DNA of 64,000 nucleotides, from positions 3,446,001 through 3,510,000 of the forward strand of contig CP051232.1 in assembly GCA_017792445.1 (NCBI GenBank). Direction: 5' to 3'. A program made the translations under genes and the position numbers. The notes under the pieces were generated by a model. The model saw only the letters and a list, made by a program, of their open reading frames with translations. It did not search any database and was not told the DNA's origin. This document shows positions 1-64,000 of the stretch, one piece after another. Position 1 is the stretch's first letter; every line of letters starts with the position of its first letter. The stretch comes from Maritimibacter sp. (GTDB lineage: Bacteria > Pseudomonadota > Alphaproteobacteria > Rhodobacterales > Rhodobacteraceae).

Positions 1-2
1 GC

Positions 3-407
3 AGCCCCGAGACGATGCAGAAGGACCCGCGCTATGAGGATGTGCTGCTGGACGTCTACGACCACCTCGAGGCGCGTCTCGCGGCGGCAGAGGCGGCGGG
101 CATCCGGCGCGACCGGGTGATCCTCGACCCCGGCATCGGCTTCGGCAAGACGCAGGAGCATAACCTGACGCTGCTGCGCCACCTGTCGCTGTATCACGCG
201 CTGGGATGCGTTCTGCTGCTGGGCGTGTCGCGGAAACGGTTCATCGGCACAATCGGAAACGCACCCGAGGCGAAGGACCGCGCGCCCGGCTCGGTCGCGG
301 TGGCGATGGCGGGCGTCGCGCAGGGTGTGCAGATCCTGAGGGTCCATGATATGCTGGCCACAAGACAGGCGCTTAGCCTGCACTCGGCCGTTCACGGAAT
401 GAGGTAA
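3..407 (+). CDS. folP: Dihydropteroate synthase, C-terminal part
   Basis: This gene is cut by the left edge of the window. It condenses 6-hydroxymethyl-7,8-dihydropterin diphosphate with p-aminobenzoate in folate synthesis, in the cytoplasm. The reading frame is open from base 3, and its first residues (SPETMQ) match the middle of the enzyme rather than a start. The visible 135 residues contain the late TIM-barrel motifs: DPGIGFGKT, the GVSRKRFIG phosphate-binding segment, and the RVHD element close to the C terminus. The stop is followed four bases later by the glmM start, the usual folP-glmM pairing in proteobacteria. Family assignment is very secure; only the N-terminal half is unseen. Confidence 0.96.
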
Positions 408-411
408 GAGC

Positions 412-1761
412 ATGACACGTAAGATATTCGGCACCGACGGTGTTCGCGGTCGCGCGAACAGCTACCCGATGACGGCGGACCTTGCCCTGCGCCTTGGCGC
501 GGCGGCCGGTCGCTATTTCCGCAAGGACGGCACCAACGGTCACCGCGTGGTGATCGGCAAGGACACCCGGCTGTCCGGCTACATGATCGAGAACGCGTTG
601 ACGGCGGGGCTGACCTCGACCGGGATGAACGTGCTGTTGCTGGGGCCGGTCCCGACCCCGGCTGTGGGGTTCCTGACCCATTCGATGCGCGCCGACGTGG
701 GCATCATGATCTCGGCCAGCCACAACCCGCATCAGGACAACGGCATCAAGCTGTTCGGCCCCGATGGCTACAAGCTGTCGGACGAGGCCGAGGCCGAGAT
801 CGAGGCGCTGCTGGAAGGCGAGATCGACTATGCCCGCCCCGAGAACATCGGCCGCGCCCGGCGGATCGACGACGGGCGGCGCGGCTATATGGAATTCGCC
901 AAGACGACCTTCCCGACGGGCCGCCGCCTGAACGGGCTGAAGGTGGTGGTGGACTGCGCCAACGGCGCCGCCTACCGCGCCGCGCCCGAAGTGCTGTGGG
1001 AACTGGGGGCCGAGGTCATCTCGATCGGCACCTCGCCCAACGGCACCAACATCAACGCGGGCTGCGGCTCGACCGACACGGCCCTCGCCGCGCGCACCAT
1101 CCGCGAGACCGGGGCCGACGTGGGCATTTGCCTGGACGGCGACGCGGACCGGGTGATGATCCTTGACGAGAACGGCGAAGTCGCCGACGGCGATCAGATC
1201 ATGGCGCTGTTCGCCTCTCGCTGGGCCGAGGCGCAGCGCCTGAAGGGCAACACGCTGGTCGCGACGGTGATGTCGAACCTGGGGCTGGAACGCTATCTGG
1301 GCGGGCAGGGCATCACGCTGGAACGGACGCCGGTCGGCGACCGCTATGTTGTCGAGAGGATGCGCGCGGGCGGCTGGAACCTTGGCGGCGAACAGTCGGG
1401 CCACATCGTGATGACCGATTACGCGACCACCGGCGACGGCCTGATCGCGGGGCTTCAGTTCCTTTCGGCCATGGTCGAGGGCGACCGCCGTGCGTCGGAC
1501 CTGTCGGTCAGCTTCGCGCGGGTGCCGCAACTTCTGAAGAACGTCCGCTATGCCGCCGGCACCGAACCGCTGGCGCTGGCCAACGTGAAGAGCGCCATCG
1601 GTGACGCCGAGGCGCGCCTGAACGGCAGCGGCCGCCTGCTGATCCGCAAATCGGGCACCGAACCGCTGATCCGCGTCATGGCGGAATGCGAGGACGAGAC
1701 CCTGCTGACCCAGGTGGTCGACGGGATCGTGGCCGAGGTCGAGGCCGCCGGCGTCTCTTAA
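412..1761 (+). CDS. glmM: Phosphoglucosamine mutase
   Basis: The enzyme interconverts glucosamine-6-phosphate and glucosamine-1-phosphate, feeding UDP-GlcNAc for peptidoglycan and LPS. Its 449 residues equal the usual family length. The phosphoserine loop SASHNP places the catalytic serine at residue 103. The metal-binding DGDADR motif lies at 242-247, the sugar-binding GEQSGH motif is present, and the C-terminal [12 protein letters not shown] phosphate-binding loop is intact. A GAGGTAAGAG ribosome site precedes the ATG, which is four bases after the folP stop, so the two are probably co-transcribed. The gene ends four bases inside the convergent gene on the other strand. Confidence 0.98.
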
Positions 1762-2228
1762 CGGGACAGGCTCAGGGCGCGGTAGACCTCGGTGCGCATC
1801 TCGGCCTCCGGGGTCTTCTGCGGATCGTCCACATAAACCTCCCAGATCGGCATGGCGCCGTCGAGGTCCTCTTCGGTGATGCGGTCCCACATCGCCTGAT
1901 GGGTCTGGTTCAGGTTCGCGTAGGGGCCGACATGCACCGTTTTCATCGCCGGTCCTTCGGGCAGCGTGGCGCCGTAGACAAGCCGGTCCGCCTTGCCCAG
2001 ATCGCCGGGACTGACGAAGGCGCCGCAGTGGAAACGGACGCTCGATCCGGACGGCATCTGCGGATAGACCGCGATCGGGGCGCTTTGCGGCTGGATGCCG
2101 TGACGCGCCAGAAAGTCGAACAGCTCGGCAAAGGCAGAGCCCATGGCCTGCCCGATCTCGGACATCTCGCACTCTCTCTCGACAAAGAGATAAGGCTGCT
2201 CCGGCAGCATGACGCGTTCGAATTCCAT
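1758..2228 (-). CDS. GyrI-like small-molecule-binding domain protein
   Basis: This is a 156-residue stand-alone protein of the GyrI-like/SOUL-type effector-binding fold found at the C terminus of AraC and MerR regulators. Visible features are an N-terminal strand with an FVERE segment, a central VYP motif, and the late [17 protein letters not shown] segment typical of this fold. There is no DNA-binding domain, so it is probably a ligand-binding or hydrolase-type GyrI protein rather than a regulator. The start at 2228 was chosen because AGGAGG lies seven bases upstream; an upstream in-frame ATG would add 23 unlikely residues. Its 3' end overlaps the glmM stop. Ligand unknown. Confidence 0.8.
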
Positions 2229-2468
2229 GGCCGTCCTCCTGTGATGCCCGGCTGACGATAGGGCCTCACGAGCGCTTGAACAGGAAAAGTTAGGCATTCC
2301 GTGCTACTATTTTGGGCAACCCGCCCGTGCGCATGGCGCCAAAACCCACTGGCGTGAAGTTTTCGCTGCGTCGCAGCATTTTTGAACCGATCCAAGCTGG
2401 CCAATCATGCCCGTGCGGCACAGCTTACCAGAGTGGGAGGACAAGACCGGGCAGAAAGGATCTTTCCC

Positions 2469-2663
2469 ATGTGTCTCACCACCGAAGCCCTCATGCTGTT
2501 CCTCAGCCTGCTGCCGCAGGAGATCGTCGACATCTCGGACGAGCGGATCGTCGTCCGTGCCGAGGTTCGCGATGCCGTCTGGCAGGTGAAGGGCGATGAA
2601 TGGTGCACCCAGGCGCCGAAGATCGACGCGGCATTCCGGCTCAGGCAGGGCAGCGACGCCTGA
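2469..2663 (+). CDS. Small hypothetical protein (64 aa)
   Basis: A short reading frame starts with MCLTTEALMLFLSLLPQEIV and has an AGAAAGGA ribosome site eight bases before the ATG. The product has a hydrophobic first third, followed by an acidic and basic mixed segment containing one Trp-Cys pair (EWCTQAPK). I do not recognise a family. It lies divergent to the GyrI-like gene with about 240 bases between the starts, and convergent with the MFS gene. Codon use and third-position GC look like those of its neighbours, which favours a real gene. No function can be inferred. Confidence 0.5.
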   Translation: MCLTTEALMLFLSLLPQEIVDISDERIVVRAEVRDAVWQVKGDEWCTQAPKIDAAFRLRQGSDA

Positions 2664-2717
2664 TCCGCGCAGGCGCCCCGGGGCCGGGCGTGGCCCCGGG
2701 GCGCCGCCAGGACGTGA

Positions 2718-4025
2718 TCAGACCTTGTCGCGGCCCATCGCCAGCACGCAGGCCATGGTGACCGCAGCGGCGGCCAGCATGTAGTAGCCGACATAGGCAA
2801 GGCCGTAGGTCGACTGCAGGTAAGTCGCCGCGTAGGGCGCCAGCGACGCGCCGAAGATACCCGCGAAGTTGAAGGTCAGCGACGACCCGGTGTAGCGCAC
2901 ATGCGTCGGGAACGGCGCCGCCAGCGCGGCACCGATGACGCCGTAGGTCAGGCCCATCAGGAACATCCCCAGCGTCACGAAGCCGTAGATCCCTGCGATC
3001 CCGCCGCCCAGCAGCGGCGCCAGCAGGAACGAGAACAGCGCGATCAGCGCGGTGACGACGAGCAGGAAGGCATAGCGCCCGGTCCGGTCCGCGATCTTGC
3101 CCGCCAGCACGATGGCGGCGGCGAAGATGACCGAGCCATAGATCTGGATCAGCAGCGCGTCGAGGAACGCGATCTGGATGACCTTCACGTTGTACGACAG
3201 CAGCCACGCCGAGCAGACGTAGAACAGCACGAAGGTCACCAGCGCCACGAAGGTGCCAAGGAACAGGCTGCGCTTGTGGCCCCGGAAGACCTCGGCCACC
3301 GGCACGGCGGCGCGCTCGTCCTTTTCGACGGCCTTCGAGAACTCGGGCGTCTCGCTGATCGACAGGCGCACCCACAGGCCAAGGCCGATCAGCAGGATCG
3401 ACGACAGGAACGGCAGGCGCCAGCCCCAAGTCAGCAGGGCCTCTTCGCTGATGAAGTGCAGCAGGATCCAGAAGAAGCCAGACGACAGGAACAGGCCCAC
3501 CGGCGCGCCCAGCTGCGGGAACATGCCGTACCACGACCGCTTGCCCGGAGGCGCGTTCTCTGTGGCCAGCAGCACCGCGCCACCCCACTCGCCGCCAAGG
3601 CCGAAACCCTGACCGAAGCGGCACAGCGCCAGCAGGGCGGGAGCGGCCACGCCGATCTGGGCATAGGTGGGCAGCAGGCCGATGATGACGGTCGACACGC
3701 CCATGGTCAGCAGGGCCGCGACTAGCGTCGCCTTGCGTCCGATCCGGTCGCCGAAGTGGCCGAAGACCACGGCGCCGAAGGGACGGGCGAAGAAGGCGAT
3801 CGAGAAAGTCGCGAAGGACGCCAGCAGGGCGGTCATCGGGTCAGAGCCCGGAAAGAAAAGCGCCGGGAACACAAGCACGGCGGCGGTTGCGTAGATGTAG
3901 AAGTCGAAGAATTCGATGGTGGTGCCGATCAGGCTTGCCAGCAGCACCTTGTGCGGCGCGTTGACGGGCTTTGCGGGCGTTTGGGGCGTGGCGGCCATGT
4001 CGGCCGTAGTCATTGTATCGGACAT
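2718..4025 (-). CDS. MFS transporter, metabolite:H+ symporter (MHS) family
   Basis: This is a 435-residue inner-membrane secondary transporter with about twelve hydrophobic segments. The N-terminal TIEFFDFYIYATAA segment, the loop 2-3 signature GHFGDRIGRKATL and the CRFGQGFGLGGEWGGA segment are diagnostic of the MHS subgroup, which includes shikimate, alpha-ketoglutarate, proline/betaine and citrate symporters. Substrate cannot be told from sequence. The start at 4025 gives a normal 35-residue cytoplasmic N terminus; the ribosome site (GGATCC) is weak, and an internal ATG four codons later is possible. It appears to be a single-gene transcript. An alternative name would be ProP- or KgtP-like transporter. 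Confidence 0.9.
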   Translation of the reverse strand: MSDTMTTADMAATPQTPAKPVNAPHKVLLASLIGTTIEFFDFYIYATAAVLVFPALFFPGSDPMTALLASFATFSIAFFARPFGAVVFGHFGDRIGRKATLVAALLTMGVSTVIIGLLPTYAQIGVAAPALLALCRFGQGFGLGGEWGGAVLLATENAPPGKRSWYGMFPQLGAPVGLFLSSGFFWILLHFISEEALLTWGWRLPFLSSILLIGLGLWVRLSISETPEFSKAVEKDERAAVPVAEVFRGHKRSLFLGTFVALVTFVLFYVCSAWLLSYNVKVIQIAFLDALLIQIYGSVIFAAAIVLAGKIADRTGRYAFLLVVTALIALFSFLLAPLLGGGIAGIYGFVTLGMFLMGLTYGVIGAALAAPFPTHVRYTGSSLTFNFAGIFGASLAPYAATYLQSTYGLAYVGYYMLAAAAVTMACVLAMGRDKV

Positions 4026-4178
4026 GATGGGATCCGGGGAAGTTTCGTTCGAATTTCAGGGCGTTCGGGTATTTTCGTTACAAGGGTCCGGCGCTACGCC
4101 GGGTGGGGCGGAATGGAAAGGTCCGCTCCGGTCCCGGTTGGCGGGGTTGTCCCGGACGCATGGCTTGCCCCCGGAACG

Positions 4179-4207
4179 AAAATCGCCGGCCCCTGGGGGC
4201 CGGCGAT
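4179..4207 (-). terminator. Intrinsic terminator of ilvC
   Basis: A perfect 12-bp inverted repeat (ATCGCCGGCCCC paired with GGGGCCGGCGAT, two-base loop) lies 31 bases after the ilvC stop. It is followed on the minus strand by TTTTCG, the classical hairpin plus U-run. It separates ilvC from the downstream MFS gene. Confidence 0.85.
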
Positions 4208-4237
4208 CCTGTAGCTCTCGCGATTTGTGTCGCGGGA

Positions 4238-5392
<1,155 letters not shown>

Positions 5393-5848
5393 ATGCTTGA
5401 TGACACGGACCGGCGATTGCTGCGGCTGTTGCAGGACGATCCGGCGCGGGGCGTGGGCGACCTTGCCGAACACGCCGGACTGTCCGTGGCGCAGACCCAG
5501 CGGCGGCTGGACAAGCTGAAAGATACCGGCGTGATCCGGGGCACCCGCGCGGTGATCGACTGGCGCGCGATGGGCTGGACCGTCGAGGTCTCGCTGCGGG
5601 TGACGCTGGACAAGACCCAGCAGAACGCCTTCGACGAATTGCTCGCCGCCGCCCGCAAGGTGCCCGAGGTGATCGAGATCCAGACCTTTCTCGGCAAGGT
5701 CGACGTGCGGCTGTACGTGATCGCGCGGGATATGAATGACTATCAGCGGATCTACCGCGACCACATCCTGACCCTGCCGCATATCGCCGACATCGAGGCG
5801 CTGGTGCATGTCGCCACCGTGAAAGCCGAGGACTGGATCCCCGTATGA
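5393..5848 (+). CDS. Lrp/AsnC family transcriptional regulator (first of a pair)
   Basis: This 151-residue regulator has an N-terminal winged helix-turn-helix (about residues 3-60, DDTDRRLLRLLQDDPARG... followed by LAEHAGLSVAQTQRRLDKL). The C-terminal RAM/AsnC ligand-binding domain (about 65-148) contains the VIEIQTFLGKVDVRLYVIARDM beta-alpha-beta core. Such proteins form octamers or other higher assemblies and sense amino acids. It overlaps the next regulator by ATGA and is divergent from ilvC. The pairing suggests hetero-oligomers. The ligand is unknown; a branched-chain amino acid is a guess from context only. The ribosome site before this ATG is weak. Confidence 0.92.
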   Translation: MLDDTDRRLLRLLQDDPARGVGDLAEHAGLSVAQTQRRLDKLKDTGVIRGTRAVIDWRAMGWTVEVSLRVTLDKTQQNAFDELLAAARKVPEVIEIQTFLGKVDVRLYVIARDMNDYQRIYRDHILTLPHIADIEALVHVATVKAEDWIPV

Positions 5849-6300
5849 TCGAACTGGACGACATCGACCGCCGTCTGCTGCTGTTGCTGTCCGAGGACGC
5901 GACCCGTTCGGCAGGGCAGCTTGGCCGGATGGTGGGGCTTAGCCAGCCCGCAGCATGGCGGCGGGTGCAACGCCTGTACCTGTCCGGCGCGATCCGGGGG
6001 CGGCGGCTGGATCTGGACGCCGAGAAGCTGGGCTTCGGGGTGACGGTGTTCCTCGGCGTGAAGCTGGCCACCAAGGGCCGCGTGTCGCTGGACGACTTCG
6101 AGCGCATCCTCGGCGCGATCCCCGAGGTGCAGCGGGTCGAGCATGTGCTGGGCCTGTACGACTATCGCCTGCGCGTGGTGGCGCGCGACCTCGCCGACTT
6201 CGAGCGCGTTCTGCGGCGTCGCATCATGGCGCTGCCGGGGGTGGGCTCGGTCGAGGCGAACGTGATGCTGAGCGAGGAGCGACTGCCGGGGCCCCTGTGA
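5845..6300 (+). CDS. Lrp/AsnC family transcriptional regulator (second of a pair)
   Basis: This is the second 151-residue AsnC-type regulator, translationally coupled to the first through a four-base overlap. The winged helix-turn-helix (residues about 3-60, IDRRLLLLLSEDATRSAGQL) precedes a RAM domain with EVQRVEHVLGLYDYRLRVVARDL. It is clearly paralogous to its neighbour in length and architecture but quite divergent in sequence, so this is not a recent duplication. Tandem AsnC pairs recur in Rhodobacterales as far as I recall. The stop is followed by the GC-rich repeat at 6329-6394, which may terminate transcription. Confidence 0.92.
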   Translation: MIELDDIDRRLLLLLSEDATRSAGQLGRMVGLSQPAAWRRVQRLYLSGAIRGRRLDLDAEKLGFGVTVFLGVKLATKGRVSLDDFERILGAIPEVQRVEHVLGLYDYRLRVVARDLADFERVLRRRIMALPGVGSVEANVMLSEERLPGPL

Positions 6301-6328
6301 GGCGTCGCGGGGCCGGGAGGTCGAGGAA

Positions 6329-6394
6329 GGGGGCTCTGCCCCCGTCCCGCTGCGCGCGACTCCCCCGAGGTATTTGGAAAGAGAAGAAGCAGGC
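6329..6394 (+). repeat. Dispersed GC-rich repeat, copy 1
   Basis: This 66-bp element begins with a self-complementary GGGGGCTCTGCCCCC hairpin. It continues through GCTGCGCG and CTCCCCCGAGGTATTTGG, and ends AAGAGAAGAAGCAGGC. A nearly identical copy in inverted orientation lies at 16442-16503; a looser relative is at 38555-38588. All three sit in intergenic DNA just after a gene. I recall similar elements in many Rhodobacterales genomes; they look like mobile or spreading terminator-like palindromes. Confidence 0.75.
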
Positions 6395-6478
6395 GGGCTG
6401 CGGTCCCGTGCCGCGTTGTCGTACAGCCGTCATGGGCGCTTTCTAGCGTTCGGGGCGGATGGGCGCGGGAGACCTGCG

Positions 6479-8062
6479 GTGGATATTCGCGAATTGATGG
6501 CGGAAGGCGCGCCGGCGCGCGACCTTGCGGCGGCGTTGCTGGTGCGGCTCAGGGCGCTGCGGGCCGAAACGCAGGCCGAGGCGGCGGCGACATTGGACAG
6601 CTGGGCGCCGGCGCTGGCCGGGGACGGGTTCCGCGACAGCGCCGGGAACCTTGCCAGTTATCTTGCCCTGCGCGCGCGCGACCTGACGCTGGAACAGGAG
6701 GCGCTGAACGCGCTGGGGCTCTCGTCGCTGGGCCGGTCGGAAAGCAACGTGATGGCCTCGGTCGACGCGGTGATCGCGGCGCTGGCGGCGCTGGCGGGCG
6801 AGGGGGCGGTCGCGGGGGGCGTCTGCCTTGGACGCCGCCGGGCGCGGGCGTTGATCGACAGGCGGCGCGACGCGATCCTTGGGGCCGGCACGCCCGAGAA
6901 CACCACGCGCATCCTTGTGACGCTGCCCTCCGAGGCGGCGACCGATCCGGGGCTGGTGGCCGGGCTGGTGCGGGCGGGCGGCGCGGCGGTGCGGATCAAC
7001 TGCGCCCATGACGGGCCCGAGGCCTGGGCCGTGATGATCGCCCATGCGAAGGCGGCAGAGGCCGAGGCGGGGCGGCGGGTGCCGGTGCTGATGGATCTGG
7101 CGGGGCCGAAGGTGCGGACCCGTGCGCTGTCGGTGCCGCCGGAGATCCTTGGCCGCGAGAAAAAGAAGACCCTGAAAGCGATGCGGCGCGACGGTATCGC
7201 GCCCTCGGTCCGGGGCGGGCGGCTGATGCGCGGCGACCGGATGGTGCTGACCGAGGCGCTGGCGCCGTCCGAGCCCGTGTTCGCCGCGACGCTGAGCCAC
7301 CCGGAACTGCTGGACCGGCTGAAGCCCGGCGCGATGGTCTGGTTCGACGACGGCAGGATCGGCGCGCGGGTCGAGCGGGTCGAGGGCCGCCGCGCCGAGC
7401 TGGAGGTGCTGCACGCCCCGCTGAAGGGCAAGCGGCTGGCGCCCGAGAAGGGTGTGAACCTGCCCGGTGTCGAAGTCGACATCCCGGCGCTGACCAAGGC
7501 CGACCGGGCGGCGCTGGACTTCGTCGTCGGGCACGCGGACATGATCGGCTACTCCTTCGTTCAGACCGCCCGCGACGTGCGGGGCTTGCAGGCCGCCATC
7601 GCAGACCGGCTTCCGGACGGCGCGCCGATGCCCGCGCTGGTGCTGAAGATCGAGACCGACCTTGCCGTGCGCAACCTGCCGCGCCTGATCGTTCAGGCGG
7701 GCGGGTCCGGCCCGGTGGCGGTGATGATCGCCCGGGGCGACCTTGCCGTCGAGATCGGTCTGGAACGGATGAGCGAGATCCAGGAAGAGATCCTGTGGCT
7801 GTGCGAGGCCGCAGAGGTGCCGGTGATCTGGGCCACGCAGGTGTTGGAAGGGCTGGCCAAGGAGGGCTTCGCCAGCCGGGCCGAAACCACCGACGCCGCG
7901 ATGGGCCAGCGCGCCGAAGCGGTGATGCTGAACAAGGGCCCCTTCGCCGTCGAAGCGGTGGCCTTTCTGGACAGGGTGCTGCGGCGGATGGACCGGCACC
8001 AGTCGAAGAAGTCTCCCCGGCTGGCGCCCCTGCGGGCGTGGAAGGGGCCGGAAGGGCTGTAA
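6479..8062 (+). CDS. Pyruvate kinase-like protein lacking the C-terminal domain
   Basis: This 527-residue protein carries the catalytic barrel of pyruvate kinase, which transfers phosphate from PEP to ADP. Visible motifs are TLPSEA, a degenerate MRxNxSHG element (VRINCAHDG), DLAGPKVRTR, and the KIETDLAVRNL segment in the place of the KIENxxG active-site motif. GDLAVEIGLERM and VIWATQVLEGL...SRAETTDAAMGQRAEAVMLNKG complete the barrel. The barrel is preceded by about 150 extra residues, and the allosteric C domain that normally follows is absent. A GTG at 6479 with GGGAG upstream is preferred; an upstream ATG lies inside the repeat element. Catalysis is likely but unproven, and regulation must differ from the standard enzyme. 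Confidence 0.82.
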   Translation: MDIRELMAEGAPARDLAAALLVRLRALRAETQAEAAATLDSWAPALAGDGFRDSAGNLASYLALRARDLTLEQEALNALGLSSLGRSESNVMASVDAVIAALAALAGEGAVAGGVCLGRRRARALIDRRRDAILGAGTPENTTRILVTLPSEAATDPGLVAGLVRAGGAAVRINCAHDGPEAWAVMIAHAKAAEAEAGRRVPVLMDLAGPKVRTRALSVPPEILGREKKKTLKAMRRDGIAPSVRGGRLMRGDRMVLTEALAPSEPVFAATLSHPELLDRLKPGAMVWFDDGRIGARVERVEGRRAELEVLHAPLKGKRLAPEKGVNLPGVEVDIPALTKADRAALDFVVGHADMIGYSFVQTARDVRGLQAAIADRLPDGAPMPALVLKIETDLAVRNLPRLIVQAGGSGPVAVMIARGDLAVEIGLERMSEIQEEILWLCEAAEVPVIWATQVLEGLAKEGFASRAETTDAAMGQRAEAVMLNKGPFAVEAVAFLDRVLRRMDRHQSKKSPRLAPLRAWKGPEGL

Positions 8063-8233
8063 CCGCCGCGCGCCGTGGAAGGCTGACAGAAAATTGATGC
8101 GCGTTTGAAACTTTTCCGCGTGTCCTTGCGTAGCTACCTGCATCAGGGCCGGAAAAGTTGAACCGGGGTGTCGTTTCCGGCACTCTGGCCTTCGTGTCAG
8201 CCGGCATAAGATCCGCAGGAGGCGGCCAGCGTC

Positions 8234-8581
8234 TTGGAAGACGAGAAGACAGCACTCGCAGGTGAACTCGCGCTTGGCCTTCTGGAAGGCGAAGAGCGGA
8301 CCCGTGCGCTGAGACTGGTCGAAAGCGACCCGGACCTGCGCATGGCGATGATGTTCTGGAACGAGAGGCTGGTCACCCTGTGCGACGAGGACGAAGCGCC
8401 GGAAGTGCGGCCACCGGCGCGGGTGCAGCGTGCGATCGAAACCTCGCTGTGGGGAGAGGCGGTGATGCCGCGGCCCGGCTTCTGGGATGCGCTGTTCGCG
8501 CCGGAGAACCGCGGCCTTGTGGTTGCGGTCGTCGTGGCGAAGGCCGCTTTGCTGGGCTGGATCTTCTACCTGTTCTTCTGA
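8234..8581 (+). CDS. Anti-sigma-factor-like small membrane protein
   Basis: This 115-residue protein begins EDEKTALAGELALGLLEGEE, the typical N-terminal helix of RskA/ChrR-type anti-sigma factors in which a small domain binds an ECF sigma factor. It continues with a helical segment (RALRLVESDPDLRMAMMFWNERL) and ends in a single hydrophobic helix at about residues 93-115. The periplasmic domain normally after the helix is missing. No sigma factor gene is adjacent. Start is TTG at 8234 with AGGAGG eleven bases upstream; no better ATG exists in frame. It could be a truncated anti-sigma remnant or a dedicated short inhibitor. Confidence 0.62.
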   Translation: MEDEKTALAGELALGLLEGEERTRALRLVESDPDLRMAMMFWNERLVTLCDEDEAPEVRPPARVQRAIETSLWGEAVMPRPGFWDALFAPENRGLVVAVVVAKAALLGWIFYLFF

Positions 8582-8609
8582 CCGCGGACCCGATCGGATC
8601 CGCGACGGA

Positions 8610-8828
8610 TTACTCCGCCGGGGTCGGAAGCGCACCGTCCATGGCGCGGCCGATATAGGGCACCGCCAGTATCGTCGCGGCCAGCGTCGAGACCAGCGCC
8701 ACCCCGAGGATCGCAAGGTGCTGCGAGAACCCGGCAGAGATGGCGTAAGCCACGATGGCGACAAGCGGAATATGCAGGAAGAGCGCGCAGACCAACTGGA
8801 GCCGGCGCTTGAGTGTGAGCGTATTCAT
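8610..8828 (-). CDS. Small two-helix membrane protein (hypothetical)
   Basis: This 72-residue protein starts MNTLTLKRRLQLVCALFLHI, with a good GGGAGG ribosome site nine bases upstream. It contains two hydrophobic stretches, at about residues 10-30 and 38-58, separated by a short polar turn, so both ends are predicted on the cytoplasmic side (basic N terminus, positive-inside rule). I do not recognise a family. It converges on the anti-sigma-like gene and is divergent from the S8 protease gene, with 226 bases of AT-richer DNA between those starts that must carry two promoters. Confidence 0.55.
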   Translation of the reverse strand: MNTLTLKRRLQLVCALFLHIPLVAIVAYAISAGFSQHLAILGVALVSTLAATILAVPYIGRAMDGALPTPAE

Positions 8829-9054
8829 CGGGGGCCTCCCTTGGCCTTCGGTGAGTGGCGTAAGACAGCGTCTCAGGTGCGCAGGAGGATTGCAAGCGGC
8901 GGCTCTGGCGGCATGCCGCAAAAGCGGGTGATCGCGCCTCGGACGCCACTTTGGTCCCTCTGAAGCTGTTCAATACCGCGTAAAACAATCGACAGTTGAG
9001 CGAAATCGTGGCAGGCTGTGGGCATATTTCGATTGTCTGTTTGGATGACGCACC

Positions 9055-11133
9055 ATGGTCGAGGACCGGAGCCCGGCCGCGCTTAAAGAGCGCGCCCTGC
9101 GGTTGCTGGAGGATGTTCTCATCACCTTCGGCGCCACGGAAAGCGAGGAACTGTTCAGCGACACGCCGATCCGGATGACCGTCTGGCGCATGTTTGCCGA
9201 GGACCCGGCCGCGCCGCGCAACCTTCTGATCGAGCTGAACAACAGGATGCGGGCGGCGGATGCCTTGCGAAAGCTGAGGGCCGATTTCGGCGACGGCCCC
9301 CGCCTTTTGGGCATCGGAGAGATCGTGCTGGTCCGCGCCAACATGGACGACATGATCCGCAAGGTGCTGCCCGCGACCTACTGGTTCCGTGCGCTGCCGC
9401 CAGAGGGGGTGCGGGACTGGCGCATTGCGGTGGAACGGGCGGCCACGGCGCCAAGTTATCGCGCGCTGTGCGGGATCGTGGCGGCGTCTCCGATGAAGAC
9501 GCTGTGGCGGTTTCTTGTGGCGTGGGTGGTGATCCGGCAGGCGGACGCGCTGCACGACGGCCGCGAGGACCGGCGCTGGTCCGTCGTGGCGGAGCTGTGC
9601 GAGGCGCTGTTGCAGGTCTCGTCGCTCAGCCCGCCGCAGACTCCGGCGCAGGCGGATGCGGTTCACCTGACCGTCACCGCTTTCCTCGCCACGCTGGTCG
9701 ACACCTACACCCCCGCGCTGGACCGGCTGGAGACGCTTCAGCAGGACAGCGGCCCGGCGGTGGGCGCGCCGGTCTGGTCCATCGACCTGAGCCGTCCGAC
9801 CGACATGGCGGTGGCGGGCTCGCGCCGGACGGTGAAGATCGACGCCGCCGAGAACGTGTTCCGCGTTTCGACGCGGGGCGTAACATGGGCGGTGATCGAC
9901 AGCGGCATCGACGCCCGTCACATGGCCTTCGCAAACGGAGACGGCGCGGGGCCAGAGGCCAGCCGCGTGGTGGCGACCTACGACTTCAACCGCCTGCTGG
10001 CGCTGCTGACCGAGGATTGGGAACGGCTGCTGCCGCCGTCGCAGATGATCCTTGCCCGCGACCTGCTGGAGGCCGGGAAGGACGATGGCCCCGCAGACCT
10101 GCCCGACGCCGTGCTGTCGGTGGCCCTCGGCATGGGGGACGAGGGCGACGGGACAGCGCCTCCGGCCAGTTGCGGCGCGCTGCAGGCGCTGATCGGCTCG
10201 CCCGAGGGGCTGAAGCGGGCGCGCCGGTATTACACCGGCATCCGGACCCGGATCACGCAGGGCGAGACGCTGGACTGGCCGCTGCTGGAGCCGCTGCTGC
10301 GGGTGCCGCAGGCGTCCGAGTTCTACGTGCCGCCCGGCAACGGCCACGGCACCCATGTCGCGGGCATCCTTGCCGGGCATCTGGGGGCGGGCGTGCTGCC
10401 CGATGGCGCCGGGCCGCCCGCCGCGCTGTCGGGAATGTGCCCCGAGATGCGGCTTTTCGATCTGCGCGTCACGGACGAAAGGGGGCGGTCGGACGAGTTT
10501 CTGGTGATGGCGGCGCTGCAGTTCGTGGCGTGGCTGAACCGCACCCGCGACCGGCTGATCGTGCATGGTGCGAACCTCAGCCTGCAAATCCGGCATCAGG
10601 TGCGCAGTTTCGGGTGCGGCCAGACGCCGGTGTGCCGCGAGGCGAACCGACTGGTCGACAGCGGCGTGGTGGTTGTCGCGGCGGCGGGCAACACCGGGTT
10701 CAACACGCTGCGCGCCAGCGGGATGCTTGTGGATGCCTACGCGGTCAGCTCGATCATGGATCCGGGCAACGCCGACAAGGTGATCACCGTCGGCTCGACC
10801 CACCGCGAGCGGCCGCATACCTATGGCGTCAGCTATTTCTCCAGCCGGGGGCCCACGGCGGACGGGCGGGCGAAGCCCGACCTCGTGGCGCCGGGCGAGA
10901 AGATCACCGCCCCCGCGCCGGGGCAGGCGCTTCAGGTCGACACCGGCACCAGCATGGCCGCGCCTCACGTCAGCGGCGCGGCGGCGATGATCATGGCGCG
11001 GCACCCCGAGTTCATCGGCCATCCGCAACGGATCAAGGACATCCTTTGCCGCTCGGCCACCGATCTCGGCCGCGAGCGCGCCTATCAGGGGGCGGGGCTG
11101 GTCGACGTGCTTCGGGCGCTCGAGTCGGTGTGA
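9055..11133 (+). CDS. Cytoplasmic-type S8 (subtilisin) serine protease with long N-terminal domain
   Basis: This 692-residue protein has a complete subtilase triad: Asp282 in AVIDSGID, His431 in GHGTHVAG and Ser633 in GTSMAAPHVSG. The oxyanion Asn546 sits in AAAGNTGF. Three things are unusual. There is no signal peptide; about 260 residues precede the protease domain and match nothing I know; and about 150 residues are inserted between Asp and His, including a YYTGIRTRITQG segment. A cytoplasmic role is therefore likely, possibly regulated proteolysis. Neighbours give no partner. The ATG has only a weak GGATGA site. Catalytic assignment is secure; biology is unknown. Confidence 0.9.
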   Translation: MVEDRSPAALKERALRLLEDVLITFGATESEELFSDTPIRMTVWRMFAEDPAAPRNLLIELNNRMRAADALRKLRADFGDGPRLLGIGEIVLVRANMDDMIRKVLPATYWFRALPPEGVRDWRIAVERAATAPSYRALCGIVAASPMKTLWRFLVAWVVIRQADALHDGREDRRWSVVAELCEALLQVSSLSPPQTPAQADAVHLTVTAFLATLVDTYTPALDRLETLQQDSGPAVGAPVWSIDLSRPTDMAVAGSRRTVKIDAAENVFRVSTRGVTWAVIDSGIDARHMAFANGDGAGPEASRVVATYDFNRLLALLTEDWERLLPPSQMILARDLLEAGKDDGPADLPDAVLSVALGMGDEGDGTAPPASCGALQALIGSPEGLKRARRYYTGIRTRITQGETLDWPLLEPLLRVPQASEFYVPPGNGHGTHVAGILAGHLGAGVLPDGAGPPAALSGMCPEMRLFDLRVTDERGRSDEFLVMAALQFVAWLNRTRDRLIVHGANLSLQIRHQVRSFGCGQTPVCREANRLVDSGVVVVAAAGNTGFNTLRASGMLVDAYAVSSIMDPGNADKVITVGSTHRERPHTYGVSYFSSRGPTADGRAKPDLVAPGEKITAPAPGQALQVDTGTSMAAPHVSGAAAMIMARHPEFIGHPQRIKDILCRSATDLGRERAYQGAGLVDVLRALESV

Positions 11134-11276
11134 CCCTTCGGCGCTGCGGTGCAGAAATCCGCGCCGCATGTCTTTCCAATCCCACGGCTTTCCCCGATGC
11201 TGGCGGCAAGCCCGGCGCGGGCTGGCTGATGCATCGCCGTCACCTGACCGTTGCCGAACTCCGTTAAGGACACCGG

Positions 11277-12053
11277 ATGCGACTGGTCATCTTCACCGAT
11301 CTGGACGGCACGCTGCTGGATCATGACACCTATTCCCACGCGCCCGCGGCACAGGCGCTGGCGGCGCTGAAGGCGGCGGGCGTGCCCCTGGTGCTGGCCA
11401 GTTCCAAGACCGGCGCCGAGATGGCGCCGTTGCATGCCGAACTGGGCCTGGGCGAAGCGCCGATGATCGTCGAGAACGGCGCGGGCGTGCTAGAGCCGGG
11501 GGCAGACGGCGCGGGCGATGCGGCCTACCGCAAGATCCGCGCGGCGCTGGACGCGGTGCCGTCCGATCTGCGCGCGCATTACCGGGGCTTCGGCGACATG
11601 ACCGACGCCGAGGTGTCCGACGTTACCGGCCTGCCGCCCGAGGGCGCGGCGCTGGCGCGGCAACGCTGCCATTCCGAGCCGGGGGTGTGGTCGGGGGACG
11701 ACGCGGCGCTGGCCCGCTTCCTTGACACGCTGGACGGGCAGGGGGTCTCGGCACGCCACGGCGGCCGTTTTCTGACCCTGTCGCTGGGCCGCACCAAGGC
11801 CGACGCGATGCGCGAGGTGGCGGACCGGCTTGGCGCCGACACCACCATCGCCCTTGGCGACGCGCCGAACGACGTGGAAATGCTTGAACAGGCGACCCAC
11901 GGCGTCATCGTCCGCAACGACCATGGCACGCCACTGCCACGGCTCGCGGGCGAGGAAAACGACCGCATCCGCCGCACCGCCGAAATCGGCCCCTCGGGTT
12001 GGAACGCGGCGGTTCTGGCGCTACTTCAAGACCTCGGGGCAACGACAGGATGA
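11277..12053 (+). CDS. Glycosyl-3-phosphoglycerate phosphatase (MPGP-type HAD)
   Basis: This is a 258-residue HAD-IIB phosphatase of the mannosyl-3-phosphoglycerate phosphatase family. The nucleophile motif is FTDLDGTLLD near the N terminus, the HAD motif II is LASSK, and the late metal site is LGDAPNDVEMLEQA. Family members dephosphorylate mannosyl- or glucosyl-3-phosphoglycerate to give the compatible solute. The next gene, 18 bases downstream, is a glycosyltransferase that would make the substrate, and a GH13_18 phosphorylase lies 2.5 kb away. Glucosylglycerate is therefore the likely product. Sugar identity (glucose or mannose) cannot be read from this gene alone. AAGGA precedes the ATG. 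Confidence 0.85.
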   Translation: MRLVIFTDLDGTLLDHDTYSHAPAAQALAALKAAGVPLVLASSKTGAEMAPLHAELGLGEAPMIVENGAGVLEPGADGAGDAAYRKIRAALDAVPSDLRAHYRGFGDMTDAEVSDVTGLPPEGAALARQRCHSEPGVWSGDDAALARFLDTLDGQGVSARHGGRFLTLSLGRTKADAMREVADRLGADTTIALGDAPNDVEMLEQATHGVIVRNDHGTPLPRLAGEENDRIRRTAEIGPSGWNAAVLALLQDLGATTG

Positions 12054-12071
12054 CGGGAAGGCTTTTGGGAC

Positions 12072-13310
12072 ATGGCTGACTTTCACCAGAACGGTAACAT
12101 CGCGCAATTCCACAATCTCCGGACACGTCCGGTCGAGGAACTGGTCTACGAACTCGAGACCTTCGCGCAGACCCGCAAGATCTCTTTGATCCTGCCGTCG
12201 CTGTATTCCGAGCTCGAAGCGCCCGCGCTGTCGGGCATCATCGACGAGCTGTCCAAGGTCCGCTACCTGCACCGCATCATCATCGGCCTCGACCGCGCCG
12301 ACGAGCAGCAGTACCGCATGGCCCGCGACTACTTCTCGCGTCTGCCGCAGAACCACGTGGTGATCTGGAACGACAGCCCCCGGATGAAGGCGCTGGGCGC
12401 GAAGCTGGACGATCTCGGGCTTGCGCCGCAAGAGCCGGGCAAGGGCAAGAACGTGTGGTCCTGCATCGGCTATCTCATCGCCTGCGCCGACAGCGCGGTG
12501 ATGGCGATCCACGATTGCGACATCGTCACCTACGAGGCCGAGATGCTGGCGCGTCTGGTCTACCCGGTGGCGAACCCGAACTTCAGCTACCAGCTCTCCA
12601 AGGGCTTCTATCCCCGCATCGGGCAGGGCAAGCTGAATGGCCGCGTTTCCCGCCTGCTGGTCTCGCCCCTGCTGATCGCGCTGAAGAAGGTGATCGGCGA
12701 CAACGACTACATCGATTACCTGCGCGCCTTCCGCTACCCGCTGTCGGGTGAATTCGCGCTGCGCACCACCATGCTGCCAGACCTGCGCATCCCGTCCGAC
12801 TGGGGGCTGGAGATCGGCGTGCTGTCCGAGGCGTGGCGCAACCTGGGCCGCAACGCGGTCTGCCAGGTCGAAATCTCGGACGCCTACGACCACAAGCATC
12901 AGGACGTGTCGGAAGAAGACGCGGCAGGCGGCCTGAACCGCATGTCCACCGACATCTGCAAGGCGGTGTTCCGCAAGCTTGCCGCCGAGGGCACGGTGTT
13001 CACTCCGAACATCTTCCGCACGCTCAAGGCTACCTACTTCCGCCGCGCGCTGGACCTTGTCGAGGTCTATGCAAACGATGCCCGGATGAACGGCCTGACC
13101 ATCGACCGCCACAAGGAAGAGCGCACGATCGAACTGTTCGCCGAGAACATCATGCGCGCCGGGCAGATCTTCCTCGAAAACCCGCACGAGACCCCGTTCA
13201 TCCCGAACTGGAGCCGTGTGCATGCCGCCGATCCGGGCCTGATCGCCGAGATGAAGGCGGCGGCGGCGGCGGACGAAGAGGAATTCGCGCCGATCCCGTT
13301 CCAGGGCTAG
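12072..13310 (+). CDS. Glucosyl-3-phosphoglycerate synthase-like glycosyltransferase
   Basis: This 412-residue GT-A-fold glycosyltransferase is the probable partner of the upstream phosphatase. It carries a nucleotide-sugar-binding region (ISLILPSLYSELEAPALSGI), a metal-binding D-x-D element in AIHDCDIVTYE, and a WGLEIGVLSE segment, as in the GpgS/MpgS group of CAZy GT81-like enzymes that join GDP- or NDP-glucose to 3-phosphoglycerate. It has no membrane segment. The last 20 residues are Ala/Glu-rich. Its stop is followed by a strong bidirectional terminator. Donor and acceptor are inferred from family resemblance plus the phosphatase and phosphorylase neighbours; mannosyl-3-phosphoglycerate synthase is the alternative. 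Confidence 0.78.
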   Translation: MADFHQNGNIAQFHNLRTRPVEELVYELETFAQTRKISLILPSLYSELEAPALSGIIDELSKVRYLHRIIIGLDRADEQQYRMARDYFSRLPQNHVVIWNDSPRMKALGAKLDDLGLAPQEPGKGKNVWSCIGYLIACADSAVMAIHDCDIVTYEAEMLARLVYPVANPNFSYQLSKGFYPRIGQGKLNGRVSRLLVSPLLIALKKVIGDNDYIDYLRAFRYPLSGEFALRTTMLPDLRIPSDWGLEIGVLSEAWRNLGRNAVCQVEISDAYDHKHQDVSEEDAAGGLNRMSTDICKAVFRKLAAEGTVFTPNIFRTLKATYFRRALDLVEVYANDARMNGLTIDRHKEERTIELFAENIMRAGQIFLENPHETPFIPNWSRVHAADPGLIAEMKAAAAADEEEFAPIPFQG

Positions 13311-13338
13311 GACGCGCGACCGACACCCGGCAAAACGA

Positions 13339-13366
13339 AACGCGCCGCCCGGACAGGCGGCGCGTT
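13339..13366. terminator. Bidirectional intrinsic terminator
   Basis: A perfect 11-bp stem (AACGCGCCGCC paired with GGCGGCGCGTT, six-base loop) lies between two convergent genes. It has AAAACG on the left and TTCCTTGTTT on the right, so it can stop transcripts from both sides. Confidence 0.85.
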
Positions 13367-13404
13367 CCTTGTTTCAGACAGGGCCCCGCGTGCGCGGGAC
13401 GTGC

Positions 13405-14091
13405 TCAGCTTTTGCGGCGACGGCGGCGCGCGCCGGCAGCGGCAAGGACACCCACGCCCAAGCCCAGCATCGGCAAAGCGGCCGGCAGCGGCACCGCGGC
13501 GGCGGCTGCGGGCTCGACGCCCGACTGGCCGTCAACCGAGAACACGAACCCGCCCCACGAGCGGGCATAACGGTCTTTCCAGCTGTCGCCGCCGTCTTTC
13601 GACAGGCTGCTCATCAGGTCGCCCGAGGTGGTGCGCGCCCAGTACACGGCGTGTTGCGCCATCGGAGTGTCGACCGCCAGCGTCAGCCAGTAGTCGCCCG
13701 CGCCCAGCAGGGTGTCGATGATGTCCAGCGTGAAGGTGACGTGGGTGAAGCTGTTCTTCACCTCGCCATGCTTCGCGTAGGTCGGGGCAGAGGTGCCCGA
13801 CGCCAGAACGGTGCCCGGCTTCGATCCGTCAGCCGACATCAGCGACCAGCTGACCGTCATGCCGGACGGGTTGGCCGAATTCTTGAGGTAGGCGTCGAAG
13901 GACAGCGACTCGATCAGCGAACTGTCGGTCAGGCTGAAGTTCTCCGCGCCGATTGCGTCGCGGCACTCGAACGCGCAGCTTCCGCCCTTCGCCCCGGTGA
14001 AGGGGTTCGAGAATAGTGTAGTGGCCGCTGCCGGCAGGGATCCGGCAATCACGACCGCCGCGGCAAGCAAGGTTTTGCTCATGACTCGCAT
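13405..14091 (-). CDS. VPLPA-CTERM sorting-domain exported protein
   Basis: This 228-residue exported protein has a signal peptide (SKTLLAAAVVIAGSLPAAA) and a C-terminal sorting tag. The tag has the order VPLPAALPMLGLG, a hydrophobic helix, then the basic end ARRRRRKS. That is the VPLPA variant of PEP-CTERM found in Rhodobacterales, processed by an exosortase and linked to surface polysaccharide. The body is beta-rich with two nearby cysteines (CAFEC), probably a disulfide. I do not recognise the body fold. Start at 14091 has GGAG ten bases upstream. No exosortase gene is in the window. The gene sits between the glycosyltransferase and the GH13 phosphorylase, with no obvious functional link. 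Confidence 0.82.
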   Translation of the reverse strand: MRVMSKTLLAAAVVIAGSLPAAATTLFSNPFTGAKGGSCAFECRDAIGAENFSLTDSSLIESLSFDAYLKNSANPSGMTVSWSLMSADGSKPGTVLASGTSAPTYAKHGEVKNSFTHVTFTLDIIDTLLGAGDYWLTLAVDTPMAQHAVYWARTTSGDLMSSLSKDGGDSWKDRYARSWGGFVFSVDGQSGVEPAAAAAVPLPAALPMLGLGVGVLAAAGARRRRRKS

Positions 14092-14523
14092 CGGAACGTA
14101 ACTCCATTGAAAAAATCGTAACTCGTTGTCCTTGGAGTTAGACTCGGGCCGGAACTCGGTCAATGAATCGACGCATTTTCGCCTGAATTGGAATTCGGCG
14201 TGTCGGGCCGGCGAAGATGAAAAGCCGTTATTTCACAAGGAAACACACGTTATGGTGGAAATGGCGTGTCGCCACCCTTTCCGGGCTGCGTCGCGATCCC
14301 CCGAAGATTGCGGCAAAAACAGGGCATTGGATGCGGTTGAGCGTGCCGTGGCTCTGGTGGCAAACAGGCGGGGTTTCGGCCCACTCTCTCTAAGGTGGAG
14401 TGATGCGCGATTTTCGGGCTTGTTTCCCGCGCCGCGACGGTGCCTGCGACTCACAAAGATTGTCATACCGCCTCTGCGGCCCGGGAATCGGTCTTCCCCG
14501 CTCGGACGGCCGAAACTACCCGG
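14092..14523. other. Intergenic region upstream of the VPLPA-CTERM gene
   Basis: These 432 bases lie between the GH13 stop and the start of the VPLPA-CTERM gene. They are lower in GC than the surroundings near the VPLPA gene start, which suits a promoter, but I see no clear -35/-10 pair. A 133-codon plus-strand frame here has no family resemblance and a proline/arginine-rich composition, so I treat it as noise. No tRNA or hairpin terminator is evident. Confidence 0.4.
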
Positions 14524-16272
14524 CTAGTACGCGTTGGTGATCCAGCGGCACTGGTAGGGCGCAAGGGTGATCGTGTCCGTCTCCGGCTCCACCCGTTCCC
14601 CCGACAACAGATCAACCCAGGCCTCGTCGGCGATCAGGTTCAGCGACGAGGACGGGATCTCGACCGTGTCCGCCGACACGTTGTGCAGCGCGAAGATCGA
14701 CTGGGTGCGGTCCAGCGCCTGCCGCCAGACGCCGAAGATGCGCGCGTCGAGGGGCAGGGTGAACTGCGTAGCATTCGGGTGGAAGGCGGGCTGGCGCGCC
14801 CGCAGGCGCAAGCGCTCGGCCAGCGCGGGCAGGATGCGCGCCTGCTCGGACCCGGGGTCGGCCATCCGCGCCCGCAGCGTCGGGTAATCCCAGCGGTGCC
14901 GGTTGATCGCCCGGTTCATGCTGCGCCGCTCGACGCCCTCAAGGTCGTTGGGCGTCGCCAGCAGCGAGTGGATGTAGAACGCGGGCACGCCCTCCATCGA
15001 CATCACGATGGTCTGCGAACAGACGAAACGGGCGATCTTGTACTCGTCCTCGCCCTCGAAGGTCCGGGTCATCGCCGAGAAATAGGACGTGTTCAGTTCA
15101 TAGACCGACTGCCCGCCATCGGGCAGCGCCCGCATCGACACCAGCCCGCCCGAGGATTGCACCGTCTGGATCATCCGGGCGATTTCCGCGTCGGGCAGCA
15201 GCCCTTCGGCGGGCCGCATGCCGACGCCGTCGTGCGAGGCCGAGAAGTTCAGGTAGGCGCAGCCCAAAGGCGCCGGCGGCATCGCCCGCGCCCAGGCGGC
15301 CAGGTACTTCGCGGTGCCCGACAGCAGCGAATACAGGATCAGCGGCGGCAGCGGGAAGTTGTAGATCGAATGCGCCTCGTTCCGCTTGCCGAAATACGAC
15401 AGGTTCTCGGCCTTGGGCACGTTGGTCTCGGTCAGCAGGATTACCGGCTCGGACGCATAATCCGCCAGAAGCCGCATCAACTGGATGATCGCGTGGGTCT
15501 GGGGCAGGTGGATGCACTTGGTACCGACCTCTTTCCAGACGAACGCCACCGCATCCAGCCGGATGATCCGCACGCCCATGTCCACATGGAGCCGGATGAT
15601 CCGCAGGATTTCCAGCAGCACCTCGGGGTTGGCGAAGTTCAGGTCGATCTGGTCGTGGCTGAAGGTACACCACACGTGGCGGATGCCCATCGCCGTCTCG
15701 ACCTCCTGCAACAGCGGCGTGGTGCGCGGGCGCACCACGTCCGACAGGTCGTCGGCGGGATCGGCTTCGAAGAAGAACTTGTCGAACGGCTCCTGCCCCT
15801 GCCGGTAGGCGTTGAACCATGTGCCCTGCGACGAGACGTGGTTGCACACGAGGTCTGACATCAGGTGGAAGTGCCGGCTGATCCGGTTGATGTCCTGCCA
15901 CTCGCCCAACGCCGGGTTCACCTTGCGATAATCCGTCACCGCAAAGCCGTCGTCCGAGGTGAAGGGGAAGAACGGCAGGATATGCACCCCGTTCACCGCG
16001 CCCTGCAGGTGGTTCAGCATGAAGTCCAGCAGCAGGTCGAGCGGCTTGTGGACCCCGTCGATGATCGAGTCGCCATAGGTGATCATCACCGCGTCCCGCT
16101 GCGACCAAAGCGAGTTCCCCGCCTTCCGCGGCAGCTTCCGCGCGGGCGTCGCCTCGGGCGGCCAGAACGCCTCGATCACCTTGCCGGCAAGGGCATGGGT
16201 GTCCTGCTCGGGGTAAATGCGGTCGAGGATGGCGGCAGTGCGGGAACGCAGCGATGTGGCGGTTTTCGACAT
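14524..16272 (-). CDS. GH13_18 sucrose-phosphorylase-family enzyme, likely glucosylglycerate phosphorylase
   Basis: This 582-residue (beta/alpha)8 enzyme belongs to glycoside hydrolase family 13, subfamily 18. The catalytic nucleophile is Asp240 (IIRLDAVAF), the acid/base Glu282 (LLTETNVP) and the transition-state stabiliser Asp348 (SASHDGVGMRP). Also seen are the conserved DGFAVTDYRKVNP and DLVCNHVSSQG segments. The subfamily reversibly phosphorolyses sucrose, sucrose-6-phosphate, glucosylglycerol or glucosylglycerate. With a GpgS-like synthase and MPGP-type phosphatase next door, glucosylglycerate is the best guess. The start at 16272 is preferred, because the longer frame runs into the dispersed repeat. 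Sucrose phosphorylase is the main alternative. Confidence 0.85.
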   Translation of the reverse strand: MSKTATSLRSRTAAILDRIYPEQDTHALAGKVIEAFWPPEATPARKLPRKAGNSLWSQRDAVMITYGDSIIDGVHKPLDLLLDFMLNHLQGAVNGVHILPFFPFTSDDGFAVTDYRKVNPALGEWQDINRISRHFHLMSDLVCNHVSSQGTWFNAYRQGQEPFDKFFFEADPADDLSDVVRPRTTPLLQEVETAMGIRHVWCTFSHDQIDLNFANPEVLLEILRIIRLHVDMGVRIIRLDAVAFVWKEVGTKCIHLPQTHAIIQLMRLLADYASEPVILLTETNVPKAENLSYFGKRNEAHSIYNFPLPPLILYSLLSGTAKYLAAWARAMPPAPLGCAYLNFSASHDGVGMRPAEGLLPDAEIARMIQTVQSSGGLVSMRALPDGGQSVYELNTSYFSAMTRTFEGEDEYKIARFVCSQTIVMSMEGVPAFYIHSLLATPNDLEGVERRSMNRAINRHRWDYPTLRARMADPGSEQARILPALAERLRLRARQPAFHPNATQFTLPLDARIFGVWRQALDRTQSIFALHNVSADTVEIPSSSLNLIADEAWVDLLSGERVEPETDTITLAPYQCRWITNAY

Positions 16273-16441
16273 CTGTCCGGTCGGACTCCGGCTTGTTTGA
16301 AAGTCAGCAGGCTGATTTGCGGGCGTTTTTACCGGTTTAGGCCGCTTGCCGGGGAAAAAACAAGGTTGTCCGTCCGGAACCGCGTCAATTGCCCGGCATT
16401 CGCTGAAAAAGGCACCATCCGCAAAAACACGGATGCCCCTG

Positions 16442-16503
16442 GCCTTCTTCTTCTCTTTCCAAATACCTCGGGGGAGCCGCGCAGCGGCGGGGGCAGAGCC
16501 CCC
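16442..16503 (-). repeat. Dispersed GC-rich repeat, copy 2 (inverted)
   Basis: This is the inverted copy of the element at 6329-6394. On the minus strand it reads GGGGGCTCTGCCCCC, then GCTGCGC, CTCCCCCGAGGTATTTGG and AGAGAAGAAGAAGGC. It differs from copy 1 by a few bases and small gaps. It lies in the 330-bp space between the GH13 gene start (16272) and the GAF-Fis regulator start (16603). That space also has a short AT-rich patch (AATAATATTACC, near 16570) close to the regulator gene, likely part of its promoter. Confidence 0.75.
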
Positions 16504-16602
16504 ATGCCCGCCACCGGCGACCTCTCGCCCACCGCATTGCACCCGTTGCGTCCGCGCCTATCTGAAGGCAATAATATTACCGGAGGAGAAGGGGAGGTTC
16601 CC

Positions 16603-17568
16603 ATGACCGGCCAGAACAGGGGCCAAAGCCAGCATATCGACCGCGTGTTGCAGTCGGTCGGGTCCGGCCGGGCCGCCGCGCGCTCGCGGCTGGCGGCGTC
16701 GTGGCAGCGCTCCTTCGCCAAGCACGGGCTGGACCCCGCGCGCCGCGACGATCCCGGCGTGGTGGACGAAAGCGGCCTGCGGCTGCGGCGCGAGGCGATG
16801 GAGCGGTTTCTCCAGATCGCCGCCCCCAAGCTTGACCAGCTGTTCGGCCTGATCGGCCATTCCGGCTGCGGCGTTCTGCTGACAGACGCGGGCGGCGTGG
16901 TGCTTGACCAGCGCTGCAGCGACGCCGACGCCGCCGTGTTCCGGTCGTGGGGCCTGATGCAGGGCGCCGACTGGAGCGAGGCAGCCGAGGGCACCAACGG
17001 CATCGGCACCTGCCTTGCCGAGGTGCGCCAGCTGACTATCCACCGCGACGAACACTACATGGCGCGCAACATCGGCATGAGCTGCATGGACGCGCCGATC
17101 TACGGGCCCGACGGCAAGGTCGTCGCGGCGCTCGACGTCAGTTCCGCCCGCGCCGACCAGACCGAGGCGTTCAACCGGCTGATCGAGGCGATGGTCGCCC
17201 AGACCGCCCGCCAGATCGAGACCGACACCTTCCGCGCCAGTTTTCCCGCCGCCCGCATCGTTGTGGCCGACAGCGACGACACCGGCGGCGCGGTGCTGCT
17301 GGCGGTCGACAGCGACGACATCATCGTCGGCGCCACCCGCGAGGCCCGGCGCTGTTTCGAGCTGGAAGCGCACGGGCCGCTGGCGCCGCGCCCCGCCTCG
17401 GACCTGCTGGGCCGCGAGGACGAGGCCACGGGCTTCGAACGCGCCGAGCGCGCCGCGGTGAACCGGGCGCTGGCCCGCGCCGGCGGCAACGTGTCCGAGG
17501 CCGCCCGCGCCCTCGGCGTCGGCCGCGCCACCTTGTACCGCCGCATGAAACGGCTCGGGATCGGCTGA
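16603..17568 (+). CDS. GAF-domain Fis-type transcriptional regulator (AcoR-like without AAA+)
   Basis: This 321-residue regulator has the AcoR N-terminal part: RSRLAASWQRSFAKHGLDP at about 26-45, then a GAF-like sensor (about 60-195) with WSEAAEGTNGIGTCLAE and APIYGPDGKVVAALDVSS. The C-terminal Fis-type helix-turn-helix is at about 280-320 (NVSEAARALGVGRATLYRRMKRLG). The sigma54-activating AAA+ domain that AcoR carries between these is absent, replaced by about 70 residues. It should thus act at ordinary sigma70 promoters. GGGGAGG precedes the ATG. A perfect palindrome lies just after its stop and before the downstream aldehyde dehydrogenase gene, its likely target. Confidence 0.88.
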   Translation: MTGQNRGQSQHIDRVLQSVGSGRAAARSRLAASWQRSFAKHGLDPARRDDPGVVDESGLRLRREAMERFLQIAAPKLDQLFGLIGHSGCGVLLTDAGGVVLDQRCSDADAAVFRSWGLMQGADWSEAAEGTNGIGTCLAEVRQLTIHRDEHYMARNIGMSCMDAPIYGPDGKVVAALDVSSARADQTEAFNRLIEAMVAQTARQIETDTFRASFPAARIVVADSDDTGGAVLLAVDSDDIIVGATREARRCFELEAHGPLAPRPASDLLGREDEATGFERAERAAVNRALARAGGNVSEAARALGVGRATLYRRMKRLGIG

Positions 17569-17581
17569 AACCCGGCCCCGA

Positions 17582-17601
17582 CTGTCTCAGTCCTGAGACA
17601 G
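17582..17601. promoter_or_regulatory. Palindromic operator upstream of aldehyde dehydrogenase
   Basis: CTGTCTCAG, two bases, CTGAGACAG form a perfect 9-bp inverted repeat, 14 bases after the regulator stop and 102 bases before the dehydrogenase start. TGTCTC/GAGACA palindromes are what I would expect for an AcoR/Fis-type dimer. Binding by the adjacent GAF-Fis protein is inference. Confidence 0.7.
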
Positions 17602-17703
17602 GTGCGCCGCGCGCGCCGTTCTCCCCCCGCTGACCTGCACGCCGCGATTGCGCAATCTCCTTCCATCGCCTGCAGAGGAGCGGGCGCACAGGAGGAGACA
17701 TCC

Positions 17704-19224
<1,521 letters not shown>

Positions 19225-19289
19225 TCGGAAGAAACCGGCACGGGCGCGCGGGCCCGTCTTCCTCCCCCTCAAGCCCGCGCGCTCCCTCC

Positions 19290-19321
19290 AATGGCCCCCG
19301 CATCCGGCGGGGGCCATTTTT
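19290..19321 (+). terminator. Intrinsic terminator of the aldehyde dehydrogenase gene
   Basis: A 12-bp perfect stem (AATGGCCCCCGC paired with GCGGGGGCCATT, five-base loop) is followed by a T run. It begins 66 bases after the stop codon. Confidence 0.9.
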
Positions 19322-19468
19322 GGTGGAGAGGTCGCGCCCCCGGCGTGACACAGTGGCCCGGCGCAACCGGACACACACCCCGGCGCGCAAACCGTGCCGT
19401 TCCAGCCGCCGACGGTATGCGGCAGCATGCCGCGATCTTCCGAAAACCTGCCTCTGGAAATCTCATTA

Positions 19469-19488
19469 ACATTCCACTATGTGAATGT
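19469..19488. promoter_or_regulatory. SqrR/BigR-type sulfide-response operator
   Basis: ACATTC, eight bases, GAATGT: a perfect 6-bp inverted repeat containing ATTC-N8-GAAT. That is the consensus I recall for the persulfide-sensing ArsR-family repressor SqrR of Rhodobacter. It lies 40 bases upstream of the DUF2892 gene that heads the sulfide operon. No ArsR-type regulator gene is in the window, so the repressor would act in trans. Confidence 0.7.
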
Positions 19489-19527
19489 GACTGGCGGAAT
19501 GGTCCGCCCGCATGATGGAGATGGAAG

Positions 19528-19740
19528 ATGCAAGTGAATGTCGGAACGCTCGACCGTGTCGTCCGCGCCGTGCTTGGCGTGGTGCTTCTCTGGCTGGCAT
19601 TCTTCAGTGGGTTTCCCGCGATGGAGGCGGGTGCGCTGAAATGGCTTGCCGCAGTTGTCGGCGTCGTCATGCTGGTCGTGGCGGCCTTCCGCGTCTGCCC
19701 GATCTACTCGATTTTCGGCATCCGTACCTGCCGGACCTGA
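19528..19740 (+). CDS. DUF2892 (YgaP transmembrane-like) small membrane protein
   Basis: This 70-residue inner-membrane protein has two hydrophobic helices (about 10-27 and 36-56) and starts with MQVNVGTLDRVVRAVLG, the hallmark of DUF2892. It is the same unit as the membrane tail of the YgaP rhodanese. Two cysteines flank the second helix near the C terminus (VCPIYSIFGIRTC). Such proteins accompany sulfur-handling enzymes, and this one is first in the sulfide/persulfide operon, directly behind the operator. Function is unproven; sulfur or thiol transfer at the membrane is inferred from company. GGAGATGGA precedes the ATG. Confidence 0.88.
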   Translation: MQVNVGTLDRVVRAVLGVVLLWLAFFSGFPAMEAGALKWLAAVVGVVMLVVAAFRVCPIYSIFGIRTCRT

Positions 19741-19812
19741 CGCCGTAATCCAGACCTTAACGCTTCCGGCCCAAAAAACGCCGGACAGCCCCGCATCCAG
19801 GAGGATCCGAGA

Positions 19813-20697
19813 ATGACCGACTATCCTGTCGACATGACCGTCAAACCCGATGTCGAAGCCTTCTTCGACGAGGCCACCAATACCATCAGCTATATCGTCA
19901 GCGACCCGAACTCGGACGCCTGCGCGATCGTCGACAGCGTGATGGACATCGACTATGCCGCCGGCCGCATCACCTATGACCACGCCGACGCGCTGATCGC
20001 CCGCATCAAGGAAAAGGGCTGCAAGCTGGAGTGGATCATCGAGACCCACGTCCACGCCGACCACCTGTCGGCCGCGCCCTACATCCAGGAGAAGCTGGGC
20101 GGCAAGATCGGCGTCGGCTCGAAAATCCTCGTGGTGCAGGACACCTTCGGCAAGATCTTCAACGAAGGGACCGAGTTCCAGCGCGACGGCAGCCAGTTCG
20201 ACAAGCTGTTCGAGGATGGCGACACCTACACCATCGGCAACATGAAGGCCTTCGCCATGTACACGCCGGGCCACACGCCCGCCTGCATGGTGCATGTCAT
20301 CGGCGATGCCGCATTCGTGGGCGACACCCTGTTCATGCCCGACGGTGGCTCGGCCCGTGCCGACTTCCCCGGCGGTGACGCGGGTACGCTGTACGACTCG
20401 ATCCAGAAGGTGCTGGCGCTGCCCGACGACATGCGGCTGTTCATGTGCCACGACTACGCCCCCGGCGGTCGCGAGATCCAGTGGGAGACCACGGTCGGCG
20501 AGGAAAAGTCGAACAACATCCACGTCGGCCAGGGCAAGACCCGCGAAGAGTTCATCAAGTTCCGTACCGAGCGCGATGCCCAGCTGGATATGCCCAAGCT
20601 GATCATCCCCTCGCTGCAGGTGAACATGCGCGCGGGCGAGGTGCCGACCGACAAGGATGGCAACCCGATGCTGAAGGTTCCGGTGAACGGGCTGTAA
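19813..20697 (+). CDS. blh: MBL-fold persulfide dioxygenase-like hydrolase (Blh family)
   Basis: This 294-residue metallo-beta-lactamase-fold protein has the metal-binding THVHADH motif, a second His in PGHTPACMVHV, the bridging Asp in FVGDTLF and a late CHDYAPGG. These are the ETHE1/Blh-type hallmarks of glutathione-persulfide dioxygenases, which bind a single iron. The C-terminal extension (about 225-294) with TREEFIKFR is typical of the Blh branch. Blh genes sit with DUF2892, DUF442 and transporter genes under BigR control in alphaproteobacteria, exactly as here. It likely oxidises persulfide to sulfite. AGGAGGATC precedes the ATG. Confidence 0.9.
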   Translation: MTDYPVDMTVKPDVEAFFDEATNTISYIVSDPNSDACAIVDSVMDIDYAAGRITYDHADALIARIKEKGCKLEWIIETHVHADHLSAAPYIQEKLGGKIGVGSKILVVQDTFGKIFNEGTEFQRDGSQFDKLFEDGDTYTIGNMKAFAMYTPGHTPACMVHVIGDAAFVGDTLFMPDGGSARADFPGGDAGTLYDSIQKVLALPDDMRLFMCHDYAPGGREIQWETTVGEEKSNNIHVGQGKTREEFIKFRTERDAQLDMPKLIIPSLQVNMRAGEVPTDKDGNPMLKVPVNGL

Positions 20698-20724
20698 GCC
20701 CGTCGCTGCCGGAGGAGGAGATAT

Positions 20725-22404
20725 ATGGAAATCAAGCGCCTATCTGATGAGCTTGCGGTGTCGGGCCAGATCGCGGAGGACGATCTGGCCAGCCTGGCCG
20801 CCGCGGGCTATCGCTCGGTGATCTGCAACCGCCCCGACGGCGAGGGTGCAGACCAGCCGACCCACGAAGAGATCGAACGCGCCGCCACCGCGGCGGGGCT
20901 GTCCTTCCGCTATTTGCCGGTCACCTCCGGCAAGGTGACCGACGCCGATGCTGCCGCCTTCGCCGAGGCGATGCGCGAACTGCCGGGCCCGGTCTTCGCC
21001 TACTGCCGGTCCGGCATGCGCTCGTCGACCCTCTGGGCGCTGGGCGAGGCGGGCCAGGTTCCGATGCCGCAGATCCTTGGGGCCGCCAAGGCTGCGGGCT
21101 ATGACCTGAACGGCGTGGCCCGGCGCATCGCCAACGGCGGCAAGACCCCGACCGACACCGGCGACGCGAAGTTCGACGTGGTGATCGTGGGTGCTGGCGC
21201 CGGCGGCATCTCGGTCGCGGCCAGCCTTCGGGCGCGCAAGCCCGACCTTCAGGTGGCGCTGATCGACCCCGCCGACATCCACTATTACCAGCCGGGCTGG
21301 ACCATGGTCGGCGGCGGCATCTTCCAGCCGGAAGACACCGCCAAGACGATGGGCAGCCTGATCCCGCGCGGCGTCCACTGGATCAAGGCCGCCGTCGCCG
21401 CCTTCGAGCCCGAGAACAACGCCGTCATCCTCGACGGCTGCCGCGTGGTGAAATACGACCGCCTTGTCGTGACGCCGGGGCTCAAGCTGGACTGGGCCCG
21501 CGTCGAGGGGCTGGAAGAGACGCTGGGCCGCAACGGCGTGACGTCGAATTACCGTTACGATCTAGCGCCTTACACGTGGAAGCTTGTGCAGGGCCTCAAG
21601 AGCGGCCGCGCCATTTTCACCCAGCCGCCGATGCCGATCAAATGCGCCGGCGCGCCGCAGAAGGCGATGTACCTTTCGGGCGATCACTGGTTCCGCTCGG
21701 GCGTGCTGAAGAACATCGACATCCAGTTCAACAACGCGGGCGGCGTGCTGTTCGGCGTGAAGGATTACGTGCCCGCGCTTGAGAAATACGTCGAGAAATA
21801 CGGCGCGTCGCTGAACTTCTTCCACAACCTGATCAGCGTGGACGGCCCCGCGAAGAAGGCGGTGTTCGAGGTCAAGAAGCCCGACACCGACCCCACCACG
21901 GTCGAGATGGACTTCGACATGATGCACGTCTGCCCGCCGCAGACCGCGCCCGACTTCATCCGCGTGTCGCCGCTGGCCGACGCGGCGGGCTGGGTCGATG
22001 TCGACCAGTCTACCCTGCGGCACAAGTCGTTCGACAACATCTGGAGCCTCGGCGACGTGATGAACGCCCCCAACGCCAAGACGGCGGCGGCGGCGCGCAA
22101 GCAGGCTCCCGTGGTGGCCGAGAACATCGCCGCCGACATCGACGGCCGTTCGGCGGTGGCGCAGTACGACGGTTACGGCTCGTGCCCGCTGACGGTCGAG
22201 CGCGGCAAGATCGTGCTGGCCGAATTCGGCTATGGCGGCACGCTGCTGCCCAGCTTCCCCAAGTTCCTTGTGGACGGCACCAAGCCGACCCGCACGGCTT
22301 GGATCCTGAAGGAACGCCTGCTGCCGCCGATCTACTGGAAGGCGATGCTGCGCGGAAAGGAATGGATGGCGCAGCCTGAACCGCTGAAGGTCGCCGCCGA
22401 ATGA
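20725..22404 (+). CDS. DUF442 phosphatase-like domain fused to sulfide:quinone oxidoreductase-like flavoprotein
   Basis: This 559-residue fusion has two parts. Residues about 1-110 are a Blh-type DUF442 domain of the tyrosine-phosphatase/rhodanese-like fold, with the active-site loop YCRSGMRSS. Residues about 148-555 are an SQR-like FAD enzyme with the dinucleotide loop VVIVGAGAGGISVA, a second FAD segment (SLGDVMNAPNAKTAAAARKQAP), and a Cys in PIKCAGAPQK. SQR oxidises sulfide and passes electrons to quinone at the membrane. The fusion would join persulfide handling to sulfide oxidation. It follows the MBL gene by 27 bases, with GGAGGAG before the ATG, and precedes a SulP carrier. Whether all redox-active SQR cysteines are kept needs alignment. 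Confidence 0.88.
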   Translation: MEIKRLSDELAVSGQIAEDDLASLAAAGYRSVICNRPDGEGADQPTHEEIERAATAAGLSFRYLPVTSGKVTDADAAAFAEAMRELPGPVFAYCRSGMRSSTLWALGEAGQVPMPQILGAAKAAGYDLNGVARRIANGGKTPTDTGDAKFDVVIVGAGAGGISVAASLRARKPDLQVALIDPADIHYYQPGWTMVGGGIFQPEDTAKTMGSLIPRGVHWIKAAVAAFEPENNAVILDGCRVVKYDRLVVTPGLKLDWARVEGLEETLGRNGVTSNYRYDLAPYTWKLVQGLKSGRAIFTQPPMPIKCAGAPQKAMYLSGDHWFRSGVLKNIDIQFNNAGGVLFGVKDYVPALEKYVEKYGASLNFFHNLISVDGPAKKAVFEVKKPDTDPTTVEMDFDMMHVCPPQTAPDFIRVSPLADAAGWVDVDQSTLRHKSFDNIWSLGDVMNAPNAKTAAAARKQAPVVAENIAADIDGRSAVAQYDGYGSCPLTVERGKIVLAEFGYGGTLLPSFPKFLVDGTKPTRTAWILKERLLPPIYWKAMLRGKEWMAQPEPLKVAAE

Positions 22405-22440
22405 GGGCGGCGGGCCACCGCCGCGACTGAATGACGACCC

Positions 22441-22464
22441 TGCGCGCCGGCACCCCGGCGCGCA
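22441..22464 (+). terminator. Possible weak terminator between SQR and SulP genes
   Basis: A perfect 10-bp stem (TGCGCGCCGG paired with CCGGCGCGCA, four-base loop) is followed by GGTCTTTC rather than a clean T run. It may reduce readthrough into the SulP gene or protect the upstream mRNA 3' end. Confidence 0.5.
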
Positions 22465-22526
22465 GGTCTTTCACACGGGCCATGTTCCGCACCACGGAAC
22501 CCCGGCCCGAAACTTAGGATCGGAAG

Positions 22527-24263
22527 ATGATCAAGACGCTTCGCCAGTACCTCCCCATCCTCGACTGGGGCGCACGTTACGACCGCAACGCGCTGTCGAA
22601 CGACCTCATCGCGGCGGTGATCGTGACGATCATGCTGATCCCGCAGTCGCTGGCCTACGCACTGCTGGCGGGGCTGCCGCCCGAGGCCGGTATCTACGCG
22701 TCGATCGTGCCGATCATGCTGTACTCGGTGTTCGGCACCAGCCGCGCGCTGGCGGTTGGTCCGGTCGCGGTCGTGTCGCTGCTGACGGCCAGCGCCGTGG
22801 GGCAGGTGGCGGACGCGGGCACTGCGGGCTACGCCATCGCCGCGCTGACGCTGGCGCTGCTGTCGGGCGTGTTCCTCTTGGTGCTGGGCCTGTTTCGTCT
22901 GGGCTTTCTCGCCAACTTCCTCAGCCACCCGGTGATCGCGGGCTTCATCACGGCATCGGGCCTGCTGATCGCGGCCAGCCAGTTGAAGCACATCTTCGGG
23001 ATCGAGGCGGGCGGTCACACGCTGGTCGAGACGCTGATCTCGCTCGGCGAGCATATCGGAGACCTGAACGTCATCACCCTGATCATCGGCGTCGCGGCGA
23101 CCGGCTTCCTGTTCTGGGTCCGCAAGGGGCTGAAGCCGCTGCTGCGCAAGATGGGTCTCGGCCCGCGCATGGCCGATGTCGTGACCAAGGCCGGGCCGGT
23201 GGCCGCCGTGGTCGTCACCACGTTGCTGGCGTGGGGCTTCTCGCTGGACGCGCGGGGCGTGTCTATCGTCGGGTCGGTGCCGCAAAGCCTGCCGCCCTTC
23301 ACCATGCCGGGCCTCGGCCTTGACCTGATCCGCCAGCTTGCGGTGCCCGCTGTCCTGATCTCGATCATCGGCTTCGTGGAATCCGTCTCGGTCGCGCAGA
23401 CGCTGGCCGCGAAAAAGCGCCAGCGCATCGACCCGAACCAGGAACTGATCGGCCTTGGCGCGGCCAACATCGGCGCGGCCTTCACCGGCGGCTATCCCGT
23501 CACCGGCGGCTTTGCCCGCTCGGTCGTGAACTTCGACGCGGGCGCGGAAACCCCGGCCGCCGGTGCCTTCACCGCCGTGGGCCTTGCCATCGCCGCCGTC
23601 GCGCTGACGCCGCTGGTCTACTTCCTGCCGAAAGCCACGCTGGCGGCGACCATCGTCGTCGCGGTGCTCAGCCTTGTCGACCTGTCGATCCTCAAGAAAA
23701 CGTGGCGCTATTCGCGGTCCGACTTCGCCGCCGTCGCGGCCACCATCGTCCTGACGCTGGTGCTGGGGGTCGAGATCGGCGTCGCCTCGGGCGTGATCCT
23801 GTCCATCGTCCTGCACCTCTACAAGACCTCGCAGCCCCACGTGGCCGAGGTCGGGCTGGTGCCGGGCACCCAGCATTTCCGGAACGTGAACCGCCACGCG
23901 GTCGAGACCGACCCGACTCTGCTGACGCTGCGCCCCGATGAAAGCCTGTATTTCGTCAACGCCCGCTTCCTCGAAGACCTCGTGTCCGACCGCATCGCGC
24001 GCGACCGCGAGGTGCGCAACGTGGTCCTGATGTGCTCGGCGATGAACGACATCGACTATTCCGCGCTGGAAAGCCTGGAGGCGCTGAACCACCGGCTGAC
24101 CGACCTTGGGATCGGCTTCCACCTGTCCGAGGTGAAGGGCCCGGTGATGGACAAGCTGAAGGGCACCCACTTCACCCAAGAGATGAACGGGCAGGTCTAT
24201 CTTGCCCAGTACGACGCATGGCGCGCGCTGGCCCGCGATCAGGCGGCGCGGGCGGCGGAATAG
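22527..24263 (+). CDS. SulP/SLC26-family anion transporter with STAS domain
   Basis: This 578-residue inner-membrane carrier has ten or more hydrophobic helices. The SulP signature region is IPQSLAYALLAGLPPEAGIYAS followed by FGTSRALAVGPVAVVSL. A cytoplasmic STAS domain occupies about residues 440-565, with LYFVNARFLEDLV and VLMCSAMNDIDYSALESLEALNHRL. Members carry sulfate, bicarbonate or other anions. As the last gene of the sulfide/persulfide operon it probably exports sulfite or sulfate made by the MBL and SQR enzymes, or imports sulfate. Substrate is inference from position. The N-terminal extension (MIKTLRQYLPILDWGARY) is normal. The gene follows the weak hairpin at 22441-22464. Confidence 0.92.
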   Translation: MIKTLRQYLPILDWGARYDRNALSNDLIAAVIVTIMLIPQSLAYALLAGLPPEAGIYASIVPIMLYSVFGTSRALAVGPVAVVSLLTASAVGQVADAGTAGYAIAALTLALLSGVFLLVLGLFRLGFLANFLSHPVIAGFITASGLLIAASQLKHIFGIEAGGHTLVETLISLGEHIGDLNVITLIIGVAATGFLFWVRKGLKPLLRKMGLGPRMADVVTKAGPVAAVVVTTLLAWGFSLDARGVSIVGSVPQSLPPFTMPGLGLDLIRQLAVPAVLISIIGFVESVSVAQTLAAKKRQRIDPNQELIGLGAANIGAAFTGGYPVTGGFARSVVNFDAGAETPAAGAFTAVGLAIAAVALTPLVYFLPKATLAATIVVAVLSLVDLSILKKTWRYSRSDFAAVAATIVLTLVLGVEIGVASGVILSIVLHLYKTSQPHVAEVGLVPGTQHFRNVNRHAVETDPTLLTLRPDESLYFVNARFLEDLVSDRIARDREVRNVVLMCSAMNDIDYSALESLEALNHRLTDLGIGFHLSEVKGPVMDKLKGTHFTQEMNGQVYLAQYDAWRALARDQAARAAE

Positions 24264-24341
24264 GCGCATCCGGTCCCGATTGCCCTTTGCCTCCGGCCCC
24301 GACACCGGGCACTCTTGGCGGAACGGACGGGGGAGGAACGG

Positions 24342-25091
24342 ATGTTCGGACTTGAGGGGAAGACCTGCCTGATCACGGGCGGGGCGGGCAGCATCGGGCT
24401 GGCCACCGCGCGGGTGATGGCCGAGGCGGGCGCAAATCTGGTGCTGGTCGACCGCGACCCCGAGGCGCTGGAGGCGATCCGCCTCGACGCCCCGGTGCTG
24501 ACCCTGACCGCCGACGTCTCGGACGAGGCGCAGGTCGCCGCCTGCATCGACCGCGCGGTCGACCGCTTCGGCGCGCTGGACGTGCTGTTCTCCAATGCCG
24601 GCAACTTCGGCACCGTCGCCCCGATCGAGGACTACCCGACCGACGTGTTCGACAGCGTCCTTGCCACCCACGTCCGCGGCGCCTTCCTGCTGGCGAAACA
24701 CGCCGTTCCGCACATGACGCGCGGCGGCAGCATCGTGATCACCTCGTCCGTCGCGGGCCTGCGCGGCGATCCGGGCGTCTACGGCTACATCACCGCGAAA
24801 CACGCGCTGACGGGGCTGATGCGGGTGCTGGCGAAAGAGCTTGCTCCGCGCGGCATCCGGGTGAACACGATCAACCCCGGCCCGGTGTCCAACGGCTTCC
24901 AGCAGAAGGTCGAGGACGATCTGGGCACGATCATCGGGCGCGACGCCACCGCCTTCTTCGACGAGATCATCCCGATGGGACGCCATGCCTCGCCGGAAGA
25001 GATCGCCCGCTCGGTGCTTTACCTCGCCTCTGACCTCAGCGCCTTCACCACCGGGATCGTGCTGCCCGTGGATGGCGGGATGAGCGTCTAG
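24342..25091 (+). CDS. SDR-family NAD(P)-dependent oxidoreductase
   Basis: This 249-residue classical short-chain dehydrogenase has the cofactor loop TGGAGSIGLA at about 12-21, the NAG motif (SNAGNFG), the catalytic Ser in ITSSVAG, and YGYITAKHA giving the Tyr and Lys pair. The C-terminal SAFTTGIVLPVDGGMS is standard. An acidic residue after strand two (LVLVDRD) favours NAD(H). The ATG at 24342 has GGGAGGAAC upstream; the longer TTG-started frame lacks a site. It is convergent with the next gene, only 12 bases away. Substrate unknown; it may or may not be co-transcribed with the SulP gene 78 bases upstream. Confidence 0.9.
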   Translation: MFGLEGKTCLITGGAGSIGLATARVMAEAGANLVLVDRDPEALEAIRLDAPVLTLTADVSDEAQVAACIDRAVDRFGALDVLFSNAGNFGTVAPIEDYPTDVFDSVLATHVRGAFLLAKHAVPHMTRGGSIVITSSVAGLRGDPGVYGYITAKHALTGLMRVLAKELAPRGIRVNTINPGPVSNGFQQKVEDDLGTIIGRDATAFFDEIIPMGRHASPEEIARSVLYLASDLSAFTTGIVLPVDGGMSV

Positions 25092-25103
25092 GCCCGCGCC
25101 GGC

Positions 25104-25985
25104 CTAGAAGCTGGCATAAGCCGTGCCGTTGAAGGTAAGCACCCCGTCGCGCCCGCAGACAAGGTCGTTCATGCCGCCGGTCCGGCTGTCCAGAACGCCG
25201 ATCCGTTCGCAGCCGGTATGGATCTCGACCACGCCGCCGCCACCCATCCGGATATCGCAACTCAGCGCGCCCCAGCGCTCCCACCAGCCGCACGAGAACA
25301 CGTCGGCGCGGCCGTCGGCGTTCATGTCGAAGGACATCTCCAGCCGCTCGGATTTCGGCGTGCCGGTGCGGTCGAAGTCCCCGGCCTTCAGTTCGACCAG
25401 CGCCGGAAGATGCGCGTCGCTGACAGCCTGTTCCACAAGGTGCAGCGCACCGTCGCGGTAGGCGAAGACCGACAGCGTCACCTCGTCCGAGGTGTGACCG
25501 GCGCCGCTGACGATGCTTTCGACCCGCAGACGCGGCTCTGCGCCGGTTTCGATAAGCTCGGGTGTGCCCCAGCTCCAGAAATCGGCGTGCGTCACGTTCG
25601 AGAAGATCCCGTTTCCGCGATAGCTGAGCACCGAGAACGTGGTCGGGCAGCAATTGCCGCCGCCGATCCAGCCATGCACCAGCTCGTCATAGCCGTCGCC
25701 GTCCAGATCGGCCTGAAACGCGATGGTCGACAGACCCATGTCGGGGACAAAGGCGACATAGTTGCGCCCGTCCACCGTGGCGTGGATCTGCTGGTCGTAC
25801 ATTTCGCCCGCAAGGCTGTACGAGACCGCGTGCGTCTCGACCGGCTTGGGCACGATCAGCGGCAGCGGGGCCGGTGCTTCCGAAGGTGTGGCACCCGCGG
25901 CGGGGCCCTTGGGCGAGGCGCTATCCTGCGCGGCAACGGCCAGCGGCATCGCCGCGGCGAACATCAAAACCAACAAACGGCGCAT
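25104..25985 (-). CDS. Periplasmic protein with FG-GAP/VCBS-like repeats (hypothetical)
   Basis: This 293-residue secreted protein has a signal peptide (RRLLVLMFAAAMPLAVAAQ) followed by a Pro/Ala-rich linker. The body has two segments that look like FG-GAP/VCBS calcium-binding blades: ADLDGDGYDELVHGW and DMNADGRADVFSCGWW. Cysteines occur as a pair (NCCPTT) and singly, suggesting disulfides. No enzyme motif is recognisable. The start at 25985 places the signal peptide at the N terminus; longer in-frame starts would read through the 15-bp tandem repeat. It lies downstream of the Liv-type importer genes on the same strand and could be their last transcribed gene. Confidence 0.7.
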   Translation of the reverse strand: MRRLLVLMFAAAMPLAVAAQDSASPKGPAAGATPSEAPAPLPLIVPKPVETHAVSYSLAGEMYDQQIHATVDGRNYVAFVPDMGLSTIAFQADLDGDGYDELVHGWIGGGNCCPTTFSVLSYRGNGIFSNVTHADFWSWGTPELIETGAEPRLRVESIVSGAGHTSDEVTLSVFAYRDGALHLVEQAVSDAHLPALVELKAGDFDRTGTPKSERLEMSFDMNADGRADVFSCGWWERWGALSCDIRMGGGGVVEIHTGCERIGVLDSRTGGMNDLVCGRDGVLTFNGTAYASF

Positions 25986-26032
25986 GCGCCCTCCAATTGC
26001 CAAAGCCAATGGCGGCAGGCTAGGGCGGACGA

Positions 26033-26080
26033 GCCAGAGTTGAAAGGGCCAGAGTTGAAAGGGCCAGAATTGAAAGGGCC
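26033..26080. repeat. Three tandem copies of a 15-bp unit
   Basis: GCCAGAGTTGAAAGG is repeated three times head to tail (third copy AGAATT instead of AGAGTT), ending at the stop codon of the ABC ATPase gene. It is 48 bases upstream of the periplasmic protein start and is most likely slippage-derived. Confidence 0.85.
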
Positions 26081-26817
26081 TAAACCCCGACGTGCGCCCC
26101 TTCACCCGCCGCATCCAGCCCGAAATAGGCGCGGTCCAGAAGGTCCGGGTTCTGCACCAGTCCGGACGCGCGGCCAGAGTGCCGCATGATCCCGCCGCGC
26201 AGAACCAGCGCGTGTTCGGACACCGCCAGCGCCATGTCGGTGAACTGCTCGATCAGCAGCACGCCCACGCCGCGCGCCTTCAGCCCCTCGACGAAGCCCA
26301 TCAGGCGCTTGACCACCAGCGGCGCCAGCCCCAGCGACATCTCGTCGATCAGCAGATAGCGGGGGCGGCTCATCATCGCGTGCCCCAGCGCCAGCATCTG
26401 CTGCTGCCCGCCCGACATGGTGCCCGCCAACTGGCCCTTCCGCTCGGCAAGCTCGGGGAACAGCGCATAGGTGTCGGCCAGCGTCTCGGCCAGCCCCGAG
26501 CGCAGCAGGGTGCCCGCGGCGCGCAGGTTGTCGTCGACGGTCAGCTTGGTCAGAACCCGATGCCCCTCGGGCACCGCGGCAACCCCGGCGCGGCGGATCA
26601 CGTCCGGCCCCTTGCCGGTGATGTCGGCGCCGTTGACCGTCACCGTCCCGGCAGAGACCGGCAGCATCCCGGCCAGCGCCAGCACCAGTTCCGACTTGCC
26701 CGCGCCATTCGCGCCCAGCACGCAGGTCACTTCGCCCGGATGGATCTTCAGGTCGATCCCCGACACGACGGTGCGCCCCGCGACGCCGACCGACAGACCC
26801 TCGACCGCCAGCGTCAT
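26080..26817 (-). CDS. livF: Branched-chain-amino-acid-type ABC transporter ATPase
   Basis: This 245-residue ATP-binding subunit is of LivF type. Walker A is LGANGAGKSELV at about 34-45, the Q-loop region is followed by VPEGHRVLTKLTV, the signature is MSGGQQQMLALGHAMMS, Walker B is YLLIDEMSLGLAP, and the switch His is replaced in LLIEQFTDMAL, as in many LivF proteins where Gln sits there. It pairs with the LivG ATPase encoded immediately upstream, overlapping it by ATGA. The pair powers import of a small hydrophobic or acidic solute. The C-terminal tail is short. Substrate is not an amino acid by necessity. Confidence 0.93.
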   Translation of the reverse strand: MTLAVEGLSVGVAGRTVVSGIDLKIHPGEVTCVLGANGAGKSELVLALAGMLPVSAGTVTVNGADITGKGPDVIRRAGVAAVPEGHRVLTKLTVDDNLRAAGTLLRSGLAETLADTYALFPELAERKGQLAGTMSGGQQQMLALGHAMMSRPRYLLIDEMSLGLAPLVVKRLMGFVEGLKARGVGVLLIEQFTDMALAVSEHALVLRGGIMRHSGRASGLVQNPDLLDRAYFGLDAAGEGAHVGV

Positions 26818-27527
26818 GGCGTCACCTCCTCGGTTCCCAGATACGCGGCCTTCACCTTCGGATCGGCCAGCACATCCGCCGTCGGCCCAAAGGCGATGCG
26901 GCGGCCGAAATCCAGCACCAGCGTCTCGGAGCAGATCGCGCGGATCAGTTCGACGTCATGGTCGATCACCAGAACCTGCGCCCCGGTCTTGTCCCGGATC
27001 GACAGGATCAGCGCGCCCAGCTGCTTGGTCTCGTCCACCGACAGCCCGCCGCCGGGTTCGTCGAACATGATCAGGCGCGGTGTGCCGACCATGCATTTGG
27101 CGATATCGGTCAGCCGCCGCTCGAAGCTGTTCAGGTCGCGGCCCATCTTGTCGGCGCGGTCCGCCAGCCCGACATGGGCCAGCATCTCGGACACCTCCGC
27201 CGCCCGGTCGCCGCCGGGCGCGTTGTCGGCCTGCACCAGCACGTTGTCGAACACCGTCAGGTCGCCCGCGATCTCCTCGCGCTGGAACGACCGGCGCAGG
27301 CCCCACCGCGCGCGGCGGTGCGGAGCAAGGCGCAGAAAGTCGGTGCCGTCCTGCGAGACGCTGCCAGAAGTGACGCGGACAAAGCCCGACAGCACGTTCA
27401 TCAGGGTGGTCTTGCCCGCGCCGTTCGGCCCGATGATGCCCGAGACGGGCTGCGTGAAGCTGGCCGACACGTCGTTCAGCGCGACGACCCCGCCGAAGCG
27501 GACGGTGACATTGGCGATCTCGGTCAT
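26814..27527 (-). CDS. livG: Branched-chain-amino-acid-type ABC transporter ATPase
   Basis: This 237-residue ATP-binding subunit is of LivG type. Walker A is IGPNGAGKTTLMNVLSG, signature LNSFERRLTDIAKCM (degenerate LSGGQ, with the usual Gly-Gly missing), Walker B RLIMFDEPGGGLS and the switch His in VLVIDHDVELI. The degenerate signature is notable: with LivF keeping MSGGQ, one of the two ATP sites may be non-canonical. The ATG at 27527 overlaps the livM stop by four bases; the reading frame stays open far upstream, but that part is out-of-frame livM. ATPase partner of LivF. Confidence 0.9.
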   Translation of the reverse strand: MTEIANVTVRFGGVVALNDVSASFTQPVSGIIGPNGAGKTTLMNVLSGFVRVTSGSVSQDGTDFLRLAPHRRARWGLRRSFQREEIAGDLTVFDNVLVQADNAPGGDRAAEVSEMLAHVGLADRADKMGRDLNSFERRLTDIAKCMVGTPRLIMFDEPGGGLSVDETKQLGALILSIRDKTGAQVLVIDHDVELIRAICSETLVLDFGRRIAFGPTADVLADPKVKAAYLGTEEVTP

Positions 27528-28543
27528 GCGGGCGCGTCCTTGGGCCGGTCTTCGGGCGTGTCTTTCGAGGGGCGGCGGACCACCCGGCGCAGCAGGTCGC
27601 CCAACTGCCCGGCGATCCCGTCCGGCGCGGTGATCACCGCATGCAGCAGCCCCGCGCCGAAGATGACGAAGGACAGGTCGGCATCGACGCCCCAGTTGTT
27701 CAGCAGCGCGGGCAGGATGCGGTACAGCGTCGCCGCGATCACCACCCCCAGCCAGTAGCGCGCGCCGCCCACCACGGCGAGCGCGAACAGCATGATCGAC
27801 TCGGACGCGCGGAACGTGGCGTCGTCCAGCAGACCCAGCGAACCCGCCAGCATCGCCCCCGAGACACCCGCCAGCAGCCCGGCGATCCCGAAGGCCCATG
27901 TCTTGTAGAGCGTCACGTTGACCCCCGCCGACATCGCCGCTGCCTCGGACCGCCGGATCAGCGCCCAGGCGCGGCCCGGCTTCAGGCGCCGGTGGAACTC
28001 GATCAGCAGGAACCCGGCGGTGACCAGCGCGACGGTATAGCGGAAATACGCCTCGGCCGACTGGGCAAGGGCAGGGCGGCGGAACGCGCCCGCCGAGCCG
28101 GTCTTGACCCCCCAGAACCCCTCGCCCCCGTTGGGGAACTGGAAGGTGGCGAAGATGATCTCCAACCCGCCCGCCGCCATCAGCGTGACCAGCGCAAGGT
28201 ACAGCCCCCGCAGCCGCAGCGCCGGCAGGGCCAGCAGCCAGCCGAACACCATCGTCACCAGCCCGGCGACGATCAGGTTGATCTCGAAGGGCAGGGCATA
28301 GGCGTGGTTCAGCCGCAGCATCACCCAGCCGCCGACACCCATCAGCCCGACCTGCGTCAGAGACACCATGCCAAGGCGGGCGTACATGAAGGCGACACCG
28401 GAACAGGCCATCGCGAAACAGGCGGTCGAGGTGAAGACCGACAGCCACAGCTTGCCCGCCAAGAGCGGGATCGCAAGGAAGGCGAAGGCGGCGAAGGCCA
28501 GCCCCGCCGCGCCCGAAGGCGTCACGCGCAACAGCCGGGTCAT
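27524..28543 (-). CDS. livM: Branched-chain-amino-acid-type ABC transporter permease
   Basis: This 339-residue inner-membrane permease has about nine hydrophobic segments. It shows the LivM pattern GMVSLTQVGLMGVGGWVMLRL near residue 55-75 and the cytoplasmic EAA-like loop EFHRRLKPGRAWALIRRSEAAAMSAGVNV, which docks to the ATPases. It forms a heterodimeric channel with LivH, whose gene lies upstream with an ATGA overlap. The last 25 residues are Lys/Asp/Pro-rich and cytoplasmic. Transport specificity is set by the binding protein. Confidence 0.92.
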   Translation of the reverse strand: MTRLLRVTPSGAAGLAFAAFAFLAIPLLAGKLWLSVFTSTACFAMACSGVAFMYARLGMVSLTQVGLMGVGGWVMLRLNHAYALPFEINLIVAGLVTMVFGWLLALPALRLRGLYLALVTLMAAGGLEIIFATFQFPNGGEGFWGVKTGSAGAFRRPALAQSAEAYFRYTVALVTAGFLLIEFHRRLKPGRAWALIRRSEAAAMSAGVNVTLYKTWAFGIAGLLAGVSGAMLAGSLGLLDDATFRASESIMLFALAVVGGARYWLGVVIAATLYRILPALLNNWGVDADLSFVIFGAGLLHAVITAPDGIAGQLGDLLRRVVRRPSKDTPEDRPKDAPA

Positions 28544-29496
28544 TCGCGGCCTCCGAAGGTCAGCCTTGTGCCCCGCTGCGAATACAGCAGCACCACGGCG
28601 GCGATCACGAAGGGCGCAATCGGCCGCGCGCCCTTCAGCGCGTTCGACAGGGTCAGCATGTTCTCGATCACCCCCATCGACAGCCCTCCGATCAGCACCA
28701 GCGCCAGGTTGTCCAGCCGCCCGCAGATCGCGGCGGCGATCGAGGGGATGACCATGAAGGTGATCACCGTCGGCTCCAGCCGGATCAGGTCCGCGAACAT
28801 CAGCCCGGTGAACCCGGCCAGCACGCCCGAGATGCCCCAGGCGATCGTCTCGACCTTCAGGATCGGGATGCCCAGCAGCGCCGACAGGTCCCGGTCATTG
28901 GCAAGCGAGCGCATCTGAAGCCCGATCGCGGTCTTGGCGAGGAAGGCCCAGATGCCGATGACGATGCCGATCGAGGCGAAGAAGACGATCAGCCGGGTGA
29001 CGGTGATCCGCAGCCCGAGGAACTTGATGCCCATCTTGTCGGTGGGCAGGGTGATCGACCGGGGGTCGTCGATCCACAGGAAGCTTACAAGGCCAAGGAT
29101 GATCAGCGCGAAGCCCAGCGTCGCCACCGCCTTCACCACCGGCTCGCGCCACGCAAGGCGCGGGGCAAGGAAGCGGCCGTAGGCCAGCGTAATCGCCAGC
29201 GCCACAAGGATGCAGGCCAGCCACGTCGCAGGCGGCCAAACGCCCCACTCGGCAAGCTGCCACGCGGTCATCGCGCCCGCCGCTCCCGCCGCGCCGGACG
29301 AGAAGTTCAGCACGCCCGAGGCGCGGAACAGCACCACCATGCCGATGCCCCCCAGCGCGTAAAGCGAGCCGACGGCCAGCCCCGACGCCAGGAAAAGGCC
29401 CTGTATCTTGAACGGTTTGCCCCAGCCCAGCCAGCCGAGGATCAGCGCCATGAGGGCGATGTACAGCGCCCAGTTCCAAAGTTGCGTTCTTGTCAT
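28540..29496 (-). CDS. livH: Branched-chain-amino-acid-type ABC transporter permease
   Basis: This 318-residue permease is of LivH type, with about eight membrane helices. ASGLAVGSLYALGGIGMVVLFRASGVLNFSSGAAG is the diagnostic first part, and the EAA-like loop is IGLQMRSLANDRDLSALLGI. The start at 29496 has GGCAGGTCGAG before it; 28 extra residues in a longer frame come from the intergenic space. It follows the binding-protein gene by 58 bases and overlaps livM. Inner-membrane channel half. Confidence 0.92.
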   Translation of the reverse strand: MTRTQLWNWALYIALMALILGWLGWGKPFKIQGLFLASGLAVGSLYALGGIGMVVLFRASGVLNFSSGAAGAAGAMTAWQLAEWGVWPPATWLACILVALAITLAYGRFLAPRLAWREPVVKAVATLGFALIILGLVSFLWIDDPRSITLPTDKMGIKFLGLRITVTRLIVFFASIGIVIGIWAFLAKTAIGLQMRSLANDRDLSALLGIPILKVETIAWGISGVLAGFTGLMFADLIRLEPTVITFMVIPSIAAAICGRLDNLALVLIGGLSMGVIENMLTLSNALKGARPIAPFVIAAVVLLYSQRGTRLTFGGRE

Positions 29497-29554
29497 CTCG
29501 ACCTGCCCGGGGATCGGGGCGCCGCGCGCGGACGGCGGCGCCCCGAAAGCTGCG

Positions 29555-30811
29555 TCACTGAAGGCCCATCTCGGCTTCAAGCTTCAGGTGCGGATCGAAA
29601 TAGCTGCTGTCGTACTCGTAGCAGTCGCGCACGATCTCGTAGCCGCCCTCGATGATCTTCACCATGTAACCCGCGTGGTTGGGCATGTGGAAATCGGCGT
29701 CACCCACGTAGTAGGGGCCGCACATCAGGTCGCTGGTCTTGCCCTTGATGGCGCGGATCGCGTCGGCGACCTTGGCGCGGTCGTCGACGTCGGCCGGGTC
29801 CATCTCCAGCATCATCTCGGTGAAGAACTTCGCCGACAGGTACCCCGCCTGCGCGAAGGTGTCGCGCGGGTCCTCGGGGCGGGCGTAGGCGTCCATCACC
29901 GCGATCCAGTTCTGCGCGTCCGGTCCGTTCACCTGGAACGGGGCCAGTTCGGCGTTCACGTAGACATCGCCGTGCCAGTACTCGCCGACCTGATCCGGGA
30001 TCGACAGGTCATACAGCGGCGTCGGCGCGATCCAGTTGAACGCGTCGCGCAGGTCCTGCTCTTCGGCGGCCTTCAGGATCGCCAGCGCCAGACCGGCGGG
30101 CTGGTTGATCAGGATGGTGTCCGCGCCCGAACTGACCGCTTCCAGCAGCGCCGAGTTCACGTCCGGCGCGCCGGGGTTGATCAGCGCCATCGAGCCGGTA
30201 CCGCCGTTCTCTTCCATGTAGTTGATCGCCGCCTCGCAGGACCAGATCCCGTTGTTGGGGATGTTCAGGCCGATGCAGGCGATGTTCTCCGCGCCCAGTT
30301 CCTCGCGGGCGTACATCACCGCGCCAAGGTTCGACGGCAGCGGTCCCTGGTTGGTCGAGACGATGTTCGAGCTTTCGAAGCATTCCGAGATCGCGCAGGC
30401 CGAGGCCATCACCATGATGTCCGCCTCGGCATAGGTGCCCGCGTTCACCGCCATCTCGATGAATGACCCGTTGGCGACAAGCGCTACTGTGTCGGTATCG
30501 TTCACCAGCTTCGCGGCGGCCTGCGCGGCAAGCTCGGGATTCCACTGGTCGTTCTCGATGATGTACTCGATGGGCCGGCCGTTGATGCCGCCATTCGCGT
30601 TCACGCAGTCGAAATAGGCTTTCGCGGCATCGGTCGCGGCCGAGAAATCGCCCGGCGCGGCGTTGCCGTGGATGCCGCCGACAAGGATCGGATCGCCCGA
30701 GGCGGCCTCTCCGGTATTCGCGCCGCACATCGGATCGGCGGCAAGCGCCTGACCGCCGGCAGTGACGCCGGCAAGCGTAATGGCAGCGCTAAGCGCTGTT
30801 TTCAGTTTCAT
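29555..30811 (-). CDS. Liv-type ABC transporter substrate-binding protein
   Basis: This 418-residue periplasmic binding protein of type I fold (Peripla_BP_6-like) has the signal peptide MKLKTALSAAITLAGVTAGG..ALA. The first domain opens with DPILVGGIHGNAAPGDFSAATDAAKAYFDCVNANGGINGRPIEYI, the usual order of the amide-urea-amino-acid binding family. Six or so cysteines (CGANT, YFDCV, SACAISEC, ACIG, SCEA, MCGPYY) are more than in LivK and may form disulfides. It is first in the livHMGF-type operon, with GGGAGG before the ATG. Position beside the P450/PpsAB island suggests it binds that pathway's substrate; this is inference. Confidence 0.9.
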   Translation of the reverse strand: MKLKTALSAAITLAGVTAGGQALAADPMCGANTGEAASGDPILVGGIHGNAAPGDFSAATDAAKAYFDCVNANGGINGRPIEYIIENDQWNPELAAQAAAKLVNDTDTVALVANGSFIEMAVNAGTYAEADIMVMASACAISECFESSNIVSTNQGPLPSNLGAVMYAREELGAENIACIGLNIPNNGIWSCEAAINYMEENGGTGSMALINPGAPDVNSALLEAVSSGADTILINQPAGLALAILKAAEEQDLRDAFNWIAPTPLYDLSIPDQVGEYWHGDVYVNAELAPFQVNGPDAQNWIAVMDAYARPEDPRDTFAQAGYLSAKFFTEMMLEMDPADVDDRAKVADAIRAIKGKTSDLMCGPYYVGDADFHMPNHAGYMVKIIEGGYEIVRDCYEYDSSYFDPHLKLEAEMGLQ

Positions 30812-30899
30812 GTCTTTCCTCCCTTTGGACACGTCTTCTTTTGGCTTGCGTTCCGCTGGCGCGTGTCCGTGGCACAAGCGGACAGCCAACGAGGCGGGT

Positions 30900-30920
30900 C
30901 TGTCAACTGTTCTCTGACAG
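30900..30920. promoter_or_regulatory. Inverted repeat upstream of the ABC importer operon
   Basis: CTGTCA, nine bases, TGACAG form a 6-bp inverted repeat 89 bases upstream of the binding-protein start and just after the GMC oxidoreductase stop. It may be an operator or a small hairpin; no further evidence. Confidence 0.3.
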
Positions 30921-30947
30921 CGATGCCCGGCGGCGAAGGTCTTTGCT

Positions 30948-32573
30948 TCATGCGCGCCTCCGGTCTTCGGCGATCATGTCGGCGGCCTTCTCGGCGATCA
31001 TGATCGCGGGGGCGTTGGTGTTGCCCGACACGATCAGCGGCATGATCGACGCGTCGACCACGCGCAGGTTTTCGGTGCCCCGAACCTTGAGGCGCGGGTC
31101 GGTCACCGCGTCGGGACCGGTGCCCATCGCGCAGGTGCCGACCGGGTGATAGACGGTGCGCGCCTGCGCCCGGATATGGGCCCGCAGATCGTCGTCGCTG
31201 GTGGCGGCGTCGCCCGGGACGATCTCGGTCAGCCCGTGGCGCGACAGCGGGTCTTGTCTCAGGATCTGCCGGGCCAGCCGCACGCCTTTCAGCAAGCGTT
31301 CGGTGTCGCGGTCGTCGGCCAGCAGGCCAAGGTCGATCTCCGGCGGACCGTCCGGCGCGACACGTGTCACGCTGCCCCGGCTTTCGGGGCGCAGAACGCA
31401 GGTATGCAGCGACACCCCGTGCCCCCATTCCACCATCCGCCCCCGGTGGCTTTTGCGGCCCGGGATCAGGTGGAACTGCACGTCGGGCCGCGTCTCGGAC
31501 GGGCTGGTTCGCACGAAGCCCCCGGCCTCGACCATGTTCGAGGCGAACATCCCCCGGTGCCGGAACGCCCAGTTCAGGGCCTCGCCCGCCAGCCGTGGCA
31601 ACGCCCGCACCGAGATGCCGTAGGGCGCGGCAGAGCGGCTTTTGCAGATCACCATCACATCCACGTGGTCCTGCAGATTGCGCCCGACGCCGGGTAGATC
31701 GGTGTGAACCTCGCCGCCGAAGGTTTTGATATCGCTGGCCGCACCGATCCCGGATCGCAGCAGCAGGTCCGGAGATCCGATGGCGCCCGCGCACAGGATC
31801 ACCTCGCCCCGCGCGGTGATGCTGTCCGTCGCGCCATCCGCCCCGAAGCCCGCTCCGCGCAACTCGACCCCAACCGCGCGCGCGCCGTCCATCCGCACCC
31901 GCAGCACCTCGGCGCCGGTCACAACGCGCAGGTTCTTGCGCGCCCGCACTGGTTCCAGAAAGGCGGCTGCCGTCGAATGCCGCTCGCCGTCCTTCTGCGT
32001 GACCTGATAGATGCCGACGCCCTCTGGCTCGGGCGCGTTGAAGTCGTCACACCGCCGCAGTTGAAGCCCTGCGGCGGCGGTGGTGAAATCGTGGTCCAGC
32101 CGGCTGGGATCGCGCAGCCGCGTCACCGACAGCGGCCCGTCGCGGCCATGAATCCTGTCGTCCAGCGCCGGGTCGTCGTTCGCCTCGGAGCGCCGGAAAT
32201 AGGGTAGGACGGACTCGTAGTCCCAGCCGGTACACCCAAGCTTTGCCCAGCCGTCGTAGTCGGCCCGGTGCCCCCGGATATAGATCATCCCGTTGATCGC
32301 CGAAGACCCGCCCAGAACCCGTCCGCGCGGCACCGACACGCGCCGCCCGTCCAGCGCGGCCTGCGGGGTCGAGGCGAACAGCCAGTTGTGCCGCCGGTCC
32401 TTCGACAGCCGGATCAGCCCCAGCGGCGTGCGGATCAGCGGCGACAGGTCCGGCGGGCCCGCTTCCAGCAGGCACACGGTGACGGACGGGTCCGCGCTTA
32501 GCCGATTGGCCAAGGTCGCACCCGCCGATCCCGCACCGACGATGACGTAGTCGAACTGGCTGCTGTCCTGCAT
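30948..32573 (-). CDS. GMC-family FAD alcohol/choline dehydrogenase
   Basis: This 541-residue flavoprotein oxidises an alcohol. The FAD loop is YVIVGAGSAGATLANRLS, GMC signature 1 covers RGRVLGGSSAINGMIYIRGH, signature 2 includes AGAIGSPDLLLRSGIG, and the catalytic His region is YHPVGTCAMG followed by NTNAPAIMIAEKAADMI. It is closest in pattern to choline dehydrogenase and alkanol dehydrogenases; no betB or choline gene is near, so choline is not assumed. Start at 32573 (or an ATG four codons earlier with AGGA) fits the family N terminus. It is divergent from the MEDS-SARP regulator gene, sharing a 231-bp control region that holds a palindrome. Confidence 0.9.
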   Translation of the reverse strand: MQDSSQFDYVIVGAGSAGATLANRLSADPSVTVCLLEAGPPDLSPLIRTPLGLIRLSKDRRHNWLFASTPQAALDGRRVSVPRGRVLGGSSAINGMIYIRGHRADYDGWAKLGCTGWDYESVLPYFRRSEANDDPALDDRIHGRDGPLSVTRLRDPSRLDHDFTTAAAGLQLRRCDDFNAPEPEGVGIYQVTQKDGERHSTAAAFLEPVRARKNLRVVTGAEVLRVRMDGARAVGVELRGAGFGADGATDSITARGEVILCAGAIGSPDLLLRSGIGAASDIKTFGGEVHTDLPGVGRNLQDHVDVMVICKSRSAAPYGISVRALPRLAGEALNWAFRHRGMFASNMVEAGGFVRTSPSETRPDVQFHLIPGRKSHRGRMVEWGHGVSLHTCVLRPESRGSVTRVAPDGPPEIDLGLLADDRDTERLLKGVRLARQILRQDPLSRHGLTEIVPGDAATSDDDLRAHIRAQARTVYHPVGTCAMGTGPDAVTDPRLKVRGTENLRVVDASIMPLIVSGNTNAPAIMIAEKAADMIAEDRRRA

Positions 32574-32704
32574 CCGTCCGCCCATCCCGATCCTGTGTGT
32601 GGAAGCTCGGCCCCCTCCGGCGCCGGCATCCTCCTCCCATGGATCCGATGCTAGAAAGCTTAAGGCCTTTGCGAAAAGGGGTTTCGTGAAGTGATCTCGC
32701 TTAA

Positions 32705-32719
32705 TTTCACCCAGTGAAA
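32705..32719. promoter_or_regulatory. TTTCAC-N3-GTGAAA palindrome (site 1)
   Basis: TTTCAC, CCA, GTGAAA lies in the divergent space between the GMC gene and the MEDS-SARP regulator gene. It is nested inside a larger inverted repeat, AGTGAT (32690-32695) with ATCACT (32719-32724). The same TTTCAC-N3-GTGAAA occurs at 49469-49483, upstream of the biotin carboxylase operon. A shared operator for the island's regulator is likely. Confidence 0.7.
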
Positions 32720-32804
32720 TCACTCGGGATTTCCATTGCAGCCGCAGACCGGTCTAGAATGCTTCCAGAGGAGCGGGCGAGGAGGGCCCGAAGGGGAGCG
32801 CACC

Positions 32805-34277
32805 ATGAACGAGCGACGTCATGACGGCGTGAACGCGGCACTTGTCTGCGACCTCGGGCAAGAGGCTTTCGTCTCTGCCGCGCTGGCCGCCTTCGACGGT
32901 GCCCTGCTGGTGACCGACGACCCCGGCCTGCTGGCGGGGTTCGAGCGGATCGGCTTCGCGCAGGCATGTCTCGACACCGCCCCCACCGACACCGACCGCG
33001 TCGCCGAGGCGCTGCGCCCGCATCTGCGCGCCGGGCGCGCGTTGGTCTTGGACATGGGCTGGGCGCTGGACCCCGCGATGGGCGCCGGAGCCTTCGATGC
33101 GTGGGGCGCGCTGTCGGAACGCCTTGCCGCCGAGGGCGGGCGCATCGTCTCGCTGTATGACCGCAGCATGTTGATCGAGGACCAACTTCAGGCCGCCGTT
33201 CGGGCGCACGCGCAGTTCGCGGCGCCGTCGGGGCTGCATCCGAACCCGTTCTGGCTGCCTGCCCGGATGCAGGACAGCGGCACGCTGGAGGAACAGCTTG
33301 GCTTCCTGCTGGGCCGCGCGGTGCCGGACTATGCCGTCGAGGCCGAGCAGGGCTTCAACCGCGTCGCCGCGCGCGGGGCGGTGCCCGACTGGCTGGACGG
33401 GCAGCGCCACGTGCAGCCCGCAGGCTACGCCCGCAGCCGCTGGCACATTCTCTGCCTTGGCCCGCTGCGGGTCTACACCGACGGCTATCGACGGGTGGAC
33501 TGGAAACAGCCCGGTGGCAGCCCCCGCAAGACCAAGGCGCTGTTCGCCTATCTCCTGCAAAGCGGCGAGCGTGGCGCACATGCGGACCGCATCTGCGAAC
33601 TGCTCTGGCCCGGTGAGGCGTCCGAGGACACCAAGCGGTCCCGCCTGCACTACGTCGTCGCGATGCTGCGCAAGACGCTGGGCGCAAAGACCGCCGTGCT
33701 GCGCGCGGGCGAGTACTATCGCCTGAACGCCCCCGCCGGCAGTTGGATCGACATCTCCAGCTTCGAACAGCTTTGCCGCCGCGCGGTGACCTTGCAAAGC
33801 CATGGCGACGAGGCGGGCGCGCTGAAGATCCTCGCCGCCGCCGAGCGTCTGTATGGCGGCGACCTGTTCGAGGACCTGCCGCAGGACATCGTCGACCCGG
33901 AACACGAGGACTGGTGCCTGCCCAAGCGGGTCTGGCTGCGCGAGATGGCGCTGAAGGTCCAGCGCGACGCCTCGGTGCTGCTGCGCAAGCAGGGCCGCAA
34001 CCGCGCCGCGCTGGAACATGCCCAGAAGGCGCTGGCACTGGACCCGGTCAGCGAGGTCGCCAATGCCGAGGTGCTGCGTGTGTTCCACGCACAGGGCCGC
34101 GCCGACGCGATGGCACGCCAATACCGCCAGTACCGCGCCGCGCTGGACGCGATGGGCGCCTCGGACGAGGGCGATGGGGTCGAGGCGGTTTACCGCGATC
34201 TGCTGGGCCGGTCTTCCACAACTGGCGGGAAAGAAAAGGAAAAAGCCACCAAAGAAAAACCAAAGGCAGGGATATAA
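32805..34277 (+). CDS. MEDS-sensor / SARP-type transcriptional regulator
   Basis: This 490-residue regulator has three parts. Residues about 8-155 resemble the MEDS (DcmR-type) sensory domain, with VTDDPGLLAGFERIG, VLDMGW, a RIVSLYDRSML segment and a NPFW end. Residues about 212-310 are an OmpR/SARP-like winged helix (LGPLRVYTDGYRRVDW...RKTKALFAYLL...LCELLWP-like region, KRSRLHYVVAMLRKTLG). Residues about 316-465 are a BTAD helical repeat domain. A charged Lys/Glu tail ends the protein. The order sensor-SARP is unusual. It is the first gene of the catabolic operon; the P450 gene starts 42 bases after its stop. GGGGAGCG precedes the ATG. Confidence 0.82.
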   Translation: MNERRHDGVNAALVCDLGQEAFVSAALAAFDGALLVTDDPGLLAGFERIGFAQACLDTAPTDTDRVAEALRPHLRAGRALVLDMGWALDPAMGAGAFDAWGALSERLAAEGGRIVSLYDRSMLIEDQLQAAVRAHAQFAAPSGLHPNPFWLPARMQDSGTLEEQLGFLLGRAVPDYAVEAEQGFNRVAARGAVPDWLDGQRHVQPAGYARSRWHILCLGPLRVYTDGYRRVDWKQPGGSPRKTKALFAYLLQSGERGAHADRICELLWPGEASEDTKRSRLHYVVAMLRKTLGAKTAVLRAGEYYRLNAPAGSWIDISSFEQLCRRAVTLQSHGDEAGALKILAAAERLYGGDLFEDLPQDIVDPEHEDWCLPKRVWLREMALKVQRDASVLLRKQGRNRAALEHAQKALALDPVSEVANAEVLRVFHAQGRADAMARQYRQYRAALDAMGASDEGDGVEAVYRDLLGRSSTTGGKEKEKATKEKPKAGI

Positions 34278-34319
34278 CGTGAGTCGCGAGGCTGAGAATG
34301 CCCCAAGGGAGGACATCTT

Positions 34320-35570
34320 ATGAACGTGCAGGACGACATCCGCGTGGCGGATGGCTACGACCCGTTTGACCTGAACACACCCCATGCCCAGTGGAAGGAA
34401 TTCCGCGAGGACGCGCCGGTCTTCTACCACGAGCCCAGCGGCTACTGGGTCGTATCGCGCTATGATGACATCAAGGCGATCTTCGACGACTGGAAGACGT
34501 TTTCGTCCGAGAATGCCCAGAAGCCGATGCGCCCGATGTGCGAAGAAGGCCGCCAGATCCTGAAAGACGGCGGCTTCACCGCCTATTCCGGCCTCACCGC
34601 CCGCGTGCCGCCCGATCACACCCGCATCCGCTCGGTCGCGCAGGGCTGCTTCGGTCCCCGCCGCTTCAAGTCCATCGCGCCGCAGATCGAAGAGATCGTC
34701 GCCCGCCACCTCGACATGCTGGCCGAGGCCGGCAAGTCCGGCGAAGCGGTGGATTTCTGGGAGATCGTCGCCTATCCGGTGCCCGCCCACGTGCTGTTCA
34801 CGCTGATGGGCATCCCGGAAGAGGACGTGCCGAAGATCAAACAATACGGCGCCAGCCGGGGCAAGATGACGTGGTCCGACCTCACCGACGAGGAAATGAT
34901 CCCGGTCGCGCACGACATGGTAGCCTACTGGAAGTACATCCACGAACTTCTTGATATGCGGCGGGAAAACCCCGGTGACGATTTCCCCTCGGACCTGCTG
35001 CGCCTGCAATCCGAAGGCGCCGAGATCACCGACGAGGAAATCGCGGGCGTACTTTATTCCACGCTGTTCGCGGGTCACGAGACGACCTCGACCTTCATGG
35101 GCAACTACGTCCTCGCGATGATGAACAACCGCGACGCTTGGGAAGAGATCAAAGCGGACCCGTCGAAGATCCCCAACGCGGTGGAAGAGATGCTGCGCTT
35201 CACCCCGTCGGTCGTCGGCTGGCGCCGCAAGGCCCGCACCGCGGCGACCGTCGGCGGCGTGGACCTGCCCGCGGGGGCCGAGATCCTGATGCTGACCGGC
35301 GCGGCCAACCGCGACGACGCGCAGTTTCCCGAAGGCGAAAAGCTGGACATCTCGCGCAAGAACGCCCGCAGCCACCTGAGCTTTGGCTACGGCATTCACT
35401 ACTGCCTTGGGTTCCAGCTGGCGAAGATGGAGGGCCAGGCGCTGCTGCGGCAGCTGTCCGAACGATTCCCGGACCTGACGCTCGCCGATGGGTTCAAGCC
35501 GGAATATCACCGCAACATCACCTTTCGGGTGCCGACAAGCGTGATGGTGAAACTGGAGGGGGGTGCATGA
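34320..35570 (+). CDS. Cytochrome P450 monooxygenase (bacterial class I)
   Basis: This soluble 416-residue P450 inserts oxygen into an unactivated C-H bond, with electrons from a ferredoxin. The haem ligand is Cys362 in FGYGIHYCLGFQLAKME, the I-helix oxygen-activation motif is AGHETT at 251-256, and the K-helix E-x-x-R is Glu290-Arg293 in VEEMLRF. A [2Fe-2S] ferredoxin gene ends the same operon, a fitting redox partner; no ferredoxin reductase gene is in the window. GGGAGGACATCTT precedes the ATG. It overlaps the PpsB-like gene by ATGA. The subfamily is not assigned here, so the substrate stays unknown. Confidence 0.95.
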   Translation: MNVQDDIRVADGYDPFDLNTPHAQWKEFREDAPVFYHEPSGYWVVSRYDDIKAIFDDWKTFSSENAQKPMRPMCEEGRQILKDGGFTAYSGLTARVPPDHTRIRSVAQGCFGPRRFKSIAPQIEEIVARHLDMLAEAGKSGEAVDFWEIVAYPVPAHVLFTLMGIPEEDVPKIKQYGASRGKMTWSDLTDEEMIPVAHDMVAYWKYIHELLDMRRENPGDDFPSDLLRLQSEGAEITDEEIAGVLYSTLFAGHETTSTFMGNYVLAMMNNRDAWEEIKADPSKIPNAVEEMLRFTPSVVGWRRKARTAATVGGVDLPAGAEILMLTGAANRDDAQFPEGEKLDISRKNARSHLSFGYGIHYCLGFQLAKMEGQALLRQLSERFPDLTLADGFKPEYHRNITFRVPTSVMVKLEGGA

Positions 35571-36634
35571 GCGAAGACCTGTACACCGTAGAATTCAATA
35601 AGGTCGGCGCGGGCGATCTGCCCCGCGTCGGCGGCAAGTGCGCCTCGCTCGGAGAGATGACGCAGGCCGGTGTCGCGGTGCCTCCGGGCTTCGCGGTGAC
35701 CACCGACGCCTATGCCGCGATGCTGGATCACCACGGCCTGCGCGCCGAGATCAAGCGCCACCTCGAAGGCGTCGACCCCGACGACATCGACGCGGTCGAC
35801 CGCGCGGCGCAGGCGATCCGCATCCGCATCCGCTCGCACAAGCTGCCCGAGGACGTAGAGACCGCGATCCGCGCCGCCTATGCCGAGATGGGCGACGACA
35901 TGCCGGTCGCCGTGCGCTCGTCCGCCACCGCCGAGGACCTGCCCGACGCCAGCTTCGCAGGCCAACAGGACACCTACCTGTGGGTCCGGGGTGCGGACTC
36001 GGTCGTGTACCGGGTGCGCGACTGCTGGGCGTCGCTTTATACGACGCGGGCGGTGGCCTACCGGACCAAGAACGAGATCCCGCACGAGGACGTGCTGATG
36101 AGCGTCGGCGTGCAGAAGATGGTCAACGCCCGCGCCGCCGGGGTGGCGATGACGCTCGACCCCTGCAACGGCGACCGCACCCGGATCGTCATCGACGCAA
36201 GCTGGGGGCTGGGCGAGATGGTCGTGTCGGGCGTCGTGACGCCGGACAACTTCGTGGTCGAGAAGATCCTCGAGGAAGTGCTCGACCGCAAGATCTCGGA
36301 CAAGCACGTCGAACTGGTGGGCGACGCCGAGGCCGGAGAGGCGGTCGAACGCGAGATCACCGACGAACGCCGGAACACGTCCTGCCTGACCGACGCCGAG
36401 GTGCTGGCCGTCGCAAGGCTCGCCAAGCGTCTGGAAAAGCAGAACAAGTGCCCGCAGGACGTGGAGTGGGCGATCGACGCCGACCTGCCGGACGGCGAGA
36501 ACCTTCTGGCGCTGCAATCGCGGCCCGAAACCATCTGGTCGCAGAAGAAGGCCGAGAAGCCCAAGTCAAGCTACGGGCTTGGCATGATGGGCATCGTCAA
36601 CACGCTGAACAATCCGCTGGGCACGCGGTCCTGA
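35567..36634 (+). CDS. PEP-synthase ATP-binding-domain protein (PpsB-like subunit)
   Basis: This 355-residue protein equals the N-terminal nucleotide-binding half of PEP synthase as a separate chain. Motifs in order are VGGKCASLGEMTQAGVAVPPGFA, VRSSATAEDLPDASFAGQQDTYL (Arg117), the RDCWASLYTTRAVAYR helix, the GLGEMVVSGVVTPDNFVV strand, and the closing LLALQSRPETIWS. It should bind ATP and phosphorylate the histidine of the partner protein encoded next. Its size matches the 40-kDa subunit of phenylphosphate synthase of anaerobic phenol degraders. It overlaps the P450 stop. Whether the alcohol, enol or ketone of the P450 product is the acceptor cannot be read from sequence. Confidence 0.88.
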   Translation: MSEDLYTVEFNKVGAGDLPRVGGKCASLGEMTQAGVAVPPGFAVTTDAYAAMLDHHGLRAEIKRHLEGVDPDDIDAVDRAAQAIRIRIRSHKLPEDVETAIRAAYAEMGDDMPVAVRSSATAEDLPDASFAGQQDTYLWVRGADSVVYRVRDCWASLYTTRAVAYRTKNEIPHEDVLMSVGVQKMVNARAAGVAMTLDPCNGDRTRIVIDASWGLGEMVVSGVVTPDNFVVEKILEEVLDRKISDKHVELVGDAEAGEAVEREITDERRNTSCLTDAEVLAVARLAKRLEKQNKCPQDVEWAIDADLPDGENLLALQSRPETIWSQKKAEKPKSSYGLGMMGIVNTLNNPLGTRS

Positions 36635-36679
36635 GGAGGGGACCCGCGCCACAGCAACTTAAGGGAGGAAGACAGACTA

Positions 36680-38491
36680 ATGGACGCCACCACGCCGCTT
36701 TTCCCAAGCGCCTTCGACGTGCAGCCCCCGAAGGGCGCCGAGGACTGGAAAAGCATCTACCCCTATTACGTGCAGTTCAATCCCAAGCGGCGGCAGGCCG
36801 AGGACGGCAAGTTCTGGTTCTGCAACAGCCAGCATTGGCCGACGCCGTTCCGGCCCTTCGATCTGATCATGGTCGACTTCGCCACCAAGTGCCTTGGCCA
36901 GTACAACACCCGTCACCTGCTGGTGCCGCCCGCGAACGGGATCGATTACCGCATCCTGAACGGCTACGTCTATTTCGCCCCCATCGCGGTGGAGCCCAGC
37001 CAGATCGAGGCGCGGATTCCGCAGTTCCTCGAACGGGCGGGGCATTACTACCAGAACTGGGACAGCCTGCTGGCGAACTGGAAGACCAAGGTTCAGGGCG
37101 CCGTGGCCGAGCTTGAAAAGCTCAGCTTCGACGACCTGCCCGACGTGGTCCCGCTGGAGTGGGTGACCGGCGGCAAGGGGCTCGACAACACCACCGACCT
37201 GATGAAGGCCTATGACGATGCGATCATGCTTTGCTATCGCATCTGGCAGTATCACTTCGAGTTCCTGAACCTCGGATACGCCGCCTATCTCGACTTCTTC
37301 GGGTTCATGAAGGAACAGATCCCCTCGATCCCAGATCAGGCCATCGCCAAGATGGTGCAGGGCGTCGACAGCGAACTGTTCCGCCCCGACGACGAGCTGA
37401 AAAAGCTGTCGCGGCTGGCCGTAGAACTGGGCGTCGCCGACGCGCTGAAATCCGGCACCGTCGACGAGGCGCTGGCCGCCGTGAAAGCGCAGCCGAAGGG
37501 CGCCGAGTGGATCGCCGCGTGGGAGACCGCGCAGGATCCGTGGTTCAACTTCACCTCGGGCAACGGCTTTTATTCCGCCGACAAGTACTGGAACGAGCAT
37601 CTCGACATCCCGCTTGGCTACCTGCGCGACTACATCGAGCGCGTCGAGGCCGGCGAGACAATCGAACGCCCGACCGAGAAGCTGCTGACCGAGCGTGACC
37701 GCATCACGTCCGAATACCGCGACATGATGGACCCCGAGGCGCAGGAGGTCTTCGACCAGAAGCTCGGCCTGTCCCGCACCGTGTTCCCCTATGTGGAAGA
37801 CCACAACTTCTACATCGAGCATTGGTCGCTGGGCGTGTTCTGGCGGAAGATGCGCGAACTGGCCGCGCTGTTCGTCCGCAACGGGTTCTTCGAGAACGCC
37901 GACGACATGTTCTACTTCCACCGCAACGAGGTGCGCGACATCCTGTGGGACTACTGCTCGGGCTGGGGCACCGGCGCCGAATGGCAGGGGCCCAGCTATC
38001 TGTCGGACGAGGTCGGCCGCCGCAAGGAGATCATGGGCGCGCTGGCATCAGAACCGCCGCTTCCGGCACTGAACAACCCGCCCGAGGTGATCACCGAGCC
38101 GTTCACGATCATGCTGTTCGGCATCACCAGCGAGTCGATCCAGAAATGGGTGGGCGCCAAGGAAGACGGCGCAGGTCTCAGCGGCATGGCCGCCGCGCCC
38201 GGCGTGGTCGAAGGCGTGGCGCGGGTGCTGCGCAGCCCCGACCAGCTGACCGAGCTGGAAAAGGGCGACATCCTCGTCACCCCCGTCACCGCGCCCAGCT
38301 GGGCCCCGGTGTTCGGCAAGATCAGCGCGGCGGTCACCGACATCGGCGGCATGATGAGCCACGCGGCCATCGTCTGCCGCGAATACGGCCTGCCTGCGGT
38401 CACCGGCACCGGCAACGCCTCGTCCCGGATCAAGACCGGGATGCGGCTGCGGGTCGACGGCAACAAGGGCACGGTCGAGGTCATCGACTGA
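36680..38491 (+). CDS. PEP-utilising phosphohistidine-domain protein (PpsA-like subunit)
   Basis: This 603-residue partner has a long helical and mixed N-terminal part (about 1-500) and a C-terminal swivelling phosphohistidine domain (about 510-603). The domain carries GDILVTPVTAPSWAPVF, the carrier His561 in GGMMSHAAIVCREYGLPAV, and the terminal LRVDGNKGTVEV. In phenylphosphate synthase the 70-kDa subunit has this make-up and transfers the phosphate to phenol. The N-terminal part resembles the acceptor-binding part of such enzymes (YFAPIAVEPSQIEARIPQFLERAGHYY). GGGAGGAAG precedes the ATG. No third, CBS-domain subunit is present. Substrate is unknown; rifamycin-phosphotransferase-like chemistry is the other precedent. 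Confidence 0.86.
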   Translation: MDATTPLFPSAFDVQPPKGAEDWKSIYPYYVQFNPKRRQAEDGKFWFCNSQHWPTPFRPFDLIMVDFATKCLGQYNTRHLLVPPANGIDYRILNGYVYFAPIAVEPSQIEARIPQFLERAGHYYQNWDSLLANWKTKVQGAVAELEKLSFDDLPDVVPLEWVTGGKGLDNTTDLMKAYDDAIMLCYRIWQYHFEFLNLGYAAYLDFFGFMKEQIPSIPDQAIAKMVQGVDSELFRPDDELKKLSRLAVELGVADALKSGTVDEALAAVKAQPKGAEWIAAWETAQDPWFNFTSGNGFYSADKYWNEHLDIPLGYLRDYIERVEAGETIERPTEKLLTERDRITSEYRDMMDPEAQEVFDQKLGLSRTVFPYVEDHNFYIEHWSLGVFWRKMRELAALFVRNGFFENADDMFYFHRNEVRDILWDYCSGWGTGAEWQGPSYLSDEVGRRKEIMGALASEPPLPALNNPPEVITEPFTIMLFGITSESIQKWVGAKEDGAGLSGMAAAPGVVEGVARVLRSPDQLTELEKGDILVTPVTAPSWAPVFGKISAAVTDIGGMMSHAAIVCREYGLPAVTGTGNASSRIKTGMRLRVDGNKGTVEVID

Positions 38492-38554
38492 TCCAACCGC
38501 CGGGGGGCGTGGTCCCCCGGCGTCGCCTCCCTCCGGGACGGTCGCAAGGCGTGT

Positions 38555-38588
38555 GCCTCCGGCGGGGATATTTTCGGTCAGAAGAAGC
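38555..38588 (+). repeat. Relative of the dispersed repeat (diverged)
   Basis: GCCTCCGGCGGGGATATTTT, six bases, AGAAGAAG. It keeps the layout of the elements at 6329 and 16442 (GC-rich block, tATTT core, short spacer, AGAAGAAG end) but not their sequence in detail. It lies between the PpsA-like gene and the first HD gene, inside the operon. Confidence 0.5.
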
Positions 38589-38603
38589 GGGGAACGGCGC
38601 GCG

Positions 38604-39206
38604 ATGCAGGTGCTGGCGGAAGACGTGCGGCTTGATCCGGTGTGGCGGCGGGCAGAGCCCTACATGCGGGCGCGCAAGAACGACGTCCACATCCCGCTGT
38701 CGTTCCAATGGTGCCGCCGCCTGCTGGCCAAGCACCCCGAGGCCGACGCCGAGATCTGCCTGCTGGCGATCCTGCTGCACGACATCGGCTGGTTTGCCAT
38801 CGACATGGACGAGATCGTCGCGCAGGGCTTCCGGTCCGAGAACTTCCTGACCTCGGACGTCCGCTATCGCCACGAGGCCGAGGGCGTGCGGCTGGCCCGC
38901 GAGGTTCTGGCCGACTGCGGCTATGGCGACAACGTGATCGGCGCGGTCTGCGAGATCATCGACGGGCACGACACCCGGCCCGAGCCGCATCACCTGAACG
39001 ACCGCATCGTGCGGGATGCCGACAAGCTGTGGCGCTACGAGGTGGCGGGCATCGCGGTGGCGGTCGACTGGTTCGGCATCACGCCATCGGCCTATGCCGA
39101 CCAGATCGAGGGCGAGCTGGCGCGGTTTGAAACGGAAGCCGGCCGCGCGATGGCCGAGGCGGAACTCGCGATCACCCGCGACCGCCTGATGCTGCACGTG
39201 ATCTGA
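38604..39206 (+). CDS. HD-domain protein with six metal ligands, first paralogue
   Basis: This 200-residue all-helical HD protein has candidate metal ligands His29, His59-Asp60 (AILLHDIGW), His90 (RYRHEAEG), His122 (IIDGHDT) and Asp138 or Asp140 (RDADK). A six-ligand set like this can hold a di-metal site, as in myo-inositol oxygenase and PhnZ oxygenases or in di-metal HD phosphohydrolases. It could therefore cleave a phosphate ester made by the PpsAB-like enzyme, or oxidise a C-H or C-C bond. It is paralogous to the HD protein encoded after the aldehyde dehydrogenase. The ATG at 38604 follows GGGGAACG. Exact activity unknown. Confidence 0.85.
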   Translation: MQVLAEDVRLDPVWRRAEPYMRARKNDVHIPLSFQWCRRLLAKHPEADAEICLLAILLHDIGWFAIDMDEIVAQGFRSENFLTSDVRYRHEAEGVRLAREVLADCGYGDNVIGAVCEIIDGHDTRPEPHHLNDRIVRDADKLWRYEVAGIAVAVDWFGITPSAYADQIEGELARFETEAGRAMAEAELAITRDRLMLHVI

Positions 39207-39218
39207 GGAGCGGACGGG

Positions 39219-40655
39219 ATGGAGATGTTCGTCGGCGGGAAATGGGTCAGCGGCTCGGGCGCGCGGATGCCGGTGACCGACCCCCGCAGCGGTGCCGAGG
39301 TCGACACGGTGCCCGAGGGCGGCGCGGCAGAGGCCTGCGCGGCGGTGGTGTCGGCGGCGGCGGCCTTCGAGGACTGGCGGCAGGTGCCGATGGCCGAACG
39401 CGTCCGGGTCGTGAAGGCTTGCGCGACGGCGATGCGCGACGCGGCGGCCGAGGTGGGCGCGCTGCTCAACCGCGAACTCGGGCGGCCGCTTGCCGCCTGC
39501 ACCGGAGAGATCGCGCGCTCGGCGGATCTTCTGGACATCTATGCCGAGGAAGGACTGCGCCTTCAGGCGACGATGGCGCTTGGGTCCGGCGCGGGCGAGA
39601 AGACGGTGGTCACCCGCGACCCGGTGGGCGTGGTGGTGGCGATCACCCCGTTCAACTATCCCGTCACGCTGTTGATGTTCAAACTCGGCGCGGCGCTGGT
39701 GGCGGGCTGCACGGTGGTCGCCAAACCCGCCGAGGACACGCCCCTGTCGACGCTGAAACTGGCCGAATTGTTCCACGCGGCGGGGCTTCCGGCGGGCTGT
39801 TTCAACGTGGTTACCGGCACCGGTCGCGGCATCGGGGCGGCGCTGGTCGAACATCCGGTGCCCCGCAAGGTCGCCTTCACCGGCGGCACGGCGGCGGGCA
39901 AGGCCATCGCCGCCGCCGCGATGGGAACGCTGAAGCGGGTGACGCTGGAACTGGGCGGTCAGAGCGCCGCAATCGTCTGTGCCGACGCCGATCTCGAAAA
40001 GGCCGCCAGCGCCATCGTGCGGCACGGCTTCGCGAACTCGGGGCAGTTCTGCTATCGGGTGAACAGGGTCTATGCCCACCGCGCAATCTATGAACCGCTT
40101 CTTGACCTGATGCGGGAAAAGGCCCGGGCGCTGACCATGGCGCCCGCCGGCGGCGAGGGCGATCTGGGCCCGATGGTGAACGAGAAGATCTTCGCCAACT
40201 CGGTGCTTCAGTCCGACGACGCCCGCGCGAAGGGCGCGCGCATCCTGACCGGCGGCGCACGGGTGACCGGCGACGGCTTCGACGGCGGCTTCTACTTCCC
40301 GCCGACCCTGATCGCCGACGCCACCCACGACATGCTGATCCTCACCGAAGAAACCTTCGGCCCGGTCATCGGAGTCTGCCCGGTCGACGGTCCTTTCGAG
40401 GCGCTGCGCCACGCCAACGCCAGCCGCTACGGGCTTGCGGGTTTCGTCTTCGCCCGCGACCTCGCGCTGGGGCTGACGCTGTGCGAGCGGATGGAGGCCG
40501 GGTCGGTCTGGCTCAACGACATTCAACGCTCGTCCCACCACGTGCCGTTCGGCGGCATGAAGCAAAGCGGCCTGGGTCGCGAGAAGGGGCGTTACGGGGT
40601 CGAGAGCTACCTCGAATACAAGACGATGTATCTGAGCTACGAGGTGCCGACATGA
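39219..40655 (+). CDS. NAD(P)+-dependent aldehyde dehydrogenase
   Basis: This 478-residue cytoplasmic enzyme oxidises an aldehyde to the acid or acyl product. The cofactor site includes ITPFNYPVTLLMFKLGAAL and FTGGTAAGK, the general base Glu is in LELGGQSA, and the catalytic nucleophile is Cys278 in NSGQFCYRVNR. The EETFGPV motif and SHHVPFGGMKQSGLGREKG are intact. It lies between two paralogous HD genes in the P450 operon and overlaps the second by ATGA, a tight arrangement that implies consecutive or balanced action. GAGGAGCGG precedes the ATG. The substrate is likely an aldehyde of the same pathway; nothing narrows it further. Confidence 0.92.
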   Translation: MEMFVGGKWVSGSGARMPVTDPRSGAEVDTVPEGGAAEACAAVVSAAAAFEDWRQVPMAERVRVVKACATAMRDAAAEVGALLNRELGRPLAACTGEIARSADLLDIYAEEGLRLQATMALGSGAGEKTVVTRDPVGVVVAITPFNYPVTLLMFKLGAALVAGCTVVAKPAEDTPLSTLKLAELFHAAGLPAGCFNVVTGTGRGIGAALVEHPVPRKVAFTGGTAAGKAIAAAAMGTLKRVTLELGGQSAAIVCADADLEKAASAIVRHGFANSGQFCYRVNRVYAHRAIYEPLLDLMREKARALTMAPAGGEGDLGPMVNEKIFANSVLQSDDARAKGARILTGGARVTGDGFDGGFYFPPTLIADATHDMLILTEETFGPVIGVCPVDGPFEALRHANASRYGLAGFVFARDLALGLTLCERMEAGSVWLNDIQRSSHHVPFGGMKQSGLGREKGRYGVESYLEYKTMYLSYEVPT

Positions 40656-41257
40656 GCGACGATGCCGTCTTCCTGCCCCGCGACCTGCCGCTGTGGCAGG
40701 ATGCGAAACCCTATCTGGACGTGCGCAACAACGACGAACACACCATCGTCGCCTACGGGCTGGCAAGGGCGCTGCTGGACCAGATCCCCGAGGCCGATCC
40801 GGCCGTGGTCTTGCCTGCCGTGGTGCTGCACGACGTCGGCTGGAAAAAGATCGACCCGGCGCATCTGCTGGACGCCATCGACAAGAAACCGGGCTTTGAA
40901 CACCTCGTCCGCGAGCACGAGATCCACGGCGTGCAGATCGCCCGCGAGATCCTGCGGCGCCACCGGCCCGAGGGCGTCGATATCGAGGCGGTGCTGGCGA
41001 TCATCGACGGGCACGACACCACCAGGCACGCGCGCTCGATCAACGACGCGGTGATGAAGGACGCCGACAAGGGCTGGCGCGCGACCCTGCACGGGGTGCG
41101 TACGATCTCGGCCTGGTACGGTTGGTCGCTGCCGGAATTCTTCGACATGCTCGAAACCCGCTCGAACCCCAACATGCTGACCCCGCAGGGACGGGCGCTG
41201 GCCGAGGGGATCACGGCGGCGGCAAGGGCGGAACTGCAGATCGGGAGATACTTGTGA
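40652..41257 (+). CDS. HD-domain protein with six metal ligands, second paralogue
   Basis: This 201-residue HD protein is homologous to the one at 38604-39206. Candidate ligands are His30 (NNDEHTI), His60-Asp61 (VVLHDVGWKKID), His89 (REHEIHG), His121 (IIDGHDTTRHARS) and Asp137 or Asp139 (KDADKGW). Spacing of ligands is the same as in its paralogue, so both bind metal alike but may differ in substrate. The N terminus adds about 10 residues. It overlaps the aldehyde dehydrogenase (ATGA) and the following SDR (GTGA), so all three are translationally coupled. Phosphohydrolase or di-iron oxygenase are both possible. Confidence 0.85.
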   Translation: MSDDAVFLPRDLPLWQDAKPYLDVRNNDEHTIVAYGLARALLDQIPEADPAVVLPAVVLHDVGWKKIDPAHLLDAIDKKPGFEHLVREHEIHGVQIAREILRRHRPEGVDIEAVLAIIDGHDTTRHARSINDAVMKDADKGWRATLHGVRTISAWYGWSLPEFFDMLETRSNPNMLTPQGRALAEGITAAARAELQIGRYL

Positions 41258-41985
41258 CGGATCTTGGACTTGCCGGAAAACGCGTCGTCGTGACCGGGGC
41301 CGCGGGCGGATTGGGCCGCGCCTTCGCGCTGGCCTTCGCCGGGGCGGGCGCCACGGTGCTGGCCGCCGACATCGACGAGGCAGGGGCCGCGGAAACCGCG
41401 CGCAGGGCGGGCGGCACGGCTGCGAAGGTGGACGTGACGGACACCGAAAGCTGCCGCGCGCTGGCCAGGGTGGCGGGCGCGGTGGACGTGCTGGTGAACA
41501 ACGCGGCGCTGTATGCCGGTCTGCCGCGCGGGCCCTTCGAGGATCTGGACGAGGGGCTGTGGGACAAGGTCATGGCGGTCAACGTCAAGGGCGTCTGGCA
41601 GATGACCCGCGCCTTCTCGGATGCCCTGCGGGCCTCGTCCGGGGCGGTGGTCAACGTCGCCTCGGCGACGGTGTTCTCGGGCTCGCCGCAATGGATGCAC
41701 TACGTCGCCTCGAAGGGCGCGGTGATCGCGATGAGCCGGGTGATGGCCAAGGAGATGGGCGGCGACGGGGTGCGGGTGAACGTGCTTGCGCCCGGCTTCA
41801 CCCTGACCGAGGCGAGCTATGGCCACATGGCCGACGCCAAGGGCTACGGCGCCGACCGCGCCGCGCTGAAACGCAATGCAGAGGTCGAGGACATCACCGG
41901 CGCGGCGCTGTATCTCGCGTCGCCGCTGGCGGGGTTCATGACCGGGCAGACGATGGTCGTCGACGGCGGCAAGCAGTTCATCTGA
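41254..41985 (+). CDS. SDR-family oxidoreductase of the P450 operon
   Basis: This 243-residue short-chain dehydrogenase has TGAAGGLGRAFALAFAGAG at the cofactor site, Asp after strand two (LAADIDEAG, favouring NAD+), VNNAALYAG, and catalytic Tyr and Lys in MHYVASKGAV. SGSPQWMHY is the substrate-loop side. It likely oxidises a secondary alcohol or reduces a ketone in the pathway. The start is a GTG at 41254 that overlaps the HD stop (GTGA) with CGGGAGAT upstream; an earlier frame start would sit inside the HD gene. A ferredoxin gene follows after 13 bases. Confidence 0.9.
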   Translation: MTDLGLAGKRVVVTGAAGGLGRAFALAFAGAGATVLAADIDEAGAAETARRAGGTAAKVDVTDTESCRALARVAGAVDVLVNNAALYAGLPRGPFEDLDEGLWDKVMAVNVKGVWQMTRAFSDALRASSGAVVNVASATVFSGSPQWMHYVASKGAVIAMSRVMAKEMGGDGVRVNVLAPGFTLTEASYGHMADAKGYGADRAALKRNAEVEDITGAALYLASPLAGFMTGQTMVVDGGKQFI

Positions 41986-41998
41986 GGAGAGACAGGCA

Positions 41999-42319
41999 AT
42001 GGTACAGGTGGTCTTCATCGAGCAGGACGGCACCCGCCGCGAGGTCGACGCGGTCGAGGGCGAACCGCTGATGTACGCCGCACGCGGCGCGGGGGTCGAG
42101 GGGATCATCGCGGAATGCGGTGGCTCGGCCATGTGCGCGACCTGCCACTGTTACGTGGTCGACGCGCCCGACGGCGTGCTGCCGCCGCCCGAGCCGCAGG
42201 AAGCGGACACCATCGAGTTCATGGCGCACGAGCCGCAGGACAACTCGCGGCTGCCCTGCCAGATCAAGGCGACCGCCGCGATGGAGGGGCTGGTGCTGCA
42301 GGTCGCGACCGGGCGCTAG
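41999..42319 (+). CDS. [2Fe-2S] ferredoxin, adrenodoxin/putidaredoxin type
   Basis: This 106-residue ferredoxin has cluster ligands Cys40, Cys46, Cys49 and Cys87 (C-x5-C-x2-C-x37-C). An additional Cys51 follows in CATCHCYV, and the LPCQI ending is typical of P450-supporting ferredoxins. It is acidic overall. Being the last gene of the operon opened by the P450, it is the likely electron donor to that P450. The reductase must be encoded elsewhere. GGAGAGACAGG precedes the ATG. A palindromic terminator follows 15 bases after the stop. Confidence 0.94.
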   Translation: MVQVVFIEQDGTRREVDAVEGEPLMYAARGAGVEGIIAECGGSAMCATCHCYVVDAPDGVLPPPEPQEADTIEFMAHEPQDNSRLPCQIKATAAMEGLVLQVATGR

Positions 42320-42333
42320 GCGTGTTCAGGGGG

Positions 42334-42356
42334 ACGATCTTCCGGAAGATCGTTTC
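42334..42356. terminator. Terminator between the two converging operons
   Basis: A perfect 20-bp palindrome (ACGATCTTCC joined to GGAAGATCGT) is followed by TTTC. It lies between the ferredoxin stop and the minus-strand SDR stop, and can serve both strands, although the T run is short. Confidence 0.6.
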
Positions 42357-42387
42357 GGTAGGAATTTCTTAGAGATTCTGTGGGTTG

Positions 42388-43152
42388 CTACCGTGCGAGG
42401 ACGCCGCCATCGACCACCAGCGTGGTGCCGGTGACGAAGTCCGACGCGGCAGAGCACAGGTAGATCAGCGACCCCGCGATCTCGTCGGCTTCCGCGATGC
42501 GTCCCATCGGGGTGTAGCGGCGGAAAGAGTCCGCCTGCGCGTTGGTCGAGGGGCGCGTCTCGGTCCGGAAGAAGCCGGGGCAAAGCGCGTTTACCTGAAT
42601 GCCATGTGGGGCGTATTCCACCGCCAGTTCCCGCGTCAGGTTCACCACCGCGCCCTTCGACGCCGCATAGGCGGGGCGCGGTTGCAGTCCGGCAGGTGCG
42701 GACAGGCCCCACATCGACGCGACGGTGACGATCTTGCCACGACCGCGGGGCAGCATCTGACCAAGCGCCGCGCGGCAGGTGTGGAAGGTGCCGGTCAGGT
42801 TGACGTCCAACGTGCGCTGCCAGCCCTCGGTGCCGGTCCGGTGCGCCAGAGTGCGGTCCGGGTCCGAGATGCCCGCGTTGCAGACGGCGATGTCGAGGGG
42901 ACCGAACGCCTTGACCGTGCGATCGACCGCGTCGGTGACGGCGGCTTCGTCGGTGACGTCTCCGGTCAGCGCCAGCGCCTCGGGACCAAGCGCGTCCACC
43001 GTCGCGGTCAGCGCCTTGGCGTCCGCGTCGAAACATCCGACCCGCGCGCCGTTCTGGACCAGCGCCGTGACCATCGCGCGGCCCAGCCCCTGCGCCGCGC
43101 CGGTGACGAAGGCCACCCGGCCCTCGACGCCGAAAAGCGCCGTCAGGCTCAT
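42388..43152 (-). CDS. SDR-family oxidoreductase (3-hydroxyacyl/hydroxybutyrate type)
   Basis: This 254-residue short-chain dehydrogenase has TGAAQGLGRAMVTALVQNGA, Asp after strand two (CFDADAKA), CNAGISDPDR, and catalytic Tyr-Lys in PAYAASKGAVVNL, with the usual FVTGTTLVVDGG end. It is the last gene of the minus-strand operon and overlaps the acetoacetyl-CoA synthetase start by four bases. Coupling with that enzyme suggests it makes acetoacetate or a 3-oxo acid from the 3-hydroxy compound, as 3-hydroxybutyrate dehydrogenase does. This is inference from context; generic SDR is the safe call. Confidence 0.88.
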   Translation of the reverse strand: MSLTALFGVEGRVAFVTGAAQGLGRAMVTALVQNGARVGCFDADAKALTATVDALGPEALALTGDVTDEAAVTDAVDRTVKAFGPLDIAVCNAGISDPDRTLAHRTGTEGWQRTLDVNLTGTFHTCRAALGQMLPRGRGKIVTVASMWGLSAPAGLQPRPAYAASKGAVVNLTRELAVEYAPHGIQVNALCPGFFRTETRPSTNAQADSFRRYTPMGRIAEADEIAGSLIYLCSAASDFVTGTTLVVDGGVLAR

Positions 43153-45173
43153 CCCCGGCGGGCCGCCGCGAAGGCGGCGAACCAGTCAAGCGCACCGGGG
43201 TTCTTGGTGGCGTCGCGGCTGGCCACCTTGTCGGGCGGATCGCCCAGCAGCAGCTTGCGCACCGGAACTTCCATCTTCTTGCCGGTCAGCGTCGCCGGGA
43301 TCTCGGGGGCCTCGACCACTTCGTCGGGGACGTGGCGGGGGCTGCGTTCGGACCTGAGGCGGCGGGCGATGTCCTTTTTCAGGTCGTCGGTGAGGCTATG
43401 ACCCTCGGCCATCTGGACGAACAGCGGCATGTAATAGCCGCCGTCGGCCTCCTCGATGCAGACGATCAGGCTGTCGGCGATCTCGGGGAAGGTTTCCATC
43501 GTGCGGTAGATCTCGGCAGAGCCGATACGGACGCCGAAGCGGTTCAGCGTGGCGTCGGACCGGCCGAGGACGAAGGCGCCGCCGTGGGCGTTGAACTTCA
43601 CCCGGTCGCCATGGCGCCAGAGGCCGGGGTAGGTGTCGAAGTAGCTGTCGGTGTAGCGCGCGAAATCGTCGTCGCCCCAGAAGAACAGCGGCATCGATGG
43701 CATCGGCGTCTCGATCACCAACTCGCCCACCTCGTCGACAACGGGCTGGCCGTCTTCGGAATAGGCGCGGGCGGCGGTGCCAAGGCCGGGCGCCTGAATT
43801 TCGCCCGCGCGGGTCGGAAGCAGGGGAGAGCCCGCAAGGATGCCGGAACAGAATTCGGTGCCGCCGGATTGCGAACTGGCCCAGATGTCCGTGCCGATTG
43901 CCTCGTAGGCCCAGGCGAAGGTTTCGGGGGTCGAAGGGGAGCCCACCAGCATCACCGACTGCAGCGCCGAGAGATCAAAGTCGCGGCCCGGCACGATGCC
44001 CTGCTGGCGCACCATCTGGATGTAGGTGGGGCTGACCCCCATCACCGAGGCATTCGTCTCTGCCGCGATGCGCCACAGAAGTTTCGCATCCGGATAGGCC
44101 GGGTGCCCGTCATACAGCACCGCGCGGGCGTTCATCAGCGGACCCCACATCAGCGTGTTCCAGACCATCCAGCCGGTCGTGGAGTAGAAGAACAACGCGC
44201 CGCCCTCTGCGATCTCGAAATGGAAGGCGGCGGATTTGTAGTGTTCCAGAACGATGCCGTGGTGGCCTTGCACGATGGGTTTCGGCAGGCCGGTGGTGCC
44301 CGACGAGAACAGCACCCACAGCGGGTGATCCGAAGCCACGCGTTCATAGACGAACCCCTCGCGCGGGACCTCGGGGCGGTTGAGGATCGTCTCCCAAGTA
44401 ATTGTTTCGCGCGCGAAACAAGTTAACGGGGCGTTAAGATATCCAAGCGACACCACGCGCTCGACGGTCGGCAGCGCGTCGAGGATACGGGTCAGGTCGG
44501 CAGAGCGGTCATAGTCCTTGCCGCCATAGCGGTAGCCGTCGACGGTGAAGATCAGCTTCGGTTCGATCTGGCTGAACCGGTCGATCACCGTCTGCGCGCC
44601 GAACTCGGGCGCGGCCGACGACCACGTGGCGCCGATGGCGGTGGTGGCGAGCATCGCGATCACCGCCTCGGGGATGTTCGGCATGTAGGCCACCACGCGG
44701 TCGCCGGGGCCGATGCCCATCTCGCGCATCGCGGTCGCCAGCTTGCGGACGGATGCGCCGACCTCGGCCCAGCTGATCGCCGCCTGCGGGCGGATCTCGC
44801 TGGAGTGGTGCAGCATCGGGCGGTCGGGGTCGCCGGTAGTCTCGTGGCGCAGCACGTGCTCGGCATAGTTCAGGCGGGTGCCGGTGAACCAGCGGGTGCG
44901 CGGCATCGGGTCGGCGGTCATCACCGCGTCGATCTCGCCGTCGTGGAGGATCTCGAAGTGGTCCCAGATGGATTTCCAGAACGCCGCCGGATCGTCCACC
45001 GACCACTGCCACAGATCCCAATAGCCATCGAACCTGCGGTTCCGTTCGGCGAGCCAGTCCATGTAGCCGGTGATGTTCGACTGTGACAGGCGCTCGGGAC
45101 CGGCCTGCCAGAGGATGTCGCCCTCTGCGACCGGGGCGGTTTCGGTCGCGGTATTGGTCTCGGTATCGGTCAT
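43149..45173 (-). CDS. Acetoacetate--CoA ligase
   Basis: This 674-residue adenylate-forming ligase activates acetoacetate (or a close 3-oxo acid) to the CoA thioester with ATP. The length and the N-terminal LSQSNITGYMDWLAERN region fit acetoacetyl-CoA synthetase rather than acetyl-CoA synthetase. The P-loop is VLFSSGTTGLPKPIVQG, and the adenylate-binding segments STTGWMVWNTLMWG and LWRHGDRVKFNAHGG are present. The late Lys is in LTGKKMEVPVRKLLLG. The ATG at 45173 overlaps the HAD stop. Its place directly after a biotin-carboxylase system makes a carboxylation product such as acetoacetate a tempting substrate source. Confidence 0.93.
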   Translation of the reverse strand: MTDTETNTATETAPVAEGDILWQAGPERLSQSNITGYMDWLAERNRRFDGYWDLWQWSVDDPAAFWKSIWDHFEILHDGEIDAVMTADPMPRTRWFTGTRLNYAEHVLRHETTGDPDRPMLHHSSEIRPQAAISWAEVGASVRKLATAMREMGIGPGDRVVAYMPNIPEAVIAMLATTAIGATWSSAAPEFGAQTVIDRFSQIEPKLIFTVDGYRYGGKDYDRSADLTRILDALPTVERVVSLGYLNAPLTCFARETITWETILNRPEVPREGFVYERVASDHPLWVLFSSGTTGLPKPIVQGHHGIVLEHYKSAAFHFEIAEGGALFFYSTTGWMVWNTLMWGPLMNARAVLYDGHPAYPDAKLLWRIAAETNASVMGVSPTYIQMVRQQGIVPGRDFDLSALQSVMLVGSPSTPETFAWAYEAIGTDIWASSQSGGTEFCSGILAGSPLLPTRAGEIQAPGLGTAARAYSEDGQPVVDEVGELVIETPMPSMPLFFWGDDDFARYTDSYFDTYPGLWRHGDRVKFNAHGGAFVLGRSDATLNRFGVRIGSAEIYRTMETFPEIADSLIVCIEEADGGYYMPLFVQMAEGHSLTDDLKKDIARRLRSERSPRHVPDEVVEAPEIPATLTGKKMEVPVRKLLLGDPPDKVASRDATKNPGALDWFAAFAAARRG

Positions 45174-46003
45174 GCGGGCACCTTCGGGAACCACGGCTGG
45201 GCGGCAAAGCCGGTCAGGTCGTCCAGTACCGCGTGGGCGCGTTCTTCCTCGGGGAAGCCCATGAACTTCGCCGTGTCCGCGATGCCGGTGGTGACGCCGA
45301 CACAGAAGGCGCCGGCCTTTCGGCCCATGCGGATTTCCAGCTTGGGGTCGTCGCCGATCACCGCCATTTCGGACGGCTGCGCGCCGGTCAGCGCGGTGAC
45401 GATATCCAGCCCCGCGGTCTCGGGCTTGCCGAAGACGGTGACCTTGGTGTCGGTGGCGTTTTCCAGCGCGGCGGCGATGGCGCCGGAGATGCCCAGCATC
45501 CGGCCCTTGGACGAGGCGAAATAGGGCGCGACAGAGCCCGCGAAGGGTGTCGCGCCGTCCCAGACGGCTTGCACCACCGACTCTAGCTCGGTGGCGCCGA
45601 AGTCGCGAGTGTAGCCCAGCAGCACGGCGTCGACCGGGCCTGCGTCGGGGGTGGGGTCGACCACCTGTATCCCGGCGTCCTGAACCGGGACGCGGGTGCC
45701 GTCGCCGCCCATCACCATGATGCGGGTATAGCCCATCCGCGCCAGCGCCTGCGCGGCGACGGCGGCGGGGGTGAGGATGTGGCCCTCGTCGATCACGATC
45801 CCGGCGTCGGCCAGCAGCGGATAGTAATGCGCGGGCGGGAAGAAGGTGCCGTTGGTATAGGCGACCACCTTGACGCCTGCTGCGCGGCAGGCGGCCAGCG
45901 CGTCGATCGCGCCGGGCAGGGCGGTGAAGGTGCCCGCCTCTTTGTTCATCAGGGCGAGGGTGCCGTCGATGTCGAACACCGCAGCGCGGATGTTGGGGGT
46001 CAT
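45170..46003 (-). CDS. HAD-IIA phosphatase (NagD-like)
   Basis: This 277-residue HAD hydrolase has the nucleophile motif AVFDIDGTLALMN near residue 8, motif II AYTNGTFFP, the Lys in VFGKPETAGLD and motif IV AVIGDDPKLEIRMG. The cap inserted between motifs II and III is of the C2/NagD class. Relatives hydrolyse nucleotide or sugar phosphates or 4-nitrophenyl-phosphate-like compounds. It lies between the carboxyltransferase gene and the acetoacetyl-CoA synthetase gene, overlapping the latter by ATGA. In an island with an alcohol-phosphorylating enzyme, it could remove that phosphate. GGAGACCG precedes the ATG. Confidence 0.88.
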   Translation of the reverse strand: MTPNIRAAVFDIDGTLALMNKEAGTFTALPGAIDALAACRAAGVKVVAYTNGTFFPPAHYYPLLADAGIVIDEGHILTPAAVAAQALARMGYTRIMVMGGDGTRVPVQDAGIQVVDPTPDAGPVDAVLLGYTRDFGATELESVVQAVWDGATPFAGSVAPYFASSKGRMLGISGAIAAALENATDTKVTVFGKPETAGLDIVTALTGAQPSEMAVIGDDPKLEIRMGRKAGAFCVGVTTGIADTAKFMGFPEEERAHAVLDDLTGFAAQPWFPKVPA

Positions 46004-46094
46004 GGGGCGGTCTCCGTCAGGCGTGTCGGCTGTCTGGTCTCGGGTCTGGCGGCGGTGGGGCCAAGGGTCAAGTCCGGGGCGTGTCGGCGTCGGG

Positions 46095-47564
46095 TCATCT
46101 GCCGCGCCCGTTCAGTTCCAGTTTGAACCCGGGCTTGTCGATCTTCACAGAGCCCAGCCCCTTGCGCGCGGTCAGTTCCCGCAGCAGATCCATCACCGGC
46201 TTCGACTTGGGATCGTAGCCGCGCCGGGCGGGACCGGCGGCGACCATCGCGTCGACCTGATCCTCTGGCATGGTGGCGCGCAGAAGGAACTCCTCGTCGG
46301 AACAGCCCTTGCCGATCTTCGCGCGAAGCTCGTCCAGCGAGGCCATCTGCGCCTCGTCCTCCAGCGCGCGGGCGCGTTTGCTGTCGCGGATGCGGGCCTC
46401 GATCTCGCGGTCCATCGGCATCGCGGGCTTGCCGAAGCGGCCAAGGACATAGCGGGTGACCTCGTCGGGGACCGTCTCGTACCGTTCCTTGCCGGTGACG
46501 TTCAGCATCGCCTGCGTGCTGACGATCTGCGAGAACGGCGTGACCATGATCGGATAGCCGAGTTCGGCGCGGACGCGTTCGATTTCCGTCAGCACCTGCG
46601 GCAGCAGATGAGCGCGCCCGGTCTCGGCCAGCTGGCGCTTCATCGTGCCCATGACGCCGCCGGGCAACTGGTGGCGGAAGAAGGCGCGGTCGTACTGGCC
46701 GGGGTGGCCGGGGGGCAGGCCCTCGGAGGCGGTTAGCGCCGTCATGTAGGTGTCGAACAGGGCCACGGCCTCGTCGTTGACGTCGACCGTGTGGCCCATG
46801 TCGCGCAGGTTGGCGATGGTCTGCGACATCGAGGGCTGCGCCATCCCGTCGGCTGCGCCCGCCGCGCAAGTGTGCAGGCAGTCGACACCGGTCTCGGCTG
46901 CCTCGAGATAGGAGAACGGCGCAAGGCCGATGGTGCAGTGCGAATGGAATTCCAACGGCACGGTTCCCATCACCGCCTTCAGCGCGGGCATCAGGGTGCG
47001 GGTGCGTTCGGGGGTGATCAGGCCGCCGGGGTCCTTGACGTAGATCTTGTCGAACTTGCCCGAGGCCGCGAGCTTGCCCGCGGCTTGTGCGAAATGGGCG
47101 TCGTCATGCAGCGGCGACAGGGTGAAGGTCAGCGCCGCGACGATCTGTTCGCCGCCGGCCCTGCGGGTGAGGTCGGCCATGTTCAGCATCGCCGGGACGT
47201 TGTTCATCGGGTCCATCACCGCGAAGCGGCGGATGCCGTTGTTCACGACAAGGCGAAAGGCGAATTCCATCAGTTCCTCGGACGCCGCTTCCCACGAGAT
47301 GAAGCGCATGCCGGTGGTGAGGAAGGACAGGGGGGTGTCCGGCGTCGCCTCGCGCATCAGGCGCAAGCGCTCCCACGGGTCTTCCTTCTTGAAGCGGACG
47401 GCCACGGCCATGTGGGTCGAGGTGGTGAAGTCGATGGATTCAAAGCCGATCCGCTCCATCACCGGGGCGATTTGCAGCATCATCCCGGTGTCCAGCCCGG
47501 TGGCGCCCCAGTTCGACTGGTTGCCGTCGCGCAGGGTGGTGTCGATCAGGGTGACGTCGGTCAT
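46095..47564 (-). CDS. HMGL-fold carboxyltransferase subunit (oxaloacetate decarboxylase alpha / pyruvate carboxylase B-like)
   Basis: This 489-residue DRE-TIM-barrel carboxyltransferase transfers CO2 between biotin and an enolisable acceptor. Key motifs are DTTLRDGNQS (usually DTTLRDAHQS), the metal-binding FHSHCTIGLAP, KDPGGLITP with the Lys that is normally carbamylated, and LTFTLSPLHD. The C-terminal helical domain (about 310-480) is present but the biotinyl tail is absent, so the carrier is the separate BCCP encoded two genes upstream. The departures from the pyruvate/oxaloacetate consensus (GNQ, DPGG, DPMNN) hint at another ketone-type acceptor. It overlaps the biotin carboxylase gene by ATGA. 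Confidence 0.87.
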   Translation of the reverse strand: MTDVTLIDTTLRDGNQSNWGATGLDTGMMLQIAPVMERIGFESIDFTTSTHMAVAVRFKKEDPWERLRLMREATPDTPLSFLTTGMRFISWEAASEELMEFAFRLVVNNGIRRFAVMDPMNNVPAMLNMADLTRRAGGEQIVAALTFTLSPLHDDAHFAQAAGKLAASGKFDKIYVKDPGGLITPERTRTLMPALKAVMGTVPLEFHSHCTIGLAPFSYLEAAETGVDCLHTCAAGAADGMAQPSMSQTIANLRDMGHTVDVNDEAVALFDTYMTALTASEGLPPGHPGQYDRAFFRHQLPGGVMGTMKRQLAETGRAHLLPQVLTEIERVRAELGYPIMVTPFSQIVSTQAMLNVTGKERYETVPDEVTRYVLGRFGKPAMPMDREIEARIRDSKRARALEDEAQMASLDELRAKIGKGCSDEEFLLRATMPEDQVDAMVAAGPARRGYDPKSKPVMDLLRELTARKGLGSVKIDKPGFKLELNGRGR

Positions 47565-48913
47565 TCGGAGATCCTCGCCAGCAGGCCGGGCAGATAGTTG
47601 GTGTCCACGCCGCCCTGCCGGAACGCGTCGTCGGACAGGATGGCGGCGTGCAGGGGGGCGTTGGTGGCGATGCCGTCCAGCGCGCAGACCTTCAGCGCCG
47701 CCTGCATCCGCTCGATCGCCTCGGCGCGGGTCTCGCCGTGGGTGATCAGCTTGGCGACCATCGAGTCATAGAATGGCGGGATCATCGCACCCGGTGTCAT
47801 GTGGGTGTCAACGCGCAGGCCGGGCAGGGAGGGAAACCAGGCCTGCGCGACCCGTCCGGGGCTCGGCATGAAATCCCGGGCGGGGTCTTCGGCATTCAGG
47901 CGGCATTCGATGGCATGGCCGCCGAGGCTGATGTCCTCCTGCGTGAGCGGGAGGGGAGCGCCCTCGGCGATGGAGATCTGCAACGCGATCAGATCGAGAC
48001 CGGTGATCGCCTCCGTCACCGGGTGTTCCACCTGGATGCGGGCGTTCATCTCTAGAAAGTAGAACTCTTCCCGCTCTACGTCGACAAGGAATTCGACCGT
48101 TCCAAGAGAACGATACCCGATGTGACGCGCAAACTTCACCGCGGCGTCCAGCAGGCCCTGCCGCAGTTTCGGGGTCAGGTGGGGGGCCGGGGCCTCTTCG
48201 ACCACCTTCTGATAACGGCGCTGGACCGAGCAGTCGCGCTCGCCCGCGTGGATCACCGTCTCGCCGTCCGAGATGATCTGGACCTCGACGTGACGGCCGA
48301 CGGTCACGTAGCGTTCGAGATAGACGCGGCCGTCGCCGAACGCCGCCGCCGCCTCGGAGGTGGCGAGGTCGAGCTGGGCGGCGAGGTCCTCGGCGCGGTC
48401 GACGCGTTTCATGCCCTTGCCGCCGCCGCCGGCGACGGCCTTGATGAGCATGGGAAAGCCCACCTCGTCGGCCAGCGTCGCGGCATCCTCGGCGGTCTCG
48501 GCCTCGCCGCCCGGCACCAGCGGGACGCCGGCGTTTCCGGCGTGGGTGCGGGCGGTCAGCTTGTCGCCGACGGCTTCGAGGTTGGCGGGGGTGGGGCCGA
48601 TGAAGGTCAGGTTGTTGGTGGCGCAGGCTTCGGCCAGCGCCTTGTTCTCGCTAAGGAAACCGTATCCGGGGTGGATCGCGTCGCAGCCGGTGCCAAGCGC
48701 GGCCTCGATCACCGTGCCGACCTTCAGATAGCTTTGCGCAGAGGGTGCGGGGCCAAGGCAGACGGCACGTGTGGCAAGTTGCGCACCAAGGCTGTCGCGG
48801 TCGGCTTCCGAGACGCCCAGCACGGTCTCGATCCCGAGCGCGCGGGCGGTGCGGATGATGCGCACGGCGATCTCGCCCCGGTTGGCGATGAAGATGCGGC
48901 GGATCGGGGCCAT
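47561..48913 (-). CDS. Biotin carboxylase subunit
   Basis: This 450-residue AccC-type enzyme carboxylates BCCP-biotin with ATP and bicarbonate. The start IRRIFIANRGEIAVRIIRTARALG, the ATP-grasp loop AGGGGKGMKRV, the HVEVQI strand, RDCSVQRRYQKVVEEAPAP and the catalytic EMNARIQVEHPVTE are all intact. Full usual length. It begins one base after the BCCP stop and overlaps the carboxyltransferase gene, so the three form one transcription and assembly unit. It may be a second biotin carboxylase beside the housekeeping accC, dedicated to this pathway. Confidence 0.95.
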   Translation of the reverse strand: MAPIRRIFIANRGEIAVRIIRTARALGIETVLGVSEADRDSLGAQLATRAVCLGPAPSAQSYLKVGTVIEAALGTGCDAIHPGYGFLSENKALAEACATNNLTFIGPTPANLEAVGDKLTARTHAGNAGVPLVPGGEAETAEDAATLADEVGFPMLIKAVAGGGGKGMKRVDRAEDLAAQLDLATSEAAAAFGDGRVYLERYVTVGRHVEVQIISDGETVIHAGERDCSVQRRYQKVVEEAPAPHLTPKLRQGLLDAAVKFARHIGYRSLGTVEFLVDVEREEFYFLEMNARIQVEHPVTEAITGLDLIALQISIAEGAPLPLTQEDISLGGHAIECRLNAEDPARDFMPSPGRVAQAWFPSLPGLRVDTHMTPGAMIPPFYDSMVAKLITHGETRAEAIERMQAALKVCALDGIATNAPLHAAILSDDAFRQGGVDTNYLPGLLARISE

Positions 48914-48914
48914 G

Positions 48915-49388
48915 TCAGGACGGCTCGATCCGGATCAGCGCCTGCCCGTGTTCGACCAGCTGGCCGTTCTCGGCGAGGATTTCGGTCACGGTGCCGGCCT
49001 GTCCGGCGGTGACCGAGTTCATAAGCTTCATCACCTCGATGATGCCGATCACGCTGTCCTCGGTGACGGTGTCGCCCACCTGCACGAACGGATCGGCGCC
49101 GGGTTTGGCGGCGCGGTAGAAGGTGCCCAGCAGCGGCGCGGGCACCTCGGAGCCGCCGCCGGAGGCCACGACCGGCGCGGTGACGGCAGCCGGTTTCGGA
49201 ACGGCGGGGGTCGCCGGGATCGCGGGCGGCTCTGGCGCGGTGGTCGAAGCGGTGGGCGTGGGTGCGGGTGCGCCACGGCGACGGAGTTCGAGCTTGAGGT
49301 CGCCCATTTCCAGCCGCAGCTCGTCGAAGTCGGAACCGTCGATCATCCGCAGGATGTCGTCGATGTCTGAACGGGTCAGCCCGGTCAT
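48915..49388 (-). CDS. Biotin carboxyl carrier protein
   Basis: This 157-residue carrier has an N-terminal helical part (SDIDDILRMIDGSDFDELRLEMGDLKLELRR), an Ala/Pro/Thr-rich linker (about 42-80), and a C-terminal biotinyl domain with Lys121 in EVMKLMN (a Val in place of the common Ala of EAMK). It resembles AccB in layout. It is the first gene of the minus-strand operon BCCP, BC, CT, HAD, AACS, SDR. GGGAGGAG precedes the ATG, and the palindrome TTTCAC-N3-GTGAAA lies about 80 bases upstream. Confidence 0.93.
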   Translation of the reverse strand: MTGLTRSDIDDILRMIDGSDFDELRLEMGDLKLELRRRGAPAPTPTASTTAPEPPAIPATPAVPKPAAVTAPVVASGGGSEVPAPLLGTFYRAAKPGADPFVQVGDTVTEDSVIGIIEVMKLMNSVTAGQAGTVTEILAENGQLVEHGQALIRIEPS

Positions 49389-49468
49389 GGTCTCCTCCCG
49401 GTGGGTGTCCGTGTCGGGGCGACCGTAGGCGGGCGGAGGGCGGCGGCTCAATTCGTGGCCGCTTGGTA

Positions 49469-49483
49469 TTTCACCGGGTGAAA
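49469..49483. promoter_or_regulatory. TTTCAC-N3-GTGAAA palindrome (site 2)
   Basis: TTTCAC, CGG, GTGAAA. The arms and spacer length are identical to those at 32705-32719. It lies 81-95 bases upstream of the BCCP start, a normal operator position, and 17 bases after the stop of the GFA-family gene. Confidence 0.7.
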
Positions 49484-49499
49484 CGGCGCCCCGAAGCGG

Positions 49500-49868
49500 T
49501 CACGCGTCGCGAGGGTGTCGGGCGTTGACCGGGAAGGGGGGCAGCCAAGGCTCGCGCCGGATCGTCCATAGCTCGTAGTCGGGCGTGAAGACGCCGGGCG
49601 CGTCGAGGGCGCCGAGGTGCAGTTCGAAGTCGCCATCGCTTTCGGCATAGACGGACGAGCCGCAGCGGGGGCAGAAGTGGCGGCCCTTGTAGGATCGGGT
49701 CTCGCCGGTCACCGTCACGTTTTCGGGGCTAAAGATCGCCGCCGCGTAGAACACCGCGCCGTGGTGTTTGCGGCAGTCAAGACAGTGGCACACGGCGACC
49801 CGGTCGGGTTTGCCCGTGGCCTCGATCCGCACGTCGCCGCACAGGCAGCCGCCGCTGTGTCGTTCCAT
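49500..49868 (-). CDS. GFA-family zinc protein (glutathione-dependent formaldehyde-activating enzyme-like)
   Basis: This 122-residue protein of the GFA/CENP-V fold has zinc-binding cysteines Cys8 and Cys10 (GGCLCG), Cys27, Cys29 and Cys32 (VCHCLDCR), and Cys66 and Cys69 (FCPRCGSSVY). All seven positions expected for the two zinc sites are present. Most family members have no proven formaldehyde or glutathione activity, so the name should be taken as a fold label. The ATG at 49868 has GGGAGAAC upstream; the longer frame is out of a good site. It is separated from the BCCP operon by a presumptive promoter. Confidence 0.88.
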   Translation of the reverse strand: MERHSGGCLCGDVRIEATGKPDRVAVCHCLDCRKHHGAVFYAAAIFSPENVTVTGETRSYKGRHFCPRCGSSVYAESDGDFELHLGALDAPGVFTPDYELWTIRREPWLPPFPVNARHPRDA

Positions 49869-49899
49869 CGCGTGTTCTCCCGAAGCTTTCGGGGGAACC

Positions 49900-51024
49900 C
49901 TAGGGCAGAATCCCCGTTCGCCACAGCGTGACCTTGATGCCGCCCAGCGGAACCGGCGCACCGGGGCGTTCAAAGGGCAGGGCGGTGGCCCTGGCAAGCC
50001 CTGCCTCGCTGGTGACGAGGCCCACGCGCCAGCCCGAGAAACGTTCGGTCAGCACCTTGCCGAGCGCGCCGTAGAGGCCATGCAGCATGCCCTTGTTGCC
50101 GATCCGCGCGCCATAGGGCGGGTTCACGATGACCAGCCCCGGCGGGCCTTCGGGCGGGGTCAGGTCGCTGACCGGGTGGCAGGCGAAGGAGGTGAAGGCG
50201 TCGACGCCGGCGCGGGCGGCGTTCGCCTCGCTCATGCGGATCGCGCCCTGATCGCGGTCGGAACCGTAGAACACGGGCGCGGGGGCGGCGTGGGGCTGGC
50301 CCGCCTTCATCCGCGCCCACGCGGCGGGGTCGAAGCTGGCGAGATCCTCGAAGGCGAAGCGGCGGGTGCGGCCCGGCATCAGCCCGGCGGCGATCTCGGC
50401 GGCCTCGATCACGAAGGTGCCCGAGCCGCACATCGGGTCCACCACCGGCTCGCGCCCGTCATAGCCGCACTGGCGCAGGAAGGCGGCGGCGAGGTTCTCG
50501 CGCATCGGGGCCTTGTTCACCGCCTCCTTGTGGCCGCGCCGGTGCAGCGGCTCGCCGGAGGTGTCCAGCGAGACGGTGACGAGGTTGTCCTCGATCCGCA
50601 CCTTGACCGAAACGGCGGCCTCGGCGGCGTCCTGCACCACCGGAGCGCCCAGTGTCTCGGCGATGGCGGTCTCGATCCGCTGGGTGGCGGCGCCGGCGTG
50701 GTAGATCTTGTTCTTGCGGCTGGTCGCGGTCTCGACCCGCACCGGCACGTCCGCGCGCAGGACGTCGGCCCACGGGAACTTGCGGGCGCGCTTGTCCAGC
50801 TGGGCAAGGTGGAAGGCGCGGAATTCGCCGACGCGGACCAGCACGCGTGCGGCGCAGCGCAGGGTCAGGTTGGCGCGCCAGACCTCGGGCCAGCCGCCCT
50901 GCGTCTCGACGCCGCCCGGCACCGCGCGGGGCGCGGCGAAGCCAGCGGCGCGGGCCTCGTCGGCCAGCACCGGCTCCAGCCCCGGCGCGCAGGCAAGGAA
51001 GATGCCAAGCGGGGTGTCGGTCAC
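49900..51024 (-). CDS. THUMP-domain class I RNA methyltransferase (RlmL N-terminal-like)
   Basis: This 374-residue methyltransferase probably makes m2G in 23S rRNA. It has an N-terminal ferredoxin-like/THUMP region (about 1-155) and a Rossmann methyltransferase domain (about 160-374). Characteristic motifs are RRGHKEAVNKAPMRENLAAAFL, the SAM site DPMCGSGTFVIEAAEIA and the catalytic NPPYGARIG. Its length equals the stand-alone RlmL-like (YpsC-type) proteins rather than the RlmKL fusion. The start overlaps the ilvH stop by four bases, so it is probably co-transcribed with ilvH. Target site is inferred from family. Confidence 0.9.
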   Translation of the reverse strand: MTDTPLGIFLACAPGLEPVLADEARAAGFAAPRAVPGGVETQGGWPEVWRANLTLRCAARVLVRVGEFRAFHLAQLDKRARKFPWADVLRADVPVRVETATSRKNKIYHAGAATQRIETAIAETLGAPVVQDAAEAAVSVKVRIEDNLVTVSLDTSGEPLHRRGHKEAVNKAPMRENLAAAFLRQCGYDGREPVVDPMCGSGTFVIEAAEIAAGLMPGRTRRFAFEDLASFDPAAWARMKAGQPHAAPAPVFYGSDRDQGAIRMSEANAARAGVDAFTSFACHPVSDLTPPEGPPGLVIVNPPYGARIGNKGMLHGLYGALGKVLTERFSGWRVGLVTSEAGLARATALPFERPGAPVPLGGIKVTLWRTGILP

Positions 51025-51584
51025 TCTGCGCCGCGCGACAGGGCGGCGACGCCGGTGCGGGCCATCTCGTTCAGGCCCAGCGGGCGCATCAGGTCGGCGA
51101 ACGCGTCGACTTTCTGCGGCGTGCCGGTGATCTCGAACACGAAGCTTTCCAGCGTCGAGTCGACCACATTGGCGCGGAAGATCTCGGCCAGACGCAGCGC
51201 CTCGATCCGGTTGTTGCCGGTGCCCGCGACCTTGAACAGCGCCAGTTCGCGTTCCACCGCCATGCCCTCGACCGTCAGGTCGTGGACCTCGTGAACCGGG
51301 ACGATGCGGCCCAGCTGCGCCTTGATCTGTTCGATGACCTCGGGGGTGCCGGTGGTGACGATGGTGATGCGGCTCAGGTGCCCTTCGTGATCGGTCTCGG
51401 CCACGGTCAGGCTTTCGATGTTGTAGCCCCGGCCCGAGAACAGACCGATGACGCGGGCAAGGACGCCCGCTTCGTTGTCGACGAGCACGGATAGCGTGTG
51501 ACGCTCCTCGGCCTGCGCGTGGGGGTCCTTGAGGTCGTAGGCCGAGTGTTTCGACAGGCCCTTCTTGAGTTTCAGTGCCGACAT
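51021..51584 (-). CDS. ilvH: Acetolactate synthase small (regulatory) subunit
   Basis: This 187-residue regulatory subunit confers valine feedback inhibition and stimulates the large subunit. The N-terminal ACT domain (about 30-105) has HTLSVLVDNEAGVLARVIGLFSGRGYNIESLTV, followed by the C-terminal domain with ELALFKV and FVFEITGTPQKVDAFADLMRPLG. GGAAGGAAG precedes the ATG. It is on the same strand as ilvI, 994 bases downstream of it, but a beta-barrel gene on the other strand lies between, so ilvH may depend on its own promoter in 51585-51718. Confidence 0.97.
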   Translation of the reverse strand: MSALKLKKGLSKHSAYDLKDPHAQAEERHTLSVLVDNEAGVLARVIGLFSGRGYNIESLTVAETDHEGHLSRITIVTTGTPEVIEQIKAQLGRIVPVHEVHDLTVEGMAVERELALFKVAGTGNNRIEALRLAEIFRANVVDSTLESFVFEITGTPQKVDAFADLMRPLGLNEMARTGVAALSRGAE

Positions 51585-51718
51585 TTGGTCTTCCTTCCTG
51601 CGACAGTATTTAACCTTGCGCGGCCTTGCGCGCGGTCAGTACAGTTCAATCATCTTAAATTTGACGTGCGCCGGGCTGCCAGCCGATTTGCGCATGATTT
51701 CAGTACGTTGGGGGCACC

Positions 51719-52498
51719 ATGAAACACGCCATCGCCAGTTGCAGCGCAGCCGTCCTGATTTCCGCGAGTCTTGCTGGAACCGCCACGGCGCAAAGCGCCG
51801 ACGAGCTTGCCAAAAAGCTGGCCAACCCGATCGCCGATATCATCAGCGTGCCGTTCCAGTTGAACTACACCCGCAACATCGGCGTGAACGACGATGGCAA
51901 CCGGTTCACGCTGAACGTGCAGCCGGTCATTCCCATCGATCTTGGCAACGGCTGGAACCTGATCTCGCGCACGATCATGCCGATCAACAAGAACGACCTT
52001 CCGGGCAATACCGACAGCGGTATCGGCGACATCTCGCAGACGTTCTATTTCTCGCCCACCGACTCGGGCAGCCTGATCTGGGGCGTAGGTCCGGCGTTCC
52101 TGCTGCCCACCGGGGCGGATGGCTTTACCGCCGACACGTTCGCCGCCGGTCTGACCGGCGCGGTGCTGACCCAGTCGGGCAACTGGACGGTCGGCGGCCT
52201 TGCGGTTCACCTGTGGGACGTCGACGGTCCGGCGGACATCAGCCAGACGCTGATGCAGCCGTTCGTGACCTACGGGCTGGGCAACGGCCTGTCCGTCGGC
52301 ATGAACTCGGAAACCACCTATGACTGGGTGAACGACGTCTGGACGGTGCCGATCTCGGCCACCGTGTCCAAGGTCCTGTCCGTCAACGGGCAGGCGATGA
52401 ACCTGTCCGGCGGACTGGTCTATTACGCCGAGGCGCCCGACAGCGGCCCCGAGGGGCTGTCGTTCCGGTTGGGCCTGAGCCTGGTGTTTCCGAAGTAG
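51719..52498 (+). CDS. Outer-membrane beta-barrel protein, putative transporter (phenol-MetA-like fold)
   Basis: This 259-residue protein has a signal peptide (SCSAAVLISASLAGTATAQS) followed by alternating beta strands such as IISVPFQLNYTRNIG, NVQPVIPIDLG, SGIGDISQTFYFSPT and LIWGVGPAFLLPTGAD. It ends FRLGLSLVFPK. The pattern fits the family annotated as putative MetA-pathway-of-phenol-degradation transporters, whose real function is unclear. It probably sits in the outer membrane. It lies between ilvI and ilvH but on the opposite strand, an odd location. The ATG follows GGGGGCACC, a weak site. Confidence 0.75.
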   Translation: MKHAIASCSAAVLISASLAGTATAQSADELAKKLANPIADIISVPFQLNYTRNIGVNDDGNRFTLNVQPVIPIDLGNGWNLISRTIMPINKNDLPGNTDSGIGDISQTFYFSPTDSGSLIWGVGPAFLLPTGADGFTADTFAAGLTGAVLTQSGNWTVGGLAVHLWDVDGPADISQTLMQPFVTYGLGNGLSVGMNSETTYDWVNDVWTVPISATVSKVLSVNGQAMNLSGGLVYYAEAPDSGPEGLSFRLGLSLVFPK

Positions 52499-52544
52499 TC
52501 GCACGCGACACCCTTTCGCATCCACGCATGGTGCATGACGGGAG

Positions 52545-52569
52545 TCCGGGCGGGGAGGACCCGCCCGGA
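52545..52569. terminator. Hairpin between convergent barrel and ilvI genes
   Basis: A perfect 10-bp stem (TCCGGGCGGG paired with CCCGCCCGGA, five-base loop) lies 46 bases after the barrel stop and 8 bases after the ilvI stop. No T run follows on either side, so its strength as a terminator is uncertain. Confidence 0.5.
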
Positions 52570-52577
52570 ACGTCCGA

Positions 52578-54338
52578 TCAGACCAGCACCGCGCCGCCGG
52601 CTTCGATGGCGCCCTGCGTCTGCGCGTTCTCGCCCAGCAGCATCTCGTTATGCGGCTTGCCCGAGGGGATCATCGGGAAGCAGTTCTCGTGCTTCTCGAC
52701 GAGGCAGTCAAAGATCACCGGGCCGTCGTGGTTGATCATCTCCATGATCGCGTCGTCCAGATCGGCCGGGTCCGAGATCATGATGCCCTTGGCGCCGAAC
52801 GCCTCGGCCAGTTTCACGAAATCGGGCAGGCTTTCCGACCACGAGTGCGAATAGCGTTCGCCGTGCAGCAGTTCCTGCCACTGGCGGACCATGCCCAGAC
52901 GTTCGTTGTTGAGGATGAACTGCTTGACCGGCAGGCGGTACTGAACCGCGGTGCCCATCTCTTGCATGTTCATCAGCCACGAGGCTTCGCCGGCGACGTT
53001 GATCACCAGCGCGTCGGGGTGCGCGACCTGCACGCCGATCGAGGCGGGGAAGCCATAGCCCATTGTGCCGAGGCCGCCAGAGGTCATCCACCGGTTCGGC
53101 TCGTCAAAGCCAAGGTACTGGGCGGCCCACATCTGGTGCTGGCCGACCTCGGTGGTGATGAACCGCTGCGGGTGGTCCTTGGTCAATTCCTCCAGCCGCT
53201 TCAGCGCGTGCTGCGGCTTGATGGTCTTTTCGCTGTTGGTGAAGGCGAGGCAGTCGATCTTCTTCCACTCGTTGATCTTGTGCCACCAGCGCTGCACCGC
53301 GTCGGCGCGGGTCTTGGAGCCGCGCGATTTCCACAGCGCCAGCGCGTCTTCCAGCACCGAGCCGACATCGCCGATGATCGGCAGGTCGACGTGGATGACC
53401 TTGTTGATCGACGAGGGGTCGATGTCGATGTGGACCTTCTGCGATTTCGGGCTGAAGTCCTGAACGCGACCGGTGATCCGGTCGTCGAACCGGGCGCCGA
53501 CGTTGATCATCAGGTCGCAGCCGTGCATCGCGAGGTTGGCCTCGTACAGGCCGTGCATGCCCAGCATCCCCAGCCAGTTCTTGCTCGACGCCGGGTAGGC
53601 GCCCAGACCCATCAGGGTCGAGGTGATCGGGAAGCCGGTGGTGTCGACCAGTTCACGCAGCACCTTGCTGGCATTCGGGCCCGAGTTGATGACGCCGCCG
53701 CCGGTGTAGAACACCGGGCGTTCGGACTGCTCGATCAGTTCGACCAGCGCCTCGACCGCCTCCGGGTCGCCCTTGGTCTTGGGGCGATAGTGCGAGGTGC
53801 GCGCCTTCTTCGGTTCCGTATAGGTGCCGTTGGCGAACTGGACGTCCTTCGGGATGTCGATCAGCACCGGGCCGGGACGGCCGCTGGTGGCGACGTGGAA
53901 CGCCTCGTGGATGGTGCCCGACAGCTTGTCGGTGTCCTTCACCAGCCAGTTGTGCTTGGTGCAGGGGCGGGTGATGCCGACGGTGTCGGCTTCCTGGAAG
54001 CCGTCGGTGCCGATCATGAAGGTCGGGACCTGCCCGGTCAGGACGACCAGCGGGATCGAGTCCAGCAGCGCGTCCGTCAAGCCGGTGACCGCGTTGGTCG
54101 CGCCGGGGCCCGAGGTAACCAGAACGACGCCGGGCTTGCCGGTCGAGCGCGCGTAGCCCTCGGCCGCGTGCACCGCGCCCTGTTCGTGGCGGACCAGATA
54201 GTGACGGATGTCGTTCTGCAGAAAGATTTCGTCATAAATCGGTAGGACGGCGCCGCCAGGATAGCCGAATACCGTGTCCACACCCTGATCCTTCAGGGCC
54301 TGAACCACCATTTTCGCTCCGCTCATCTGACGTGTCAT
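52578..54338 (-). CDS. ilvI: Acetolactate synthase large (catalytic) subunit
   Basis: This 586-residue ThDP enzyme makes acetolactate or acetohydroxybutyrate. Motifs are FGYPGGAVLPIYDE, the activating Glu in RHEQGAVHAAEGYARS, the FAD/herbicide region, and the ThDP-Mg segment NVAGEASWLMNMQEMGTAVQ...ILNN (GEAS instead of GDGS, a variant seen in alphaproteobacterial enzymes). The ATG at 54338 has AAGGAAC upstream. The gene is preceded by a leader peptide and attenuator. The final 20 residues follow the usual IPSGKPHNEMLLGE. The small subunit is encoded about 1 kb downstream, past an opposite-strand gene. Confidence 0.97.
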   Translation of the reverse strand: MTRQMSGAKMVVQALKDQGVDTVFGYPGGAVLPIYDEIFLQNDIRHYLVRHEQGAVHAAEGYARSTGKPGVVLVTSGPGATNAVTGLTDALLDSIPLVVLTGQVPTFMIGTDGFQEADTVGITRPCTKHNWLVKDTDKLSGTIHEAFHVATSGRPGPVLIDIPKDVQFANGTYTEPKKARTSHYRPKTKGDPEAVEALVELIEQSERPVFYTGGGVINSGPNASKVLRELVDTTGFPITSTLMGLGAYPASSKNWLGMLGMHGLYEANLAMHGCDLMINVGARFDDRITGRVQDFSPKSQKVHIDIDPSSINKVIHVDLPIIGDVGSVLEDALALWKSRGSKTRADAVQRWWHKINEWKKIDCLAFTNSEKTIKPQHALKRLEELTKDHPQRFITTEVGQHQMWAAQYLGFDEPNRWMTSGGLGTMGYGFPASIGVQVAHPDALVINVAGEASWLMNMQEMGTAVQYRLPVKQFILNNERLGMVRQWQELLHGERYSHSWSESLPDFVKLAEAFGAKGIMISDPADLDDAIMEMINHDGPVIFDCLVEKHENCFPMIPSGKPHNEMLLGENAQTQGAIEAGGAVLV

Positions 54339-54383
54339 CGATACTGTTCCTTGGCTGACGTCATCGCTGCTTGGTTTCGGACA

Positions 54384-54419
54384 TGAAAAAGCCCCCGGCT
54401 TTCGGTCGGGGGCGCATGG
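54384..54419 (-). terminator. Attenuator terminator (with overlapping antiterminator arm) upstream of ilvI
   Basis: On the minus strand a 7-bp GC stem (GCCCCCG at 54412-54406 paired with CGGGGGC at 54396-54390) is followed by TTTTTC (54389-54384). The alternative stem pairs GGCGCATGGG (54458-54449, inside the leader frame) with CCCATGCGCC (54419-54410). It overlaps the terminator by three bases, so the two structures compete. The terminator ends 45 bases before the ilvI start. Confidence 0.85.
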
Positions 54420-54441
54420 GGTCCTGATAGGGTTACCGGCG

Positions 54442-54489
54442 GTTACCGGCCCATGCGCCTTTCTCTTACGAGTACAAGAATGAGGTCCA
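54442..54489 (-). CDS. ilvL: ilv leader peptide (15 aa)
   Basis: This is a 15-residue leader, MDLILVLVRERRMGR, with a strong AGGAG ribosome site eight bases before the ATG. Six consecutive Leu, Ile, Leu, Val, Leu, Val codons make ribosome movement depend on charged branched-chain tRNAs. When the ribosome stalls there, the downstream GGCGCATGGG segment is free to form the antiterminator. When it reaches the stop at 54444-54442 it covers that segment, and the terminator forms. This is the classical logic of ilv attenuation. It is too short to be found by length-based gene calling. Confidence 0.9.
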
Positions 54490-54517
54490 TTGACCGGCTC
54501 CTTCACGTGCGTGGGCG

Positions 54518-54546
54518 GACATTATTGAGGGGGGTGGCGGGCGTCA
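54518..54546 (-). promoter_or_regulatory. Sigma70-type promoter of the ilv leader/ilvI transcript
   Basis: On the minus strand TTGACG (54546-54541), exactly 17 bases, then TAATGT (54523-54518). This is a near-consensus -35/-10 pair ending 28 bases upstream of the leader ATG. Transcription would start near 54511. Confidence 0.8.
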
Positions 54547-54875
54547 ACCGTCGAAACCGCATTTTTTGGATAAAGTTTCGAGAGGACCCCTTGTCGCGAA
54601 AGATTATTTCAACGGAGCGAATCTCCCGCGATACATGCCGAGAGCACGCTTATTTCGTTGATTGGTTAATTAAACTAATAAAGTTGCGAATGGTCTGGAA
54701 CGGTCCGAGCCGACCGGAGCGTGTATGTCCGTGCGTAACTTCTCTGCATTTGCGGCCAAACTCCTAAAAGTAAGGCTTTATTCGAGTTCACCATATGGCT
54801 AGTGTGCGCCCACTCTATCAGCTGCCGGGCGGGGAGCCCGGTTGCCGACTAAAAAACTCGGGAGGAGAAAACCTA
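54547..54875. promoter_or_regulatory. Divergent AT-rich control region upstream of the TRAP operon
   Basis: This 329-bp stretch lies between the ilv promoter and the TRAP binding-protein start. Its centre, about 54600-54690, is the most AT-rich DNA in the window (TTGATTGGTTAATTAAACTA region), a likely promoter or activator zone for the TRAP operon. At 54825-54841 a hairpin (CCGGGC, five bases, GCCCGG) lies in the probable 5' leader, 35 bases before the start, and the AAAAAACTCGGGAGGAG stretch supplies the ribosome site. No small gene is evident. Confidence 0.5.
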
Positions 54876-55964
54876 ATGGATCGTCGTTCGTTTCTGAAAA
54901 ACTCCGCGCTTGGTGGCGCGGCAGCGGCCGGCACCGCGCTGGCGGCTCCGGCCTATGCGCAGGGCAAACGGACCCTGACCATGGTCACGACCTGGCCCCG
55001 CGGCCTTGCCGGCGTGTGGGATTCGGTGGAGCGCGTGGCCAATAACATCACCGCCGCGACCGACGGCCAGATCACCGTCGACGCCAAGGCGGCCGGTGAA
55101 CTGGTGGGCGCGTTCGAGGTGTTCGACGCCGTGACCGCCGGTCAGGCCGACATGTACCACGGCGCCGACTACTACTTCGTCGGTCAGCACCCCGCCTTCG
55201 CCTACTTCACCGCGGTTCCGTTCGGCATGACGGTTCCCGAGCTGATGACCTGGTACTATGGCCAGGACGGCATGGCGCTGCACCACGAGCTTGGCGAGAT
55301 CTTCGGCATCCGTTCGTTCATCGCCGGTCAGACCGGCGCGCAGGGCGGCGGCTGGTTCCGCAACCCGGTGAACTCGGCCGAGGACTTCAACGGCCTCAAG
55401 TTCCGTATGCCGGGCCTTGGCGGCGAAGCGCTGTCGAAGCTGGGCGCCTCGGTGCAGAACGTGCCGGGCGGCGAGATCTACCAGGCCCTGTCGACCGGCG
55501 CGCTTGACGCGACCGAGTGGATCGGCCCGTGGTCGGACGAGAAGCTGGGCCTGCAGGAAGTCTGCGACTACTACTACCCGGCCGGTTTCCACGAGCCCGG
55601 CGCGGCGCTGTCGGTTGCGATGAACCTCGAAGTGTTCGAAAGCCTGACCCCGGCGCAGCAGAAGACGGTCGAGCTGGCCGCTGCCGACGCGCACCAGGCC
55701 AACTATGCCCAGTTCATCGCGAACAACGGCCCGGCGCTGGAGCGTCTGACCTCGGGCGGCACCCAGGTTCAGACCTTCGCGGACGACATCTGGGATGCCT
55801 TCGGCAATGCGTCGATGGAAGTGCTGAACCAGTACACCAGCGACGACATCTTCAAGAAGATCCACGACTCGGCTCAGGCGTCGATGAAGTCGACCTCGGG
55901 CTGGCTCTCGGTGTCGGACAGCGCCTACGCGCAGCAGCGCAACCGCGTTCTCGCGTCGATGTAA
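54876..55964 (+). CDS. TRAP transporter solute-binding protein (DctP family)
   Basis: This 362-residue periplasmic binding protein delivers its ligand to the QM permease. The signal is of Tat type (DRRSFLKNSALGGAAAAGTALAAPAYA), so it is exported folded. The DctP pattern follows: LTMVTTWPRG, an AGELVGAFEVFDAVTAGQADM strand-helix, the conserved Arg-region LKFRMPGLGGEALSKLGASV, and EWIGPWSDEKLGL. It resembles the branch for alpha-keto acids and other monocarboxylates (TakP-like). Ligand not assignable. A GGGAGGAG site precedes the ATG. A GC-rich hairpin separates it from the permease genes. Confidence 0.93.
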   Translation: MDRRSFLKNSALGGAAAAGTALAAPAYAQGKRTLTMVTTWPRGLAGVWDSVERVANNITAATDGQITVDAKAAGELVGAFEVFDAVTAGQADMYHGADYYFVGQHPAFAYFTAVPFGMTVPELMTWYYGQDGMALHHELGEIFGIRSFIAGQTGAQGGGWFRNPVNSAEDFNGLKFRMPGLGGEALSKLGASVQNVPGGEIYQALSTGALDATEWIGPWSDEKLGLQEVCDYYYPAGFHEPGAALSVAMNLEVFESLTPAQQKTVELAAADAHQANYAQFIANNGPALERLTSGGTQVQTFADDIWDAFGNASMEVLNQYTSDDIFKKIHDSAQASMKSTSGWLSVSDSAYAQQRNRVLASM

Positions 55965-55985
55965 GCCACCACTCTTCCACGCAAC

Positions 55986-56013
55986 GGCCGTGCGCGTTTC
56001 CCCGCGCGCGGCC
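55986..56013 (+). terminator. Intercistronic hairpin between TRAP P and Q genes
   Basis: An 11-bp stem with one G-U pair (GGCCGTGCGCG with CGCGCGCGGCC, six-base loop) lies 22 bases after the binding-protein stop. It has no T run. Such hairpins often stabilise the binding-protein mRNA and lower permease expression. Confidence 0.6.
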
Positions 56014-56036
56014 ATCTCGATTTGAGGGCAGGGCGC

Positions 56037-56933
56037 ATGGGCGACGCACTGATCTGGTTCTTCACGAACATCGGCATGGGGGTCTACAACCTCTTCTATG
56101 CCATTACTCATCCCGGGCTGTGGCTCAACTGGGCCGACAAGGAAGCGCTGATGCGCTTCATCTACTACGGCGGCTCGGTTCAGTTGTTCTTCGTGGTCTT
56201 CGTATTGTTCCTGATCCTGACGGCTGTCGGCATCTGGAAACGCGAGATCCTGTGGGGCGCGGTCAGGGTGCTGGAGGGCATCGGCAACACGGTGGGGCGG
56301 TTCTTTGCCTGGGCCGGTCTGCTGATGGTGCTGCAGCAGGTGATCGTCGTGTTCCTGCAATCCATCTTCCGGATGGGCAACCTGACCATCGCGCCGTTCG
56401 GGGTGGGCTTCACCCAGTCGGTCGGCTGGTTCAGCGAGGAACTGAAGCTTTACAACGCCCTCGTGGTGGCGCTGTGCGTCTCTTACACCTTCATTCAGGG
56501 CGGCCACGTCCGGGTGGACCTGTTCTATGCGACCGCGAAGTACCGCACCAAGAAGGTGGTGGACATGCTGGGGTCGCTGTTCTTCATGATGCCGGTCGCG
56601 GTGCTGACTTGGATGTACGGATGGTACTTCCTGTGGCGGCACCTTGTGGTGCCGAAGCCCTCGGCCTCGGACACGCTGGACCGGCTGCTGACCAAAAGCC
56701 GCGCGCTGCGCTGGAACGTCGAGACCATCGGCTTCTCGCCCAACGGCTTCAACGCCTACTTCCTGTTCAAGATCCTGCTCCTGTGCTTCGCCGGGCTGGT
56801 GTTCCTGCAGGCCATCGCCTTCTTCTACCGCTCGTACCTCGAATTCGTCGAAGGGCCGGAGAGCGAAGGCAAATACCACGACAAGGACGTGCTCGAGGCT
56901 GGTGAAGAAGCCTACGACCACGCCGAATTCTAA
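56037..56933 (+). CDS. TRAP transporter small permease (DctQ family)
   Basis: This 298-residue inner-membrane protein is longer than the common 160-200-residue DctQ. It has membrane helices at about 10-30, 45-70 (LFFVVFVLFLILTAVGIW), 90-115, 145-165, 180-205 and 240-265. The central part has the DctQ pattern ALCVSYTFIQGGHVRVDLFYATAKYRTKKVVDMLG. The C terminus is acidic (about 275-298). The ATG at 56037 has GAGGGCAGGG upstream; a TTG five codons earlier is less likely. It is followed by the large permease after 12 bases. Confidence 0.9.
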   Translation: MGDALIWFFTNIGMGVYNLFYAITHPGLWLNWADKEALMRFIYYGGSVQLFFVVFVLFLILTAVGIWKREILWGAVRVLEGIGNTVGRFFAWAGLLMVLQQVIVVFLQSIFRMGNLTIAPFGVGFTQSVGWFSEELKLYNALVVALCVSYTFIQGGHVRVDLFYATAKYRTKKVVDMLGSLFFMMPVAVLTWMYGWYFLWRHLVVPKPSASDTLDRLLTKSRALRWNVETIGFSPNGFNAYFLFKILLLCFAGLVFLQAIAFFYRSYLEFVEGPESEGKYHDKDVLEAGEEAYDHAEF

Positions 56934-56945
56934 GGGGGCAGGGAC

Positions 56946-59300
56946 ATGCTTTTCGGACTCGACGGCATCGAGATCGGCCTGATCATCGTCTTCCTCTGCC
57001 TGTTCGGAGGAATCCTGTCGGGCTTCCCGGTGGCCTTCGCCATCGGCGGCGCCGGCATCATCTCGTTCGGGATCATCGCCTCGCTCGACAGCGCGGGGCT
57101 GCTGATCCACCAGGCGATCGACACCGGAAGCCAGGCCTACAGGGACCTGGTGGGGACGGGGGTGAACCCGTCCAACATCTCGGTGTTCAGATACCCTGAA
57201 CTGCCACGACTGGCGGAACCCGTCTTCCCGCAGGGCTGGGAAGTGGCGATGGACCGCAACGTCAGCTTCATCGTGAACCGCATCAACGAACGCGTGCTGG
57301 CCGGCCAGTCCATCGAGACGCTGCTGGCGGTGCTGATGTTCGTGATGATGGGCATCACGCTGGAACGCTCGAAAATCGCCGAGGACCTGCTGACCACCAT
57401 GGCGCGCGTCTTCGGTCCGATGCCGGGCGGCCTTGCCGTATCGGTGGTCGTGGTGGGCGCGTTCCTTGCCGCCTCGACCGGCATCGTCGGCGCCACCGTC
57501 GTCACGATGGGCCTGCTGTCGCTGCCCACGATGCTGCGCAACAACTACTCGCCGGAACTGGCGACGGGGGTGATCGCGGCCTCGGGGACGCTGGGGCAGA
57601 TCATCCCGCCGTCCATCGTCATCGTGCTTCTGGGCACGCTGGCGGGCGACCTTTACGCCACCGCGCAGGAGGCCCGCGCGCAGGCCGTGGGCTGTACCGA
57701 CGCGCTGACCTACCTTGGCAAACCCGCCGTGGTTTCGGTCGGCACGCTGTTCCAGTCGGCGATGCTGCCGGGGATCATGCTGGCGATGCTGTACGGCCTT
57801 TATGCGCTGGGCTACGCGATCCTGAACCCGTCCAAGGCGCCGCCGGTGGAGCTGGGCTCTGCCAATGGCGAGCCGATCACCCGCCGCGACGCGATGGGCT
57901 GGTTCGTGGGGGCGCCGATCCTGCTGATCGGGGGCGTTATCCTTGCGGCGCAGATCGGTCTGGTGGGCAGCCAGGACGTCCGCTACGGCCCGCATGCCTC
58001 GGCTGACCGGGTGTCGGTGCTGCGCACAAGCGTCAGCCCCGAGTGCCAGGAGGCGATGATCGCGCTGCACGGCCAGGCGGCATGGGACGCGGCGGTCGAG
58101 TACCGCGCGTCCGGCGGGCAGGACACCCCGGCCGAGGAAGAGGCCGTCGAGCCGACCGAGGAAGAAGCCGCGGCGGCGCTGGCCGAGCGCGTGCGCAACG
58201 CCGCTCCGGTGGGCACCGGGGTCGCGATCCTGATGCTGATGGGCGCGCTGATCCTCACCACCGCGCGGGGCGTGTCGCCGCTGGGCGATCCGAAGCCGCT
58301 GCTGGTGGGGGCCGTGGGCGTCGTGCTGGGCTTCCTTGCCGACATCCTGCTGATCACGCCGGCGACCTCGCCAGGGACGACGGTGGTGATCCTTGCCATC
58401 CCGTTCGCGCTGATCGTCTACGGCTGCTATTTCGCGTTCCAGCGATTGGCGCAGAACGACCTGCTGCGGGTGGTATTCCCGCCGCTGGTGCTGATCGTGG
58501 CGGTGCTGGGGTCGATCCTTGGCGGCATCACCAACCCGACGCCGGCCGCGGCGCTGGGTGCGGCAGGCGCCATCATGCTGGCCGCCTACCGCCGGCTGAA
58601 GGACGAAGAGCGGTCGGGCCGCATCATCATCCTGGCGACGCTGGCCATCGTGGTGATGATCCTGCTGGGGATGAACTTTGACCTGCGGATCGCGCAGGCG
58701 GACACCTTCGAGGATTACGTCGCCTACCTGACAGCATACGCGGCCTATATGTTCGCGGTCTTCGGCCTGCTGTTCGGCTGCTGGGTGCTGCTGCGGGGCG
58801 GGGTGCTGGGCCCGATCGTGCGCGAGACGGCGAAGGTCACGTCGATGGTGTTCACCATCCTCATCGGCTCGCAGCTGCTGAACCTCGTGGTGATCTCCTT
58901 TGGCGGCGAGCATTACATCCAGGACTTCCTGAAGAGCTATGACAACGAGTTCACGGTCTTCCTGATCGTGATGCTGGTGCTCTTCATCCTGGGCTTCGTG
59001 CTGGACTTCCTCGAGATCATCTACATCGTCATCCCGATCGTCGGGCCGGTCATCTACGGCGGCACGATGGATCCGAAATGGGTGACGATCATGATCGCGG
59101 TGAACCTGCAGACGTCGTTCCTGACGCCGCCCTTCGGCTTTGCGCTGTTCTACCTGCGCGGCGTGGCTCCGCCCACGGTGACGACGGGCCACATCTATCG
59201 CGGCGTGGCGCCCTTCGTGGTGATCCAGGTCGTGGGGCTGGCGCTGTTGTGGCTGTTCCCGGGCGTGGTGACCATCGTGCCGGACCTGATCCCGAACTAG
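56946..59300 (+). CDS. TRAP transporter large permease (DctM family), expanded
   Basis: This 784-residue ion-coupled permease is nearly twice the usual 425-440 residues. The DctM core is split. It has an N-terminal GFPVAFAIGGAG segment, ASTGIVGATVVTMGLLSLPTML and SGTLGQIIPPSIVIVLLG. After large insertions it resumes with the C-terminal GFVLDFLEIIYIVIPIVGPV and NLQTSFLTPPFGFALFYLRGVAP. Insertions include an early loop (about 60-100), an acidic periplasmic or cytoplasmic stretch (TPAEEEAVEPTEEEAAAAL, about 395-415), and extra helices (about 425-545). The long form with an expanded small permease defines a TRAP subgroup common in marine alphaproteobacteria. Substrate unknown. Confidence 0.93.
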   Translation: MLFGLDGIEIGLIIVFLCLFGGILSGFPVAFAIGGAGIISFGIIASLDSAGLLIHQAIDTGSQAYRDLVGTGVNPSNISVFRYPELPRLAEPVFPQGWEVAMDRNVSFIVNRINERVLAGQSIETLLAVLMFVMMGITLERSKIAEDLLTTMARVFGPMPGGLAVSVVVVGAFLAASTGIVGATVVTMGLLSLPTMLRNNYSPELATGVIAASGTLGQIIPPSIVIVLLGTLAGDLYATAQEARAQAVGCTDALTYLGKPAVVSVGTLFQSAMLPGIMLAMLYGLYALGYAILNPSKAPPVELGSANGEPITRRDAMGWFVGAPILLIGGVILAAQIGLVGSQDVRYGPHASADRVSVLRTSVSPECQEAMIALHGQAAWDAAVEYRASGGQDTPAEEEAVEPTEEEAAAALAERVRNAAPVGTGVAILMLMGALILTTARGVSPLGDPKPLLVGAVGVVLGFLADILLITPATSPGTTVVILAIPFALIVYGCYFAFQRLAQNDLLRVVFPPLVLIVAVLGSILGGITNPTPAAALGAAGAIMLAAYRRLKDEERSGRIIILATLAIVVMILLGMNFDLRIAQADTFEDYVAYLTAYAAYMFAVFGLLFGCWVLLRGGVLGPIVRETAKVTSMVFTILIGSQLLNLVVISFGGEHYIQDFLKSYDNEFTVFLIVMLVLFILGFVLDFLEIIYIVIPIVGPVIYGGTMDPKWVTIMIAVNLQTSFLTPPFGFALFYLRGVAPPTVTTGHIYRGVAPFVVIQVVGLALLWLFPGVVTIVPDLIPN

Positions 59301-59323
59301 GGACGACGACAACGAAACGAGAG

Positions 59324-59352
59324 AAGCCGGAAGGGGAACCTTCCGGCTTTTT
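59324..59352 (+). terminator. Intrinsic terminator of the TRAP operon
   Basis: A perfect 11-bp stem (AAGCCGGAAGG, loop GGAA, CCTTCCGGCTT) is followed by TTTTTC, starting 24 bases after the DctM stop. Confidence 0.93.
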
Positions 59353-59783
59353 CGCTTGTGGCGGCGCGGGGGCGCGGCTGCTTACTCAAGCGTTTGTGAA
59401 TGTATGTGATCGGTGGCTGGTGGCGGGGTTTCCCATTGGTCCGGAATTCCAGCGTCTCGTGCCCGCCCAATGCGATGTCGGCAGTGAAGCGGCGCACAAG
59501 CGGTCCGCCCGCCTTTTCGATGACGCGCTTTGGCAGGGTGCGGCGCTGACAGTCCTACGCGGCGGGGCCGAGGTCAACCTGGCCAGCGGAGGCAGGCGCA
59601 TGGCGCGCTTTTCCGGTTGAGCGCCGGGACCGGCTGGCGCAGACTGGGCACAGGCCTTGCTCGGGCCTCCACCCTCCATCCGGGAAGCATCCGACATGCG
59701 GAGCGACATCGTCTGACCCTGACTCGTTCGAGCCAGCGCATAAGGAGGGATTGCGAACGCGGCTTGGAAGAGGAGGAAGACAC
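59353..59783. other. Intergenic region without a recognisable gene
   Basis: These 431 bases lie between the TRAP terminator and the DnaB-like gene. Short frames on both strands are arginine/proline-rich and have no family resemblance or good ribosome site. No tRNA cloverleaf was seen. The last 130 bases, with an AGGAGGGA run near 59743 and GAGGAGGAAGAC just before the next start, hold the promoter and ribosome site of the downstream gene. Confidence 0.4.
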
Positions 59784-60500
59784 ATGCAGTTATCCGCTCC
59801 CATTCACGTGCTGAAGCGCAAGGCGAAGGTCATGGCGCGGGACAGCGGCCTTGCCCTGCATCAGGCATTGGACCGCGTCGCCGTCGCGGAAGGCTATCGA
59901 AGCTGGAGCCACCTTTCGGCATCGACATCGACGCAGGAGCAACCGGGCGGCGCGGTGTTGGCGCGGCTTCGTCCCGGCGAGTTGTGCCTGATCGGGGCGC
60001 GGCCCGGACAGGGCAAAACGCTTCTCGGGCTGGAATTGGCCCTGAGGGCGTCGCAGCTTGGCCGCCGGGGGTTTTTCTTCACGCTGGACTATCACGCGCG
60101 TGACGTCGCCGACCGCCTGCGCTCCATCGGGCCGGATGTGGCGTCCGCCGGGGATGCGCTGGTGATCGACACGTCCGACGATGTGTCGGCGGACCATATC
60201 GTCCGCCGTCTGCGGGTTAACGAGCAGCCCGCGCTTGTCGTCGTGGACTACCTTCAATTGCTGGACCAGAAGCGCACGAACCCCGACCTGCAGACGCAGA
60301 TGGCGGTGCTGAGGGACTTTGCGGACGAAACCGGCGCGATCTGCGTGGTGATCTCGCAGATCGACCGGTCATTCGACCTGTCCGACAGGCCGATGCCCGA
60401 TGTTTCGGACATCCGGCTTCCGAACCCGTTGGACCTGTCCGTGTTCGACCGGTTCTTCTTCCTGCATGGCGGCAGGGTCCGGATGGACCGAGCAGCGTAG
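59784..60500 (+). CDS. Stand-alone DnaB-like RecA-fold ATPase
   Basis: This 238-residue protein has an N-terminal helical segment (KRKAKVMARDSGLALHQALDRVAVAEGYRSWSHL, about 10-43). This motif occurs before several small bacterial ATPase or glyoxalase-like domains. It is followed by a RecA-fold core: Walker A IGARPGQGKTLLG (about 73-85), the DYHARDVADRL region, and Walker B VVVDYLQLLDQKR. The VDYLQL element is the DnaB-helicase/KaiC signature, but the DnaB N-terminal domain and much of the ring interface are absent. It probably binds ATP. A helicase role is uncertain. GAGGAGGAAG precedes the ATG. Confidence 0.78.
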   Translation: MQLSAPIHVLKRKAKVMARDSGLALHQALDRVAVAEGYRSWSHLSASTSTQEQPGGAVLARLRPGELCLIGARPGQGKTLLGLELALRASQLGRRGFFFTLDYHARDVADRLRSIGPDVASAGDALVIDTSDDVSADHIVRRLRVNEQPALVVVDYLQLLDQKRTNPDLQTQMAVLRDFADETGAICVVISQIDRSFDLSDRPMPDVSDIRLPNPLDLSVFDRFFFLHGGRVRMDRAA

Positions 60501-60743
60501 CGGGTGGCGATCTACGGCCGCCCGCGCGGGTTCCGTCGGCGGGTTCACGCAAGGTCACGGGCGTTTGATCGGATCGTGATGGAACCAAGCGCTTTTCAGC
60601 CTGTTTTACTTCCACGTCATCGGCGGGCAATGGCCGTGCTTCGCGCGCCCACTGGAAACTTCCACTGGTTATGCCATTTCCGTCGAACAGGCAGCTGCGG
60701 GGTCAACCCGCGGCGACTTGGAACGAGCTTGGAGTAGTGAACA

Positions 60744-61352
60744 ATGAAAACCCTTCTGATCGCATCGGCCGCCGCGGCAACGCTCGCCGCGCCCGTATTC
60801 GCCGGCAGCCTGACCCCCGTCGCGCCGGATCCCGTGGTGCCCGCACCGGCGCCCGCGCCGATGCCGGTGGCATCCTACGACTGGACCGGCTTCTACGGCG
60901 GTGCCCAGTTCGGCTGGGGCATGGCGACCGCGGATGACGGTACCACCGAAGAAGACGGCGACGGTATCCTTGGCGGTATCCACGCCGGTTACGACTGGGA
61001 CCTCGGCAACTACGTGCTGGGCGTCGGCCTCGACTATGACGCCGCCGATATCCAGTTCGACAACAACCTGGGCAGCATCGACTCGGTCGCCCGCGCACGT
61101 CTGCGTGCCGGTTACGACGCCGGCAGCTGGCTGATCTACGGTGTTGGCGGCGCGGCGCATGCCGACGCGTCGATCAGCGGCACCGACTACAGCGACATGG
61201 GCTGGTTCGCCGGTGGTGGTGTTGAATACCGCGTGAACGAGAACGTCTCGGTCGCCGGTGAAGCCCTGTACCACGGCTTCGACGACTTCGACGACACCGG
61301 CGTGGACGCAAGCGCCACCACGCTGCAGGGTCGCGTGACCTACCGGTTCTGA
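60744..61352 (+). CDS. Outer-membrane beta-barrel protein (Omp25/porin-like)
   Basis: This 202-residue protein has a signal peptide (KTLLIASAAAATLAAPVFA), then a Pro-rich stretch (PVAPDPVVPAPAPAPMP, about 24-42), then an eight-strand barrel beginning DWTGFYGGAQFGWG. It ends with the aromatic TYRF motif that the BAM complex recognises. The DWTGFYxG start is typical of alphaproteobacterial Omp25/Omp31-type proteins. It is acidic, with several DDG/EEDGD loops, and is a likely abundant surface protein. A weak GGAG-type site (TTGGAG) precedes the ATG. The 243 bases upstream hold its promoter, and a strong terminator follows. Confidence 0.88.
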   Translation: MKTLLIASAAAATLAAPVFAGSLTPVAPDPVVPAPAPAPMPVASYDWTGFYGGAQFGWGMATADDGTTEEDGDGILGGIHAGYDWDLGNYVLGVGLDYDAADIQFDNNLGSIDSVARARLRAGYDAGSWLIYGVGGAAHADASISGTDYSDMGWFAGGGVEYRVNENVSVAGEALYHGFDDFDDTGVDASATTLQGRVTYRF

Positions 61353-61377
61353 TCTTTCCCCAGACAGATCCGTATTG

Positions 61378-61410
61378 GGCCGGGGCGGGCAACCGCTCCG
61401 GCCTTTTTTT
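61378..61410 (+). terminator. Intrinsic terminator of the outer-membrane protein gene
   Basis: An 11-bp stem with one G-U pair (GGCCGGGGCGG, loop GCAA, CCGCTCCGGCC) is followed by seven T residues, starting 25 bases after the stop. Confidence 0.93.
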
Positions 61411-61416
61411 CGTGGG

Positions 61417-62817
61417 TCAGAGGGTCGCGGCCAGTTCCGTGACCACCTGATGCACCGTCATCACGTCGTCGCGGGTGCAGTCGAAGCTGCCGGCGGTGAC
61501 GCGGATGACGAACTGTCCCTCGTGGCGGGTCTGGGTCAGGTAGATCCGACCATCCGAGTTGACCTTATCCAGCAACCGCTCGGTCGCGGCATCGGCATCG
61601 CCGCCGCCGGGCGTGTAGCGGAACGAGAACAGCGCAAGGCGCGGCTCGGTGGTGATCTCGAACCCCGGCGTGGCGCGGAATGCCTCGGCCAGTTCCTCGA
61701 TCCAGGCCACGTGATTGCGGATGCGGCTGCGCAGGTTCTCCAGCCCGTAGGCGCGCAGGACGAACCACAGCTTCAGCGCGCGGAAGCGGCGGCCCAGCGG
61801 CACCGTCCATTCATTGAAGTTGACGATTTCCTCTTCGCCGATGGTTTGCAGGTAGTCCGGGCGCAGTCCCAGCGAGCGGATCTGCGGCGCGGGGGCGGCA
61901 AGGAACTGGACCGAGCAGTCGAACTGCGCGCCCAGCCACTTGTGCGGGTTGAAGACGATGCTGTCAGCGCCCTCGACCCCCTGCCACAGTGTACGAAACT
62001 CGGGGCAGATCATCGCGGACCCGGCCCATGCGGCGTCGACATGGGTGTACAGGCGGTGATTGCGGGCGACCTCGATGCATTCCGCGATCGGGTCGAAGGC
62101 GCCGATCGAGGTGCCGCCGGTGCACAGCACCACGCCCGCCGGGGTGCGGTCGTTGAAGATGTCGTCGCGGATCGCGGCGTCCAGCTTGTCGGGGTCCATG
62201 CGGTACTCGGCATCGGTGCCGATCTTCACGAGGTTGCGTTGACCGATCCCCGCCAGCCGCACCGCCTTGTCGACCGAGCTGTGGGTCTGGGCGGAGGCAT
62301 AGATCCGCAGCCGCTGGCCGGTCAGCCCCTCGTCGACGCTGCGCCAGTCCGAGGCGCGGTCGCGCATGGTGATCACGGCGGACAGCGTGGCCACGGTGGC
62401 GCTGTCGTGGATGGTGCCGATGAAGCCGTCGGGCAGACCCAGCGCCTGCCGCAGCCAGTCGGTTGTGACCTGCTCGATCTCGGTGGCGGCCGGAGACGCC
62501 TGCCAGATCATGCAGTTGGAGGCGATGGAATTGGCCAGCTGCTCGGCCAGCATCGACGCGGGCGAGGCGTTGGCCGGGAAGTAGGCGAAGAACCGGGGGT
62601 GCTGCCAGTGGGTCATCGCGTCGGGCACGATGCGCTCGAAATCGGCGAAGATCTCTTCCATCGGCTCGGCCGCCTCGGGCGGCGCGGCGGGCAGCTTGGC
62701 GGCGGTCTCGCCGGGTTTCGTCTGGGCGCGGACCGGTCGGTCGCGCAGGGTGGCATGGTACTCGTGCGTCCAGTCGGCCGCGCGTTTTGACCAGATTTTC
62801 AGCTCGTCGTGATTCAT
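61417..62817 (-). CDS. PLP-dependent group II decarboxylase (aromatic-L-amino-acid decarboxylase-like)
   Basis: This 466-residue fold-type I PLP enzyme decarboxylates an amino acid, probably aromatic. Visible features are HWQHPRFFAYFPANASPASMLAE at about 60-85, the CTGGTSIGAFDPI segment, VDAAWAGSA with the Asp that contacts the pyridine nitrogen, and the Schiff-base Lys293 in FNPHKWLGAQFDCS. The N-terminal part matches the dimer-swapping helices of DOPA/tyrosine/tryptophan decarboxylases. The ATG at 62817 has a poor ribosome site; the longer frame is Arg/Pro-rich and unlikely. It lies in its own transcription unit between two terminator-like regions. Substrate choice among Tyr, Trp, Phe or DOPA is open. 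Confidence 0.92.
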   Translation of the reverse strand: MNHDELKIWSKRAADWTHEYHATLRDRPVRAQTKPGETAAKLPAAPPEAAEPMEEIFADFERIVPDAMTHWQHPRFFAYFPANASPASMLAEQLANSIASNCMIWQASPAATEIEQVTTDWLRQALGLPDGFIGTIHDSATVATLSAVITMRDRASDWRSVDEGLTGQRLRIYASAQTHSSVDKAVRLAGIGQRNLVKIGTDAEYRMDPDKLDAAIRDDIFNDRTPAGVVLCTGGTSIGAFDPIAECIEVARNHRLYTHVDAAWAGSAMICPEFRTLWQGVEGADSIVFNPHKWLGAQFDCSVQFLAAPAPQIRSLGLRPDYLQTIGEEEIVNFNEWTVPLGRRFRALKLWFVLRAYGLENLRSRIRNHVAWIEELAEAFRATPGFEITTEPRLALFSFRYTPGGGDADAATERLLDKVNSDGRIYLTQTRHEGQFVIRVTAGSFDCTRDDVMTVHQVVTELAATL

Positions 62818-63223
62818 GGCGCGCAGTTGTCCACGCGGCATGGCGTTTGGCAAGCGGGAGGACGTCGCAGGGGGGCGCAAGACAGCGGCCGGACGAGGCG
62901 CGGCTTTTGGGCGCCGCGCGTTTGTTGGTGCGCGATCAATCCGCGCCGGTTTGGAGCTAGGCGCGCGCGAGACAGCGGCCCACAGGGCCGCCGCGCATCG
63001 CCGGGCCGCCCCCTTGGCCCGGCGATTTGGCTGCCGTCCGTGGCAGCGCCGGAGCTTAGGACGAGCTTGGCTGCGATAAACTGCCAGCAATGAGAGGTCG
63101 GGCCGCCGCGCCGCGGCCCGTCGCCGCGCGGCTTCGTTTCAGTCGTCGCCGGGCTGTTCCGGCAGCGGATCGACCTTGGACGCCGGCATCGCTTTGGTCA
63201 GAGGGCTGACAGCGCCGCGCCCA
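62818..63223. other. Intergenic region with three strong hairpins
   Basis: These 406 bases separate the decarboxylase start from the aminotransferase stop. Three perfect stems are present: 62997-63007 with 63016-63026 (11 bp), 63030-63035 with 63042-63047 (6 bp), and 63099-63106 with 63113-63120 (8 bp). They lie downstream of the aminotransferase stop on the minus strand and could terminate it, although no long T run follows. AGACAGCGGCC occurs twice (62880, 62970). No convincing gene. Confidence 0.5.
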
Positions 63224-64000
63224 TCAGGCGGCGCGCGCCTCGGCTTCGGCGAAGCGCACGAGGCGGTTCAGCGCTTCGGTCAGTTGTTCTTCGTCGACGG
63301 TCAGCGCGATGCGGATGTGCCCGGCGGCGGAGGCGCCGAAGCTTTCGCCCGGCATCACGCCGACAAGTTCGGTGTCCAGCAACGCGTTCGCGAAGGCCTC
63401 TCCCGTCAGGCCGGTCTTGCGGATGTCCAGCATCAGGTACATCGCGCCCTGGCTGGGGACGGTGACGAAATTGTCGGACCGCTCGAGGATCGCGAGCGCA
63501 GTCTCGCGCCGCTGGCGGAAGCGCTCGGAGATGTCCTCTTCGATCTCGCCGCCTTCCTCCAGCGCGTAGATCGCGGCGTCCTGGATATAGGCGGGCAGGC
63601 CATAGGTGGTGTGGGTCGACAGGTTGATCAGGTGCTCGATGGCGTCCTCGGGGCCGACGATCCAGCCGACGCGGCTGCCGGTCATCGCGTGGCTTTTCGA
63701 TAGCGAGCCGATCACCAGCGTCCGCTCGGCCATGCCGGGCAGCGCGCGGGGGCTGAGGTGCTCGCCCTCCCAGACCTGCGTGTCATAGACCTCGTCCGAG
63801 ATCAGCCACAGGTTCCGTTCCTTCATCACCTCGGCGATGCCTTCCAGCGTCTCGCGGCTGTAGACCACGCCGGTGGGATTGTGCGGCGTGTTGATCAGCA
63901 GCGAGCGGGTGCGCAGGTCGACCGCGTTTCGGATGTCCTGCGGCTGCGGCTGGAAATCGTACTCGGGCCGGGCGGGGACGGTCTTGGGGATCGCGCCGAT
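63224..64000 (-). CDS. Fold-type I PLP aminotransferase (C-terminal part)
   Basis: This gene runs off the right edge; 259 residues are visible, in frame to base 64000. They carry the aminotransferase class I hallmarks: NTPHNPTGVVYSRETLEGI with the Asn that binds PLP, DEVYDTQVW with the Asp-x-x-Tyr pair, and the Schiff-base Lys in SLSKSHAMTGSRVGWIVG. The terminal small domain is complete. The pattern fits aspartate/arylpyruvate-type aminotransferases. It transfers an amino group between an amino acid and a 2-oxo acid; the pair is unknown. The start is outside the window. Confidence 0.93.
   Translation of the reverse strand: MGAIPKTVPARPEYDFQPQPQDIRNAVDLRTRSLLINTPHNPTGVVYSRETLEGIAEVMKERNLWLISDEVYDTQVWEGEHLSPRALPGMAERTLVIGSLSKSHAMTGSRVGWIVGPEDAIEHLINLSTHTTYGLPAYIQDAAIYALEEGGEIEEDISERFRQRRETALAILERSDNFVTVPSQGAMYLMLDIRKTGLTGEAFANALLDTELVGVMPGESFGASAAGHIRIALTVDEEQLTEALNRLVRFAEAEARAA

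Follow-up and report, generated by a model that had tools for sequence, protein, structure and literature searches.

A probable alphaproteobacterial form of the Cre alkylphenol pathway in Maritimibacter sp. and the carboxylase module that converges on it

What does a cytochrome P450 do beside a kinase split over two chains, and in which order would the two enzymes act? The question is raised by a window of 64,000 nt from Maritimibacter sp. (contig CP051232.1), to whose positions all coordinates here refer. The initial annotation had described a one-strand set of a regulator, a P450, two kinase chains, two HD proteins, an aldehyde dehydrogenase (ALDH), an SDR, and a ferredoxin (Fd), with ATGA/GTGA overlaps and one terminator. 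The gene set was borne out, as the ORF calls place all nine genes on the + strand at 32805–42319 and Pfam matches back every product name. The overlaps were seen at 35567 (ATGA), 40652 (ATGA), and 41254 (GTGA), and the remaining junctions have gaps of 42, 45, 112, 12, and 13 bases. Intact motifs include the P450 heme loop (FGYGIHYCLG), the swivel-His motif of the larger, CreH-like kinase chain (TDIGGMMSH), FANSGQFC and LELGG in the ALDH, YVASK in the SDR, and CGGSAMCATC in Fd. The terminator fared less well: the consensus scan listed none at the 3′ end of the operon, and only a perfect 20-nt palindrome (42334–42353, no strand) followed by two T could be read from the sequence as a possible weak one. 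Since the genes from regulator to SDR stand in identical order in all eight other family genomes with CreH (seven of which also have Fd), the grouping does not reflect chance. The genes also occur together in many other genomes and loci, which answers the co-occurrence check that the initial annotation had set. The principle behind this real, conserved operon is, however, already known.

An aerobic P450 route with phosphorylation had been called unfamiliar; the cre operon of Corynebacterium glutamicum (creJIHGFEDC, 4-cresol) is one, and its P450, kinase chains, SDR, Fd, HD protein, and ALDH are homologous to those of the window at 39–58% identity. The P450 (34320–35570, + strand) is of the CreJ family, 48% identical to C. 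glutamicum CreJ. Among PDB chains it scored 424 bits against 5gwe/5xjn/7ccf and 246 against the next chain, and CREJ entries held Foldseek ranks 1–4. One locus of our comparison, L141, encodes a P450 that matches the PDB CREJ chain at 100% identity over 396 aa; the proteins of this locus are 39–58% identical to those of the window, and its gene order (P450-I-H-SDR-Fd-FdR-HD-ALDH) matches the cre table of PMC7764795. The P450 and the kinase also travel together. Both kinase chains were found in 51 of 53 loci with a high-scoring family P450 (three of the 51 with a CreH fragment only); of the other two, one ends in CreI at the contig end and one shows no kinase. L069 has the P450 with no kinase in the locus, and L071 yielded only a CreH fragment although the locus continues. 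Loci with more distant P450s had no kinase chains (0/25). A single open frame covers both P450 and CreI in 7 of 27 loci, which represent six distinct places.

The remaining operon genes, all on the + strand, follow the Cre pattern in part. HD1 (38604–39206) is a CreD-like HD phosphohydrolase with the conserved HD-motif residues; it shares 42% identity with the HD gene that occupies the creD position, and adjoins the ALDH (39219–40655) in the CreC position. The SDR alcohol dehydrogenase (41254–41985) is 54% identical to C. glutamicum CreG, and the 2Fe-2S Fd (41999–42319; PF00111) is 43% identical to CreF. The window differs from the Cre locus of C. glutamicum in gene order after CreH, in a distant ALDH (39% to CreC), in lacking a ferredoxin reductase gene, in having a carboxylase module next to the operon, and in two additions without a counterpart in as much of the C. 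glutamicum locus as could be read. One addition is a BTAD/SARP-type regulator (32805–34277; PF03704, 59.6 bits) with a weak N-terminal MEDS-like match of 18.1 bits, below its cut-off. It adjoins the operon in 22 layout-A loci, and two Rhodococcus plasmid loci have an IclR in its place. The other is HD2 (40652–41257), a second HD phosphohydrolase-like protein that forms a clade separate from HD1. The conserved His and Asp residues of HD2, which resemble those of PhnZ, had given rise to the idea of a PhnZ/MIOX-like oxygenase. We rejected this idea and prefer a phosphohydrolase-like protein: the predicted structure is an HD fold (pLDDT 95.6), and of the 50 PDB folds in the list, every one of them weak and none at E ≤ 0.001, the leading ones are HD hydrolases, with neither MIOX nor PhnZ named. 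For the reductase (CreE), no match was found in the window at E 1e-10; all 41 P450-linked loci of layout B have one, as do 9 of the 22 loci of layout A, and homologues occur elsewhere in the organism's own genome, the best two at 39–40%.

The kinase is encoded by an ATP-grasp chain (35567–36634, + strand; PF01326), 53% identical to C. glutamicum CreI and with 9goj as its best PDB chain, and by a substrate-binding and swivel chain (36680–38491, + strand), 58% identical to C. glutamicum CreH, whose TDIGGMMSH motif holds the putative catalytic His. The larger chain scored 996 bits against NF006150 (cut-off 650). By homology, the pair is a two-chain dikinase of the phenylphosphate synthase type, in keeping with what the initial annotation had proposed, and PpsAB of Thauera/Azoarcus has the same size split. 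PpsAB lies outside the Cre kinase clade, to which both the window's kinase and that of C. glutamicum belong, and the window's CreH falls among P450-linked kinases, apart from seven rows without a P450. It is 46% identical to an Azoarcus plasmid homologue adjoining ppc genes; ppc carboxylase genes are absent among the window ORFs scanned and present in L116. A true PEP synthase, or an enzyme acting on an antibiotic like rifampin phosphotransferase, would share the ATP-grasp and swivel domains, and both readings were rejected on domain content and cut-offs. The two chains reach 366.9 and 101.4 bits against TIGR01418 (PEP synthase), for which the cut-off is 739.75; Pfam found no PEP-synthase C-terminal domain in them, and the PRK08296-type substrate domain and the catabolic synteny also speak against these activities, which we regard as highly improbable.

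More worth weighing, yet still improbable, is the order given by the initial annotation, in which the P450 makes an alcohol and this aliphatic alcohol, or an enol, is then the substrate of the kinase. Gene content by itself permits this order, and the P450 gene does precede the kinase genes. However, the kinase belongs with CreHI and the P450 with CreJ, and the Cre system begins by phosphorylating the phenol (PMC12167813; likewise PMC7764795 and PMC9549646). CreJ in turn acts on the aryl phosphate, and one CreJ structure was solved with such a compound, 4-ethylphenyl phosphate according to the PDB title of 5xjn. Because the operon proteins match the Cre pathway by homology, it is most likely that the kinase acts first, on a phenolic hydroxyl, and that the P450 then oxidizes the aryl phosphate.

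We therefore read the operon, with a probability of about 85%, as a Cre-type alkylphenol pathway in alphaproteobacterial form. The assignment draws on homology, synteny, intact motifs, clade, and co-occurrence, from which we infer all reactions and the substrate class; the 39% identity of the ALDH to CreC, the lack of a reductase gene in the window, the two additions (regulator and HD2), and the loci L069 and L071 count against it. In the proposed pathway, the CreI- and CreH-like dikinase would use its swivel His to pass the β-phosphate of ATP on to the hydroxyl of an alkylphenol, and the CreJ-type P450, supplied with electrons by the 2Fe-2S Fd and a reductase encoded elsewhere, would oxidize the alkyl carbon of the aryl phosphate. 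SDR and ALDH would then oxidize alcohol and aldehyde, and HD1 would remove the phosphate. The resulting 4-hydroxybenzoate would pass through PobA to 4,5-type protocatechuate cleavage, both encoded elsewhere. The organism's genome holds two PobA over the cut-off, one of them adjoined by PcaD, and two LigA. Ring cleavage by the β-ketoadipate route was rejected, as LigA was found in place of any PcaH over the cut-off; there is one PF00775 match (57.8 bits).

Converging on the operon from the minus strand is a kinase-less module of the Hpe/Xcc type (42388–49388). The initial annotation had missed this module, which lies outside its coordinates. One run encodes a biotin carboxyl carrier protein (BCCP; 48915–49388, EVMKL biotinyl motif), a biotin carboxylase (BC; 47561–48913, NF006367 at 607 bits, cut-off 597), a carboxyltransferase (CT; 46095–47564, PF02436 and PF00682), an HpeD-like HAD phosphatase (45170–46003, PF13344 and PF13242), and an HpeE-like, acetoacetate-CoA-ligase-like acyl-CoA ligase (43149–45173, NF002937 at 850 bits, cut-off 639). 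The last gene, SDR2 (42388–43152), matches SDR models and adjoins the operon in L015, L016, L018, L019, and L027. On the other side lie two conserved minus-strand neighbors: a GMC (choline-dehydrogenase-like) oxidoreductase (30948–32573, NF002550 at 550 bits, under the cut-off of 605), which adjoins the operon in L015–L020, L026, and L027, and a Liv-type ABC transporter (26080–30889; binding protein, LivH, fused LivMG, and LivF), whose genes are present in L015–L020 and L027 when these loci are taken with their extensions. The module resembles the Hpe (hpeHICBADEF, Rhodococcus rhodochrous GD02; 4-hydroxyacetophenone) and Acv (acvABCDEF, Sphingobium SYK-6; acetovanillone) systems in its single run of BCCP, BC, CT, phosphatase, and ligase. 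Its gene set and order are those of L115, a Rhizobium hpe-like cluster (CT 63% and BCCP 46% identical), and of L151. If HpeB is the carboxyltransferase and HpeA the biotin carboxylase, as labeled in PMC9618137, the two genes stand in swapped order relative to Hpe. Unlike Hpe and Acv, the module has no HpeF gene within its run and no HpeHI-clade kinase genes beside it; the kinase at hand is of the Cre clade, with a P450 alongside.

Does one alkylphenol dikinase then serve both the operon and the module, in a composite aerobic route? We consider this tentatively, at just short of even odds. Among 198 family genomes, nine have CreH, and a close CT was found in six, all within these nine, although kinship inflates this count. 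The confinement of close CTs to CreH genomes, also where the module is unlinked, is what suggests a joint route. In it, a 4-alkylphenol such as 4-ethylphenol would be phosphorylated and converted by the P450 to an aryl ketone phosphate, and carboxylation of the Hpe/Xcc type, dephosphorylation, CoA activation, and cleavage would lead to the level of 4-hydroxybenzoate. Counting against the joint route, besides the kinship, are the module's position away from the operon in two genomes (G034 and G153), its incomplete form in G165 (no ligase there) and L026 (no SDR2 there), and the absence of HpeF from the run. A plain operon for 4-cresol or another methylphenol, with an independent module that merely shares its neighborhood, is also a serious reading, if rather below an even chance. 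ALDH and HD1 would suit a methyl-to-carboxyl route as in C. glutamicum, and the module is absent from the flanks read of layout-A relatives outside the window's P450 subclade. Set against independence are the confinement of close CTs, the single full-length CreH relative in the organism's own genome, and the P450 tree. The six genomes with a close CT are the six with this P450 subclade, and the module-linked P450s fall together on one side of a branch, with fixed residues that the other 58 kinase-linked P450s lack or seldom have. The subclade could be specialized for a composite pathway. Common descent may account for the residues fixed in kinase-linked P450s, which we do not claim as phosphate ligands. 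It also counts against the joint route that only the P450 tree follows the presence of the module: the ALDH tree, where the layout-B ALDHs make up one side of a branch, needs two changes to fit it, and the CreH of L020, in whose genome no CT was found, groups with module-linked rows.

The joint route, if it exists, would parallel, in air and with a phosphate tag, the anaerobic p-ethylphenol pathway of Aromatoleum aromaticum EbN1 (pchF, hped, xcc, acsA). The likeness is in pathway logic alone: oxidation of ethyl to ketone, an SDR, the Xcc carboxylase, and a ligase. The EbN1 pathway reportedly uses an oxygen-independent flavin hydroxylase, where the window has a P450. The more novel aspect of the locus is this link to the carboxylase module outside 32805–42319, rather than the principle of the operon. 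The literature matches listed describe neither a joint CreHI-P450-carboxylase route nor a P450-kinase fusion, either of which may be found in the primary Cre and EbN1 papers, the MarK survey, or supplements. Alkylphenols are both lignin products and pollutants, and the locus and its relatives offer concrete enzyme candidates, also for biocatalysis, in the P450 subclade, in HD2, and in the P450-kinase fusion frames.

Judging from the loci found, tagging with phosphate as in C. glutamicum would extend across Alphaproteobacteria, Bacteroidota, and Actinobacteria, and the present locus names a link between two pathways previously described apart. PMC12167813 poses the question of why the catabolism of such phenols begins by phosphorylation. 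The locus in Maritimibacter sp. bears on this question, as one phosphate tag could serve P450 and carboxylase alike.

The nine genes that the initial annotation had placed at 32805-42319 were borne out, all on the plus strand, as was its comparison with the split of phenylphosphate synthase, since the two kinase chains are sized as in phenylphosphate synthase, HpeHI and CreHI. Against NCBIfam subfamily NF006150, whose product name is still hypothetical, the larger chain scored well above the cut-off (996 versus 650 bits), and neither chain reached the PEP-synthase cut-offs in the NCBIfam model search. The swivel motif of the larger chain, TDIGGMMSH, has Met at the place of the regulatory Thr of PEP synthases and Ser preceding the His, features that CreH and PpsA share according to an excerpt of PMC12167813.

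Conserved co-occurrence, by which the proposed pathway was to be checked, was found within the family. A strong CreH (P0004) match occurred in 9/198 family and 4/398 phylum genomes, the window's own included in each count, and the order regulator-P450-CreI-CreH-HD1-ALDH-HD2-SDR was kept in all eight other CreH-bearing family genomes, with the ferredoxin detected in seven. The other three phylum genomes have CreH and CreI adjoined by hpe-like genes, with no P450 within 19.5 kb. The P450-alignment scan covered 80 loci, the best of 557 relatives among the matches listed. Both kinase chains were found in 51 of the 53 loci with a P450 above 306.5 bits, counting two in which CreH is cut off by a contig end (L039 and L068) and one in which CreH is only a fragment although the locus continues (L071). 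Locus L036 stops inside CreI at a contig end, and no kinase genes were found in the Klenkia soli locus L069, where a CreJ-family P450 is accompanied by HD2 and, judged by eye, an IclR-like ORF (∼8.5-11.2 kb). Two of the remaining 27 loci are family members by identity: L081, where the P450 match is split in two pieces and the operon is present, and L104, at a contig end. The other 25, with P450s at 30 to 40% identity, showed no kinase gene in the stretch read, which is short for some.

The closest described counterpart is the 4-cresol (Cre) pathway of Corynebacterium glutamicum. In the part of PMC7764795 consulted, creC-creJ are listed as benzaldehyde dehydrogenase (C), phosphohydrolase (D), P450-system subunits (E, F, and J), alcohol dehydrogenase (G), and kinase subunits (H and I). 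The C. glutamicum locus (L141), whose P450 is identical to PDB chain 5gwe over 396 residues, has the order P450-CreI-CreH-SDR-Fd-FdR-HD-ALDH, where the ORF that separates Fd from HD was called FdR after the table in that part of PMC7764795. Identities between window and L141 were 48% for the P450, 53% for CreI, 58% for CreH, 54% for the SDR, 43% for the ferredoxin, 42% for HD1, and 39% for the ALDH. When the window P450 model (pLDDT 88.6) was searched with Foldseek, ranks 1 to 4 were all CREJ entries, and PDB entry 5xjn is titled as CREJ in complex with (4-ethylphenyl) dihydrogen phosphate. Because of the Cre homology, this fold ranking, and the aryl phosphate in 5xjn, the best-supported order would have the kinase act first and the P450 then act on an aryl phosphate; we also draw here on excerpts of PMC12167813, PMC7764795, and PMC9618137 and on general background. 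The initial annotation had the P450 make an alcohol for the kinase to phosphorylate, an order that the Cre homology and 5xjn disfavor. In 7 of 27 loci checked, representing six places, P450 and CreI share one stop-free frame, with 15 to 35 residues between the aligned parts (L048, L125, L065 of Cryobacterium aureum, L128, L130, L131, and L132; L048 and L125 are one place in Rhodococcus tukisamuensis, and among the other 20 loci L113 and L126 appear to be one place). A candidate fusion of CreJ-family P450 and CreI-like ATP-grasp runs uninterrupted at L048:9947-12310. If made as one protein, such a frame would directly support a kinase-P450 partnership.

The loci fall into two layouts. Layout A, window-like with a BTAD gene, comprises 22 loci in Rhodobacterales, Hyphomicrobiales, and Bacteroidota; two of these, L018 and L027, seem to come from the same genome. 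Layout B has the actinobacterial cre order. A CreE-like reductase occurs in 41/41 P450-linked layout-B loci and, directly after Fd or SDR, in 9/22 layout-A loci, some of the other 13 being cut by contig ends. Neither the window nor its nearest relatives showed one; the best homologues in the window's own genome lie elsewhere and are 39 to 40% identical. In two Rhodococcus plasmids (L113 and L114), cre operons lie close to genes with a toluene-4-monooxygenase annotation, an arrangement that would suit a route from toluene via 4-cresol into Cre. A CreH tree (58 of 70 rows, near-copies dropped; quick method, long branches flagged) separated P450-linked rows from seven P450-less rows that are ppc-linked, carboxylase-linked, or other (SH-aLRT 100). 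HD1 and HD2 fall into distinct clades that both hold layouts A and B (support 77 for the layout-A HD2 group); both are therefore old partners of cre loci. HD2 (40652-41257) is present in 34 of the 53 high-scoring P450 loci, and no counterpart was seen in as much of the C. glutamicum locus as could be read. It keeps the HD-site His and Asp, which have ligand roles in HD proteins, and lacks several residues fixed in HD1. Its model (pLDDT 95.6) has an HD fold; HD hydrolases lead the PDB matches, with no match at E ≤0.001.

Convergent with the operon, a minus-strand module at 42388-49388 encodes BCCP (48915-49388), BC, CT, HAD, an acetoacetate-CoA-ligase-like protein, and SDR2. A Rhizobium plasmid (L115) and a Rhodococcus plasmid (L151) carry the same set minus SDR2 behind their own CreHI-like pairs; identities to L115 were 64% for BC, 63% for CT, 58% for the ligase, 42% for HAD, and 46% for BCCP. 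The set matches hpeCBADE of the 4-hydroxyacetophenone pathway in PMC9618137, where HpeB is labelled carboxyltransferase and HpeA biotin carboxylase; by these labels, the CT/BC order would be swapped relative to the window, L115, and L151. The window module stands without a kinase gene of its own, and only one full-length CreH relative is present in the genome. An upstream Liv-type transporter and GMC oxidoreductase are kept with the operon in near relatives. For the end of the route, elsewhere in the genome are two PobA above cut-off and two LigA with equal score, one ligA lying ∼4 kb from a pobA (G000:C1, ∼3126000-3137600), and no PcaH above cut-off. Separately, a sulfide:quinone-reductase-like protein (203 bits, under cut-off) lies beside SulP-type sulfate permease genes at 20725-24263.

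The whole module lies beside the operon in G097 and G178, and all but the ligase does so in G165. Beside the operon, G153 has SDR2, HAD, and a weak CT, with ligase, CT, BC, BCCP, and a HAD split in two pieces on another contig, and a Pararhodobacter locus (L026) has ligase and HAD and ends shortly after CT begins. No module adjoins the operon in G034, where it lies ∼51 kb away with SDR2, or in the read flanks, some short, of the other layout-A loci. A close CT (71 to 100% identity) was found in 6/198 genomes (G000, G034, G097, G153, G165, and G178), all within the nine CreH genomes, the same genome handles serving both searches; chance overlap would be 1.1e-9 for independent genomes, which these are not. 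The six are the window itself and genomes whose P450s are 79.6 to 83.9% identical to its own. The three CreH genomes whose P450s are 56 to 60% identical yielded no CT match at E 1e-80, G146 among them being 83% complete, and four further genomes have a CT at 36 to 38% with BC and no HAD, ligase, or BCCP within ∼1.5 kb of it. In the P450 tree, a branch with support 100 separates the module-linked loci (seven rows) from the others, and their P450s have in common fixed residues that the others lack or seldom carry (8 versus 58 rows). The CreH and ALDH trees follow the module less well: CreH of G146 falls among module-linked rows, and the module-linked ALDH rows need two changes.

We read operon and module as functionally linked, the kinase product feeding the carboxylase. 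The P450 would likely oxidize an ethyl side chain to a ketone before the kinase-tagged product passes to the carboxylase. The substrate itself is a guess, prompted by the 5xjn ligand and the p-ethylphenol cluster of EbN1 (PMC4630880, in part). In the portion of PMC13101465 consulted, kinase and carboxylase genes share a cluster in only 52/836 survey cases; therefore, by that survey, it is not unusual for a carboxylase set to lie apart from a kinase. The distinctive feature here is the coupling of such a carboxylase set to a Cre operon.
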